From contig NC_089444.1 in NCBI RefSeq assembly GCF_026210795.1, positions 2,656,501-2,720,500 of the forward strand: DNA of 64,000 bases, written 5' to 3'. A program made the position numbers and the translations under genes. The stretch's first letter is position 1, and each line of letters begins with the position of its first letter. The stretch comes from Rhizophagus irregularis. Its lineage: Eukaryota; Glomeromycota; Glomeromycetes; Glomerales; Glomeraceae. The notes under the pieces are model-generated. The model made no database searches. It was not told the origin of the DNA and saw nothing but the letters and a program-made list of their open reading frames with translations. Positions 1 to 64,000 of this stretch are shown in pieces.

Positions 1-270
1 AATATCTTACTATTCTGAAAATATTGATTTGCGATGATGTTACACGTTTTTAAATAATGGAAGAATGTATACAGTTTATCCAATTACAAACTGGTTTATT
101 TATGTAAAATAAAAAAAATTTACATAATATATATGCAGTGTTGGACAAAAACTATGTACTCAATTGCAAATTTCCTATAAAATAGCAGTTATAAAATATC
201 AAATCAGGAGGATAATTTAAATTAATGATAAGAAAAAAATTTGTACTATAATATTATATAACTTGGCTGG

Positions 271-1122
271 TTAGATTACACAATCTAAACATTCAGAATT
301 AAGATCTTTTGTAAAAGGGTTAAGTAAACGAGATGTATAAATAGCCTGTGAATGAATAGCTGCTTGGTAATTTTTAATAGATGAAATACTTGCTTTTCTA
401 TATTCTTCTGCTTTTTTGAATTGCATTTCAATTTCTTCATTCTCCACAATGTAGAAATCCACTCCAGATGACTTATAAAATGATGTGATTAAATTATTTA
501 CTTCAAAAATATTTGGTCTATTGTTTGGGTCTGAATCCCAACACTTTTTCATTAAATTAATATAACATCTTGGTGCTTCTGGTTCATATATTTCAGGTCT
601 AACTCCTTTACAAATATCTAATGCTAGATGATGGTCATGTGCACAATTGTGAAAAGGTTGTTGTCCAGTTGCTACAAAATACATTATCATTCCAAAGCTA
701 TAGATATCTGCCGCTTGAGTATAAAGCTTTCCTTTTAATACTTCAGGAGCCACGTAAGGCATAACTCCATAAATATTCATTTCATCTTTATTACCAACTT
801 CTCTATATAATCCTATGTCTGAAATTGATATATAATTCATATTGAAATCTATTATATCACTTAAAAATAATATATTTCCTGTGTGAAAATCATGATGAAC
901 CATATTTTTCTGATGAATTTCTTTAAGACCACAAATAATGTTATCCAATACAGATAATTTTGCTTGCCAATCAAAATATTCATAATTTTTATTTATCCAA
1001 TTATTAAGATTTCCTTTTTTAGCATATTTGAGAACTATAATATATTCTTTTGTGTCAGGATTTTGAGATATTCCATAAATATTAAGAATATTACTTCTTT
1101 TGTTTATTGAAAACTTTTTGAT
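271..1122 (-). CDS. Protein kinase catalytic C-lobe exon (TKL-like, last exon)
   Basis: This exon encodes the C-terminal end of the N-lobe and the whole C-lobe of a protein kinase. The hinge reads NIYGISQNPDTKEYIIVLKY, the catalytic loop is HHDFHTGN (an HRD-type loop whose Asp and Asn are kept), the metal-binding motif is DIG in place of DFG, and APE follows in PYVAPEVL. The reading frame extends about 58 codons upstream of the first ATG, to a TTTAATAG acceptor at 1123-1124, which joins in phase 0 to the N-lobe exon at 1225-1619. The stop is TAA at 271-273. The hinge and APE style match the greatly expanded tyrosine-kinase-like family of Rhizophagus fungi. Substrate and role are unknown. The tail after the C-lobe is only about 70 residues, with no further domain seen. 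Confidence 0.88.
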   Translation of the reverse strand: MKKFSINKRSNILNIYGISQNPDTKEYIIVLKYAKKGNLNNWINKNYEYFDWQAKLSVLDNIICGLKEIHQKNMVHHDFHTGNILFLSDIIDFNMNYISISDIGLYREVGNKDEMNIYGVMPYVAPEVLKGKLYTQAADIYSFGMIMYFVATGQQPFHNCAHDHHLALDICKGVRPEIYEPEAPRCYINLMKKCWDSDPNNRPNIFEVNNLITSFYKSSGVDFYIVENEEIEMQFKKAEEYRKASISSIKNYQAAIHSQAIYTSRLLNPFTKDLNSECLDCVI

Positions 1123-1224
1123 CTATTAAAATATTTAAATAAAAAAAAATAATTTAAATATATTATTATTACTTTTGTATAAAAATAAAATTTTCTATTA
1201 AAATGATTTTTAAAAATTACATAC

Positions 1225-1619
1225 CTTATTTAAGAATTCATTGCTAATATTTTGTGAATTATGTAAACATTTTAGGGCAATTACTATATTTGGATTCCTT
1301 TCATGTATTTCTTTAACTTTATCATATTCTAATAGACCATCTTTCCATTTTGCTGAATATACTGTAGTAAATCCACCTTTACCTATTTCCTTAATATTAT
1401 TAAACTGATTGTATGGTATCCATTCAAATACCATATCATCATAGTCATTTATTTTTAATTGCATTTCTTGAATAAAATCATCAACTATTTCATTTCCACT
1501 CAAACAATTTACTAAGTTCATTAAATTATTTTGAACCAAAATATAATCATTCGTATTTGGATTTTGAGATATTCCATACAATATAGGGGATGGCCATATT
1601 TTGTTGAATATTTTTTAGC
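1225..1619 (-). CDS. Kinase N-lobe exon, copy 7 (only intact glycine loop; frame break in its 5' part)
   Basis: This is the copy next to the catalytic exon and the only one with a canonical glycine loop (EIGKGGFTTVYSAKW), followed by the ATP-binding lysine in IALKCLHNS and the helix-C Glu-like segment FLNK. The donor AAG|GTATGT joins in phase 0 to the C-lobe exon. Its length from the shared acceptor is 395 bases, not a multiple of three; the frame entered from the previous exon hits TAA before the kinase part. A start inside this exon, for example at MNLVNCLSGNE, would give a normal two-exon kinase. So the active gene may be just this exon plus 271-1122, with the six upstream copies outside it or spliced differently. 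Confidence 0.8.
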
Positions 1620-1697
1620 CTAATAAATAATAGAAAAATTAACACATTTATATATATTATTAAAAGGTAGTACAAATATTTATAAGAAATTTTATAC

Positions 1698-2099
1698 CTC
1701 ATTTATTAGGAAATCAATAGAATTTTCTGAATTATGTAAACATTTTAAAGCAACTACTTGTCTATATGCATCTCTATAATAATTTCGATGATAATATTCA
1801 TGGTATTTTAGTTTTAGTGGACCGTCATACCATACTGCTGAGTATACTGTCGTAAGGTTATTTTTGCTTGCTTCTTTAATATAATCAAATTTATCATATG
1901 GTATCCATTCAAATACTACATCCTCATCGGTATTTATTTTTAATTGCATTTCTTGAACGAAATCATCTATTTTTTTATTTCCACTTACCCAAGTAAAATT
2001 TTCTTGAACCAAAATATAATCATTTGTATCTGGATCTTGAGATATCCCATATATTTTAAGAAACTCTTTGCAAAATTTGCTTGTTGAATATTTTTTTAC
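1698..2099 (-). CDS. Kinase N-lobe exon, copy 6 (degenerate)
   Basis: It runs 134 codons between AG|GTA and GAG|GTATAA, with phase 0 at both ends. It contains the hinge-like YGISQDPDTNDYILV, the linker GNKKIDDFVQEMQLKIN, EWIPYDKF, and the loop region EASKNNLTTVYSAVW in which every glycine of the ATP loop is lost. The lysine in VVALKCLHNS is retained. No internal stop occurs. It is probably a spliced pseudokinase module; expression is not shown by sequence alone. Confidence 0.7.
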
Positions 2100-2163
2100 C
2101 TAAGTTATAATGATATAAATAAGTATATTTTATAAAAAAAGAATGACAATTAAAATTTTATAC

Positions 2164-2550
2164 CTCATTTATTAGAGAATCGATGAGACCTTGTGAACCA
2201 TGTAAAAGTTTTAAAGCAACTTCAAATGTATGGTATCTTGAATATTTACTATAATAATTATTATTATAATTTAATGGACCATCTTTCCATACTGCTGAAT
2301 ATATTGTAATGGAATTATTTTTCAAAATTAACTTAATTTTATCAAATAGATTGTAGGGTATCCATTCAAATACTATATCATCATTTTTCTCATTGAGTTT
2401 TAATTGCAATTCCCGAATGAAGTCATCAATTTTTTCATTTCCACTTGCCCATGCCAGAACTAAAATATAATTGTTTGTATTTGGATCTTGAGATATTCCA
2501 TATATATTACAAATTTTTCTGTCAAATATATTTATTAAATATTTTTTAGC
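2164..2550 (-). CDS. Kinase N-lobe exon, copy 5 (degenerate)
   Basis: It runs 129 codons, open throughout, with phase 0 splice sites at both ends. Order: YGISQDPNTNNYILV hinge remnant, SGNEKIDDFIRELQLKL linker, EWIPYNLF, then LILKNNSITIYSAVW in place of the glycine loop and VALKLLHGS with the lysine kept. It is the most divergent loop of the series: the Glu-Ile or Glu-Thr before the loop has become Leu-Ile. It is followed by an intron of about 64 bases. Confidence 0.68.
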
Positions 2551-2621
2551 CTAAATATAAAACAAAGTGATGAATATACTTTATTAGTAGTATTAAAAAT
2601 ATTTTTATAAAAATATTATAC

Positions 2622-3020
2622 CTCACTTATTAGAAAGTCAACAGAATTTTGAGATTTATGTAAACATTTTAAAGCAACTTTTCTATATGAAAATCTTGTA
2701 TATTCATAATGACCCCAACCACTGTTGAAATCTAATGGACCATTTTTCCATATTGCAGAATATATTGTTATATGGCCATTTTTGCTTGTCTCTTTAATTT
2801 CATTAAACTGATTGTATGGTATCCATTCAAATACTATATAATTATTGTTGATTTTTAATTGCATGTCCTGAATGAAGTCATCAATTTTTTCATTACCACT
2901 TGTCCATGCCAGAACTAAAATAAAATTATTTGTTTTTGGATTTTGAGATATTCCATGTATACCACAAATTCCTCTGTTAAACATATTAAGCATATTTGTT
3001 TTTGTTAAATATTTTTCAGC
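2622..3020 (-). CDS. Kinase N-lobe exon, copy 4 (degenerate)
   Basis: It runs 133 codons, open, phase 0 to phase 0 (acceptor AG|GCT, donor GAG|GTATAA). Segments: GIHGISQNPKTNNFILV, SGNEKIDDFIQDMQLKIN, EWIPYNQF, loop ETSKNGHITIYSAIW with one glycine left, and VALKCLHKS with lysine. The Tyr of the YGIS hinge is His here. It is one of the six upstream units that keep length in multiples of three. Confidence 0.7.
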
Positions 3021-3092
3021 CTAAATATAAACAAAGTAATAAATATATTTATTATATTAGTAGTGTTAAGAATATTTATAAAAATGGTATAC

Positions 3093-3479
3093 CTTATTTA
3101 TTAGAAAGTCAACAGAGTTATAGCATTTTAAAGCAACTTTATTATTCATTGAATCTCTTATGAAATTTTTATGGCTATAATCATAATGTAATGGACCATT
3201 CTTCCATATTGCTGAATATAATGTTATAGAACTATTTTTGACTATTTCTTTAATTTCATCAAGTTGATTGTATGGTATCCATTCAAATATAATATCATTA
3301 TAGGCATTCATTTTTAATTGCATTTCTTGAATGAAATCATCAATTTTTTTATTTTTACTGATATGATCTGCCATGATTATAGAATTATTTTGAACTAAAA
3401 TATAATCTCCTGTATCAGGATTTTGAGATATTCCATATAATGCTTGAAATGTTTCATATTTTGTTGGATATTTTTTAGC
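3093..3479 (-). CDS. Kinase N-lobe exon, copy 3 (degenerate)
   Basis: It runs 129 codons, open, phase 0 at both ends; the donor is AAG|GTATACC instead of the usual GAG|GTATA. Segments: LYGISQNPDTGDYILVQNN, KNKKIDDFIQEMQLKMN, EWIPYNQL, loop EIVKNSSITLYSAIW without glycines, and VALKCYNS with the lysine kept but the following His lost. The SGN motif before KKIDDF is replaced by SKN. Confidence 0.68.
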
Positions 3480-3548
3480 CTATATATAAATAAAAGAAAT
3501 TGTAAATACATTGATTAATGTATTTAAATATTTGAAGAAATTTCATAC

Positions 3549-3920
3549 CTCATTTATTAAAGAATCAATGGATTCTTGTTTATGTAAACACTTTAAAACA
3601 ACCTCTTTATTTGAATCTCTTGTATCTCTTATAAAACTATTTTGTTGTATTGGACTATCTATCCATATTGCTAAATATACTGTTATGAGGCCATTTTTGC
3701 CTTTCTCTTTAATTTCGTTAAACTGATTGTATGGTATCCATTCAAGCACTATATCACCAAAGTTATTAATTTTTAATTGCCTTTCTTGAATAAAATTGTC
3801 AATTTTTTCATTTTCACTAAACCATATATAATTATTTTGAACTAAAATATAATCTCCTGTATCTGGATTTTGGGATATTCCGTACAATGCCAGGCATTCA
3901 TGTTTTGGATATTTTTTAGT
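3549..3920 (-). CDS. Kinase N-lobe exon, copy 2 (degenerate)
   Basis: It runs 124 codons, open, with acceptor AG|ACT and donor GAG|GTATGA, phase 0 at both ends. Segments: LYGISQNPDTGDYILVQNN, SENEKIDNFIQERQLKIN, EWIPYNQF, loop EKGKNGLITVYLAIW with two glycines in altered spacing, and VVLKCLHKQ with the lysine. Copies 2 and 3 share the GDYILVQNN version, suggesting they duplicated from one another most recently. Confidence 0.68.
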
Positions 3921-3995
3921 CTAAATATAAATAAAAGAAATTGTAAATATATTAATTAAAAAAAAAGTATTTAAACATTTAAAGAAATTTCATAC

Positions 3996-4370
3996 CTCAT
4001 TTATTAAGGAATCAATGGATCCTTGTGAGTTATGTAAGCAGTTTAAAACAACTTTTTTATTTGATTCTCTTGCATAATTTCTAGTATAATTGTTAATATC
4101 CCAATACTTCTTGTGTAATGGGCCATCCCTCCATATTGCTGAATATACTGTTTTAAGATCATTTTTTTCTGTTTCTTTGATCCCACTGAACTGATTATAT
4201 GGTACCCATTGAAATACTACTTCATATTTGTCATCTTTGTTATTGATTTTTAATTGCATTTCCTGGACAAAATTATCAACTTTTTCATTTCCACTGGTCC
4301 AACATATTAAATTTTTTTCTAAATATTCTTGAATGTTAGATATCTCAAAAGAAATTTTTTTGGAAAGCAT
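3996..4370 (-). CDS. Kinase N-lobe exon, copy 1 (likely gene start of the array)
   Basis: This is the first unit of the array in transcription order. It lacks the hinge-type 5' half found in the others and begins with its own leader MLSKKISFEISNIQEYLE, so 4370 is a plausible start codon; an in-frame ATG also exists at 4397. The linker SGNEKVDNFVQEMQLKIN and WVPYNQF follow. The glycine loop is gone (ETEKNDLKTVYSAIW) and the ATP-binding lysine is replaced by Asn in VVLNCLHNS, so this copy cannot be a standard ATP-binding lobe. It ends at GAG|GTATGA in phase 0. A decayed relative of this leader lies at 9127-9469. Confidence 0.65.
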
Positions 4371-4533
4371 TATTATATAAACGCTTAAAAAATTCATTGA
4401 TATTGAAGTATTGCGGTTATATTTATATGTAATTCACAAGTGAGATTTGGACACAAGAATTCCAAAAAAGATAAGCTTATGTAAGTATTACATAAGCTTA
4501 CGAAATGGTTGAAATCGATGTCAATCATGTAGC

Positions 4534-5612
4534 TAGTGCTTCGACCCGGATGAAAACCGTCATCCGGATTACACAAAAAAATAATCCGGATTATATCCGG
4601 ATTGACCCGGATTTTGAATCCGGATCAGATAATCCGGATAGAAACCGGAAACCGGATTGGATTTACAAATGGTCGGCAATAATTCTGGTCAGAATTCATA
4701 ACGCCGGCCAGAATTACAAATTGTGTAACATTAAATTTTCATGCCAGCCGATAAAAAATTTTTTGCCCGGTGGCTAAACTATTTTTCCGGTGTCACGTGA
4801 TGTTAATTTCGGCCAGAATTACAAATTTGGCCAAAATTATCCAAGACTACGAAATTTACATAATTCCAATTTCATTAAATATTTTTATTTAAAACAATTT
4901 CATATTATTTCAGCATTGTCTCAGACTATTGTTTAACATTTCTTTGTAAATTAACTAATTATGAAATTTTAAACAAGATATTTTTATATACAGCTAAAGA
5001 TTACTATAAATAGATGTGTTGGGTTAGTAAGGCAATTTTTTAAGGATTTGTTTCTTCTTTCAAAAATTAAAGAATCATTTGAATCAAATTATATAACACT
5101 AGTTTTAATTTTTAAAAAAAGTTGTTATAATTATATAAATTTATAATATTGAACAATTTTTCATTTAAAACAATACAACAAAATAATATAAAGTTTTTTT
5201 TCTTTTGAACTTTTGAATGTGAAATCTAAAATTATTTGTTATTTGTTAATGTATAAATTTAAATAAAATCTGATACAAACTTCAATAAATAAATTATAAT
5301 TGAAAAATCTTCTTAAACTTACTGTATTAAAAAGTTTAATATAACAAATATAAATTTAATAAATTTTAATAAAAAAATTGGTATTAGGCGCAAAAATAAT
5401 TAAGCCATAATATCATTTAGATATAGATCTTTATGGATCAGCAAAATTATTATTAATAAAAAAAAAATAATAAAAATTTCATCCGGATTCCGGGTCAAAC
5501 CGGATATTTTTCATCCGGTTTATAATCCGGATGAAAACCGTGAAAATCCGGATATCCGAAAAAAAAAAATCCGGATCAATCCGGATTGATCCGGATACGG
5601 GTCGAGGCACTA
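4534..5612. mobile_element. hAT-type non-autonomous element (MITE), 1,079 bp
   Basis: The left end TAGTGCTTCGACCCGGAT mirrors the right end, whose complement begins TAGTGCCTCGACCCG. A perfect 8-bp direct repeat CATGTAGC flanks it at 4526-4533 and 5613-5620, the target-site length of hAT transposons. Both subterminal zones (about 4545-4660 and 5480-5600) are packed with ATCCGGAT-type repeats in both orientations, a typical hAT transposase-binding arrangement. The middle is AT-rich with no transposase, so it must be moved by a transposase elsewhere. Confidence 0.85.
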
Positions 5613-5620
5613 CATGTAGC

Positions 5621-7055
5621 ACAAAAAAATTACATATGATGATTTTATGATTTTATGAAATTTATCCAATATGGGTCCTGAACATTATTTAAAACAATAT
5701 ATTCGAATTCTTATTATATTGGCTTATTTATCTTGTGCATACTAACTTATTAAAATCTTTATGAAAATGATAAATGAGCGTAAATATAAAAAAAAAAATA
5801 GAGCGTAATTGTCATATGATCTGCTTGATTTGTGTATATTGTAACCATATTAGTAAAAAAATTTGGTTTCACAATTGGTTGAGTTTTACAATTTTGGTTA
5901 CTACAAAAAGAAAAATCCAAAATTCGTAACGCAGCAGTTTCATGTATAAAAAATCTATTATTTCATCTCATTCATAATAAAATCACTACGTTTTGATCAT
6001 AAATGAAAGGAAAAAAAAAAACTATGTTCAAATTTATTTTTGATGATTTTTTTTAAAAAAGTTAGTATTAACTTTGATGATTCGATGATTTTTTGAAGAA
6101 AATATTAAGGAATAATCAAGAATATAAAAGAATTTGACATTTTGATTGGTAATTAGAATAAAAAATAGAATAAAATGCAAGCAAAAATCATGATGTATAT
6201 GGTTAATCATTAAAAATGCGTAAATCTTAACATTATATATTGTAGCACAAATATTATTCCTCTATCCAATGAAAAAACTAATTATATTTATTAAATCAGT
6301 GGGATTTCTTCATTTTTTTAATTGAAAAACAACTTGTATTCTTTGCATTTCCGGTTCCTATAAATCTTTAAATAATGAGTTATCATCATAAATACAATCT
6401 CTTATTCAATTTATATTATTGCAACATTATTAGGGCATAAAGATAAGATTAATTATGTAGAATTTATAAATAAAATAATAAATATCTTTACGTCTTTATA
6501 TTTTGAGTAAATATACTGATAAATTGACGATATTAAAAAAAAAAGATGAAATAAATCAAACTAATATTGCTATAGCTAATAACATAAATCCGACAAAATA
6601 ATTCATATATTACACTGATTATTTTTTCCGAATTTGATTTTTTTTGTAAAAAAAAAAAGACTTTTTGTCAGTAGGTTAATTCTGCAATATTTGAATCACA
6701 TAGTGGATCAGTTAAAACGTTAGGAGTTATTAGATCAAGAAATATTATCGTTGAAAAAGATTTACTTGCTACATGATCTTCTGATGGTATTATCAAGATT
6801 TGGAAAAGATATAAATAAGATGATACGAGGGGTATCGTGCTTTTAGTTTGGTTTTAATATGAATGAAGTTTTTTTTAATTTTTTTTTTGCCATTTTTAGA
6901 TTCAGTTGAATGTATTCAAACGACTAATCTTGAAACAAAATATCCGCCGATCCGTAGAATGCATGTGACAATTTTGGCTCCGCTAGATGGTTTTTACATA
7001 ATATGCATTCAGTGGTCGCACCACTTCTTTGTAGTTTCATATTAGCTTGCGGAAG
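5621..7055. other. AT-rich intergenic stretch, no gene seen
   Basis: Homopolymer runs and scattered stops in all frames. A 60-codon open frame at 6863-7045 has no recognisable domain and looks like chance. Confidence 0.6.
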
Positions 7056-7057
7056 TA

Positions 7058-8010
7058 CAGTGCCCGGAAAAAAGTCAGTAACCACGTAAAAAATTAGCAA
7101 TTAGTTAGTGAAGTTCACCACTAAGTAAACTTTTTTTCATAATAAATAAATCGCTTTTCATAGATTAAGTAAAATTGTGCGACATAATGAATTACATTTA
7201 TCCTAAAATTTTCAAGCTAATTAAATTCAAAATGAATTATATAGTACAATTTTTATTTGAAAATTTTGTATTTTTATAATAAATTTTCAATTATAGATAA
7301 CTATTAAATTTTTTAGTCTTAATATGTTGTGATTAATTAAGAAAATTTGTTGGCCATGTTAAAAAACATGGGTCCTTAAAATTTCAGGTTGACTGGATTT
7401 ATATTCGTTAAGTTCGCTTTGTTTAAATGCAAAATTTCGTGATGAATCACGTGATTGAAGATCATTTCTGTTTATTTATAGCTTGTTTGTCGATCATTTA
7501 TTAAGTAAATTTATGTCTCAATTTTCCCCCGTACATTTCAAACTTCTTATTGAAAAAATTTATAGATTTTAAGTGCAAGTTTTATAAAATAACAAAGATA
7601 ATCAGTAACTAATTACATGATCGATTGTAAAATTTTGTAATTAAGTCAAGCAAACCTTAGCAAGTATGAATCCGATTAATCTTAAATTTTAAAGAACCAT
7701 GTTTTTTAACATAACCAACAAGTTTTCTTATTCGATTAGAATACTTCAAGACCAAAAAATTTAATGATTAATTATAACCAAAAATTTTGTTAAAAACACT
7801 GAAATATATGGACTAAAATTGTAATAAATAACTCAATATAGATCAAATTAATACGAAATTTTCAGGATATATATAATTCATTATAATACACAGCTTTACT
7901 TATTTCATAAAGAGTAATTTTATTAGTATAAAAAAAAGTTTACTTAATAGTAAACTTTGTCAATTAATTGCTAATTTTTTAATTGCTTACTGACTTTTTT
8001 CTGGGCACTG
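7058..8010. mobile_element. Fold-back Tc1/mariner-like element, 953 bp
   Basis: The ends are CAGTGCCCGGAAAAAAGTC on the left and its near complement ending GGGCACTG on the right, flanked by TA at 7056-7057 and 8011-8012, as expected for Tc1/mariner insertion. The inverted repeats do not stop after the tips: the left half and the complement of the right half align almost to the centre (for example, both halves carry ATGTTAAAAAACATG). The element is therefore one long imperfect palindrome with arms of roughly 470 bp and no coding capacity. Confidence 0.8.
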
Positions 8011-8012
8011 TA

Positions 8013-9126
8013 CGAAAAAAAGGTTATTGTTTATACAAAAAAGTGGTTCATTATATTGAACGACTGGATTTTAATTAAAATCATGTGATTGGTTATAATT
8101 TTCGAATACTGAAACCAAGTAAGACTGTTTCAAATTTTTCTATCAATTAGAAGAATTATCATTATGAGGACATAAAAATTGGATTAGATCTTTATAACTT
8201 ATCATCAAATAACATTAAATAAGAACTAGTATTAGCGAGTGAATATGTTAGAATTTGGAAAATTAGAATTATCAAGAAGTTGATAAAGGGAAAGGAAATG
8301 AAAATGGAAATGAAAAAATCTTTGATTGTTGGATGATGGAACATTGTAAGTACGTTGAATCCTAATATTTGTTAGTATTTATAATGGCAATTTTTTTTTG
8401 ATTTAGCTCTGGAAATAATGTATGAAAGTTCATATTATTGATGTCAAAATAGCTAAAGATGGAGAATCAAATGCCAAGTTGGTAATAAATTTTATTGAAA
8501 ATTCTTTTTTTATCTTTTAATGATTGAAATTGCTTTTTTTTTGTGGTAAGTGATATAGTATTCTTTTTGAAACATTGATTATGGCCTTTATGGGACATTT
8601 TTTAGCAAGAGTCACTTCTTACTCTTACGAATTTTTATTGCTAGTACTGACCTCAGTATGTACATTTTCTTTTTTGGTAATGTATTAAAATTCTTACTGC
8701 ATTAAATAACTAGAAAATATTACTATTTGATAATAGTAATCCTTACAATATTGTTCTAAAAGCCTTTGATAAAAGCTATAAAATAAACTTTTATTAGAAA
8801 ATGTCATTTCAATTTGATTTATTTTTTATTGACTAATGCATACAGTATGTATACTTGTAGTTTATACTAATACTTTTATATTCCAATTATTGACAAAGCT
8901 TTATAAGATGAAATACAAATCTAAAATATTAAATATTATTGTTTCGTATCCTAGTAGGTTTTGTTCTTAAACTCAGTTCACATGAATATTTTAATATTTT
9001 GAAGTCTTGCATTATTGTATTAAAAGATTTAAATACCAAAATTCCTTTTTCTTTTTTATGTTTTATTTGTCATTATGTAATAATTAGGATTCTGTTTATA
9101 AAAAAAAAAAATAATACCAATAAACA
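8013..9126. other. AT-rich intergenic stretch, no gene seen
   Basis: No open frame with recognisable content. The 85-codon frame at 8939-9196 overlaps the kinase relic on the opposite strand and is probably chance. Confidence 0.55.
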
Positions 9127-9469
9127 TTATTTACAATTTTCATATGTTATAGAATCAACAGAATTTTGCAAGTTATGCAAACATTTTAGTATTTGAATCT
9201 CTAGTATAATTTTCATACCGCGCATTATAAAATAATGGGCCATCCCTCCATATTGTTGAACATACTGTTGTAGAACAATTTTTGCCTGTTTCTTTGATTT
9301 TGTTGAACTGATTGTATGGTTATTCATTCAAATGCTGTAACATCAAGGAAACTAATAGCTAATTTCCTTTCCTGTATGAATTCATCAATTTTTTTCATTT
9401 CCACTGGTAATCTGTTTTTAAAATATTTTGAAATTTTAAATATTCAATAACTTTGTTTTGGGAAGACAT
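9127..9469 (-). pseudogene. Decayed kinase N-lobe exon (relative of the 1.2-4.4 kb array)
   Basis: On the minus strand an ATG at 9467-9469 opens MSSQNKVIEYLKFQNILK, matching the style of the leader of array copy 1, but the frame breaks after WK with TGA. Further on, in other frames, come EFIQERKLAIS-like, FNKIKETGKNC-like and KCLHNLQNSVDS-like pieces of the same N-lobe. The donor GT at the exon end is lost. At least two frame breaks make it a non-functional duplicate. Confidence 0.75.
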
Positions 9470-11128
9470 TTTTCAAATGTCAAAAAATGTTTGAATGAAA
9501 ATATATTTATAAATATATGATCATAATGATCATTGTACGAGAAATTCATAGCAACTGAATATGAATGCAACGCTATGGTTTAACAAATTATTTTTATGCA
9601 CGAAGGCATAGGTTTTACATTTTACAATATGAACGTGAAAATCATTGTTTCAACAGCTGTTTTAACAAATTCTTTTTTTAGGCCGCTCCTTGCGTATCTC
9701 ACATGACAAAAGTTGTTGACTATTCATTATAATATTTTCAAAGGTAACACAAATAATAAAAATGCGCAATTTTTTTGTAAGGTGGATTACCTTTTATGAA
9801 TTAAGCAGATATTGTAGTATGTTCTATAAACAAATATATATAAATTTATTTATTATTCATGAATTATTTTAGTTCAGGTAATATAAAATTAATGGAATAA
9901 AAATCCGAGAAAAATAGTATTAAGTTTTAAGCTATATATCTAATATATTTGATGTTATGTGCTTCGAAATATACAGTATGTTATGTCCATTTTTTCTCAA
10001 AACATATTCAATTATTTCTCGTCAAGAAGCCGTTTATTGTTACTTGTTTTTAAAAAATATATTAAAGCGTTAATTAAAATAAAACAAAAATATGCCAATC
10101 CAAAATGACTATCCACATGACAATAAGTAAACCGTACTTTTTTTGAAAATGTGACACGTAATCTATTTACGTTATTGAAAACTGTTAATGAATCTCATTG
10201 TAAATTTGTATATAGCTGAACATACTATAACAAATCAGGAAATGAAATTGTATTGATAGTATCTGCTGCATCAGTGTAACAAATATAATACATATTAGAT
10301 ATCATTCTCGTATCCCGCAAACGTAATTTATGTGCTGTCTTTTATTGAGTTCTTATTTTAAAGATTAAAGTTGGAAAAATTTTTATTTGATTTTGATATA
10401 GAATAGTTTTATAATAACGATAAGTGGAATTGATAAATTCAACAAAGAAAATCCCAACAAAAATTCTCGATATTAAACAATTAGTATGAAATTTATCTGA
10501 CAAAAGAAGCGAATTCATAAAAAAAAAAAAATTATTACATGAGGAGCACGTTTAGATCACAGCATAATTCTTCTAGGTTTCGTATTACTTGTGACTTGTC
10601 AGCCAAATGTTTGTGCAAATTGGGGAGTTGTTCTTATCAGTAAATGGATTTATATGGTTTCAAAATTTTGGTTTCACAATTTTTTAATAAAAACAATATA
10701 CGTTTTTTATTAAAGAAAAGAAAATAAAACTACGTACAAGAATTTTGTTTTATTTTTTAGATGTTGAATTATTTTTTTTTTTGTAGTAAATCGGGTCAAC
10801 TTTTGAAGTGGCTAATACGAAATTTTTTTGATTTAAAAAAAAAAAAAATCTTTTTTATTACACCTCCTCTTAAATTTCGACCCGACCTCTGTCAATATTT
10901 AATTCTCTTTATTCCATCCATATATTCATAAAAAATAATTTTTTATTATTATTTTAATTCTTTTAGTTAACTATTATAATTGTATAACACGTAACTATGA
11001 GATCAATATAATTTAAAAATAAGATGTAAAAAATCATCAAAGTTTATCATATAAAAATAAGTATATATCACGTTTATTATTGCTTGCAAATGAAAACATA
11101 ACTATTATAACCTATCCAAATGTTAATT
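9470..11128. other. AT-rich intergenic stretch, no gene seen
   Basis: No supported gene. Poly-A and poly-T runs dominate. Confidence 0.55.
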
Positions 11129-12625
11129 TTATATAATATTAAAATCTAATAATTCTTCTATGAATTTGAATCTAAATTCTTTATATTTTTGAATTTTAAT
11201 ATTATATAACTCAAATTCCTTCAATTCATCAAATTCATCTTTAAGTGAAAAAAAATCAGTATCACAAATGGAAATAGCCAAATATTTGATTCTTTTCTTT
11301 TTCATAATATATTCTTTTATATAGGATAAAATAAAATCATGAGTATCACGACTTCTACATCTGATTAACAATTTTTTAATAAAAGTATTCTGAGAATTTT
11401 TTAAGAACATTTTAAAATCATTTTTCCATTCAATACTAAACAGAGTTAAACTTAAATATTCTAATTTAAGAGGAAGTAATTGACCTAAATTTTGTAATGT
11501 AATTGAATTAACATCAATAGTATCTGAAAAAACAGAATTGGCAAAGATATTGATAGAAAGATGACTAAGATTCTGTTTTACATTCTCAGTTAAATTTAAT
11601 AACGAATAAATAATCTGAGTATTATTCAATACAGCTAAATCAAGAAATTTAATATTTTTACAATATTTTATAATAAATTCAAGTAATTGTTGCTCCTCAG
11701 ATAACAAATTAGAACCAAAGCTACATGCAAAATTTTCTAAATAATCACCATATTTTTGTAATAATAATTGTAATGATTCAATAATTTTTAATTCATTTCT
11801 ATATAAGAATAAAGATTTTAACTTAAATGGTTTGGTTAAGTTAATTATTGATTGAATAAAACCAGTACCTAAATCACAATAAATGATATGAACAGATTCT
11901 AAACCATTTAATTGTTCAAATATGTTGTCTAAATTAGTTATAATTTTAAAATTGATTAAATATAAGACGATTGTATTTAAAGTATTTGATAAATGATTAT
12001 AATCTTTTGATAACAATGATGTTTGATATATAAGAAAACTATTATTAAAAGCTAATGAAATTTTTTTAAGATTTTGACATAAATTAATCATTTGATATGT
12101 AAGATTTTTAGTATGGCTAAATAAGTCATCATCACAATTGAATTTTAAATTTCTAATATTATGAAGGAAATTTGGGTTTTGTAAAATTAATTCAAGCATG
12201 TCATCTTCATATGAAGAATTGACCTCAATATCAAAAGTATGTATATTTACTTCATTTTCAATAAATATTTTAAATAATGACATGTAAATTAATCTCTTAA
12301 ATTCAAATATTAGTCTATTTTCGAGTTCAATATCTTTAGACCATTTTTCAATAGAAGAAATAATTTTCTCTGTATAAAAATATTTTAAAAAAATGGGATA
12401 ATTAAAAAGTGTATTTGAAGGAAATAATTTATCATCAATTTTATATTCATTTAATTGTGCTTTTAAATCATCATTTAAATTATGTAAATAAATTCGAATC
12501 GTTAAACGACACCATAATCTATTAACTAATATACACGAATGCAAAGTTGAAAAATCATTCTTAAAATTTTTTATAACTTCATATGTAAATTCAGGTAAAT
12601 CTGAAAATATTTTTGAATATGACAT
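11129..12625 (-). CDS. F-box protein with leucine-rich C-terminal region
   Basis: A single-exon 498-codon gene. The N-terminal 50 residues (SKIFSDLPEFTYEVIKNF... LHSCILVNRLWCRLTIRIYL) fit an F-box: a Leu-Pro pair near the start, then the VNRLWC helix typical of fungal F-boxes. The rest consists of leucine/isoleucine-rich segments spaced like degenerate leucine-rich repeats (for example LESVHIIYCDLG and LKYLSLTLFSIEW-like stretches). Such proteins act as substrate receptors of SCF ubiquitin ligases through Skp1; the target is unknown. Rhizophagus genomes carry hundreds. A fragment of a related gene start lies at 62709-62787. There is no intron and no frame break. Confidence 0.85.
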   Translation of the reverse strand: MSYSKIFSDLPEFTYEVIKNFKNDFSTLHSCILVNRLWCRLTIRIYLHNLNDDLKAQLNEYKIDDKLFPSNTLFNYPIFLKYFYTEKIISSIEKWSKDIELENRLIFEFKRLIYMSLFKIFIENEVNIHTFDIEVNSSYEDDMLELILQNPNFLHNIRNLKFNCDDDLFSHTKNLTYQMINLCQNLKKISLAFNNSFLIYQTSLLSKDYNHLSNTLNTIVLYLINFKIITNLDNIFEQLNGLESVHIIYCDLGTGFIQSIINLTKPFKLKSLFLYRNELKIIESLQLLLQKYGDYLENFACSFGSNLLSEEQQLLEFIIKYCKNIKFLDLAVLNNTQIIYSLLNLTENVKQNLSHLSINIFANSVFSDTIDVNSITLQNLGQLLPLKLEYLSLTLFSIEWKNDFKMFLKNSQNTFIKKLLIRCRSRDTHDFILSYIKEYIMKKKRIKYLAISICDTDFFSLKDEFDELKEFELYNIKIQKYKEFRFKFIEELLDFNII

Positions 12626-13960
12626 ATTGTAAGCGAAGGGAGAAATAAAGAGGTATTATTAGTGTATCACTTTATAAATGGTAATTTCCGGTATTGTCGC
12701 ACAATCCATACAATCCATGCTCAATAATAGGGCGTAAAAAAAGGTATTATGTAATTATGTTACAATTCGAATCATGATGAAGCAATATCAATTATTGATA
12801 CTTTCCATATTTTTTAAATCATCCTTTTTAATTCTATCTATACTTATTTGATGTTTTATTAAGTTCATACTCAAAAATTCATTTTAATGAAAAATTCATA
12901 AAATAACACTTTTTAAAAGAATTCAATAGTATGAATTATGAAATAGAATACGAAAATGATCTACAGTTCTGAAGTTCTGATCACAGGTTCATACGCAGTA
13001 ACGCAGACCATAATTATAAAATTTTTTATCGGTATATTACTCAATTTAACTAAACCAAAAAAGATATAAATTTAAAAAAATACGTAATCCAAATTTTATT
13101 GATAAGAAACACAAAAAAATTTATTGTTCCTTAAGGTCATAATACGTTTAAGTGATTTAACATTGTTAAATGTATAATACAATCCAACAGCTGGTCATAT
13201 TTACAAAAATTGAAATAGAGTTCAAAGAGATTTTGACTGTCTTTTTAAATTATTTAGAGATCATAATTATTCTCGAAAATTGTTTATTAAAAAAAAGATA
13301 TACCAATCTTTCCAAAAATGGATTTTTTTTTTAAAAAAAATAGTAGTTTGATTTTTTTTATTCAATAAAGAATTTTTAATGATACTTTTTCTCATTTTAA
13401 ATAATAATTAATTTTTAATAATAACTTTTAAATAAATTTTTAATTAATAATGTTATTATTATTAAATGAGATTGTAATAAAAAATATACTATAATTATAC
13501 ATTATATCTTTTTTATATTTTGGAATTAAATTATTATTAATTTTACCATTATATCAAGAAATTTATTATAACACAAAAATCATTTTATTGATAATTTTTT
13601 GTAAAAAAAATGATGACTATTTAATTAATTAATATTATATAAAAAAAATATTGATTATTTTAACAAATATATTACTAGTCGGTAACCTGTTGCAAGCAAG
13701 ATGCAGAAAGTAAATGTTTTGGTAGATAATACCAAAACGGATATATAATTCACATGAGTGCAACGGAGAATCGTAATTTGGACAATTTATACAGGATAAT
13801 GTAAAGGTACGGTCATACAGGAATTTCTTATAGATATATATTATATCAACAGAACTAGTCTAGATAGTGTAAGAAAAAAAAATCAGCCATAGACAGCCCA
13901 AAGGGCATATGTTACTCCTTCTCAAGGCGGTATCATACGGTTAGATAATAAACGAGTATA
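12626..13960. other. AT-rich intergenic stretch, no gene seen
   Basis: No supported coding. The stretch 13680-13960 is less AT-rich but closed in all frames. Confidence 0.5.
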
Positions 13961-13966
13961 TCTTTA

Positions 13967-14538
13967 CTGAGTCCGGTCCGATGATCTTTCTGAGTCCAGT
14001 CATATCAATTTTTAGCACAGTCATATGAATTTTGATGCAGACCGAATTTAAACTTTGATCAGACTTCGCTACCATCGGACTGAGTTAACTGTGCTAAGTC
14101 CTGTGATTTTGATCAATCGGACCGAACTAATTCTACATGACCGATCTACATTTTATCTTTTTATTAATTGTAGATTTAAATAAACATTTTTTATATAATA
14201 AAATGTTTAAAAACTTGTAACAAAAATTAATTGCATCTTAATTTATTGAAATAAAAGGTTCTTAGAAATTTATATATACTCTATCTATCATCTACTACAA
14301 CCATTATCTCATTAAATATTTAATAGTAAAAAAAAAATTTTTTGTAATAACTCATTATAAAGCGAAACAGCAAAAAAAAAAAATCGTGTAGATCAAGCTT
14401 TATAATCAATCAATCGGACCCAAGTAATTTTAAGCGAATCACTGGACCGTGTGGTCTAATGATCCGGACCCAAATTCACATGACTGTGCTAAAAATTGAC
14501 GTGACTGGACTTAGAAGGATCATCAGACCGGACACCGT
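13967..14538. repeat. Inverted-repeat element with GTCCGGTC tips
   Basis: The segment starting ACTGAGTCCGGTCCGATGAT on the left and the complement of the right end (ACGGTGTCCGGTCTGATGAT) align for about 70 bp, including a shared CAATTTTTAGCACAGTCAT block. Several GGACCG/CGGTCC motifs lie between. It has no coding capacity. Its exact ends and target duplication are not clear; it is most likely a non-autonomous DNA element. Confidence 0.65.
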
Positions 14539-16828
14539 AAGGCATAACCTATAATAAACTATTATGATACAATAATATCAAGGATCAATATATTTTCTGT
14601 ATTCTTACTAAAAAACTCTAATATCAAATAGTTGATTGATTTGATTGATCGAATTATTAATTGCTTTCCCATTCTCCATAATTTCGAAGAAACGCTTCAA
14701 GGATTCCTAAGAGTTACAAGGCATAGCTAATAGTTGATATTGTAGTCGAATAATTATATTTTGATTGTTCTCTCACGGTGTCTCCTGCTTTCGATTATTG
14801 TTCTCAATCACTTTCAAAAAACATTGCGAGGAGATGAACGATATTACACACATACCATCATTTATATTTTTTTTACTACTACCCTCCTCGTTTTCCATTA
14901 CCATTTTGTAGAACTTTCCTTTGAGAACAAAAATATATATTTCTGTTGTAGATATCATATTTGTAATATTTTATGTGCAAGTTCTACATATGACGAAACT
15001 ACTATTATTTTTTTTTTTCTGTATTCAGTTTTTTGTTATTAACATCTCAAGACATTCGAACATCTACACATTGAAACTGCTAAGGTTACTTCGCACATTT
15101 TGATGTTTCGTTAGCCTTGTTATTTTAGTAAAATTTGACAAGAAAAAGAGGATAATGGCGAATGATATTCAAAATGTTGTTAAAAGGAACGACTTACGAA
15201 AAGAGAAATAAAAGTGGAAAATGTTTGAATTTAATTTTTATATCTTTTATTTTATTTAATTAATAATTGTATTAAAATAAATTGCTTATCTTATGTGTAA
15301 ATATTCTTCCCCAGTATCACCGCAGAAAAATGTCACATTCACGTGATTTGTGATGTCGATCATTTCTAAAAATGTATTTAATAAACTTATAATTATAAAT
15401 TATAACATAAAATCCTTTTATTATTGAACGAGATAAATTTAATAACAAAGATTCAAGTGAATTATAACTAGGTAACGGTGACCGTTAAACGTCCGAAGCG
15501 GGCGTCACGCTGCACGTTTTTCCAAGTGAAATCTTATTAGTGTTATCTTTTACAAACGATTTATATATTGTCAAACTCAATTGTTAAAGTAAATTAAATA
15601 CCGAAATTAAATAATATGTAATTTTAGGCTATTTGTAATAATAAATTAAATTTCGTTAAGATTTAATCATTGAAATTAATCGCTTTTCTTCATACAATCT
15701 CTCTTGTAACCTCTTACATTTTTTAATGCGTTGAAATCTTTCAAACGAAAATGGCTTAAAAAGTACATCATTAAGAGCACGGACCCTGGAAATTGCCAAC
15801 AATTTTGCGTTAAGATTTTAATAACGAAAATAAATTAGATATAAGTTATATTTTTTCATTTATTATGTTTTTTCGTTTATTAACGAATCTTAAATTTATT
15901 ATATACATCTTATGAAGGTTAAACTAAAGTTTAAGCTAATAGTATAAACTTAAAATAAAGTATATATATGGTCACGTGTATATAAGTCACGTGTGGGTCA
16001 GACAAACATCCTTCATAGCGTAGAATGTAAAAGTCCTCCGCTTCGGACAAAAATAAAAAAATTATGCGAAATAATAAGCTATGAGAAATCTTAACAGTTA
16101 AGGTAAAGATTAATATATTAATATATTATTGTGTCCGGCTGGATCTGTAAGTACCATCGTGCAATAATTATTGGGAATAATTATGTTAGAAACATAAAGA
16201 ACATAAAATTAAAAATATCACATCAAATATTTGATTCAAAACTATAATTATAAAAAAAATAAAAAAAAATCTTTAAATACGATTTATGTGAAAAATAGCT
16301 CTAAAAAAGTGATTTTTTTTTACAATAAAACTTTAAAGTTAACGCATATCGACACTGAATTTAACCTGGTCTACAAAAATGCAAAGTTTACGTCATTTAG
16401 AACCAAAGTTCTATATATTTACTATAAAATGATGAACAATAATAAAAAATGGACTTCGTTTCCTTAATTTTTCAGTATTTAAATATACACCCTTTCTAAT
16501 ATACAATTTGCATTATGATTGCCTTTTTACACAAGGTTCTAAAACTATATATTTAGTCATAATTCGTACTTAACGTTAAACAATAAAAATAATTTTTTGA
16601 CGCATTATACATTTTATAATTAAAAATATGTACCAAGATTATATGTTATTTTTTATTTGTTTAGTAATGCAATGAATTTATGAATGATAATTGAATGACA
16701 AGTTTACAGAGAATTAAAAGAAAAAAACTTCTATATTCTATACTGATTCATGCATTGATAATTAAATAATATAAAATTATGCTTCTCTATATGTAAAAAT
16801 TAATAATAATTGAAAATTTCTACTTTGT
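14539..16828. other. Intergenic stretch, no supported gene
   Basis: Open frames of 60-93 codons around 14761-15103 and 16231-16467 lack recognisable content. The 11-base block GTCCGAAGCGG near 15490 recurs inverted near 16040, which may mark another degenerate element. Confidence 0.45.
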
Positions 16829-18543
16829 TTAAAACTTTCTTGGCTTAACTTTAACTAATAATTTTTCACAATATGTAAGAATTTCAGATTTGTATTCAAG
16901 AGGTGATCTCAATTCAATATCATACTTCCTGTAAATCAAAGGTATTAAACATTTTAATTCAGTGATTGCTAATTTTCTTCCCGGACAAATTCTAATTCCA
17001 CCTCCCCACATCATAAAAGAATTTTTAGCATGTTGTTTTTCAAGTAAATATTTATCGCTTTCTTCAACTTTGTAAAATCTGTCAGGATCAAATTTTTCGG
17101 GATCAGTCCAATAATCATCACGCATCATTAGTGCAGATGTGTGTATTTGAAATTGAGTTCCTTTTGGCCAATTATATCCTCCAACCTTATCATTTTCAAC
17201 ACTTAAACGACCTAACAAAAATGCTACAGGAATATGGCGAAATACTTCTTTGATAACTGCATCGCAATATTTTAATTCTTCAATATTTTTAAGTGTCATA
17301 GGTTTAGTTAAGTCGTTTCCGAGAACTGAATCAAATTCTTGTCGTAATTTTTGTTTCACTTCAGGATTTTTTTCAAGTAAATATATGACAAAGCTAAGCA
17401 TATTCGCCGTCTGTAATTTTAAAAGGATTTTTAAATTAGAAATGAAATTTATGAAAATTGAATATCTTTGAAGAAAAAAAAAAGTTTACTAACAGTATCA
17501 GTTCCTGCAATCATAGCATCGAGTAAATTTCCGCAAATCTCTTTATCGGTCATTGGTCTCAACAAATCAGCATCGACATGTTTTTCAACATTGATATCAC
17601 GTGGAGTATTTGCGGTTATAAATGATGTCAACATATCGTGTCGAAGAGGTTGGTCTAACGGTGTATTCTCAATTTCAATTCTTCTTTGCTTAATAACTTT
17701 ATATAAACTATTTATCAAATAATCTCTATTTTCTATTAATTTATTCATTTTTCCACGAACGAATGGAACATAACGACGAATATATTTACTTAAAGCAAAG
17801 AATGGCATAAATCCCCTGATAAAGATTTGAATTGATTGAATAAAACGTTCTGATTCTCTATCTTTTTCTTTTTCTTTTTCACTTAAAGATTGGTTATTAT
17901 CTTCAAGAATAAGTGTATGATAGTAAGAAGTAACAGCATCATTTTTTACCCCAGTTGAAACTCTAAAGATCATATCATTTGTAAATCTATGCATCCATTT
18001 ACTAAGGTCTAATTCATGATTTTCTCCGAGACTATTCCAATGAGATTCCATTTGTTCCCATAATTCGATCGTCCATTCAATAGCTTGATGATTAAAACTT
18101 GGAGTCATCATAGCTTGAGAAAAAAATTGACGATTAAATTTCCAGGATTTAAGTTCATTATTATTAGCAACTCCTACTCCACCTAATCCATATTCTTTAG
18201 AACCTTCTGTAGGTTGAAATCTAAAAGGATATTTGGTTTTTGTTGAAGGTACATTCATGCTTTCAATTAAATCTGTACTATTTAATATGATTGTACGTGA
18301 TCCAGCCAAATTTATTTCGTACATGTCACCATATTTTTTATACATTGACAATAACCATTTATTAAAGTCAGTTCCAACTATTTGATGACCATTACCAAGT
18401 AATGGAAGTGGGAATGGACCAGGTAAAGGATTTAGACGAGTGAAAAATTTGTAATAATATCGGACTATATAAATAACTATGAAAGTTAACGAAATAGAAA
18501 AAATATCAGAACTTTGAAACGAAGAGATAATTGTGGATAACAT
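16829..18543 (-). CDS. Cytochrome P450 monooxygenase (two exons)
   Basis: Exon 1 is 17494-18543 (350 codons) and exon 2 is 16829-17410; an 83-bp intron (GTTAGT...TTACAG) splits the I-helix AGTDT|TANML in phase 0, giving about 543 residues. An N-terminal hydrophobic anchor (about residues 15-30) is followed by the proline-rich hinge PLPGPFPLPLLGNG, as in ER-anchored microsomal P450s. Also present: I-helix AGTDTT, K-helix ExxR as EVFR (about 405-408), FDPDRF, and the haem-binding loop GGGIRICPG with the cysteine ligand near residue 492. The usual Phe seven residues before the cysteine is Trp (WGGGIRIC). The substrate is not predictable. A redox partner (CPR) is expected elsewhere in the genome. 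Confidence 0.93.
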
Positions 18544-19679
18544 TGTTAGAAAAATAAAGTGTAATAGTGTAATTTGTTTTAAAAATGTTTGTTTGTAGGA
18601 TTTTTTTTTTTGATATTATTAGTTTAACTTGATCTTAATTTTTGGAAGAGTTGGTTTCCTCGTATATATACTAAATTTGAGAAAATTCCAAGATTCTTAG
18701 TCGGATTAATGATCGTCCTAAAAATAGCATAATCATCCCTAATTTAGATAATAAATCTGTTACTGCGGATCATTGTATTATGGTATGCATCATTTGAATG
18801 AAAATCATTTCGAAAATTAATCTATTTATTCATTATACAGTATTTTATTATTATACAATGATTTTAACCAAATTTTACACACAATCTTTTTCTTTAACTT
18901 TCTTTCAAAACGTGTTATTCTGGAATTAAAATTAACTTTAAAATGTCTTTGTTCGTAAAAACGAGTTAGAATTAAGGCTAGACATCTAAATTTAGCATGG
19001 GTATTTACAAATCATATAAACGAAAGTATCAAGCTCGAAAAGCAGCCCAAAAGAGTCTAAAAAATGACCATAATAATACTATCAAGGAAATAACAAGTCA
19101 ATTAATTAGGAAAGTTATTGCATCAATCCTTTTTAATTGTATCATAGGCAATAAATAAAATAGTGATTATTATTACTTATAGTTATAGCATTATCTGTTA
19201 TTGTATTTATAAAATTGTATTAGGAAAATATAACGGAATTAATAGTAAATTATTATATGATACCATATATAATTTTGATTTACATAGTTGACCGCTCACC
19301 CCAATGACGCAAGAAAGAACAATACGTTAGAGGTTGACCCTAATTAAGATGAAGCTATGAAGCAGGCAAAGATATTCGATGAGAAAAATCAACTACTGAA
19401 GTTTTCCATGTGCTTATCAAGATTTCTAAATTTCCTGAAGACCGGGAAATCATTATTGAAGCTGTACTGGTGAAAAAGAGCAGATGATGACTCCTGACCT
19501 TGGATGAGAAACAGGACAGACTCGAGGCCAATTCCAGAACTCACCCGCCAACCTGGAAAGAATAAAAAAAGTAACAAAAATGAACATAAAAATACTATCT
19601 AGTACCTAAATTATATCCTAAAATATTATAATAAAAATTTTCAAATAAATCTATATTATCGAACCAAATTCAATTTCTA
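18544..19679. other. Intergenic stretch, no supported gene
   Basis: AT-rich. A less AT-rich patch at 19300-19570 has only a 62-codon frame without recognisable content and may be an old gene fragment. Confidence 0.45.
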
Positions 19680-20330
19680 AGAACCTGAATGTAAGAAATT
19701 ATTTGATGTCCATCTAAAGATGTTAGCCATAATTCAAAAAAGTGCTATAACACAAAATTTTTATATGCCATAATTAATTAAGGCTATAAAAATCTTATAG
19801 CTGTAATTCAAAATTTTTCAAAAAATAATTAAGGCTAACATCTTTATGTCCATCTAATATGAGCATCATTATCATAAAAACCACCTCTACGGTTATAGGG
19901 AGTGGAATTATTTTGATTAAAATTATCATGATTGTGATTAGTTCTTTGATTTTCTTTCTTGTTTGAGGTTGTGTGGTTATTGCTCAACTTGTTATGCTTC
20001 CTGTAAAATTTCTTTTTCTTTTTGGTAATGTTAAAGTTGCATTCCCATTCTTTGACAGCATTGTTATGGCGATTCCAAATGTTTGTATCAATTTTATCCA
20101 TGATTATATTCACAAATTTTATAAATATTTCAAATCATTTCTTCTTTTTTGGTAAATAATTGTAAAAAATATCTATTAGGTCTCTTGGGACCAAATGATG
20201 AATTAATAAGTAAAAAGGATGATCAATTGGTAAAAATGAATCAAAATTTGTATCAAATAATTTTAATCCTTTGATAGTGGTATTTAACCCATAATCTTGC
20301 AGCCACTTCTTTTGTTATAAAAATTTAATA
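19680..20330 (-). pseudogene. Decayed gene fragment, possibly the C-terminal part of a retroelement protein, split by a MITE
   Basis: On the minus strand a frame runs from about 20330 (KKWLQDYGLNTTIKGLKLFD) through DHPFYLLIHHLVPRDLID and, after a TGA near 20150, continues in the same frame through KFVNIIMDKIDTNIWNRHNN and AVKEWECNFNI to a basic Asn-rich tail. At 19846 the frame meets a 130-bp MITE; beyond it the same frame goes on for about nine codons (SNNFLHSGS) to TAG. The IWNxRNxxVxEWE pattern recalls the C-terminal region of non-LTR reverse transcriptases, but this is a weak guess. No start codon is visible. Confidence 0.55.
19716..19845. mobile_element. 130-bp MITE with 10-bp target duplication (MULE-like)
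   Basis: The tips AAAGATGTTAGCC and GGCTAACATCTTT are perfect complements over 13 bp. The 10-bp direct repeat ATGTCCATCT flanks it at 19706-19715 and 19846-19855. Duplications of 9-11 bp are typical of Mutator-like elements. It interrupts the frame of the pseudogene on the minus strand. Confidence 0.75.
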
Positions 20331-20394
20331 AATGTCAGATGATTCTAAAATTAATTGTGATATAATAAGGGTATGGGCAGGACAAAAACCTATA

Positions 20395-21209
20395 CAGTCA
20401 ACTCCCTCTATAGTCACTCCCGTTATAGTCACATTCTACTATATAGTCACACCAGTTGAATGTTCAAAACACTTTATTATTAAAATCTATCCTATATAGT
20501 CACAATCTATCTATAGTCACTATCACACCTATCCTCAAAAATCTTATATTAAAAAGAACCGTTTATAATCACAGTTATATAAAGAATATATTAAATAACT
20601 TGGCATCTAATAATCGTACAAAGATGTACCATAGCTTATTAGAATCATCTCACTGAGACGAATCGAATGGTGGTAGTTTTATCCTTTCATGATCACTGGC
20701 TGATGAGTTATTCAACAAAATGTTAAGCATCGGCATTATTATATTTCTTGATTTACGTTTACTGCGCCATTTAACGTTTTTCTGAATTTCTCGGTACGTA
20801 GTGATTATAAAAAGGCAATTAATAGCTCGTTGGAATCCCCTCATCAAGACGAATCGAATGGTGGTAAGATCATCTCTCTGTGATCAATATTGACAGAGTT
20901 ACTACTTAAAAACCATTAATATTTTTTTAACTTCGGAAATTAATCTAGTGATTGGATATTGATGTATTTTATACCATTAGAACCGTATCATCGAGACGAA
21001 TCGAATGGCGGTAAGATCATTTCTCTACGATTAATATTGGCTGAGTTACGATACAATAAAGTTTTAAGTATAATTTTGGCTAAAATTATGTTAATTTTTG
21101 GCCGGAATTATGATATACTAATATAAGAAATTTTTTATATAGTCATATCTCTTTATAATCACCAAATATGAACTGTCCCAAATGTGTGACTATAAAGAGA
21201 GTTGACTGT
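20395..21209. mobile_element. Pogo/Tc1-like non-autonomous element, 815 bp
   Basis: The left tip CAGTCAACTCCCTCTATAGT and the right tip (complement CAGTCAACTCTCTTTATAGT) are flanked by TA at 20393-20394 and 21210-21211. The motif TATAGTCAC is repeated many times near both ends. Inside are three direct repeats of a GAGACGAATCGAATGGTGGT block (about 20655, 20850 and 20994). No transposase is encoded. Confidence 0.78.
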
Positions 21210-21306
21210 ATATTCATTATTATCTTTGGCAGAATTACATTCTATCACCCTATTAGCTCCCCTGTACATACTTTCCCTATCTTTAAAATATACGTATGCA
21301 TATAAC

Positions 21307-21744
21307 AGTAGTATGAAAACCCCAATTCTGACTCACCCCCACCATATAATCTAAAATACTACCACTTTATATAATCTAATTACCACCATCATATAACTTA
21401 ATTACCATCATATAATCCACCTACCACTTTTACTATAATTTAACTACCACTTTATATAATCTAGTTACCACCATCATATAATTTTAATTACCACCATATA
21501 ATCCACCTACCACTTTTCATATAATCTAGTTACCATCATATAGTTTTATTACCACCATACAATTCTATTACCACCACACAATCTGAAAAAATTAACCGAA
21601 CAAGAAATAGGATTTCAAAGCCAACGGAGCCAAAAAAGGTAAGGAATATTAACCCATCCAGGAAACCAGCCATGGAGTCAATAGAGCGGAATAGCAAGGC
21701 AAGCAATTACCCTTATACCGAGAAAAAATGTAATTGAATAAAAG
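21307..21744. repeat. Left terminal inverted repeat of the Polinton-like element
   Basis: 438 bp, the same length as the right copy; all stretches compared match. It contains two copies of a repeat of about 86 bp built from ATATAATC and TACCACC words, then a unique part, and ends with the motif AATGTAATTGAATAAAAG just before the first gene. Confidence 0.92.
21722..21744 (+). promoter_or_regulatory. Putative element promoter motif, copy 1
   Basis: AATGTAATTGAATAAAAG preceded by GAAAA, 40 bp before the ATG at 21784. The same word precedes the polymerase gene and, on the minus strand, the acidic protein gene. Promoter function is inferred from recurrence and position only. Confidence 0.45.
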
Positions 21745-21783
21745 GTAGGTACCAAGTTACTATACAGATAAATAGTACATAAC

Positions 21784-22140
21784 ATGGTATATACTGCAGT
21801 ATCAGCAATTCCTGAACTTGTAGGCCATATCCTGGAATACATTCCAAATAGAAATTTTGGGACACATCTTCTAGAAGTCAGCCCAATCTGGAGAGTTGAA
21901 GCTGAACGAGTACTCTGGAAGCGGCATAAAGAAGCCGAGGAGGCATACGACAGGGCAGTAGAAAAGAAGGAAAAAGCAAATGATGCTCTTGGTCGATCAG
22001 AGGAGGAGGGTAATAGAAATCGTGACCTCCGTGAACTTGAATGGGAGGCATATCAAAAGGCTTGTAAAGAGAGAACAAATGCCGCAGTAGAGCATATTAT
22101 AGTAAAAGAAGCTATTCGCCGTTGTAACTTACAACTATAA
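21784..22140 (+). CDS. Small F-box-like protein with coiled coil
   Basis: 118 codons, TAA stop. The N-terminal 40 residues (IPELVGHILEYIPNRNF... LLEVSPIWRVEAERVLW) match an F-box-like helix set, including the V-S-x-x-W-R-x-E-A-E-R-V-L-W pattern common in Glomeromycotan F-box proteins. Residues 45-115 are highly charged and probably a coiled coil (EEAYDRAVEKKEKANDAL). It is the first gene inside the left TIR of the Polinton-like element. It may recruit the host SCF ligase, perhaps to remove a host factor or control the element's own proteins; that role is inference. Confidence 0.65.
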   Translation: MVYTAVSAIPELVGHILEYIPNRNFGTHLLEVSPIWRVEAERVLWKRHKEAEEAYDRAVEKKEKANDALGRSEEEGNRNRDLRELEWEAYQKACKERTNAAVEHIIVKEAIRRCNLQL

Positions 22141-22297
22141 GTTACTTAAGGATAGAGAATACATCGGGACGAGGATGTGTTCGGTGACTCGGATGATGAT
22201 GACTCAGATGGTGAGGAATAGTTTAGGAAGACAGTACTAATCTGTCTCCCTCTTTTTTTACCCTCATAGGGTAGGCGAACAATTAATTTTATTTTCA

Positions 22298-22333
22298 GAA
22301 AAAATGTAATTGAATAAAAGAGGAGTATAAAAA
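22298..22333 (+). promoter_or_regulatory. Putative promoter of the DNA polymerase gene
   Basis: AATGTAATTGAATAAAAG ends at 22320, followed by the TATA-like TATAAAAAG, and then the ATG at 22343. This is the second copy of the word found at the inner edge of both TIRs. Confidence 0.45.
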
Positions 22334-22342
22334 GTTTACAAG

Positions 22343-25300
22343 ATGTCAACACATCAAGCAAGAAGTGCCCAACACAGACAAGTCACCCGATCAGTTCTAG
22401 CTGAACTCAAGCAGGTACCTGTCAAGTCCATCCCATATCCCCGCTCAAATGCAAAATTGCAGGAATATGAGGATGAGATCTGCCAAATCCGTGAAGCACA
22501 AGCGGCGGTAACCAATGAAGAGATAACCCGCATGATGCAAATTGACCCAGACCCACATTATGAGGTAGTCTTTGAACGTCGTGATCAGGTACGTATAGGA
22601 AAGGAGTTAACAGACTCAAACTTTACGGCTGATATTGCTATAGGAACACCTGGAGAGCATGACTATGCTTCATTTCTTACAGCACACAGTCAAACAATCC
22701 AGAATATTCTTCGGGATGAAAGAAATCGATTGGGATCAATAAAAGTAAGAATTGGAATATTTGCCACAATAAGACGTTTAGATTCTTACCTTGAGGGATT
22801 ATTCGGAGATGGTAACTTTAGTGAAGATGATGGAGTAGAGTATATCTACAGATACAACATACCATTTAAAACTCGCAATATGCCAATCCTACCATCAACA
22901 GATATTAATGGTACATTTAACTTTGCATTAGCAAGAATCATGCAGAAAGTAGAAGACTATGTAAATTACGGATCAGGTTGGGAATTCTATCGTGTAGAAA
23001 AAATATTTATAGAAATCTCGCAATTCCAACCACCCACAGGAGCAGGACATATACCACTCCCAAAAGATCTTGCTACGAAAAAGGGAGTAGTAAATCCAGC
23101 TAATGATGATGACAAATGCTTCCAGTGGGCAATCCTAGCAGCATTACATCCAGTAGAAAAGAATGCAGAAAGAATTTCCAAGTATAAGGAGTATGTAAAT
23201 GAGTTAAACTTTGAAGGTATCGAATTTCCAGTACAAGCTGATGAGGTAATTCTAAGAAGATTTGAGCGACAGAACCCAACTATTGCCCACTGCATCTGTG
23301 AATGGCGTGACCACCGCCTATGTCCAATATATGTTACCGATAGGGATGATGCAGAGGGCCGTAAAATAATAGATTTAGTACTTATCAGTAACGGGGAAAA
23401 GCAGCACTATTGCTGGATTAAGAATATGAGCCGTTTAGTAAATAAACGTACAAAAGATGGACATGCAACATTTGTCTGCCGATGGTGTATCTCCCACTTC
23501 ACACATCAACAAGAAATCCATGACAAACATGTAGCAATATGTCGAGGATTAAAGAAAACCCCACAAGCAGACCGAATGCCATCAGTAAAGAAAGGAAATG
23601 ATATATATGAATTCAAAAACTGGAAACGCCGCATGCAAGTCCCATATTACTTTGTTGCAGACTTTGAAGCCCTAGTAATGGACATACCACCCACAGATGA
23701 AGACAAAGATAAGAAAACCAAGAAAGTACAAGAGCAAATCCCCTGCTCATACTCGTATATTAAGGTAAGATATGATGGTGTAAGTGAATCACAGAAGATA
23801 TTTACAGGAGAAAATGCAGCACAAAAATTTGTAATCGAAATGCTAAATGAGGCTGAAGCAATCCGTAATGAATTCAGAAACCCAATGGAAATGATGCCGT
23901 TAACAACCCAAGAGCAAGCAAGTTATGATAATGCAATAAACTGCTGGATATGTCGTAACCCCTTAGATGGAAATAAAGTAAGAGACCACTGCCATATTAC
24001 AGGAAGGTATCGAGATGCAGCACATAGAGGATGTAATCTTGACTTATCCATAAAACCTCGTGAAATGCATATCCCAGTAATCTTTCACAATTTATCAGGA
24101 TATGATGGACATATAATTATGCAAGGAATTGGTGCAATGGAATGTGAGGATGATATTGATCCTATCCCTTATAACATGGAAAAGTATATGGCATTCAAGT
24201 TAGGTTCCCTCCGATTTATAGACAGCTTACAATTCATGAAATCAAGTCTCGACAAATTAGCATCCAACCTAAGCGCAGAAAAATGTAAAGCACAAGAATG
24301 TAGTAATCCACAACACTTATGGCGAATTGATGCAGGTAGATGCTTTGCACATCCCGAAAACTTTAAGATAACACGAAGTCAAATACCACCTGAATTACTC
24401 GAGATTTATCTTAAGAAAGGTGTCTACCCGTATGAATATATGGATGACTGGAAAAAGTTCGAGAAAACTAGTTTACCACCTAAAGGAGCATTCTATAGCA
24501 AACTTAATGAAACCCACATTAGTGATAAAGAATACGAATATGCACAGTATGTATGGGAAAAAGCAGGATGTAAAACAATGCAAAATTATCATGACATTTA
24601 TCTCAAAACTGACGTCCTCCTACTAGCCGATATATTTCAGAATTTCCGAGAAATGGCCTTGAAAAAATATGGGTTAGATCCTCTCTGGTACTATTCAACA
24701 CCAGGCTTCGCATGGGATGCACTATTCTTAATGACAGGGCAAAGATTGGATCTTATAACTGACCAGGACATGTACATGATGGTAGAACAAGGATTACGTG
24801 GTGGAATCTCTATGGTAAGTAAACGATATGCTCGTGCAAATAATCCAGGTATGGGAGAAGGTAAATGGACCACAGATAAGCCCAAGTCATCTATTCTATA
24901 CTTAGACGCAAATAACCTATATGGATGGGCCATGTTGCAATACTTACCTACAGGTAACTTCCACTGGATAAAGGAGGAAAACGAGTTATCTAACATTCAA
25001 AGGCAAATAGAAAGTAATGAAATACCAGATGATTCTTCTGAGGGATATATCCTTAAAGTCAAACTGGAGTACCCTCAAGCCTTCCATTCACAACACACAG
25101 ATTACCCCCTTGCACCAGAACGAATGAAGGTTAAGAAGGAATGGCTTAGTAAAAAGCAGCAGGAAATAATAGCACGTTCAGGACAACGATATACACCCAC
25201 GGATAAACTCATCCCTAACTTATTTGATAAGGATGAATATGTAGTTCATTATAGAAATCTCCAGTATTATGTTAGCCAGGGCTTAGTAATCAAGAAGGTT

Positions 25301-26239
25301 TATGAAGCTATAAAATTCGAGCAGGCTCCATGGATGAAACCATACATAGAATTTAACACCGCCGAACGTGCTAAGGCTAAGAATGATTTTGAGAAGGACT
25401 TCTATAAACTCATGAATAATAGTGTATTTGGTAAAACTATGGAAAATCTCAGGAAACGTGTACGTGTCTCAGTAGTACAACCCCAAACCCATCCCAAGAA
25501 ATATAAAAAGCTTACCTCAGATCCTGCATTCAAGGGTCGTAAAATATTCTCAGAAAATCTTGTTGCAATCCACTGACGAAAAGTGGAGGTAATGCTTAAC
25601 CGTCCAACATATGTGGGTATGAGTGTGCTTGACCTCTCGAAGCTCTGTATGTATCAATTCTACTATGATACTCTTAAAGTACGATATGGTGAAAAAATCC
25701 AGTTATGTTATACAGACACAGACTCACTTCTTGTACAAATCCAAACTGAGAATATCAATGCAGACCTCATAGATATGGCAGACCAATTTGACTTCAGTGA
25801 TTATCCTAAAGATCATCCTGTACGAAAAGCATTAGGTGATAAGACTGATATAAATATGAAAATCCCAGGGAAATTTAAGGATGAATGTAATGGAGCAGTT
25901 ATAGCAGAATTTATTGGCCTCCGTCCCAAAATGTACTCCATTCTCAAGGTAGGGGATGAGACCACCAATCCAAAACATGGTATCCGTAAAGCTAAAGGTG
26001 TCCCCTCAAAGGTAGTTAAAAAAGAGTTCCACCATGAGCGGTATAATAAGGCACTCTTTGATCCTAAACATAATGATACAGTCACCTTTAGAGCAATCCG
26101 ATCTGATAGACATGCCATAAATGTTATAGAAATGTCGAAGGTGGGGTTATCCCCTATGGATGATAAAAAATGGATTGCACAAGATAATATCACAATGTAT
26201 GCACATGGAGATTATAGGATACCACAACTTGAAAATTAA
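22343..26239 (+). CDS. DNA polymerase B (protein-primed type), interrupted by one in-frame TGA
   Basis: 1,299 codons with a TGA at 25574-25576 and TAA at the end; both parts are in the same frame. Residues about 250-270 carry NPANDDDKCFQWAILAALHP, a Cys-containing domain often found in large polymerases of this kind. Exonuclease motif I is YFVADFEALVMD (about 438). A zinc/HNH-like insert CWICRNPLDGNKVRDHCHITG (about 534-565) precedes the Exo II motif NLSGYDGH (about 580). Polymerase motif A is LYLDANNLYGWAM (about 855), motif B KLMNNSVFGKTMENL (about 1028). Motif C YTDTDSLLV (about 1123) and the KFKDE...LRPKMYS segment lie after the TGA, so the upstream part alone lacks a catalytic aspartate pair. 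It would replicate the element by protein priming. Context is CAC TGA CGA. Confidence 0.92.
25574..25576 (+). other. In-frame TGA inside the DNA polymerase gene
   Basis: The reading frame is open for 1,077 codons before and 221 after; conserved polymerase motif C follows. The next base is C and the context is TGACGA, a weak-termination context in many eukaryotes, and also what a C-to-T change in CGA would give. Confidence 0.9.
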
Positions 26240-27294
26240 TATAATATATGAGTAGGAGGCAGCATAGTATCAGATGGCACAACTAATAATTCTTCTCGAG
26301 TAAATATTTTTTTAGGTCCATCAGATAACCTATATATAACCGGCTGCCCATTAACAACTGTGGAAGATTCAATTGTATAAACTTTAGTAGACCATATTGG
26401 ATCAGTTGCACGTCTCCTACCTTGGTAATCTGAGTTATCAAGTAAGTATCTCACAAGAGAACCAGCTGGTAAACGTATTTCTTCTGCACCTACAGGTCTA
26501 TCCTTCCGAATTTTTGAAGGTAGTGCATACACTTGATCTTTCTGGATTGCCTCAACTGGAGACATACCTAGCAGACGAGTATTAGAATTATTTAGCTCAT
26601 TCACAATATCAGAAAGGTTCTTAACCCAGGCAGTATTCACATCTTCTGTAAGGAGTTCCTTTGCATCCTGTATTTTGAAAAGTCTCTTTGCTAAAGTTCG
26701 ATTATACCGTTCAACAATAGCCTGACTCTTATGAGTAGTACCCACCCGAATACGCACACCTTTTTCATCCATTAATCGGATAACTTCATCCTTAAATTCT
26801 GATCCCCCATCTACTTGTAAAACTCTTGGCCAAATAAGCGGGCAGTCTGCTTTACCATAGATCTTTTTAAATGCCTTAGCAACACGTGCAGAGCTGCGAT
26901 CTTCTAAAGGTACTGAAGCTTTATATCGGCTAGCAACATCTACAATATTCAGACAGTATTTATACAGCTTTCTATCTACAGTATCATAGGGCATATATAA
27001 GATATCTGCTTGATGATACATATTTGGTCGAGTAATCTTATTAAAAGAAACCTGTGGAACATACTTGGGTATAGGTGAGTGTATTTGCCATATAGCCTGT
27101 TTATGCAACCACTCTGTAATATCAGATATGTTAAAATCATGGCCTTCAGCTTGCACTTTAGCCCAAAGTTTTTCAGGAGTACGATAATATTCACATGGAT
27201 GGTAATAGATTTGTTGAAGGATATAATTTTGTTCGATTTGTTTATTAAATGTAGGGTCTATAAAAATCTGTGGAACTGGCAATGGAAGATACAT
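26236..27294 (-). CDS. Retroviral-type (rve) integrase of the Polinton-like element
   Basis: 352 residues from the ATG at 27294 to TAA, converging on the polymerase gene, whose end it overlaps by about 4 bp. The catalytic triad is visible: Asp about 97 in HQADILYMP, Asp about 162 in LQVDGGSEFKDEV, and Glu about 195 in AIVERYNRTL. An N-terminal region with HPCEYYRTPEKLW lacks a clear HHCC finger. The C-terminal part (YTIESSTVVNGQPVIYRLSD to REELLVVP) looks like the SH3/chromodomain-like tail of Gypsy and Polinton integrases. It would cut and join the TIR ends and produce the observed 6-bp duplication. The start overlaps the start of the Gag gene head to head. Confidence 0.92.
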   Translation of the reverse strand: MYLPLPVPQIFIDPTFNKQIEQNYILQQIYYHPCEYYRTPEKLWAKVQAEGHDFNISDITEWLHKQAIWQIHSPIPKYVPQVSFNKITRPNMYHQADILYMPYDTVDRKLYKYCLNIVDVASRYKASVPLEDRSSARVAKAFKKIYGKADCPLIWPRVLQVDGGSEFKDEVIRLMDEKGVRIRVGTTHKSQAIVERYNRTLAKRLFKIQDAKELLTEDVNTAWVKNLSDIVNELNNSNTRLLGMSPVEAIQKDQVYALPSKIRKDRPVGAEEIRLPAGSLVRYLLDNSDYQGRRRATDPIWSTKVYTIESSTVVNGQPVIYRLSDGPKKIFTREELLVVPSDTMLPPTHILY

Positions 27295-30200
27295 CGTTAA
27301 AGACACAGATTACAAAGCTTGCACATACATTGCAATCACAAGAGCAATATATAAAATACCTGTATGGTGTAATCGAGGGTCATGAATCTGAGATAGAAGA
27401 ACTTAGGCAAAAAAATGCTGAGTTGCGTGCAAAGCTTAAGAAAGCATTAGAAACGGCATCACTAAAGGAGGAAGGGCTTCAAGCATTAGAACGTCAGCTG
27501 ATTGAAGTTGATACTCTAAATATTCAACTCAAAGATCGAATAAAAGAACTTGCTAATAGACAACGGAAAAACATGGCAGCAATTCCTCCTGACCCTATTA
27601 CAGAAATCTTAAATAATCGGACAACTATAGCAAATAGTGTAGCTGGTATTCGTATTCACCTTGATCGTACAACTATAGCAGCACACCCTCATATAAATCA
27701 TTTATTTAACACTGCAAATGATAGTCTTGATGCCATTATCCGATATGCTAATGAGTTGCGAAATATTATAGAAGATCAAGATAATATGGAGGATAGACTT
27801 GAAGGTTTGTTAGATGATGCACATAACCGTGAAGAATATCTTAGACAAGAACTTAATAATACACGTGCTACTATACTGAGAACAAGACGTACTTATGAGG
27901 ATGCATATGCAAATGAAGTGCGTCATCGCCAACATTGGGAAGCCCTTACACAAAATACTCAGATCCAATTGGCTAACATCCAGGCTCAATTTGCTAACAG
28001 TCAAATCCAACTAGCTAATGTCCAGAGAGAACGTGATGAGAGTAGAAGAAATGCTCATAGATTATTACAGCGCTATAATACTGAAACAGAGCGAAGTAGA
28101 AGGCGGGCTAATGGTATCATTCAGCAAGCTCGAGCATGGAGAGGGCAATTTTTAAACTGTCGCAATCATGGCCAAAATTTGCAAAATCAGGTCAATAATT
28201 TGAATCAACAGATTCTAGCATTACAAAATAACCCTCCGGTAATACAACAACCTATAATGGCAGGATATGCACCTAAAAAATTTAGAGGAGCATCTGGTGA
28301 AGATCCAGAACTTTGGCTTCAAGAATTCAGGCAATGGTGTGAGTCTGCTGGACTTGATCCTGCTGCTAATGCTAGGACTCGTGTTAGGATTCATGGGATC
28401 TTTGAAACTTTATTTGAAGATGATGCTAGAGATTGGTATGAAACACATATCAAAGGAAAAAATTGGGAATGTGTAAATCTTCTGGATAATACTGGTGTGG
28501 CCAATCTTGCTGCTTTTAATGCTTTGAATAATGGCGCTATACAGGCTGTAGCGGCAAATCAATTTCGTGGAGGGGCTAATGTATTACATGGACAAGCAGC
28601 TGCAGTTAATACTATTACTGGTGCTAATTTTATACCTGATCATACTGTATGGGATGAAGATTGGTCAATAGTCGAGGGTCGTCCTACTGATATAGCTGTT
28701 AATAATCCTAATGCTAATAATGGAGGTACAATTGTGGCTCCTGGAATACGTATTGGACAATTAATATATCGTTTTAAGCATTACTTCCCTACTATAACAT
28801 CTGAAAAGTCTAAGCTTGCATTTAATGCTATTGTTCAGGGTAGTGATACTGTAAGCCGATTCTATTCTAAATTACGAAGAATGGTTAGACTTGCATATCC
28901 AACTCTTCCAGAGGTAAATCAGAATGAATTAGTACGGCAACAGTTCTTAAATGGTCTTTCCAGTGAAAATAAGTTGGATGCGTGACGTATTGGTTTAGAA
29001 AATTCAGTTGCATCTATTCTGAATAAATTGGAAGAAGTTGAGAAATACAGGACAGATATGCCACCTACTCCTATAGTTACATATCAGGGTCCAACTTTAG
29101 CAGATATTGAGAATCTTATAAATTCTAAAATTCCTATGACTACGGCTAGATCATCTGCAGTACCAGTACCATCTTCTAGTCCATTTTCAAGTCCTCAAAA
29201 TGATACATCATTTCAGAGATTACTTGCTTTAGCATATAAATTAGGTCTTCCAAGAGATATCGATATAAGTAAAGTAACCCTTAGTGATCTTGAAATATTT
29301 ATTGATACAGAACTTAATAAAAATTTACCATCTGACCATATTTACCGTGGTAATCAGGTATTTGGTATAAGTTCAGGTACACGCAAACCAAAGAAATCAA
29401 AGAAATGCTCAAGTTGTGGAAAATCTGGTCATACTAAGAGTTCCTGTCCAAAATCTAAGAAGGGAAAGAGGAAAACAAATTATGCACATGACTCCTCTGA
29501 TTCCTCTAACTCTTCTGACGCCTCTGACTCCTCTGACTCCTCTGATAGTGATTCAGACTCTGGACATGCCTGCTATGGATTAAAAAAAAAAGCCTACAGA
29601 AAGGAAACGTGTAGATAAAAAGCCTACTGATAAGAAAAAATCACAACTTGAAAGGCAGCGTATTATCTTTGAGGTTTTTATACAACTCTTAAAGCTTCTG
29701 GTTCAATCCTTCGTTAATGCTGTACCAAAAGAGACTGTTATATCTGCTTACAATGCTCTGAATGCTGAATTCATTAATTATAAAGAACCAGTACTCAGTC
29801 AGCTTAAAGGAGAACCCTCAATAAAAACACGTGAAAAAGTTTGGGATAATGTTAAGGACCTTTTCACATCTATCCTTCATCCTATGATTTCAGTTGTAAC
29901 TAATAGTATGGCTGCAAATTTAATCCGTAAAAATGATGATGTTATATGTAATAATGACTTATGGTCTTCTATAGCAGGTATTGGAATTGTTAACCGCAAG
30001 TCTGCTAGTGATGTAGTCACTATTAAGACCAAAGTAGTCGCACCTGAGAGTGAAAAATCTTTAGTTATTTCTACGACAATTTTCGATACTGGTTCTGATA
30101 GTTCTCTGATATCTAACAATATTGTAAAGCGCCTAAATCTTGACGTTAATAGAAGTAATGCTCCTGACCTTAGTGGTGTTGCGACAAAATCTGATACTAT

Positions 30201-30492
30201 TGGGACAGTATATGGTCTTGGTATTCTTGTGTATGATGGGGAGAACTCTAAAAAAATCGAAGATGACTTCATGGTTGTTAAGAGTGATAAGGACTTTTTA
30301 TTACTGGGTGTACCTTGGATTGATCGTGCTAATGTCATTCTAGATTTCCAAAATCGGCAACTGACCATCCCTCTATCATCACGTAAAAAAATTACCATTC
30401 CAATTTTTCTACATAAACGGAAAACTAACGTGACTTCCTTGCAGATGGATACTATCGACTTAAAAAAAATTCACACTCTCGAGGAAGATTAA
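27282..30492 (+). CDS. Gag-CCHC-aspartic protease polyprotein (broken by TGA and a one-base slip)
   Basis: From the ATG at 27282 a long frame runs to TGA at 28983-28985, continues in the same frame, then changes frame at a run of ten A (29582-29591) and ends with TAA at 30492. Residues about 5-330 form long heptad-rich coiled coils. About 330-570 look like a retrotransposon Gag region (YAPKKFRGASGEDPELWLQE, then KLAFNAIVQGSDTVSRFYSK). Then come a CCHC knuckle (CSSCGKSGHTKSSC, 29406-29447), an Asp/Ser-rich linker, and after the A-run a retropepsin-like domain with IFDTGSDSSLIS at about 30082 and LLLGVPWIDRANVILDF. No reverse transcriptase or RNase H is present. A capsid-like role is inferred. 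With nine A instead of ten the frames would be continuous. Confidence 0.82.
28983..28985 (+). other. In-frame TGA inside the Gag-protease gene
   Basis: Context GCG TGA CGT; the frame stays open for about 210 codons after it and carries the CCHC knuckle. It shares the TGACG context with the TGA in the polymerase gene. Confidence 0.85.
29582..29591 (+). other. A10 run where the Gag-protease reading frame changes
   Basis: The upstream frame ends within about nine codons of the run, while the +1 frame is open from the run through the protease to 30492 (first residues KKPTERKRVDKKPTDKKK). Either a one-base insertion, a homopolymer sequencing error, or a programmed slip. Confidence 0.8.
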
Positions 30493-30600
30493 CCTGTCAT
30501 CTATGTGGAGCAAGTTTTGACTTTCCCTCTAAGTTAAAGCGTCATCTTGCTAGGAAAAATCCATGTGTTTCCCAAACTTCTGCGGCAATGATGGGTAGTG
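30484..30600 (+). pseudogene. Orphan C2HC zinc-finger coding fragment
   Basis: In the frame offset from the protease, the stretch reads RLTCHLCGASFDFPSKLKRH then LARKNPC, a C-x2-C-x12-H-x6-C finger. The frame is open a few dozen codons upstream and a TTGCAG acceptor lies near 30440, so it could be a small exon or the frame-shifted tail of the polyprotein. No start codon is assigned. Confidence 0.4.
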
Positions 30601-30687
30601 GCGGGCAGTGCCCAAATTTTTTCGGCAGTGACGGGCAGTAACAGGGCAGTGCCCAAATGTTTTGGCAGTGATTAGCCTTTACAAATA

Positions 30688-31200
30688 TTACATTTGCCAT
30701 GTTACTCTGATTTCTAGGTCTTTACAGGTTTCTATGAGTTTTTCAATGGCATTTCTATTTTTAAAATATCGACTATATCTGATATCTAGCTTTTGAAGGT
30801 TTGGTAATATATGCAGGATTTCACTTAGCAAATCTCTAACGTCACCTTTTCCACCATAGTATTGATAATCTATTATGCTAAGTTCCTGGATATTGGGGCA
30901 AGCTTGTAGCATTTTTACAATACAGATAGGCCATAATAATACTCCATCCATATTAAGCTTTCTGATATATTTTCCACATACTGTCCCTGGTTTTGTGAGA
31001 TGTTTGTACATTTGGAACTCCTTAATATTATAGAGGTTATAAAGGTCTGTTTCACCCCATAGGAGAGAGTTTGCTACTACAGCCCATTTTTGACACACTA
31101 ATGCATAATTGCAAAGATAATGCCAACGGGAGTAAGTACCTTCATATGAAGTTTTGAATATCTTTTCTAAAAGTTCGAAAGGTAAGCTATTGTTTGTCAT
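30688..31200 (-). CDS. F-box protein carried by the Polinton-like element
   Basis: 170 codons, single exon, ATG at 31200. The N-terminus SLPFELLEKIFKTS... LCNYALVCQKWAVVANSLLW is a clear F-box, with the Leu-Pro start and the VCQKW helix. The rest has leucine-rich repeat-like pieces (CPNIQELSIIDYQYYG and LPNLQKLDIRYSRYF). It is short for a host F-box/LRR protein (commonly 450-550 residues), so it may be a captured and trimmed host gene. An AT-rich promoter-like word and a perfect 16-bp palindrome lie directly upstream. Likely role: bridging a target to Skp1/SCF. Confidence 0.8.
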   Translation of the reverse strand: MTNNSLPFELLEKIFKTSYEGTYSRWHYLCNYALVCQKWAVVANSLLWGETDLYNLYNIKEFQMYKHLTKPGTVCGKYIRKLNMDGVLLWPICIVKMLQACPNIQELSIIDYQYYGGKGDVRDLLSEILHILPNLQKLDIRYSRYFKNRNAIEKLIETCKDLEIRVTWQM

Positions 31201-31202
31201 GG

Positions 31203-31218
31203 TATCTCATATGAGATA
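31203..31218. promoter_or_regulatory. 16-bp perfect palindrome before the F-box start
   Basis: TATCTCATATGAGATA, two bases upstream of the minus-strand ATG, between two divergent genes. It could be a binding site for a dimeric factor; this is inferred from symmetry only. Confidence 0.35.
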
Positions 31219-31229
31219 TTGATGAAGAA

Positions 31230-31252
31230 GTTTTATTTAATTAGATTTTTTC
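31230..31252 (-). promoter_or_regulatory. Putative element promoter motif, variant
   Basis: On the minus strand AAATCTAATTAAATAAAAC, a two-to-three-base variant of AATGTAATTGAATAAAAG, 30 bp upstream of the F-box start at 31200. Confidence 0.35.
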
Positions 31253-31304
31253 TTAGGATAAAATAATTTGAACATTTCTTTTCTATCAATAGAAAAAACC
31301 AGAC

Positions 31305-32096
31305 ATGCTTACTTTTAGTGAACTTACTCCATCTCTTACTGTTACTGAATTTAAGATCAATGTTGAAGGGCTTGATTACACCGTGCTTGGTCATAAGCTT
31401 GAACCTACTAAGGATGTTATTGCCATTAATAGCAACTTTATTCATAAAGCTTTTGAGGGTTATGAACAGTACTTGTCTAAACCAAAAGGTGAGAGGCGAT
31501 GCAGACGAAGTACACCTGACAATCCATTAAATAGACGGCGACGTACAGGGGATGGTAGCACTTTTAATGCATGCATTGAGTTTGTTATCATCTTAGCTGA
31601 TACTGTACATACTATTCATTATTTTCCTAAATCTGGTAGTATACAAGTTTTCGGGTCTTTTGATCCTGTTACTATCTTCTTACGTTACCTTTCTGAATGT
31701 TCCCTACCTGAATTTTCTTCTGTAGAACTTGTGGGTGAAAATAAGGCTCTCCTGCGCAATTATAAATTTGTGATTAATATTGGGGGTGATAAGTTTATTA
31801 ATCTTTCTACCTTAGCATATGCTTTAGAATCTATAGATGGTATTCGTGAGATTCTTCCCTTTCCGATAAAGTATATTAAGAATGATGCAGGTGATATTCA
31901 TTCTAAAATTGCTATAATCTTTACTTCAAAGATTCGGGTACATATCTGGCTTAAATCTGGTAAGGTTAATATATTTGGCACTAAGACTGAATTGGATGCT
32001 GATATGGTTTATAAGTTCTTACAGAAGTTGTTTTCTAATCCATATGATTTTGGAGATTTTATTTGTGATGCACCTATTCCAGATTGCGAGAGGTAA
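31305..32096 (+). CDS. Duplicated-fold protein resembling viral TBP-like factors
   Basis: 263 codons, ATG at 31305, TAA stop. Two halves share one pattern. Residues 84-133 read STFNACIEFVIILADTVHTI then HYFPKSGSIQVFGSFDPVTI; residues 196-243 read GDIHSKIAIIFTSKIRVHIW then LKSGKVNIFGTKTELDADMV. Each is strand-strand-(K)SG(S/K)(I/V)xxFG followed by a helix, as in the saddle repeats of TATA-binding protein. The SG-x-I-x-x-x-G turn is the form familiar from TBP-like proteins of nucleocytoplasmic large DNA viruses. A basic stretch RRCRRSTPDNPLNRRRR lies before the first half. If right, it may recognise the element's own AT-rich promoters. No search was run, so this is pattern-based inference. Confidence 0.5.
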   Translation: MLTFSELTPSLTVTEFKINVEGLDYTVLGHKLEPTKDVIAINSNFIHKAFEGYEQYLSKPKGERRCRRSTPDNPLNRRRRTGDGSTFNACIEFVIILADTVHTIHYFPKSGSIQVFGSFDPVTIFLRYLSECSLPEFSSVELVGENKALLRNYKFVINIGGDKFINLSTLAYALESIDGIREILPFPIKYIKNDAGDIHSKIAIIFTSKIRVHIWLKSGKVNIFGTKTELDADMVYKFLQKLFSNPYDFGDFICDAPIPDCER

Positions 32097-32116
32097 AAAA
32101 ATGGTTTCACTGAAAA

Positions 32117-32800
32117 CTAGAAATCCTCTATTTGTAAAATCCAGCAATCGCATTCATGACTTCTTGTTGGCATAAGACATTCGTCACATAGAGTTATAGC
32201 CAACTCATTTTTTAGCCTATCCAGCTGACTCTCGGTGGTTGGTGCAAGATTTTGGTAGTATTCATTGAATTCATTCTGCTCTTCTTCATTTATGTCTTCA
32301 TCTATATCTTCATCTGTGTCTTCATCCATATCTTCATCTCCTTTTATATGATAGATGCTGAATTCATTTCTATATTCATCATTAGGATTTGTGAATATTC
32401 TTTGTATATTGTAATCTATAATGTTGAATGTTGTAGGTTTCTTTTTTGATAATATTTCTACTAAGTCTAATAATGCATATGCTAATTCTTTATCCTCTGA
32501 GAAGTTCTTAATGATATCTGAAAATCTTTCATATATTGCCATCTCATCTGGTAAAATAGAATATCTTATTCGTGATAAAAGTGATGGATGTATCCATATA
32601 TCATCACCTTCTAACATCTCATCAAATATTTCTACTAGCTCTTCTAATCCAGATACTAACATACTTTCTTTGCTAAATTCGGAATCTAAAGCTTTTAAAT
32701 ATGCTATATCTAAATACCACATTATTTCCTTTACCCATTCTTCTATGTTGAGTTCAAACTGGCCTAGTATACGTCTTAGTAATGGTCTGTATTGTGACAT
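32117..32800 (-). CDS. Acidic protein of unknown function carried by the element
   Basis: 227 codons, ATG at 32800, last gene before the right TIR. The first 140 residues look helical (ELVEIFDEMLEGDDIWIHPS; YALLDLVEILSKKKPTTFNI). Then comes a run of Asp/Glu (about 155-175, GDEDMDEDTDEDIDEDINEE), and the end has a cysteine cluster CDECLMPTRSHECDCW that could bind zinc. I do not recognise the family. A copy of the element's promoter-like motif lies 25 bp upstream, inside the TIR edge. Confidence 0.7.
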   Translation of the reverse strand: MSQYRPLLRRILGQFELNIEEWVKEIMWYLDIAYLKALDSEFSKESMLVSGLEELVEIFDEMLEGDDIWIHPSLLSRIRYSILPDEMAIYERFSDIIKNFSEDKELAYALLDLVEILSKKKPTTFNIIDYNIQRIFTNPNDEYRNEFSIYHIKGDEDMDEDTDEDIDEDINEEEQNEFNEYYQNLAPTTESQLDRLKNELAITLCDECLMPTRSHECDCWILQIEDF

Positions 32801-32824
32801 CTTGTAAGTCTTTTATATGTGAAT

Positions 32825-32847
32825 CTTTTATTCAATTACATTTTTTC
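32825..32847 (-). promoter_or_regulatory. Putative element promoter motif, copy in the right TIR
   Basis: On the minus strand AATGTAATTGAATAAAAG at the inner TIR edge, 25 bp upstream of the ATG at 32800, mirroring 21722-21744. Confidence 0.45.
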
Positions 32848-33262
32848 TCGGTATAAGGGTAATTGCTTGCCTTGCTATTCCGCTCTATTGACTCCATGGC
32901 TGGTTTCCTGGATGGGTTAATATTCCTTACCTTTTTTGGCTCCGTTGGCTTTGAAATCCTATTTCTTGTTCGGTTAATTTTTTCAGATTGTGTGGTGGTA
33001 ATAGAATTGTATGGTGGTAATAAAACTATATGATGGTAACTAGATTATATGAAAAGTGGTAGGTGGATTATATGGTGGTAATTAAAATTATATGATGGTG
33101 GTAACTAGATTATATAAAGTGGTAGTTAAATTATAGTAAAAGTGGTAGGTGGATTATATGATGGTAATTAAGTTATATGATGGTGGTAATTAGATTATAT
33201 AAAGTGGTAGTATTTTAGATTATATGGTGGGGGTGAGTCAGAATTGGGGTTTTCATACTACT
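32825..33262. repeat. Right terminal inverted repeat of the Polinton-like element
   Basis: Reverse complement of 21307-21744, 438 bp. It ends CATACTACT, followed by TATAAC at 33263-33268. Confidence 0.92.
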
Positions 33263-33268
33263 TATAAC

Positions 33269-33443
33269 TGTGTACGATTTGTTCTAGTATTTCTGGGTAT
33301 CCTGAACTCAAGTACATTAAATTCTTCAATAAAATCTTGATATTCTCTAGTTTGCATTCGGGTAATCCATTTATCTTAGTACAGAAAGCCCTCCTTTCTT
33401 CCTTTTTATCTAAACTTAATTCCATCAGAGTAATATAAAGCAT
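33269..33443 (-). pseudogene. Host gene fragment at the insertion site
   Basis: On the minus strand a frame reads MLYITLMELSLDKKEERRAF to LLKNLMYLSSGYPEILEQIV and runs straight into the TATAAC duplication. Continuing across to the left flank (below 21300) the same frame stays open about 20 codons more to TGA. It could be the 3' part of a leucine-rich host gene into which the element inserted. The identity is uncertain. Confidence 0.4.
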
Positions 33444-33489
33444 TTCATATTAAACTCATAATATTGGTTGTCCATAAAAGGCGTCTGCA

Positions 33490-34276
33490 TAGTGCTCCGA
33501 ATGATACGAGTCGACCCGGGTTAATTTGACCCGACTCGACTTTTAAATCAGGTCGGTACTAACGATTTTTAATGACCTATGACTCGCATGACCCGCATGA
33601 CCTGACCCGCCGGGTCGGGTTATAAATTTCCTTGACCCGAGTTTGACCCAGGTTTGACCCGGATCGACCCGGATGTTTTTAATTCTGGCAAAATTATAAT
33701 TTTGGCCAAAATTAAGCCAAGAATTAGTTTTAACAAATATTAACATAGCTTAATCAGAAAAATAAAAAATTAACATTTGGCTTTTGAGAATAATATTTTT
33801 CTGATAGCTTTAGAATTCCAATTTATCTTTGATTTGAATATCTGCTAATTATTTTGCCTAACTCTTTGACTTTTATTATATTAAACCAGGTTCAAAATTC
33901 GTATTTTTAATTTTATTTTAGATAATTTAGTCTAGGAGAAAAATAAGAGCTAGTGTTACATGTTTTGTATAACCATTCATGATACAAATTTCAGGTGGCT
34001 ACTAGTGGTTAATCACTAAGTTGTCTTTTTTTCAAATAAAAGGAAATTAATTTTGTTATTATTAGAAGAAAATCTCACATAATATAAGTTAGTACCCATT
34101 TTACTTAAATGTTCGGGTCTAATCCGGGTTACACGAGTTAAATTATACTTGGTCGAGTCAAGGGTCGGGTTACAAAAATATGAGACCCGAATAAATACGA
34201 GTCTTATATTTTTTTATTCAGATCGGGTCGAATATTTCCTCAAAACCCGACCTGACTTGACCCAGTAGGAGCACTA
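33490..34276. mobile_element. Second hAT-type MITE, 787 bp, GACCCG-rich
   Basis: The tips TAGTGCTCC and GGAGCACTA are perfect complements, with a perfect 8-bp duplication CGTCTGCA at 33482-33489 and 34277-34284. Subterminal zones are full of GACCCG/CGGGTC repeats. The TAGTGCT start is shared with the element at 4534 although the subterminal repeat word differs. No transposase. Confidence 0.85.
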
Positions 34277-34407
34277 CGTCTGCACTAGCACTTTTTTTGT
34301 ACGTTGCATAAAAATTTGTTTGTTTGGTTGATATGGATTACGTCTAGTCACATAAACTCCATTTTCTTCCAATTCACCATATCTTTCTCAGGAATGGTTT
34401 CAGAATA

Positions 34408-34698
34408 CAGTCAACTCTCTATAAATGCACCCCCCTTAGAACCAGGTATAAGAGTGCATTTAAAGAGGGTGTACATTTATAGAATACATATAAATCTATA
34501 TGATATTAATCTAAAATTAAGGTAATACAAAGTTTTTATAAGTAAACTATATAAAATTTTTTTATAAAGGGTGCATTTACAGAATATATATATAAAAAAA
34601 CTGTGCATTTAGCATTAATGCCCAAGTTGGGACTAGATAAAAGGTGCATTTATAGAGGGTGTGCATTTATAGAGAGTGCATTTATAAAGAGTTGACTG
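34408..34698. mobile_element. Pogo-like MITE, 291 bp
   Basis: Left tip CAGTCAACTCTCTATAAATG, right tip complement CAGTCAACTCTTTATAAATG. TA precedes the left tip but TC follows the right one, so one side of the duplication has mutated. GTGCATTTATA words repeat near both ends. It shares the CAGTCAACTC tip with the 20.4 kb element but has a different subterminal word. Confidence 0.72.
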
Positions 34699-34744
34699 TC
34701 TTTACAGAAACCTTGAATTTTTAAACAATACCGAATTGATATAA

Positions 34745-35600
34745 TAATGATGTTAAATAAATATCGTGGCGATATCAATTTGCAAATGATATCATTATGA
34801 TATCGCAATGATATCATTTCAATATTAATTCAATATATTGAAATGATATCGTAAAGATATTTGTTTGAAAAAATATCAGATCGATATCATTTCGATATTG
34901 TTATAACAACAATGAATTTTTTGAAAAATGGGAAGTAAATACGATATTAATATGATATCGTTTCAACATTAATTTAATATCAATATGATATCGTAAAGAT
35001 ATCACTTTATAATTATCTAATCGACATCATAACGATATTGACGAAACATCAAATCGATATCATATCGATATTTCGATATTGTTATAACAATAATGAAAAA
35101 TAGAAAGTAAATACGATATTAATATGATATCGTTCCAACATTAATTCAATATCAATACGATATCGTAAAGATATCACTTTATAATTATCTAATCGACATC
35201 ATAACGATATTGACAAAACATCAAATTGATATCATTTCGATATTGTTATAACAATAATGAAAAATAGAAAGTAAATACGATATTAATATGATATCGTTCC
35301 AACATTAATTCAATATCAATACGATATCGTAAAGATATCACTTTATAATTATCTAATCGACATCATAACGATATTGACGAAACATCAAATTGATATCATT
35401 TCGATATTGTTATAACAATAATGAAAAATAGAAAGTAAATACGATATTAATATGATATCGTTTTGATATAACGAAACGATATCATTTTGATATTGTTATA
35501 ACAATAATGATTTTTTTTTAATAAATGCAATATCAATATAATATTATTTTAATATTAATTCAGTATCAAAATAATATCAAAATGATATTATCTATAAATA
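34745..35600. repeat. GATATC-rich tandem array, 164-bp period
   Basis: A unit containing TAATGAAAAATAGAAAGTAA, TCACTTTATAATTATCTAAT and many GATATC/ATATCG words repeats at 35091, 35255 and 35419 with a spacing of 164 bp. The flanks are degenerate copies. No coding. It is related in word content to the array at 42060. Confidence 0.75.
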
Positions 35601-37304
35601 TTGAATTTACCTTTAAAAATATCAAATCAATCAAATATCGTTAAATTCAATTTTATAATATTTTAATAATTTGTAATCTAATTTAAAAGTTAATTTCAAT
35701 AGATTTAAGTTACCGGTTATTTATTACAATAACAATTTTAATTACAGATAAAGTATACATTAGTTTAAATATTATATAACAGATAAAAAAAAATATCAAT
35801 AAATCTATAATAAACTAATTCAATAAATTAGAATTATGAGTTAAATTGGTGATGTAAGTCAAAACATTATGCCTTAATACTCCAGAATCATAACTCATCA
35901 ACCCAAAGTTGAGGATTAACCGGGTACCTTGCTTTAGATTCAGCGACACTGCCCAAGTTGGATGGGGTGTCACAGGTACGCTTTAAGAAGACTCGCTACG
36001 ACTCTATTGCAAAAAGGATAAGTATATTCGAAAACACCAGACATAAATTCACCTCAGAAGTTTGGCGGGAAACCCCTATAAACAACTGCAGTTTCATCAT
36101 TACCAAAATCATTGAACTTAGGGATACAATGAAAAAGTTCATGAGAATGACGGCTTTAAAAAAAAAAATACAAATATATTCTCAACTTTGACAATGCACC
36201 CTTATTCTTTGGCCTGGAATTCTCATATGACTAAATTATTGTTGTTTGTAATTTGATCCATTGAATCCACTATAAATTGCCAGGCAAAGCGAACTTTTAT
36301 TAGACAACCATAGCTTCATCAACAAACGTTGCAATGTGTTTGGACGAATGACATCCTGTTTAATAAATTTTAAATGGGCAAACGTGGACCTAAAACCCAT
36401 TAGAAGATAGGCTGCAAGAAGTGCAAAGCAACCTACCTAACCCACGAGTGGGTCTAAGGGTTAGGGAATAAATTAACGCCCAAACACACACAAGTTGGTA
36501 TGGAGTTAAAGTCTTACAAACTAAAAATTATTTTTGCCACTTAATTCTCCAATAATCAATGTTATAAAAAAGTTACTTACGACTTAAGCCTATTTAATTA
36601 TATATAAAACGACACTTTGAACAGACAGAGCTCATGATATATGAGAATATCCCATCATGCCTATTTTAACCCTTGATTAAAGGATTTTTGTTGCGTTAAT
36701 TATATAAGCTTTATGCTTAAATAACATAAGCTTACACCTATATAATTCAAGTCCGCCTTTTCCTATAACACACTATGCACGACGGCAAACGGTATAGGAG
36801 GCAGACTCTACTTTCAGAAAGAAAGTTTTTTTTTTTTCAAAAAAAAAAAATGTACAAATAAAATAAATAGCGGTTAAATAAAATGGTGGTTGAATTGACT
36901 TTTTAGGAATTAATAGGTCTTATACGTGATCATTTAATATACGCGATCATTTAATTACGTGATCATTTAATCAGACAATTTTATAAATTTGGTATTATAT
37001 GAACTTGATCAACCAATAATTGTTTAGGTAATGCACGGATGAGTTCTTTATAGGTGGATATTACTCAAAATAGAGCCAAATTAACTTTACACAGTTTATA
37101 CAGATAATTGATTACTTAATGGTAATAACACAACAAGTTAAAGAAATTCAAATATGATTGAATCTCAACAGATATTCAAAACTTTTAAAACTTTTTGTGA
37201 TTTTTCGATTGAAGCTAATTATTATTAAAGTCTATGCCATTAAAAGAATAATAATTAAATAAACTAAAAAGAAATACTCAATAAAACTCAATTTTATTTT
37301 TTTA
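35601..37304. other. Intergenic stretch with a non-AT-rich patch, no assignable gene
   Basis: 35850-36480 is closer to coding composition and holds a 77-codon frame at 35958-36191 (MDGVSQVRFKKTRYDSIAKR start) with no recognisable domain; it may be a gene remnant. The remainder is AT-rich. Confidence 0.4.
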
Positions 37305-38641
37305 TTAAAATTTTATAAAATCATTTATTAATGATTCTTCTTCATCATATAATTTTATAGGAACGCACCTAAATCTATAATTTAATTTTATTAATATATT
37401 ATTATCAAAAGCGTAATGTGCGAAATAAATAAAATAACTTACTTGTTTTAGGGTATTTACTATATCACTTCCACTTCGGGAAGGGATAATTAAATTTTTA
37501 GTCATGGTATCCAACTCCTTTATACCAGATAAGTTTTTACCATCCCAAGAAACGCGGACGGCTTCCTTAACAAACTCAACTAACGTATCAGTTCCTCCAT
37601 TATTTGTTAATTCCAAAATATTGACAGCTGCGAGTTGACGGTTTAAAAGTTTTTGCATCACGTTTTCATCAACGTATTCTTTAATTTCTTTTTGTGAAAG
37701 ATTTCCAGTCGTACCCCTATAATTAATTAATTAATAATTATACAAATAGCACTATTTTGTTGACTATAAAACAATAAAATAAATAAATACCTGCTCTTTC
37801 TTATTTTTTTGTATTCCTCCACTAAATTTAGAATATTTTGGTTGAATTTATTTCGAAAGTCAATTAAAGACTTACGAGTTTTTTCTAAATAGCTTCTGGC
37901 TTCACTAGTATAAATTTTAAACTGAAAAATTTTCACAACCAAATCATCGAGTGCTTCACTACTCGGATTCCTCGCTCGTAAAAATAAGCACTTTACCGAC
38001 TCATCCCAGAGTCGTATTTTATCCTAAAATATTATGAGATACGTTATTTAAAGATTTAGACATAATAAATATTACCATATTGTATTAATACTAACTTCAG
38101 TATTCTTTGAACTAACGACATAAGATGATTCATTCATCTCATTTGCTAATCGTAAAATGTCTGGATTTTTTAGAAGCCAGTTACATATATCTAATTTTGT
38201 ACAAAACTGAAACGGATCCAGAACTGTTTTAGCCGCACCTAACTTGTCGTTATCATTATCATCATCTTCATCTTCTTCATCTTCTTCATCTTCATCTTCA
38301 CTTTTATCCCTTACATCATCTTCTACTATTACTTCTTTTTCTATATAATATATCATTTCAATTATTTCAATTAAAATTAATAGAATAATATCAAAGAGCT
38401 AAAGCCTATATAATTAATATTTACCTAATAATAATTGATTAGTTTCTTCGATATTCATTTCTCTCCTCTTTTTCGATAAAGTCCTTGGATTTTTTTTCGT
38501 TCCTATCATACATATTTTTGGTATTTTACTATTTATTTTCCTTACATATAAGCAAAAAATATAATTATATTTACAAAAAGTTATATAAATACCTGTTTCA
38601 ACTTCTACTTGATTATTATAAACTGCTTTACGTTTAGACAT
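37305..38641 (-). CDS. Multi-exon protein of unknown function, acidic N-terminal part
   Basis: Proposed exons on the minus strand: 38593-38641, 38425-38502, 38096-38340, 37791-38023 and 37305-37716, all GT-AG, summing to 1,017 bases (338 residues). The start is MSKRKAVYNN; exon 3 holds a Glu/Asp run (DEDEEDEEDEDDDND) and then DPFQFCTKLDICNWLLKNPD; exon 4 is charged and helical (WDESVKCLFLRARNPSSEAL; FRNKFNQNILNLVEEYKKIR); exon 5 has LNRQLAAVNILELTNNGGTD. For exon 3 the donor GAA|GTTAGT keeps the frame, whereas the later donor ATG|GTAATA does not. A strong GTAAGT in exon 5 may mark another intron. The composition suggests a family expanded in this fungal lineage; the function is unknown. Confidence 0.65.
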
Positions 38642-39229
38642 AATATAAATATTAGTGAAAAAAAATATAGAAAAATTTGATTAAGAAAAATAAGCGAAAA
38701 AAAAGTAAAATAAATGTTTACCGAATTAAAGTTCTTTATATTAATTTTGAAACCGGACATTCTCATCTTGCGAGATCACACATTCACACAGTACATAATG
38801 TATGTATTCCAATTTTATACTGTAATCATAATTCTAAATTCTAATAACCGAGTTCTCGTGCTCCATCTCCTATTTTTTGATCCAATGTCTCATTTTTGAA
38901 GAATGTTACATAACAATGGAATTTATTATCTATTGTCAAAATATAAAATGACTATCATAAGATAAAAATAAATGTTATGAATTTCTGTTTAAAGAAATGA
39001 ATGATGAAACAATAATGTTAAACTTCCTTTTACGATTAAGCACAGCCTTTTACAGCCACAATTGCTATATTATTCTGACACTGTACGACATATCAACTCG
39101 CATGGTCAAAGAAAAAATCAAAATTTAATGATATCGGTATTATTTATGTTTCACAATTAAACATAAGTAAGGGTTAATATTATAATATTAATATAATTGG
39201 CATGTACAAATGTAGTTAGATTATTATAT
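38642..39229. other. AT-rich intergenic stretch
   Basis: No supported gene. One 61-codon frame at 38714-38899 is probably chance. Confidence 0.5.
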
Positions 39230-39235
39230 CCAGCG

Positions 39236-39497
39236 AATTTAATCGTTTCGAAACTCGTCGAACTCGAGTTGAATTCGAGTTTGAATTTGCGTTGATGAAA
39301 TTGTTAATTTTTGTTAGATTTGACTTGATTAAATATGATTTAATTTTACAATTAGAATAAATAAACTAAATGATTAAAATTGTAAATAAAAAATAGTATA
39401 ATAAATTCATAATATCTAGTGAAATAAATTAGTTCGTGTGAACTCAAATTGAACTCGAGTTGAACTCATATTTGACGCGATTGAATTCGTTCGATAT
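39236..39497. repeat. Possible small inverted-repeat element with GAACTCGAGTT words
   Basis: The left CGAATTTAATCGTTTCGAA and the complement of the right end CGAATTCAATCGCGTCAAA are similar, and AACTCGAGTT occurs near both ends. No clear target duplication. Likely a degenerate MITE. Confidence 0.45.
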
Positions 39498-39758
39498 TTT
39501 AGATAATAACTTATTATTTGTAATTGTCTGATATAAATATATTGCAAGGGCATCTTAATCTTATTGCCTGCATATATTATTTTTAATTTTTAAATAAAAA
39601 AGAAATTTATTTTTGCAGATATCTTAAACATATTACTTGCATATATTATTTTGAATGTTAACTAAAATAAACAGAATTTCAAACTAGAGAAAATATTTAT
39701 AAGGGAAGTATACGTCTTTTTTTTTAAAAAAATAATCATTTCTCAACAAATTTTAAAC

Positions 39759-40352
39759 ATGCCTATAAAATGGACCCGTGCGGCTACTGACCATTTGATA
39801 AGACAAAGAAGGTAAAATAAAATATCTTTCTAGATGTCTTCTTTCTTTTATGTTACTTACATTATTCTTTTATCTAATAATTCAATAAATAACAATAATG
39901 TAAAGACGTGGTAATGAGCGCTACCACGATATGGATGGTAGAAGTAGGGTCTCCTTCTGGGAGACAACCGCAAGACGACTCTAGGACCTACGATTTCGTT
40001 GCTCTGCAAGACAGTGTGAGCAACGATTCCGAAATTTAATTCGGAATTTCAATGTTAGTAAAGCAATAATAAAATAAAGATAATAAAAAAAAATGTATTA
40101 ACTGTGTTGATATTTTTAGGATTTTGTTGAGTGGAGAAATGGAGGAAGTAGAGGTCGCTGGACCAGAACAGGCCAGCGTTACTATCGGTCTTTCAGAAGC
40201 AGATTCTGGGAGCAGCCCGGTAATTATTAGAGATCTTTTAATTAATTCTTATATTTATTTATATTAAATTTATTTTATTTACATTATTAGAAACGCGGCA
40301 TAGTAGGAGACGCCAACGTAACAGGAGGCACCTACGGCGACTTCGAGCTTGA
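39759..40352 (+). pseudogene. Small Myb/SANT-like DNA-binding protein, in-frame TAG
   Basis: Four exons with GT-AG borders: 39759-39811, 39906-40053, 40120-40219 and 40291-40352. The start MPIKWTRAATDHLIRQRR and then RGNERYHDMDGRSRVSFWET fit the first helices of a trihelix/Myb-like domain (Trp near residue 5, Trp in SFWE). A TAG at 39982-39984 interrupts it; the same frame continues CSARQCEQRFRNLIRNFN, the expected third helix with its Cys/Phe core. The tail RTGQRYYRSFRSRFWEQP then turns strongly basic (RRRQRNRRHLRRLR). Similar short proteins are numerous in Rhizophagus. Apart from the single TAG all exons are open, so decay is recent or the TAG is an error or recoded. Confidence 0.6.
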
Positions 40353-40735
40353 GATTTAATTTATATTTTTTTTTATTTTATATTTTTTTTATTTTATATT
40401 TTTTATTTTTATGTTTTATTTTTATGTTTTATTTTTATATATTTTAATTTTATATTTTTTAATTTTATATTTTAATTTTATATTTTTATATTTTAATTTT
40501 ATATTTTTTAATTTTATATTTTTATATTTTTATATATTTTATTTTTAATTTTATAATTTTTATATTTTCCCTTTCCCTTTCGTCTTCTCCCTTCCCTTTC
40601 GTCTTTTTCTTTCCCCTTTTCTTCATTTTTTTCTTTTTCTTTCGTTTCCCCCTTCCCCTTCGTCTTTTTCTTTTCCCTTTCCCTTTCCCTTTCGTTTTCT
40701 CCCTTCCCCCTCCTCCCCTCCGATGCAACAAATTG
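40353..40735. repeat. Low-complexity TTTTATTTTTATA and CCCTTTCGTC tracts
   Basis: 40365-40565 is built of TTTTA words and 40566-40705 is a pyrimidine tract with CCCTTTCGTCTT repeats. The 69-codon Lys/Arg-rich frame on the minus strand is a by-product of this tract. Confidence 0.8.
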
Positions 40736-41083
40736 TGGCTGTGATAAATTATATTACCTAATTTGACGCATAAAATTTTGGTTAAAATTAACCAATAAAA
40801 TCATATGCATGATGTAATAATAAATTAAAATTAACCAATTAAAATCACTTTAATTACATGCATGTGATATCTAAAAATAGCTAAAATTCGCGTTTATTAA
40901 TGAGATTTTTTTTGTTTATTTTCAAAAATACACTTTTCTCTTGTCTTTTATATTAACACTTTACGGTATTTTGTTCGTCTCTTCTTTTCTCTTTTTAAAG
41001 TATACTTTAATTATCTTTTTACAATATTAACAATACTTTGAGACACTTTAGTTTATATATTCAACATAGTAAAACATCCACAT

Positions 41084-41215
41084 ACGAAAAGCAAGAATAA
41101 AAAAAGAATAAAGAAAAGAAAATGTACCCACCACTCACATACGAAAGAAAAGAATAAAAGAAAGGAAAAATGTACCCACTTAACCACATACAAAAGAGAA
41201 AAAAGCCATTTTTTA
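41084..41215. repeat. AAAAGAATAAAA / CACATACGAAA repeat tract (first copy)
   Basis: CACATACGAAA-like words followed by AAGAATAAA runs and GTACCCAC occur twice here and again at 41858-41985. No coding. Confidence 0.6.
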
Positions 41216-41310
41216 AATAAATAGTGGAGCTGTTAAGCAAGGTATGAAAATAGGATATACGCGTATTTTTCATATTTTTTTTACAATATGTTGTGGTTTG
41301 AGTATTTTTT

Positions 41311-41480
41311 TGTTAGACTGTGGTATAAATGTGAATATATTTTTCAACGGCCATGTATCTATTGCTTGTTAAATATATTTGCAATTTCTTTGTTAGACTG
41401 TGGTATTACAATATGAAGTGTGAATATATTTTTCAATGGCCATGTATCTATTGCTTGTTAAATATATTTGCAATTTCTTT
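41311..41480. repeat. Tandem duplication of an 80-90-bp unit
   Basis: TGTTAGACTGTGGTAT...CCATGTATCTATTGCTTG...GCAATTTCTT occurs at 41311-41390 and again from 41391, with a small insertion in the second copy. Confidence 0.8.
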
Positions 41481-41857
41481 TGTAATATTTGCTTTAGCCT
41501 GGAAGAAAATGTTGTAAAATAGGGCTGGATATTTATGGCATTTTCCGCCTTCCAATTACTTTGTCCGGGGGTAGCCTGACAATTTGTCGTTGTCCATCAG
41601 TCGTAGCAACCAGCATTTTTTTACAATATTATGATTTTAAGAAACAAAATACTCTCAAAAAAATTTAAAGAAAGAACTAACTTAAAAATATTATCATTTT
41701 TATTATTCTTTACAAAATCCTGGAATTACCTGCTCTAACTATTATCCCAAGGTTATGTATTAAATTTTAAATATATTTTACAAAGAATACATTTTATTAA
41801 TCATGATTGTTTTTTATATATATATATATATTTTTTAAAATTGAAAATGACGTATCC

Positions 41858-41985
41858 ATCCACTCACATACGAAAAGAAAAGAATAAAAAAGAGAAGAAA
41901 AGAATAAAAAAGAGAAAAAAAAGAATAAAAAAGAGAAGAAAAGAATAAAAAAAAAAGGAAGAAAAGAAACGTACTCCACTCACCC
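41858..41985. repeat. AAAAGAATAAAA purine tract (second copy)
   Basis: Same word pattern as 41084-41215, starting CACTCACATACGAAAAG and ending ACGTACTCCACTCAC. Confidence 0.6.
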
Positions 41986-42059
41986 ATAATAATCCACTAA
42001 TAAAAAATTATTATTATTAATGTATAATAAATAATAAACATATATTACAATAAAAATAT

Positions 42060-42690
42060 TTTTGTGATGTTAATTCAGTGTTGATATAATATCATTACGA
42101 TGTAGTTACGATATTAAATAAATGTAAAACATTTTTTGTAATATTAATTCGATATTAATATAATATTATTATGATGTAGTTACGATATCAAATAAAATTG
42201 TAATATTAATTCAATGTTAATACGACATCACTACGATGTGGCTACGATATCAAACAGATGTAAAATATTTTTGCAATATTAATTCGATGTTAATATGATA
42301 TCACTACGATGTGGTTACGATATCAAATAAAATGTCAAATATTTTGTAATATTAATTCAATGTTAATACGACATCACTACGATGTGGTTACGATATCAAA
42401 CAGATGTAAAATATTTTTGCAATATTAATTCGATGTTAATATGATATCACTACGATGTGGTTACGATATCAAATAAAATGTCAAATATTTTGTAATATTA
42501 ATTCAATGTTAATACAATATCACTACGACATGGTTACGATATCAAATAAAATGTCAAATATTTTGTAATATTAATTCAATGTTAATATGACATCACTACG
42601 ATGTGGTTACGATATCAAATAAATGTCAAATATTTTTGTAATATTAATTCAATGTTAATACGACATCACTACGATGTGGTTACGTGATAA
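42060..42690. repeat. Minisatellite, 73-bp period, GATATC-rich
   Basis: CTACGATGTGG-type words occur at 42231, 42304, 42377, 42450, 42523, 42596 and 42669, an exact 73-bp spacing for seven units, with two degenerate units before. Each unit reads TAATATTAATTCAATGTTAA, then a CACTACGATGTGGTTACGAT block. A GATATC-rich tail continues to 42855. Confidence 0.88.
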
Positions 42691-42902
42691 TATTTACATC
42701 GCATAATGATCGCAGCGATATCGCAGAGATATCGAACTAATCAATATCGAATAAATACAGTTACGACTAACTTAACGATGTCGAATCTATTTTTTATCAA
42801 AATATCGTAATGATATCGTAATGATATCATTGCGATATCTAATCAATATCGATTGTAAACTCCAAGTTTCAGCAAAGGTAGCAGTTGTTATTTCTAAGGA
42901 GG

Positions 42903-43464
42903 TGTTATAAATCTGAACAGTATGATTACGCGTTGTTAACTGATTTGGTACATTGAATAGATTTACTATGATTTGCAGTCAGGGAGATTAAGTACGTTTA
43001 ACTATGACTGAAATCCAATCAAACAAGACACGCTTAAAGTAGGGAGTTCATTTATAGTGTAAAAGGTTATACTTTATTATAGAACTTTATAATTACAAGA
43101 ATAGGAACTAATCAAAACTAATAGGAACTAAAAGAACTAAGGTGAACTGTAGGAACTAAACTTATAACAAAGGAAAATACCAACGTTATTTATATAAAAG
43201 TTACTACATATAAAGATATAATAAATATAATAGATATAATAAATATAAGAAATATAACTAATATAATAAATATAATAAATAAATTAAATATAATAAATAA
43301 AATAATTATATCGTTTATATTAAATATAATTAATATAATAAAAATAATAGGCTAAGTTGGCTGCAGCTAGGTCAGCTTGGCACAGTTGGGCACAGTAGAT
43401 CCTAATTTTCCACATGATCTTTTGGTATAATAAGATGTAACTCTATACGTGACTAGGGGTAACA
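42903..43464. repeat. LTR-like segment (TGTTA...TAACA), uncertain
   Basis: It starts TGTTATAAATCTG and ends GGGGTAACA, the TG...CA form of an LTR; a purine-rich AAGGAGG precedes the left end and a decayed coding region abuts the right end. No matching second LTR and no target duplication are seen in the window. Confidence 0.35.
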
Positions 43465-43469
43465 GCATC

Positions 43470-44377
43470 CCTTTGTTTTTTTGTTTTCTTTGTATGTGAT
43501 GTTTTGGTATAGAGTGAAATTAATTGTATTATCTGCACAAGGAAAATCCAGTTTCATAATTTCTTCATATATTTTTTGTGATGCAACATTAATTATCAAA
43601 CGATATCCAATAATATCTTTCTTTTTTTTGGCTTGTTTACTCTGATTGGTTTCACCATTATCATCACATGACTTCTTATCTGGGGCTCCTTTTGAAAATC
43701 CAGTAGGATTTTTGATACTTGAGAAATCCCTGGCCTAAAGCTGGGTTTGATATCAAATAGTCTCTCATTTTTTTGAGAGATTGGTAGCGACTAAGGCAGT
43801 AATTTTATCAAACAATTTCACACTAATAAGAAGTGAGAATGTTTGTTGTTGTTTTGTGTAGACGTGTAGTATAAAATTTCCTCCTCGGTAAAACCTTGTG
43901 AGTTCTGATCAGCATCCTGCATATTAAAATCAGCGATTTCTGGTTAATCGGACGATAACGCCACATTTTTTTGTGACGTTTCAGGAGTTTGTTTATTTGT
44001 TGTTGTGCTGAAGCATTTGATTGGTCAATGGATATTTGTTATTGTAACAGAATATCTGATTGGCCCGTATTTGTTTGTTTACTTTTAAGAGCAAAATTTG
44101 GAGCTAAAGAGAGTAAAGACAAAGTATCCCAAAGGATTTGTCCTATGGAAAGGCCCTGTTTATTGTTATTTTTTCATTTTTCTTTGTGTGAACCTTCTGC
44201 AGCTTCGCCAGAGCAGTTTATCATATTGTTAGTTGTAAGTACAGTAGAAATACTGCTAACTTGTATCAGTTGTTTATTATCATTCTGTTTCTGTTTCTCT
44301 TGTGTTGAAGACACCTGTTCACCCACCTGTCTTTGTGCAGTCTGAGACCTAGTATTATAGCATGCAGGGTTGGACAT
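43470..44377 (-). pseudogene. Decayed Gln/Lys-rich transposon-like gene
   Basis: On the minus strand an ATG at 44377 opens MSNPACYNTRSQTAQRQVGE; the frame then has TGA and TAA codons but stays coding-like (KQGLSIGQILWDTLSLLSLA; SNASAQQQINKLLK), shifts frame (NMQDADQNSQGFTEEEILYY), and ends with a long open piece GYRLIINVASQKIYEEIMKL to KKTKGCCYP, whose last codons run into TGTTACCCC of the LTR-like segment. At least two nonsense codons and two frame changes. Family not recognised; transposon origin is inferred from the setting. Confidence 0.55.
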
Positions 44378-45129
44378 AGAAGTTAATGGATAAAATAAAA
44401 CACAATATAGTATACGTAGCTTTGAAAAAAATATTTTTCTGTTCTCAATAAATTTTGGTCAAATACAAAAGCAGAAAGAGTTTTCAACAAATATATTAAT
44501 ACATTTAAACTAATTAACATTACTCATATATATACGTAAAAAACAATTTTTTAAAAATTACTAACAAAATTAATTAACTTAACTAAGCGCAATAACGCAT
44601 TATTTATATAGTATTCATATACTACATTCATTCTGGACTTGGAACTTTGCAATGTCATGTTGACATAGTGTTAATTTTATAGCAACTATATATAATTACA
44701 GAAATAAATTAAATATATAATATTTTTAAAAAAGCATAATAAATACATATATTTAGTTTTTCATCATTTGTATTTGTTTCCAACTTAGAACATTCATTCT
44801 TAATTAAAAAATGCAGCTTCTTTGAAACAATTGTTTTTTATTCTCATATTGATTTAACATTCCTTGGCCATTATCTATTATTAATTTTTCTGCTTTTTTT
44901 TATTTAAGGTTTCTACCATCCGCCATATGTTAAGTATGTTAAGTGAAAATGAAAATTCATTATTTTATAAAATAATAAGCACTACAATCTTAATAATTAA
45001 AACTTTCATCATGATTCTAAGGATGCCAAAAAACATTTTTGTAAATTGAATGTTATATTTATGTTATTTTTTAGAAACTTTACATATCTGATATGTTACG
45101 TATAAACTTTATATATGGATTCTTTAGAT

Positions 45130-45850
45130 ATGTTACAGAGACGTTAGCATAAATAATGGAAACTTGTTAAAATTAATGTTTGCTAAAATATTCATGGTCT
45201 GATTCAAGTTCATCAAAATCAGAAGTAGTAATTCTTCAATCAGAACATCATTCTCACTTAAACCACAATCATCTCCTTCTGTAAAAGCTTCATTATCATT
45301 ACTTCCAACTGAATGTTTTAAACCCAAAGGTATAGTATTAGTCTTGAATGGAAAACTATGACACAGTTAATCACAAACTGAAAATTTGAAGAAAAATATT
45401 GTAATTAATTCCCTACAATTCTATATAATTAATTATTCCTAAATAAGTAATAAAAAAGTAGAAATACATTTTTATCATTTTAATTTCTTATTAATTCCTG
45501 CATGCAATTTATTTGCCAACATTCATTGCAGTGTGGCTTCCAAATTTCTTTGTTGATATCCATATAAATATTGTTAATAAAGTCAGATAAAATTTGTTAT
45601 GAATTTTTAAGGTAGGCAGCAATGTTAGAGTTTAACTATAAACATCATTTACTTCTTAAGCTGTTGATGTTGTTGTAATTGTTGTTGATAAATTTGGCCA
45701 GATTGTAGAATCCCAAATTCAGTTAAGGTCGCAATATCTTCAATATCTTCTTGCAGAGAACCATTTTTCTGTTGTAATGTTTGAACTTGGTCTCATTTAC
45801 ACCTGCAATTTTGCATTCTGATGACATCCTTTTACTTGCCATAATAATAG
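45130..45850 (-). pseudogene. Decayed coding fragments, acidic and Gln-rich
   Basis: Two minus-strand pieces: an acidic one at 45133-45327 (HSVGSNDNEAFTEGDDCGLS) and, at 45655-45830, VQTLQQKNGSLQEDIEDIAT then LTEFGILQSGQIYQQQLQQH. Between and around them all frames are closed. Probably remnants of one or two genes of unknown family. Confidence 0.4.
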
Positions 45851-47080
45851 TAATTCTTCTAATATTTGTATAACCTTTTGTAATTAATTTTCTTTTTGCC
45901 ACAGTGCATTTATAGATTTATTAAAGTAAAACTATAGAAAATGTACAAAAGTAATTATTATGCATTACTATAATATTATTGGTCTAAAAACCACTCATTG
46001 ATAGTAATGCTAGGTTTGAAAAAATTCTTTAACAACTATTAATGCATTTCAGTTTGGATTAGAACTTATATATATCTATAATCAGTTAATTGCAGTTAAA
46101 GAATCTTGAGAAAAGAGGTATTATTGTAAAGAAGGAAGACTACCTTTAGATCCAATTATGAGAAATACCTCAAAAAATGGGTTGGCTTTAATGATCCAAT
46201 TCTGAATTTCTTATTGCAAGTTGATGACATTAAAAATTGTAATCTCAATAATTTTATGGAAAATTTTAATATGATTTTGAATATAAATACTTATTAATTA
46301 TATTGACATTGTTTATGTGAAATCTATCTTCAATAGGATCCATCTCATATTAATTTGTTTTTGTAGTATCATAAATAATAACATTGTGAAATTTTGGCCA
46401 TAAATCAGTATATTATTAGCTTGTTATCCAAAATAGTCCTGTAAGTTCATCAGCAGGCCCTTCTTTTGAAATTTGAATATATGCCAAAATTTTCATTAAA
46501 ATTATTACTAGTAAAATTTTAACCAAATCAGATTTAGTATTGATTAAATCTGTGTTACGTTTTTTAAACTAAAAATAAAAATTTTGATAATTTTTTTTTT
46601 TAAAAAAATTAAATTTTTACGATTTTACTTTTGAAACGATTAGGTCTATATCACTTTCAGATTCTGATTTTTATATTCCTTATTGAGATCGACATGAGAT
46701 TATTATTACAACCATAAAAGTTTTTACAAGATTAGCTCTTAATATCTTCTTGGTATTAACAGTATGAATTTAATATGTATAATGTTTAGATTGATTATCC
46801 AAGATTGATATTTCAAATAAATCTAAGTTGTGTATGTTGTTTTCTAATAATTAATTGTTATTTTCTATGTTCCAATATTTAAATATGATATATTTAATAT
46901 AATTGTTAAAGACATTTAATTTTTATCAGGAAATGTAATTGTTAATGATTGTAAGTTCATCAATATATAATAAATTACTAGATGAAGTTTTTTTATCAAA
47001 TAATTTACAATGTATTTTAATAATTTTACGAATTTCATGATCATTAAAAGTTTGTCAGAAAAAACTCCTATCTGATCAAA
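45851..47080. other. AT-rich stretch, no gene seen
   Basis: All frames closed; nothing recognisable. Confidence 0.5.
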
Positions 47081-48260
47081 ATTCCTATATTATGAAAGTA
47101 ATTATATACTTCAGTTAAATAAGTCCCTTCACTCTGTTTACCATGGGAAGTACTTGTTGCAAAAACTGGATTACTCCATATTTCGCCACTAGATTTGTAA
47201 AAAATAAATATTAGAAAATGTCATCAAATAAATACCTACATAATAAAGTTATTGAAAAAACTTACAGTACGTCTAAAGTATAATTAATTTATAAATTTAT
47301 ACCCTCTGATGAATTATTTATAATATTTTTAACATCATCAATAACATTAACTCTTTCCAATATGCTTTTTTATAATATAATAGGCAGTGGAAATTCTTGT
47401 GATATTAGCAAGATCAGTGGCAGTATATGTTTCTCTTAATTATTAATCTTAAATGTATAATGAAAATATAATTTGTTTTGTTTTTAAAACAATTTTCAAT
47501 TAGTTAACCTTTATCTGGAAAATTTGTTAAAATTCTAATGATAGGTCAGTAATAACAATAGTATTAGATGCCACTTTTTTAGATACTTTTGTTTTTTTAG
47601 CAGATTGGTTCTCATTTTGCAAAAAATATTGTATATATATTATTTAATCATATCTTTTATATGTAATTAATCAGCTTTGTTGTCAGCAAATGACATAATG
47701 AGCAAGATGGTATAAATTGAGAAATGTTGGCTAATCTGTTACTATAAATCCCAAACTTTTTAAAGATACTGCTTAAGTCTTTTAAAGTTTATATGAAGAA
47801 AATGGCTTTTTTTTTCCACATACTCTTTTACACACTTCTTAGCAAGATTTGTAAGAATAATTGGTCAAAATAAACTGGAGTTTTGTCCATATTTCCAATT
47901 TCACGAAGTTCATATCCAAATTGTTTTCATTTTTCTAATCCTCCTTTCAATTCATATTTAAGAAACATTTCTTCAGTTATTTGGAGAAAGGAATAACCAG
48001 TTATGTCTTGCTTATCAAAGTATTCTTCTATTATCTTTAAAAATTTAATAAGAGATTTAGTGTCATAATTCTTTATGTCTTTTACAATCTCTTATTCTGT
48101 GATATCAATGGATATTGAACATAGCAAATATTAAACAGTCATATAATCTAAATATCATTCTACTTTCGCGCCCAATGACCCTTTTTGTAACAAAGAATAC
48201 AAATTCTATTGAATGTTTGTGATGAGAAGAAAGAGGAAGAGAATCATTATTATTATCAAT
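47081..48260 (-). pseudogene. Decayed genes including a SAM-domain relic and a zinc-knuckle-like relic
   Basis: Minus-strand coding-like pieces occur in shifting frames. 47840-48110 reads EIVKDIKNYDTKSLIKFLKI, DKQDITGYSFLQITEEMFLK and YELKGGLEK, the layout of a SAM domain (D-x-x-x-L-x-x-F-L, then I-x-G-x-x-F-L-x-L-T-E-E). 48170-48215 reads RICILCYKKGHWARK, a CCHC knuckle without its last Cys. 47090-47180 reads KSSGEIWSNPVFATSTSHGK and on, and 47290-47430 has ETYTATDLANITRISTAYYI. These are probably several old genes; none is functional. Confidence 0.5.
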
Positions 48261-51200
48261 TTCTTAGTTTACTGGATACAAAATATAAATGTGATGTTTC
48301 TCATACTTTTTTGAAATAAGCATCTATATCTTTGTTCAATCTGAAGTTACCTATACTTTCGAAAGTTTTTTTTCTTGTGAGAAAAGGAACTGGCATTAAA
48401 TTTCATTCTTCTGTTATACTTGATAAATATAAGAACATCTTCTATACTCTCTTTTAAAGTGACTGTATTACTTTCTTTTGTAGTATTGATATGCAAATTC
48501 AATTAATTTAGATATTAATGTATTAACAAATAAAATAATAATATATCTTTAAATTTTTGTAATGCTATACTATATTAATCTGTGTTTTCTTTATATATAA
48601 TATAACATTTTGCATAAAATATCAATGTTTTTGAAATATCATCTTATTATCAAACAGTAATTTTGCTAATTTTTATATAATAGTTTTATTTTTGTTGAAA
48701 TTTTGCTAGTACCATCCATATACAGATAAAAATTGATGCAATAAGTACTAAACTTTGTTTTTCCTTTTTGGTAGATTTTCTTGCTTGTTTTTAATCAGCT
48801 TTCTTAAATAGTATTTTGCAAATGAACAAATTAAATAAGATTGAAAATTATCTCCTTAATTTAAAGTATGATAAAAGAATGGTAAAATTTCTTTCTGGCA
48901 GTACCTGCATTAATTATATGAAAATTCTCTTAGCACTTATCTTTAGCCAGCATTCTGACCTTGGAACAATACCTTCATGTGAAATAATTTCCTTTCTGAT
49001 GTCATTATAAATAAAAACTAATATCATTCTATAATAAAATTTAAATGAAGTAAAGTGTATCTTCTGATTGTGGATTGAAATATTAAAATGAAGCTTTCTC
49101 CTTTTGTTTATATCCGATTTCTTGAGCTCAATCTTGTATAGATTGAGCTCTTCTATTTTCTCTATTTTTAATACTATTATTTTAAACCAAGTATTTTAAA
49201 TTTAACCATTTTGTTTATAATGCTAAGTTTATTCTTAACTTCAAAGTTTCTGGTTGGAATCAATTCTTTGATGAATATGAAAATCTTCCTCTATGTTAAT
49301 ATTTTAGTATTCACCACTGATCATTATACTTTTACCAACATCATCATCTATATAAATATCTATTGCATTTTTGATGGTATTTGTTGATTACGAAGAGGTT
49401 TGAAGATTTAGGTTTCTTGATAGGAAAAAAGCAAATATAAGGTAGTGTACTGATTGATGTTAACAAATAGCAAAAGTGTATAAACTGAACAGATGCTGTA
49501 TGCTGATACCAGCCTTCTTATAAAGCTTTATCAAATATCTAAATTTTTTTTCAAAAGTTACATGAAAATTTGATATAACTTATTTAATTTGTTGAGTTTG
49601 TTCAATTTTTGTTTCTGCCCTATTTTTATGATTGGTTTACCCTTCCAAAACATTTTGTACCAAATCAATGTAAAAGTTTCCATATCATTTAAGTTGTTCA
49701 ATTTGACAAGTTCAAATATCATCATAAAATGAAAAAACAGGTTTTATTCCATAGTTTCTAAAACCATGAATAACTATTTTAATTTGATTGTCTTTTATAA
49801 ATGAATGAATAATATAAAGTTTAAAAAATTATTAAATTTGCAAGTTTATTGTATTGTCAAATTGTTTGGTAATTAGTGTACTTTATAATGCTTTTTTGTA
49901 TATTAAATTCAATATTATTTTTAAATAATTTTATGCACATGTCAATCTTCTTTTTTCTATTCAAAAATTAAGATGCATATGCTGAATGCCAGATTTAACT
50001 CTACATGATTGCATCTTCTTTTCACATCACTTTATCAGAGTATAGTAACTTTGTATGCATAGATATCACTAATTCTTGAAATGGAAAAATGATTCATTTT
50101 CATCTTTTTTAAGAATTCTGCATATAAATTCTATGAAATGGACTTGATGTGTATTAAAATCCTGATACTAGGTATTATGGTTGCATTTGATGTCATCTGC
50201 TGTATGATAGGGTGACGATAGTTGTATAGTCATATCAGGACTCTTTCCTTGAAATCATCAGTAAGTCATTTGGTATTCCTTGAAAGATCTGTTTGCCCAT
50301 ATTAAAAACAAGGTAATAACAAAAATGAGTGGTAAATTTCATCAAAATTTTAATAGAATGCTGAAATAATAAGAGGAGCAATAATAGGTAAGATTAACAA
50401 ATAAGATGTAAATATAATAATATTCTAAGTAGAAGGAGTAGTAGCTCTTTTAAATAAATATTCCAGATAGTTCAACAATAATTCTTCATTCTTAAAACCT
50501 TTTTAAATATATTTTAAATTAATGAGTAGTAATTATTAATAATTATTTCTTTTTTGTATTGCAAGGGATTCAACTCAAGATCAATAAGCAAATGATTTAG
50601 ATTCATATTAAGGTGTGTCTTATTTCATGTGACATCTCCATAATTATTTTTGCAAAAGTTACAATTTATATGGATATTTGTTATGATGGTTTTAGTACTG
50701 TATATCATATCTGGATTTTCCACTGATGATTAGTTGTCCTGAAATAACTTGTTTAATTTTGAAGAAATTATATAAATTCTCATTTGTATATAATCCAAAT
50801 TGGTTTATCCTGAAAGTATAACAAATTAATTTCCTTTTCAGCAGGTTCTTTAGTCTCCAAAGAATTAACAATAATATTATTTCACTTCCTTAATTGTTAA
50901 AATACTGTATTACTATTTGAGAATAAAAAGAAAAGGGAAAGGAAAAAGGGAGAAAAATTATAAACTCCTAACTTAATCAAATTATTGAACTATTTATATT
51001 TAAATTTTTTTAATAAAGCTTAGCTGTGTTAGGTAACACCAAACAGGATTCAAAAGCATTTCTGTACATTCTAATTACCACTGCCACAAATATAAACTGG
51101 TTAAATTTAAGGCTTAGTGCATAGGCTTATACTTTATGTCACTAATCCCGAACCTGTGTAGCTGATAAACTGACACATGCGCAGCATAGATGTGCGATAA

Positions 51201-51429
51201 TCAAACATATAATCATTTCTACAAAATACAAATATTAATTGTAATGTATAATTTATTTATTATATTTTTATCTTACACTATAACAGAATGGATTGTTTTT
51301 TTTTAATATCTCAATTGTACTATTTGTTTTTAAATTAAACAAATAAATTTTTAAAAATTATTTTAAATTTATACATTTAATACCATTCTCTCTAAAACTA
51401 AAATGCAAATTATTATCTTAATAATTAGA
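48261..51429. other. AT-rich stretch with scattered decayed coding, no functional gene
   Basis: Only short coding-like pieces are visible on the minus strand. A hairpin GAGCTCAATCT / AGATTGAGCTC with a 5-base loop sits at 49124-49150. The 64-codon frame at 48816-49010 has no recognisable content. Confidence 0.45.
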
Positions 51430-51890
51430 ATAATTTATCTGTTAAAATCTGGATGATTATCTGTTAATATTCAGATAATTATCTGCTAACGTACAGATAA
51501 ATTATCTGTTGATGCACAGATAATAAAAAATGGGAAAATTTGGAAAAAATATCTGTAAAAATTTTTGGAAAGTTTCACAGATAATATATGCAAAATATCA
51601 CAGATCATCTGCGAAAAGTTACTAAAAATGGCAAAGAATAACTGTGAAAATTTATCTGTGCATTGACAGACTTTTGTCCGATTTGGCTTGCCATAACTTT
51701 TGTCCAATTTGGCTTGCCATACATTGACAGACTTTTGTCTGAAATGGCGTGCCATAATTTTTATCTGTTCATGCATCTATCATGTGCTAATTGTGCTTGA
51801 TGTTTTTATCTGTTCGTGCTTGGTATTTTTATCTGTCTGTGCTTAAAGTTTTATCTATCTGTACTTGATGTTTTTGTCCGTATTTGATTT
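51430..51890. repeat. Cluster of ATCTGT/ACAGAT repeats
   Basis: More than twenty ATCTGT or ACAGAT words, including CAGATAATTATCTG-type palindromes at the left part and TTTTTATCTGTTCGTGCTTG-type units at the right. Such clusters are typical of subterminal zones of DNA transposons. It lies directly outside the left arm of the 51.9-60.5 kb inverted repeat. Confidence 0.6.
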
Positions 51891-51900
51891 TAATTTATCT

Positions 51901-52714
51901 TGTCAAAAATTAGTTTCTTTGTTAGCATAGGGGTGATATTTTGTCAATCACATGTTTTTTAAGTTTAGCATAGTTTTTACACGAAGAATTTTTTTTTTAT
52001 TTTATTGGCTTTTTTTTTATAAACAATTTTTGTAGAGAATTTTATTTTTAATATAGACAAAGGCTTTTTTGATAAAATTCTTTCTAATAAAAAGACTTTT
52101 TTTGATAAAAAATTTTGTTAGAGAATTTTTTTATTGATAGGAAATCTCAGAGTTTTTTTTCGATGGATAATTTCGTTAAAAAATTTAAATTTCATTGGAG
52201 AATTTTTTTTTAATAAGATTTTTTTTTTTGAACATATACCTAATTTGTTGGAACAATTTTTTTTAACAGGATTTTTTTTTTTGATAGAGAATTCATTGAG
52301 AATTTTTTTTTTTGTAGAAAATTCTTAGGAGAATTTTTTTAGTAGGAAAGATTTTTTTTGATAAAAATAATTTTGTCAGAAATTTTTTAACAAATGAGAT
52401 TTTTTTTTGATAGAGAATTTCGTTAGAATTTTTTTTTTAATAAGAGGGAGTTTTCTTTGATAAAGAATTTCTTTTGGGAATTTTTTTTAATAGGTGAAAG
52501 TATTTTTTGATGAAAGAATTTTATTTAGAAATTCTTTGAGAATTTTTTTTAATAGGTAAGAATCTTTGAATTTTTTTTTTAATAGGAAAAATATGTTTTT
52601 TGATGGAAGATTTTCGTTAGAAATTTTTCTTAATAGGGATATTTTTTTTGATTGAAAATTCATTAGAGAATTTTTGGTTGAAAAGTTCTTTTATTTTTGA
52701 TGGAGAATTTTGTG
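51901..52714. repeat. Left arm of a large inverted repeat (about 0.8 kb)
   Basis: It begins near TCAAAAATTAGTTTCTTTG and TGTCAATCACATG and continues with degenerate units of the type GATAGAGAATTTCGTTAGAG plus TTTTTTTAATAGG. The complement of 59749-60530 follows the same order, including the unique blocks ATACCTAATTTGTTGGAACA and GATGGAGAATTTTG. Confidence 0.8.
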
Positions 52715-53046
52715 ATGATATCTAAAATTTTTTAAGTTCATCTATAATAATATGGTTAATACTGTACAATGTTTTATCGCTCTTTTCAAATTAGTGCGCC
52801 CATCCTGATTGTGTAACCATGTGAAAATCTAATTAGATTTCCCGATTTTCGCGATTTTTAAACGAACCCTTCTAATAAATTTTTTTGCCATCTCTGATTT
52901 CTAATACTTTCTTAGTGATTTCACAAAGCTTCTACAGTAAAATACGCGTCTACTAAGTTTCAATTACCAAATATTTACTGATTTTCAAACTATAAAGTTA
53001 TTTGTTTCTTGAAGATTTTCTTCTAAATATTTTTTTATCGGTTATT

Positions 53047-54240
53047 ATGGCTAAAACTTTAGCTGAGGATCTCAAATGGCGCATTATACTTCTACATAAT
53101 GATGGATATTCAAAAAGACAAATAGCTAATCTACTTTATATTGGAGAAACGTTAGTTAAGAAAGTTATTCATATATATGCAAAGTGGGGTTGTGTAGTAA
53201 ATCTGTGGAAACTTACACCAGGAAGAAAAAAAAGTTTTTAGTAGAAGTGATATGAATGTAAGTATAATTTGAAATTGTAAATTAGACCAAATACTTGTTT
53301 GATAGTCAAACTTATATTATAATTTGTGAATATTAGGTGTTGCGTGATATTGTTCATGAATATGTTGATTATTATCTTGATGAATATATTGAAGAAATGC
53401 AGGCACAAACTGGAAAACGTGTTTCTGTTTCAACTCTATGGAGATCATTGGCTTATTGTGGTATTACACGTAAAAAGGTATAGTATTATATGTAAAAAGA
53501 TAAATTTTAGTTTTTTTTAAAAAAAAATTAGCAAGAAAATAATAATTATTCAATTCATTATTATATAGTTACATAAAGCTGCTTCAGAAAGAAATGAATT
53601 GCTAAGAGGTGCATTTATTGCATCTATAGGTCGCTATAGAATCGATCAATTGGTATTTATGGATGAATCATCGAAAGATGAACGTACTTCAACACGTTTT
53701 TATGGCTATTCTGAAATCAATTCAAAAGCAATAAAAAAGGTGGTTTTCATTCGAGGCAAAAGGTATACTCTTTTACCTGCATTAACAAAAAAAGGTATAA
53801 TTGCTGTAGATATTATGGAGGGCAGTTGTACAAAGCAAAGGTTTAAGGAATTTGTCGTATCTCAAGTGGTATGTATACTATTAATTATATTATAATAACT
53901 AATTATACTATTTACTAATCAAATTAATTTATAGTTGCCCCAAATGAACCCATTTCTATCTACAAATAGTGTTTTAGTCCTTGACAATGCTAAGATACAT
54001 CACGATCAAGAACTCCTTGAATATTTAGATGCATTTGGAGTAAAAGTTGAATTTTTACCTCCTTATTCACCAGATTTAAATCCTATAGAAACTGCTTTTT
54101 CTACGATCAAACAATTTTTACGAAGAAATAGATATTTTGTAGATACTAATTATAATCCTATTTATCCTTTACTTGTAGCTTGTTCTCAAATTACTCCTCA
54201 AATGGCAGAAGGTTATTTTAGAGGATCAGGATATTTTTAA
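53047..54240 (+). CDS. Tc1/mariner-family DDE transposase (four exons, one-base frame break)
   Basis: Exons 53047-53257, 53337-53477, 53579-53868 and 53935-54240 with GT-AG introns. The N-terminus MAKTLAEDLKWRIILLHNDG then YSKRQIANLLYIGETLVKKV is a helix-turn-helix (paired/HTH) DNA-binding region. Catalytic residues: Asp in LVFMDESSKDER, Asp in VLVLDNAKIHH, and Glu in SPDLNPIETAFSTIKQF, the usual DDE spacing with the N-P-I-E signature. Near the end of exon 1 a run of eight A (about 53226-53233) shifts the frame to TAG; with seven A the frame would pass through to the donor AAT|GTAAGT. All the rest is open. So it is either a recent break or a homopolymer error. Three introns are unusual for a Tc1 element. 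Confidence 0.85.
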
Positions 54241-54339
54241 ATAAATAAAATTAAAATTTTATATTATAACCAAAATTCAAATTCAATTTATTAACAAAAT
54301 TTGTAAATTTATACATTATATTGTAATAAAATAATACAA

Positions 54340-55977
54340 TTATTTATATTTTTTAGCAGCATCTCTAATGGTTTCAATATCTCCAATAGTTGTTACCCCA
54401 CAAGCTTCAAATTGCGTATCATTCAATTTGTATAAATGTTTGACTCTAACTCTTTGCTTCTCAAATCCTTCCAGAAACTTAACGTAATAATCACCTGTTT
54501 CTTCAGCTTCATCTAATTGTTGTAAAAATTCGATCATTGATGGTAAAGTTTGGTGAGTTACTAGAGTTGTTTGTAATGTTGATTGTAATGGGGATTGTTG
54601 TGATATTTGTTGTTGAAGAAGTTGAGGCGCAACTAATGCCTGAAATAAATTGGAAAAAAAAGGACTAATTGAATTTTGTAAATCATTAGAAAGTTGGGGT
54701 AAAGTGGGTTGAGACCTGTTTTTGGTGTACGCAAATAAAGGATGGGTTGGTGGATCTTTAACTGATGCAAGTCCGTTAAGCTAAAATATTTAGATATTAA
54801 TGTTAAATTAAAGTAATACTATTAAATAAATATATAGAAAACTGACCATTTCTGTTGCCCAAGTTGAAAACATCATATTACTTATTTCAACATGAGGTTC
54901 ACGATCTTTTAGACAATGCCTATTATGCATGGAACACCAAGTTTCTCTTCGTAATTCTGTAACATTCTTTGCAATTCTTTGATCAAGCAAAGAAATATCT
55001 GAAATTTTAGGAACTTTATTTTTATTATAAATATTTGGAATAGAGTCCTCGTCATGATCTACATCATCATCTGAATTAGTTTCCTAATTAAAAATATAGA
55101 ATTAATTTTTTTAAGAATAAAAAATCAATAATAATTTAAAAATTACCTTTTTTTTTCGCTTAACATCAACTTGTTTTTCTTTTTTATTCATAGTAATAGA
55201 AATAAGCATAACTTTTTTTGTGGCAACAAGTTTATTATATTCTGATTTGAAATTTTCGAAATCACGTACATCTACTAATAAAGTACCAGCTCCTTGTGTC
55301 TTTTCTGACTTAAAAGAAACATTATAGTCATTAGCATCAATTTTTTCATCTTTGAGAAGAGCTGTGATATTATTTTGAATTGAAAGTAAAAACTCATCTA
55401 ATTCAGAGATTATAACTGAATAGTTTTTAGCTGGAAGAGAAGTACCGTCTGCCTTTTTTATAGATAGTTTGTAATTAACTTCTATTTCCAATTCAGTACT
55501 ATCTTCATTTTCAGTTTCTGAATTGCTACGTTTGGATTTATTGTAAAATGTTGACCCATCTGACGTAGTACTTTCTTGTGAAATTTCAGTAGTAGATTCA
55601 ACATTAATTATTTCAATGTTTTCTTCTAATTGTATCACATTTTCTGATGTACGAACTCTTTGTGAAGAGTTATTAGATTTAGATTTTTTATTAGATAAAC
55701 GTTGGTAAGAACTATTACATGTTGAACAGAATGAAAATTGAAAGCCTTTTGCTAAATCAAATCCATAAGCAAAGCTATCATTTTTATTTTTTATAAAATC
55801 TATTTGTTTAGGATTAGAAATAGGGTTAAAGACTCTTGTAAATGCGTTTTTAACGAGATCTGTTCGGTTTTTTCTGGATGGCTTAGCTGTTTTATTACAA
55901 TCACATATTTCTATTTTCAAATTTACCCCACAATAGAGACACTTTTGACATCCAAAACAAGTCCCAATTTTATACAT
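54340..55977 (-). CDS. Accessory gene of the Tc1-like element: Cys-rich N-terminus, SAM-like C-terminus
   Basis: Three exons, 55147-55977, 54847-55083 and 54340-54780, all joined in phase 0 by GT-AG introns: 502 residues, no break. The N-terminus has a zinc-ribbon-like cluster CFGCQKCLYCGV... ICDC and a second pair FCSTCNSSYQ (about residue 85). A Ser/Glu-rich linker and a beta-rich middle follow (KADGTSLPAKNYSVIISELD), then a basic KRKKK stretch. Exon 2 is TWCSMHNRHCLKDREPHVEI-like with Cys/His. The C-terminus (YYVKFLEGFEKQRVRVKHLY then KLNDTQFEACGVTTIGDIET) has the five-helix pattern of a SAM-like domain. It lies inside the transposon's inverted repeats. Function unknown; protein-protein interaction and DNA binding are inferred. 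Confidence 0.75.
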
Positions 55978-56311
55978 TTTCAACTATTTTTTTACGCGAC
56001 AAAAAAATTCTAAACGCGAAATTAACTATAAATTTTTTATTCTTGTGTAATCTTGTAATCATTAACTAATTATTTGTTGATTGTCACGTGAAATTGAAAA
56101 TCTTTTGAAAATCGATTCTCACATGATGATACAACCCAAAAATCGCATAGTCGCACTAATTTGAAAAAGGCGATAAAATAAAAGCCTATTTATAAATTTA
56201 TTAAATGTGGCATAATATATATATATACTATATATTATTTATAATAAAAAAAAATCCTATTATTAGATTCACATGGCATGAAAAAAGTTGGAATGTAGCC
56301 CATGATCATAA

Positions 56312-57431
56312 TTACTCTTCCTCTTTCTTGAAATAACCTTGAACCCGTTGCTTTTTCATCACCGGTTTCTTTTCATCTTCCACCCTATCCTTTAACAAAC
56401 CAACTATAACTTCCATTACCCGCTTCACATTTTTATGCAAATCCTTTTCTTCTTCCGAACCTTCTTCCAAAGCAGACTCGACAAACCGGATATTGAGTGG
56501 ATTTCTACTCGTGCAAGAAATTCCGTCTGGAGTATAAAGGAGAAAATACCATGCCGTAGTCGTAGTTACAATCCCGAATATATAGTCATGTTTTTCTTCC
56601 GCTTTTCGTTTTTTCTGATTAGTCTTGTAAGCACTATTGCATTGTGTAACATTCTGTAGACGAAAGTTAGCGAAATGTGACTTAAACCGAAATATATATC
56701 ACTGGTGCGAAATGCTCCATACTAACCTGAGCAAACTCAATATCAATTTGATGTTGTTTACCTCCCGTGACACAAATTAACTTCTCGGATGCATTGATTA
56801 CATAATTTACACGACCCGCATTTTTACCATCAAATTGCGGGTATATAGATATATTTTTTCCGGTGAGTTTTCTGGTAATATGAATACATGCATGGAGGAT
56901 TGTCGAAATGTATTCACAACAAATTGTTTCATTACTTTCATCAATTGTCCCCATATTATTCAACCTGAGATGTATATCTTTAAGACAATGTAAAAAATAA
57001 TCATCCTTGTCATCAATTTTGTGAATTTCTTTATATGAATGATGCAATATTGTAAGTTAATTATACATGGAATCAAGGACAAAAACAAAAAAAAAATATT
57101 TACTTGGTGTAAATTGCGGCATGTCTATTATTCGACCATTTTCAACTCCATGCTTCGTTAACAACTTTCTCGGGTCCAACTTTTTCTTTTTGCACTTCTT
57201 AGCAAAATTTGCAATACTACATGCTAGACCACTAGGCATTCCCCATCTTCCATAACTTTCATGGGTCAAGTTGAGGAAGCTACGACCGCTAACCTCTTGC
57301 TCGCGAATTATTTCCAAATTTTCCAAGTCCACTCCATCAAAATTTAAGTTCTTTTTTAAGAATTTGATAAGCTCTTCTGGTTTATATTCTTTGATTTCTT
57401 TTGCTGTCACATATCTCGCTTTCATAGACAT
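56312..57431 (-). CDS. SAM-domain protein of a lineage-expanded family
   Basis: Exons 57104-57431, 56727-57028 and 56312-56653 with GT-AG introns, phases 1 and 0, give 323 residues. Residues about 10-75 form a SAM domain (EYKPEELIKFLKKNLNFDGV; EVSGRSFLNLTHESYGRWGM; GLACSIANFAKKCKK). Exon 2 carries an alpha/beta region ending GRVNYVINASEKLICVTGGK then QHQIDIEFAQ. Exon 3 continues YIFGIVTTTAWYFLLYTPDG and a helical tail rich in Glu. The K-x-x-x-D...E-x-x-x-K-style core recalls restriction-like nuclease domains seen with such proteins, but catalytic residues are not clearly complete. An earlier ATG in the same frame is possible. Just outside the Tc1-like element. Confidence 0.75.
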
Positions 57432-58930
57432 AGTGTTTGGAATTTTTTTTAGGGTAATAAAGTTTCGTAAGATTCTTTCTAAAACCACACGATTTCTTTT
57501 TTTTTTTTTAACACAACACTCTAAAGTGCCTATATATATAAGAACGGCCGCCATGAATCATCATGATGTAATTTATTTGCTTTGCCACATATATACTAAT
57601 ATCAATATTTAATTACGGTGTGATACATGACGAATTTGTGTAATATTAATACATCGGACAATCACTGCGGTAAGACGCAAAGTCGGTTAGCCCATTAGAT
57701 TACGAACTCTACAACAGTGAATATTTAAAAAGGATATCAATACCACTGACGCCAGTACTTTTCATCGTTAAACAAGACTTCTTATTGACAAATTCCCCTT
57801 TAAAGTGTTAAAATTATCACCCACAATATATATTTCTACACGTCAAGGTGTCTACATGATAATAGCATGATGTTCAGGATTTATTTTTGTTTAAAAAATA
57901 TGATTTTGTTTAAAAGAAATAACTTTAATAATAAATTTTTTTGCCATAATTAAATTATGTAATAGTTTTCATATTTCACAAACTAATATAAGATTTTTTC
58001 TCTGACGTTTCACATCTGATAACTGATTAACGCGTTAAGTATGACTCCATGTTCTTATATTTTATTTATTTTTAATATAAATTTGGGTACATTGTTTCTC
58101 TTAGCATAATATTGGCGAGGGAGAGTTTTTTTTTTTTTTTATGATCGTTTAAAATCTAAATTAAATTATTATTTAGAAAATTATGATAAAAAATTTTTTA
58201 ACTATTTAATTTTACACAAATATTTATAACATTAAATCACTATTGAATCCCATGATTTTATATGAAGTCTCATATATTTATATAGTCAAATTTTAGACTA
58301 TGTTCTTGATTAAAATGTGTATGTAGCATGGGTACTTTAATACGTCTTAGTCAATTAAATTCAAATTTGTATTTATTTAAGGGCGTTCAATAATAGATGT
58401 TAATAACAATAATAAAGATAACTATTGTATATTTAATTAAATCTGGAAATCATCAAGGTTATTTAAAAAGGTTATTTAAAATCAAATGATACTATTAATC
58501 TTACGTTAATAATTTAAATGGTTTATATAAAGGTCCAGTTAGATTTTTACGTAGTCATGATATTCAATTCACTATTACAATGATACTTTTCAGGAAGTCG
58601 TCTGCCATAATGAAACAGATTTTAATAGATTAAAGTTTGTGATTAGAATATAAATTTGTGCGACCTATATATATTACTATATGAGCTATTATATGTTAAC
58701 AATTTGATAGAAATAAAATCAGTCCAATATTTTATAAATTTAAACGTTATTAAAGAACTTCCCGGAAACTTTGTTATAATGTTGAACCATGTTGATATTT
58801 AATCAAATTTTAAAAAAAAAATTTTTTGCAAATATATTTATTCAAATAATCTTATATAATGAAATTTTATTTGCAAATATTAAAATTTAAGTCACACATT
58901 TACGATTTTAAAGAAAAAAATCGCTGTATT
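57432..58930. other. AT-rich intergenic stretch, no gene seen
   Basis: A less AT-rich patch at 57610-57720 was examined for a tRNA and not accepted. No supported gene. Confidence 0.5.
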
Positions 58931-59039
58931 TTTAATGAAGTGATACAAATAAAAGAAACAATAGTAATAAACAAAAAGATAAGTAAATTACAATGATCAA
59001 GAAGAAAGATTCTAATAAAAAATGAAATAATAATGGAGT

Positions 59040-59580
59040 AATGGAACGTAATAGAAGATGAAAAGGAGTAAAAAAGAGTAGTGAGAAGTGATAGGAAATA
59101 AAAAGGAGAAATATGGTATGATGGTAGATGAAGAGGAGTGATGGGAGATGAAAGAAGTGATGAGAAGATGAAGAGAAGTGTGATAGGAAACAAAAAGGAG
59201 AAATATGGTATGATGGTAGATGAAGAGGAGTAATGTGAGATGAAAGGAGTGATGGAAAGATGAAGAGGAGTGATGGGAGACGAAAAGAAGTGATGGGAGA
59301 CGAAGAGGAGTGATGAGAGATAAAAAAGAGTGATGGAGACGAAGAGGAGTGATGGGAGTCGAAAAGAAGTGATGGGAAGATGAAGAGGAGTGATGGAAGA
59401 CGAAAAGGAGTGATGGGAGATGAAAAGGAGTGATTGGAGACGAAAAGGAGCGATGGGAGATGAAAGGGAATGATGGGAGACGAAAAAAGTGATTGATGGG
59501 AGACGAAAGGAGTAATTGGAGACGAAAATGAGCGATGGGAGATGAAAAGAAGTGATGGGAAAATGAAGAGGAGTAAAAAT
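59040..59580. repeat. Purine-rich minisatellite, GAGTGATGGGAGACGAAAAG-type unit
   Basis: About 25 degenerate units of 17-20 bp, variants of GAGTGATGGGAGATGAAGAG. It gives long spurious open frames on the minus strand (SPITPFRLPSLLF repeats); these are not taken as genes. Confidence 0.88.
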
Positions 59581-59748
59581 TTATTAAAATTGTAAAATTT
59601 AATAAAAATTTTCCAATAAATTTTCAATCAATTTTTTATAAAAAAAAAAGATCTCTAATGAAATTCTTTATTAAAAAAAAAATTCAAGCCAAATTCTCGA
59701 TACACTTATTAAACAATTTTCAATAAAATTTTCTATTAAGGTTTCTAA

Positions 59749-60530
59749 ACAAAATTCTCCATCAAAAAAATAAAATAATTTTTTAATAAACAATTCTCTA
59801 ATGAAATTCTCAATCAAAAAAAATATCCCCGATTAAAGAAAAATTTCTAACGAAAATCTTCCATCAAAAAACACATTTTCCCTATTAAAAAAATTCAAAG
59901 ATTCTTACCACCTATTAAAAAAAATTCTCAAAAGAATTTCTATATCAAAAAAAAACTCGTCTCCTATTAAAAAAAAAAATCTTACCTATTAAAAAAAATT
60001 CTATGATGAAATTTCTATCAAAAAAAAAACAAAATTCTCGGCGAAATCTATTAAAGAAAAATTCTTTAATGAAATTCTCTATCAAAAAAAATCTCCCTAT
60101 TAAAAAAAAAATTCTCTAATAAAATTCTCCGTCAAAAAATACTTTCAACTATCAAAAAATTCCTAAAAGAAATTCTTTATCAAGGAAAACTCCCTCCTAT
60201 TAAAAAAAATTCTTAACGAAATTCTCTATCAAAAAAAATCTCACATGTTAAAAAAATTTTCTAACGAAATTATCTATCAAAAAAAAATCTTCCCTATTAA
60301 AATTGTTCCAACAAATTAAGTATATGTCAAAAAAAAAAAAAATCCTATTAAAAAAAAAATTCTCCAATGAAATTCCTATCAAATAAAAGTTTTTAACGAA
60401 ATTATCCATCAAAAAAAAACTCAGAAATGTTCCCTTTTAAAACTACGCTAAACTTAAAAACATGTGATTGTCAAAATATCAACCCTGTGCTGACAAAGAA
60501 ACAGGCACGGTGTAATTTTGTCAATCCATG
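59749..60530. repeat. Right arm of a large inverted repeat (about 0.8 kb)
   Basis: Reverse complement, unit by unit, of 51901-52714. Its outer edge holds CTAAACTTAAAAACATGTGA, matching the complement of TCACATGTTTTTTAAGTTTA on the left. Confidence 0.8.
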
Positions 60531-61253
60531 CTTGATTTTTCACCCGCCCAATGCCTGATAGTTTAATCCAACTCGGCTTGCCATAGTCAAGGAGTAATAT
60601 GTACCGTAAACATATACGATATGATACGTAACATTACGTTACAGTTTCACATGCTTGGCCTGATGACCCAGTTGACCACACCCCTTTGATAACATTATAA
60701 TTCAAGAATATAGTGATTTGGTTATTCATACTGATATTAACTTTTCTAAATCATTAGGACTAGGATATCTAAAATATTAAGAATGAATTTATATTAAGAA
60801 TGATGGAATATTTATTTTTTTTTAATATAATTGCAAATTAATTTGGTTTAGGTGGTTTAGACAAAAAATTAATGTTCAATTTCTATTATATTTTAATCAA
60901 TACTTTATAAATATGTAAATGTATTTCTGGCCGGCTGGTTCTTTACCAAAAAATTAAACCCTACGAATTACTTGTAGTATTACTGCAATAACAAATATTG
61001 GCCATTTATTGGAAGAACAGAATAAAATTTCTTTTATTTTTTTTTTAATAGTAAAGTATTTTTTTTTATTGAGTAAATAAAACCTATACAATAGTAAAAA
61101 TACATTGGATTTAACTAACTAACATAGTAGTTTAGTTAAACTATTACTATCCTCTTCCATAAAGAAGGATTAGCTTCTGTAAGCTAATGGTATCTAAAGG
61201 GTCTATCTAATGATTGAACTAAACTAACTATTTGTAACAGCTATTTATTGTTA
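60531..61253. other. Intergenic stretch, no gene seen
   Basis: No supported gene. GGCTTGCCATA near 60587 also occurs outside the left arm near 51688 and 51710 in the same orientation. Confidence 0.45.
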
Positions 61254-61630
61254 CTACTCTATAATACTATCTTTTTCACTATCATCATCTCTTTCACCCT
61301 GAACTAATGCAATACGTTTTTTTGAATCCTTTATAGTTGTCGTCCCTAAACTTGTCTTTGTCATTTTGCGTGGTGCGATACGTCTATTACTTCCATATAA
61401 ATATGCGCTTGTCATCGTGGTTTTTTTAGATTTATTACCTTTACCTGTAGTCCTTCTGCTTTAACATTGATTTCTTTTGCCTTATCACTGAACACTTCGT
61501 TCAATTTATTGAACTCTTCGACTTTTTCTTTCGGTGGAAGCGGAACCGTCGAACTCGCTAGAATAGTTGATGCTTCTTGAGGTTGTTCTTTCTCCATTGT
61601 GTTATTGTTATTCTTGTTTGGTATCAACAT
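61254..61630 (-). pseudogene. Small basic protein gene with a frame break
   Basis: An ATG at 61630 opens MLIPNKNNNNTMEKEQPQEA then VPLPPKEKVEEFNKLNEVFS; around 61440 the coding-like frame changes to RRTTGKGNKSKKTTMTSAYL and YGSNRRIAPRKMTKTSLGTT, ending with an acidic tail and TAG at 61254-61256. A 1-2-base indel near the join is the likely cause, since a splice would need an intron shorter than 40 bases. Family not recognised. The basic middle suggests nucleic-acid binding (inference). Confidence 0.5.
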
Positions 61631-62708
61631 TGTCTTTTGGGAAGAACATAATAAAATTATTGAATTTCTAACCTATAAATATATTAATTTAAATTATGTA
61701 ACGTTATATAATGGTATCATTATACTATCAGCCATCTGATTATTTTGAGACATACTGTATGTGATTTATTTATCTACACAGTTCTAACTAATTATAAATC
61801 GGTAAATTAAAATTAAATCATTAAAGTAAAAGTGAAAATTATACAGTCTTTGTAAATTTAAATTATAAAAGACATTAAAAATTAATAGACTATTATTAAT
61901 TATTGCATCATATCTCACACATGCTTCATCACCTCAAAAATACAAAAATTAATTAATAATAATTAATAATAGTAATTTGTATTATAATAGTAACTTGTGA
62001 TATTGATTAATAACGTAGCGAAGGACTAATGTCCGTCTGTCACGCCGCATGTATGATTTTAGAATTTTAGGGTCAGGTGTAATAATTGGACCCCGAGCTA
62101 TACATAAAAAGATCAGGTCTGCTTAGAATGAGCCAAAATCATGTAGATCGTTTGTGGATAATGCTGACCAACATTACATAGTGCCGGCCCTGGAGAAATG
62201 CGTGGAGCTAATAGTAAATGTGTGCCGATCTCCCCTGACATGGGGTCCTAGTAATAATATTTGCTAAACCACATTGAAATTCTTCTTTTTGAAATTTGTT
62301 TGGTGGGATTTGTGAGAAATAAGTTTAATTTATTAACAAATTTTTCACCTCAAAATAATAATAAAATAATTTTTTAGAATGGTTATTGAAATTTTTATTT
62401 ATGACAAATCTTTAAACAAATACAAATATATAATATAAATGATTATTGAATTGATCATATAATATATATATATATATAATAATTTCAAACAGCCTATTTA
62501 ATTTTAAATGTCAATAAAATTATTAATTGGAGTTTAAAACCCACAAAAAGATGACTCATGATTATATTGATCGTGTGATGCTTGAATATTACGTGTATAT
62601 GATAATGTTTCACTTGATCAAGTGCGTAGTAAATTTAATACTATAAATTTAGTATAGTTGTGTAATGCTTAAATTAAATAAAAATAAATTGATGATAGGG
62701 ATCGTAAT
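61631..62708. other. Intergenic stretch, no supported gene
   Basis: 62030-62260 is closer to average composition and has TAGTGCCGGCCC, reminiscent of a hAT tip, but no matching opposite end was found. A short (TA)n run lies near 62465. Confidence 0.45.
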
Positions 62709-62787
62709 GAAAAATCATTCTTAAAATATTTTAAAATATCATATGTTAATTCTGGTAATTCCCCCGAAAATATTTTGAACAAGACAT
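62709..62787 (-). pseudogene. F-box gene start relic
   Basis: About 79 bp match the first codons of the F-box gene at 11129-12625: from ATG at 62787, MSCSKYFRGNYQN parallels MSYSKIFSDLPEF in DNA, then the frame breaks. The following TTAAAATATTTTAAAATATC parallels the VIKNFKNDF region. Confidence 0.6.
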
Positions 62788-63184
62788 AGTGAGAGTAAAA
62801 GAAAAATATTTGTAAAACTATTGGTGTCAGCCGGATAAATTTAATTAATTTTCAGAACGATGAGCAATATAACAAGAATGATGTGTAGATCCTTCTTTTT
62901 TGGATAATTCCAGGCGGCATTACGTAATTCTAGCCCTTGAAGAGATAATACAGTAGATCTCTTGTTCCCGATCATATTCGTGTCAATTAGTAGTAACTGA
63001 TCCGCATGTGATCGATACAATTTCTATAAGGGCATATATACTGTAGCTATGCCGTTCATCAATTTAAAATAATAATTATTTGTTATATAGAGCGAGATTT
63101 TTTTTAAAAAAGTCTCTTTGTATACTAATATTTAGTCGTTATTGTTGAATTTTATTTGTTCTTTATATACTGAAAATGGGTTTA

Positions 63185-63450
63185 TCATTCTATCTTCACG
63201 TCTATCTTTAGATCAAATTCTTTTGTCCTAGATGCCTGAATAAGATAAATATCATCTTGAGGGTTATAAGGATGATCAAATGGACTAGGACTTATATCAT
63301 CAGGATCCCTAATATACCAAATACACAAACTACAAGAAATCAAAAAACGAAGATAGTCTTGAAAACTGTCTCGAAAAAAAAATAGGAAGCGTGCGTCAGC
63401 TGTTGGATCATTATGCATCATAAAAAGAACAGGTTTTATAACTTTTTCAG
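63185..63450 (-). CDS. C-terminal exon of an unrecognised gene
   Basis: An open frame runs from an acceptor (TTTTCAG at about 63451-63457) through SEKVIKPVLFMMHNDPTADA, FFFRDSFQDYLRFLISC and DPDDISPSPFDHPYNPQDDI to a TAA-type stop at 63185. The absence of a start codon near the acceptor and the biased composition suggest a last exon whose upstream exons lie higher on the minus strand, perhaps beyond the closed 63460-63730 region. Family not recognised. Confidence 0.45.
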
Positions 63451-63733
63451 ATAATTCTGAAAATTATAATTAAAAAAATCTAAAAATTCAATTTTATTTT
63501 ACATTTTCAAACGTTTTTACAAATATTTTGTTGTCAAATACAAATATACAAATTTATTAACTTTTCGTATTGTTAAATTTTTGTGAGAGTAGGCATTGAT
63601 AAAGATTTTGATAAAAAATAGTTTACTAATAAAAACAATATAAAGCAAAAATCAAATTTAGCTATAATATAGTCTTTTTTATATCAAGGGTACTATATGT
63701 AGTGCTACATTATATGATATATATATATATATA

Positions 63734-63823
63734 TTAATTTGGTTTAGTGGGAGGAAATAGATTGTTCCCAAAATGGTCATTAATTAGGTAATCAGGATTA
63801 AATTCTGGTTGATCTTCTCTATA
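63734..63823 (-). CDS. Possible short last exon of another gene
   Basis: Minus-strand frame REDQPEFNPDYLINDHFGNN then LFPPTKPN and TAA at 63734-63736, preceded by an acceptor-like CTATATAG. The codon content looks real but it is only about 29 residues, and the rest would lie at or beyond the window edge. Confidence 0.35.
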   Translation of the reverse strand, partial: YREDQPEFNPDYLINDHFGNNLFPPTKPN

Positions 63824-64000
63824 TAGGGGTCTGGTTCATTTCGCCGACAAACGTTTACTGACAATCATTTCATCGATATTAAAAAATAAATATTGAATGA
63901 GATATTTTATTATAAAAACTTTTTTGGATATTTATTTTAGATCTAATAAGTATTGACACTCACTTCACTCACTTCCATCTTAGACAGGTTATTAGAGACG

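Follow-up and report, generated by a model that had tools for sequence, protein, structure and literature searches.

Long terminal inverted repeats and a 6-bp target duplication are hallmarks of Polintons. In Ty3/Gypsy retrotransposons, Gag and integrase lie on one strand; Arc is a domesticated Gag protein; and Ginger DNA transposons are not known to carry a family B DNA polymerase (PolB). In passages of the published literature, Polinton/Maverick elements are defined by PolB together with an rve integrase (PMC7805220), and Polinton integrases are related to those of Gypsy elements; a Gypsy-like integrase and inverted repeats also characterise Ginger transposons (PMC2836005), and the single mention of gag in the latter paper is in a reference title. 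Rhizophagus irregularis has its place in this literature: Maverick elements are named in two transposon surveys of the fungus (PMC8647823, PMC11075540), one of its PolBs was included in a tree of protein-primed polymerases (PMC4409740), and for its Polintons, under the name Glomus intraradices, it is reported that no capsid gene could be detected (PMC7805220). A further paper (PMC8547959) deals with virophages and retrotransposons of a flagellate. Among the matches listed from the open-licence PMC literature, as far as their excerpts go, we found no report of a Gag in a Polinton; an earlier report outside that literature is possible.

We analysed a stretch of 64,000 nt of R. irregularis (the window; GCF_026210795.1, NC_089444.1:2,656,501-2,720,500) and searched the genome (146.7 Mb, 32 contigs) for copies of a Polinton-like element of 11,956 bp that it contains (21307-33262, or 21301-33268 with the duplication; Table 1). 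By its PolB and integrase this element is a Polinton; by its capsid it is not. We consider it probable that it is a self-synthesizing Polinton-class DNA transposon in which a gag-protease gene of retrotransposon type occupies the place of the double-jelly-roll capsid set and would supply a Gag shell.

Table 1. Features of the Polinton-like element, in window positions.
Feature	Position	Strand	Remarks
Target-site duplication, left	21301..21306		TATAAC, sequence inspected
Left terminal inverted repeat, 438 bp	21307..21744	+	Starts AGTAGTATG; short direct repeats inside
118-aa ORF; several further copies have about 150 codons	21784..22140	+	No Pfam family, nor in the longer copy
Polinton-type family B DNA polymerase	22343..26239	+	Endonuclease-VII-like motif inside; interrupted by one in-frame TGA
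rve (DDE) integrase, open frame of 356 aa	26236..27306	-	Convergent with PolB
Gag: capsid core and CCHC knuckle behind a long N-terminal coiled coil (seen by eye)	27282..29618	+	One in-frame TGA
Capsid core, predicted two-domain retroviral CA-like	28257..29052, end approximate	+	Model of a close homologue
CCHC zinc knuckle	29400..29453	+	Residues 125-142 in the ORF at 29028; zf-CCHC 17.5 bits against a cut-off of 20.8, E 0.0043
Retropepsin-like DTG aspartic protease	29884..30492	+	Pfam scan; fold from homologue P0006
F-box-like protein, 170 aa	30688..31200	-	PF12937 25.2 bits, cut-off 24.3
TBP (TATA-binding protein)-fold protein, 263 aa	31305..32096	+	Two-repeat TBP saddle fold found
227-aa protein	32117..32800	-	pN/pS 0.13, 11 copies; no function assigned
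Right terminal inverted repeat, 438 bp	32825..33262	-	Repeat comparison
Target-site duplication, right	33263..33268		TATAAC, sequence inspected

The initial annotation had described 438-bp inverted repeats, a perfect TATAAC duplication, a protein-primed-type PolB and a DDE integrase, and all four were confirmed. Repeat comparison and the sequence at both ends establish the repeats and the duplication, the arms being 99% identical over 452 nt with TATAAC included; the ends are inverted repeats, and no long direct repeats (LTR) were found there. The left 1 kb of the element has 70 DNA matches in the genome, more than chance would give. Among the 20 genomic stretches of copies that were examined, 10 besides the window are two-ended; seven of these match the element collinearly from end to end, Gag included, local gaps aside, and three (L019, L024, L025) have internal deletions. 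With the window included, related inverted repeats are present at both ends of all 11 two-ended copies, the left repeat of L022 being shortened, and 10 of the 11 show by eye a target duplication of 5-7 bp (5 bp in four copies, 6 bp in five and 7 bp in a single copy), with none clear in the last.

The polymerase is homologous over a long stretch to PF03175-type PolBs (E <= 0.001 for 6,453 of the 8,000 candidates scored), and by this sequence homology it was assigned to the protein-primed family as a Polinton-type PolB. Its named relatives outside Rhizophagus among the 120 matches listed are from animals (Elysia, Ahaetulla and Dendronephthya; 40-44% identity over 85-98% of the length), and against PHROGs the sole match at E <= 0.001 was endonuclease VII, for PolB. 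The window copy is broken by one in-frame TGA; frames without stops are present elsewhere in the genome for both PolB and the integrase. The best database matches of the window PolB and Gag-protease are entries of R. irregularis DAOM 197198 (97%). The integrase carries an rve domain above the Pfam cut-off (PF00665, E 8e-9, 36.1 bits, cut-off 32.6). A search of IMG/VR with PolB returned two Polinton-like contigs; in one of them (L029) a PolB 39% identical to that of the window lies tail to tail with an integrase (20% identity to the window integrase, E 6e-13), and ORFs read by eye correspond to a major capsid protein (477 aa), a penton (280 aa) and an ATPase (265 aa). The element thus shares with Polintons/Mavericks the PolB and rve integrase, the long inverted repeats (438 bp, 99%), a duplication of about 6 bp (6 bp in the window) and an L029-like tail-to-tail order.

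It differs from them in the rest of its gene content. No double-jelly-roll capsid was found in the element, and since its largest ORF besides PolB, integrase and Gag-protease has 263 aa, there is no room for one; a capsid may be supplied in trans from elsewhere. A Pfam scan of ten element ORFs (five further ORFs are antisense to these) gave no match to an A32/FtsK-type packaging ATPase or to an adenovirus-type cysteine protease; the initial annotation had likewise recognised no capsid proteins, FtsK/HerA ATPase or adenovirus-type protease. Present instead are a Gag-CCHC-protease gene and TBP-fold and F-box proteins. The 263-aa ORF was considered as a hidden jelly-roll capsid, which its TBP fold rules out. 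The F-box-like, TBP-fold and 227-aa ORFs had been absent from the initial description.

The Gag-protease gene is divergent from the integrase. In the window copy Gag and the CCHC knuckle share one frame and the protease lies in another, and in two other copies the whole gene is a single open frame of 1,075 codons with no stop. Pfam Retrotrans_gag stays below its cut-off of 24.1 (13.9 bits for the window ORF, 20.2 bits for the longer copy P0001) and reaches E <= 0.01 in 10 of 25 homologues. The Gag core is predicted with moderate confidence to have a two-domain retroviral CA-like fold: the AlphaFold model of the homologue P0006 (mean pLDDT 66) compares with retroviral capsids at an rmsd of 6.9-10.8 Å over both domains and 2.0 Å for the CA C-terminal domain, and the CA-CTD of PEG10 is among its Foldseek matches. 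Such a structure search had been set in advance as a test of the Gag reading; it matched retroviral capsids, with no jelly roll among the structure matches listed (PDB, BFVD) for the homologue of the Gag region. The protease carries a retroviral-type DTG aspartic protease domain, for which the model strongly supports a resemblance to the Ddi1-type retropepsin; a solved-structure search with profile A4 gave Ddi1 (E 0.02), and one by sequence, using P0001 and P0002 as queries, yielded no useful match. With regard to reverse transcriptase and RNase H, no RT family was found in the ten element ORFs or in P0001 and P0002, which are longer copies. The original picture of a Gag-like region, a CCHC knuckle and a DTG protease without reverse transcriptase is upheld.

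A Gag with a CA-like core, a CCHC knuckle, a DTG retropepsin and an rve integrase are also what the element has in common with Ty3/Gypsy LTR retrotransposons, from which it differs in its inverted repeats, its DNA polymerase, the opposite strands of Gag and integrase, and in that no LTRs or reverse transcriptase were found. With Ginger elements it shares a Gypsy-like integrase in a DNA transposon that has inverted repeats. As in the domesticated Gag PEG10, a Gag capsid domain is here used outside a retroelement; PEG10 and Arc, however, are single host genes, whereas the element's Gag-protease sits in mobile DNA that also brings a polymerase and an integrase.

Gag-protease belongs to the element itself. 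Merging 43 integrase matches (at least 92%, or fragments beside such) gave 36 first-family loci, of which at least 35 have a divergently placed Gag match no more than 2.5 kb away and at least 27 also a PolB match, these being lower bounds because the integrase, Gag and PolB searches score best candidates only; an integrase is absent beside two of 37 Gag loci. Three integrase matches at 78-82% (two loci), counted with the other families, had no Gag found beside them. The pN/pS ratio is 0.37 over the first 960 codons of Gag-protease (12 copies; 84 missense, 64 synonymous and 2 nonsense differences), 0.22 for PolB (13 copies), 0.25 for the integrase (12), 0.25 for the TBP-fold protein (11), 0.38 for the F-box protein (11) and 0.13 for the 227-aa ORF (11). 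All six genes lie well below 1 and, within a simple method that counts single-base differences from the majority codon and pools related copies, this shows Gag-protease to be under purifying selection.

Integrase matches within the genome range down to 36% identity, and five divergent integrase loci were read. Outside the first family, 47 of 72 integrase matches have a divergent Gag within 3 kb (30 of type B, 17 of type A), another 13 have a Gag up to 12 kb away that is not so placed, always upstream on the same strand, and for 12 none was found; an A32-like (poxvirus) ATPase lies within 3 kb of 29 of the 72. These figures are lower bounds, the inputs (39 of 69 and 56 of 95 Gag matches, and 35 ATPase matches) having been picked by eye near integrases, to the exclusion of first-family loci and some fragments. 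A second family (L031, with L038 and L039) is represented by a complete element with 912-bp inverted repeats (99.8%), termini AGTAG and a 5-bp duplication, TCAGC, which encodes an integrase (47%), a Gag-CCHC-protease and a PolB (34% to the first family), and in which no ATPase was seen. Its Gag matches that of the window in the N-terminal part (34%, E 3e-43, extending about 30 residues into the core) and in the CCHC part (29%, E 3e-12). Capsid cores of types A and B, compared alone, gave no BLASTP match and an hhalign value of 0.2% with thin profiles, so their homology was set aside; both an exchange of cores and a divergence beyond detection could account for the difference.

A third kind, read at two loci without located ends (L043, L044), combines PolB (PF03175, E 7.8e-7), a Pox_A32 ATPase (E 2.3e-9), an aspartic protease (E 1.9e-7), a Gag with 31% identity to the window core (E 6e-28), an integrase with a chromodomain (E 2.5e-16) and an F-box-like ORF below cut-off. 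By a count made by eye, about 40 ATPase matches lie in 411-codon frames resembling the third-kind ATPase. Some related Gag genes are without the DTG motif. That Gag replaces the ATPase in the same slot, as L033 and L034 had hinted, was dropped, as further DNA shows both together. A single origin of the Gag-bearing integrases was not retained either: a 7-row tree needs at least two changes, is too small to carry a conclusion, and has labels that predate the Gag near L033. Among proteins at large, Gag-protease has 37 homologues, with Rhizophagus, Entrophospora sp. SA101 and Cetraspora pellucida as named sources and the others environmental; IMG/VR scans for Gag and TBP-fold proteins found nothing. 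The environmental Gag P0025 and TBP-fold protein P0176 each come from a 7,818-bp contig, taken here as one contig.

The initial annotation had proposed either a DNA transposon whose virion module was swapped for a Gag module or an independent lineage that combined PolB, a Gypsy-like integrase and Gag-protease. As the PolB is clearly of Polinton type, the better fit is a Polinton that acquired a Gag module; Gag is indeed integral to a Polinton-type element, but a one-for-one swap is too narrow, relatives carrying Gag together with an A32-like ATPase. In such a Polinton, PolB would start at protein-primed ends and replicate the element in linear form. Gag, through its long coiled coil and its capsid core, would assemble an intracellular shell in which the CCHC knuckle holds nucleic acid, and the DTG protease would mature that shell. 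Gag may in this way form particles around the element DNA and package it; because no packaging ATPase is encoded in the first family, its DNA would be enclosed by co-assembly with Gag. The integrase would join the inverted-repeat ends to new sites, duplicating 5-6 bp of the target. Transcription of the element itself is probably driven by the TBP-fold protein, and a host factor is the probable target of the F-box protein. More tentatively, and with somewhat less than even confidence, the families may together represent a Glomeromycotan radiation of DNA elements in retroviral-type Gag shells, some filled by an A32 motor, with cores possibly exchanged between conserved coiled-coil and CCHC parts.

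A Gag and DTG protease of retrotransposon type could also be a passenger, left by a retrotransposon that inserted into one ancestral copy. This reading is very improbable and largely refuted: the genomic copies, checked for separate boundaries of a nested Gag-protease, have none, nor do they have an LTR or RT; the gene is under purifying selection; and the divergent pairing of Gag and integrase recurs beside integrases only 34-52% identical. With Gag beside 35 of the 36 integrase loci, nested insertion was rejected. If instead the gag-protease/integrase block were primary, a Ty3-like element would have shed its RT and combined with a Polinton PolB. We regard such a retrotransposon derivative as unlikely, given ends formed by long inverted repeats and not LTRs, a Gag on the strand opposite the integrase, unlike in an LTR element, and a PolB and integrase placed tail to tail as in L029, where by eye they accompany capsid-type genes. 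In its favour, Gag was seen next to the integrase at more loci than PolB (35 versus 27 of 36, the PolB figure being a lower bound), the third-kind integrase has a chromodomain, and published passages relate Polinton integrases to Gypsy integrases (PMC2836005).

Rather unlikely, though less so, is a capsid-less Polinton that is a transposon only, whose Gag-like protein forms no closed particles and serves as a nucleic-acid-binding scaffold in replication or nuclear import. A coiled coil and a zinc knuckle suit such a role, the DTG motif has been lost in some related Gag genes, neither a DNA-virus-type capsid nor an ATPase was found in the first family, and some Polintons of R. irregularis are described, in a passage of the literature, as having lost the capsid gene (PMC7805220). 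Against this, the first family has kept a CA-like two-domain order together with a maturation protease, which a scaffold would not need, and a packaging-type ATPase has been retained next to Gag in related families.

Deep virus classification rests on capsid type, with jelly-roll capsids in Polintons and their kin and Gag in retroelements, and Polinton replication genes combined with a Gag capsid join two lines that are normally separate. A Gag in place of the usual capsid would explain why no capsid gene was detected in the Polintons of R. irregularis. Elements with both Gag and a packaging-type ATPase would make motor-driven loading of DNA into a CA shell testable, and capsid cores that differ between conserved flanks offer a natural series for studying capsid change. 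If the reading is true, the Gag-shelled elements of Glomeromycota would count as DNA viruses, or as virus-like transposons, whose capsid is of the HIV type.

A third kind of element was read at two loci of the Rhizophagus irregularis genome (L043 and L044/L045), with a gene set comprising a protein-primed-type PolB, an F-box-like ORF, a poxvirus-A32-like ATPase, a Gag, an aspartic protease and a chromodomain integrase. Frames of 411 codons of this ATPase type number about 40 among the genome ATPase matches listed.

A further site (L040, L032 and L036), which may or may not be a single element, combines a Gag, an integrase and an A32-like ATPase with a disrupted DNA polymerase of giant-virus type (DNA_pol_B, 72 bits) no more than about 10 kb away. 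By eye, the integrase here ends in a fused C-terminal part that looks endonuclease-like. Passages of PMC5294986 and PMC12455990 already describe asfarvirus-like sequences in R. irregularis. A zinc-ribbon plus endonuclease-like domain, named by eye, was seen fused to, or beside, integrases at three loci (L032, L034, L035).

Coordinates of the features discussed
Feature	Location	Positions
Third kind of element	L043 (G000 C10)	1-9651
Third kind of element	L044/L045 (G000 C2)	
Gag, integrase, ATPase, broken polymerase	G000 C1	3051800-3069900
Integrase with fused or adjacent zinc-ribbon plus endonuclease-like domain	L032	3018-4658
Integrase with fused or adjacent zinc-ribbon plus endonuclease-like domain	L035	3082-4758
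Integrase with fused or adjacent zinc-ribbon plus endonuclease-like domain	L034	4081-4653
Site of missing stretch, near left end	window	about 21796-21799
TBP-fold protein	window	31305-32096

Near its left end, the window element lacks a stretch of ~86 bp relative to many copies, and some other copies match the left-end query (its left 1 kb) only in the outer 50 bp and from query base 294 onward. Because copies thus differ in the left-end parts they share, subfamilies of left ends exist. The R. irregularis protein P0084 (1,486 aa, predicted) joins a PolB of the window family to reverse transcriptase and endonuclease domains, probably through LINE insertion into an element copy. Between the R. 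irregularis Gag P0020 and P0001, a longer Gag-Pro copy of the window family, the capsid core is clearly different by eye, whereas the CCHC-protease part is nearly identical, a visual contrast that may reflect recombination at the capsid core. The TBP-fold protein has 60 homologues, all named ones being from Rhizophagus, and is a TATA-binding-type protein borne by the transposon.
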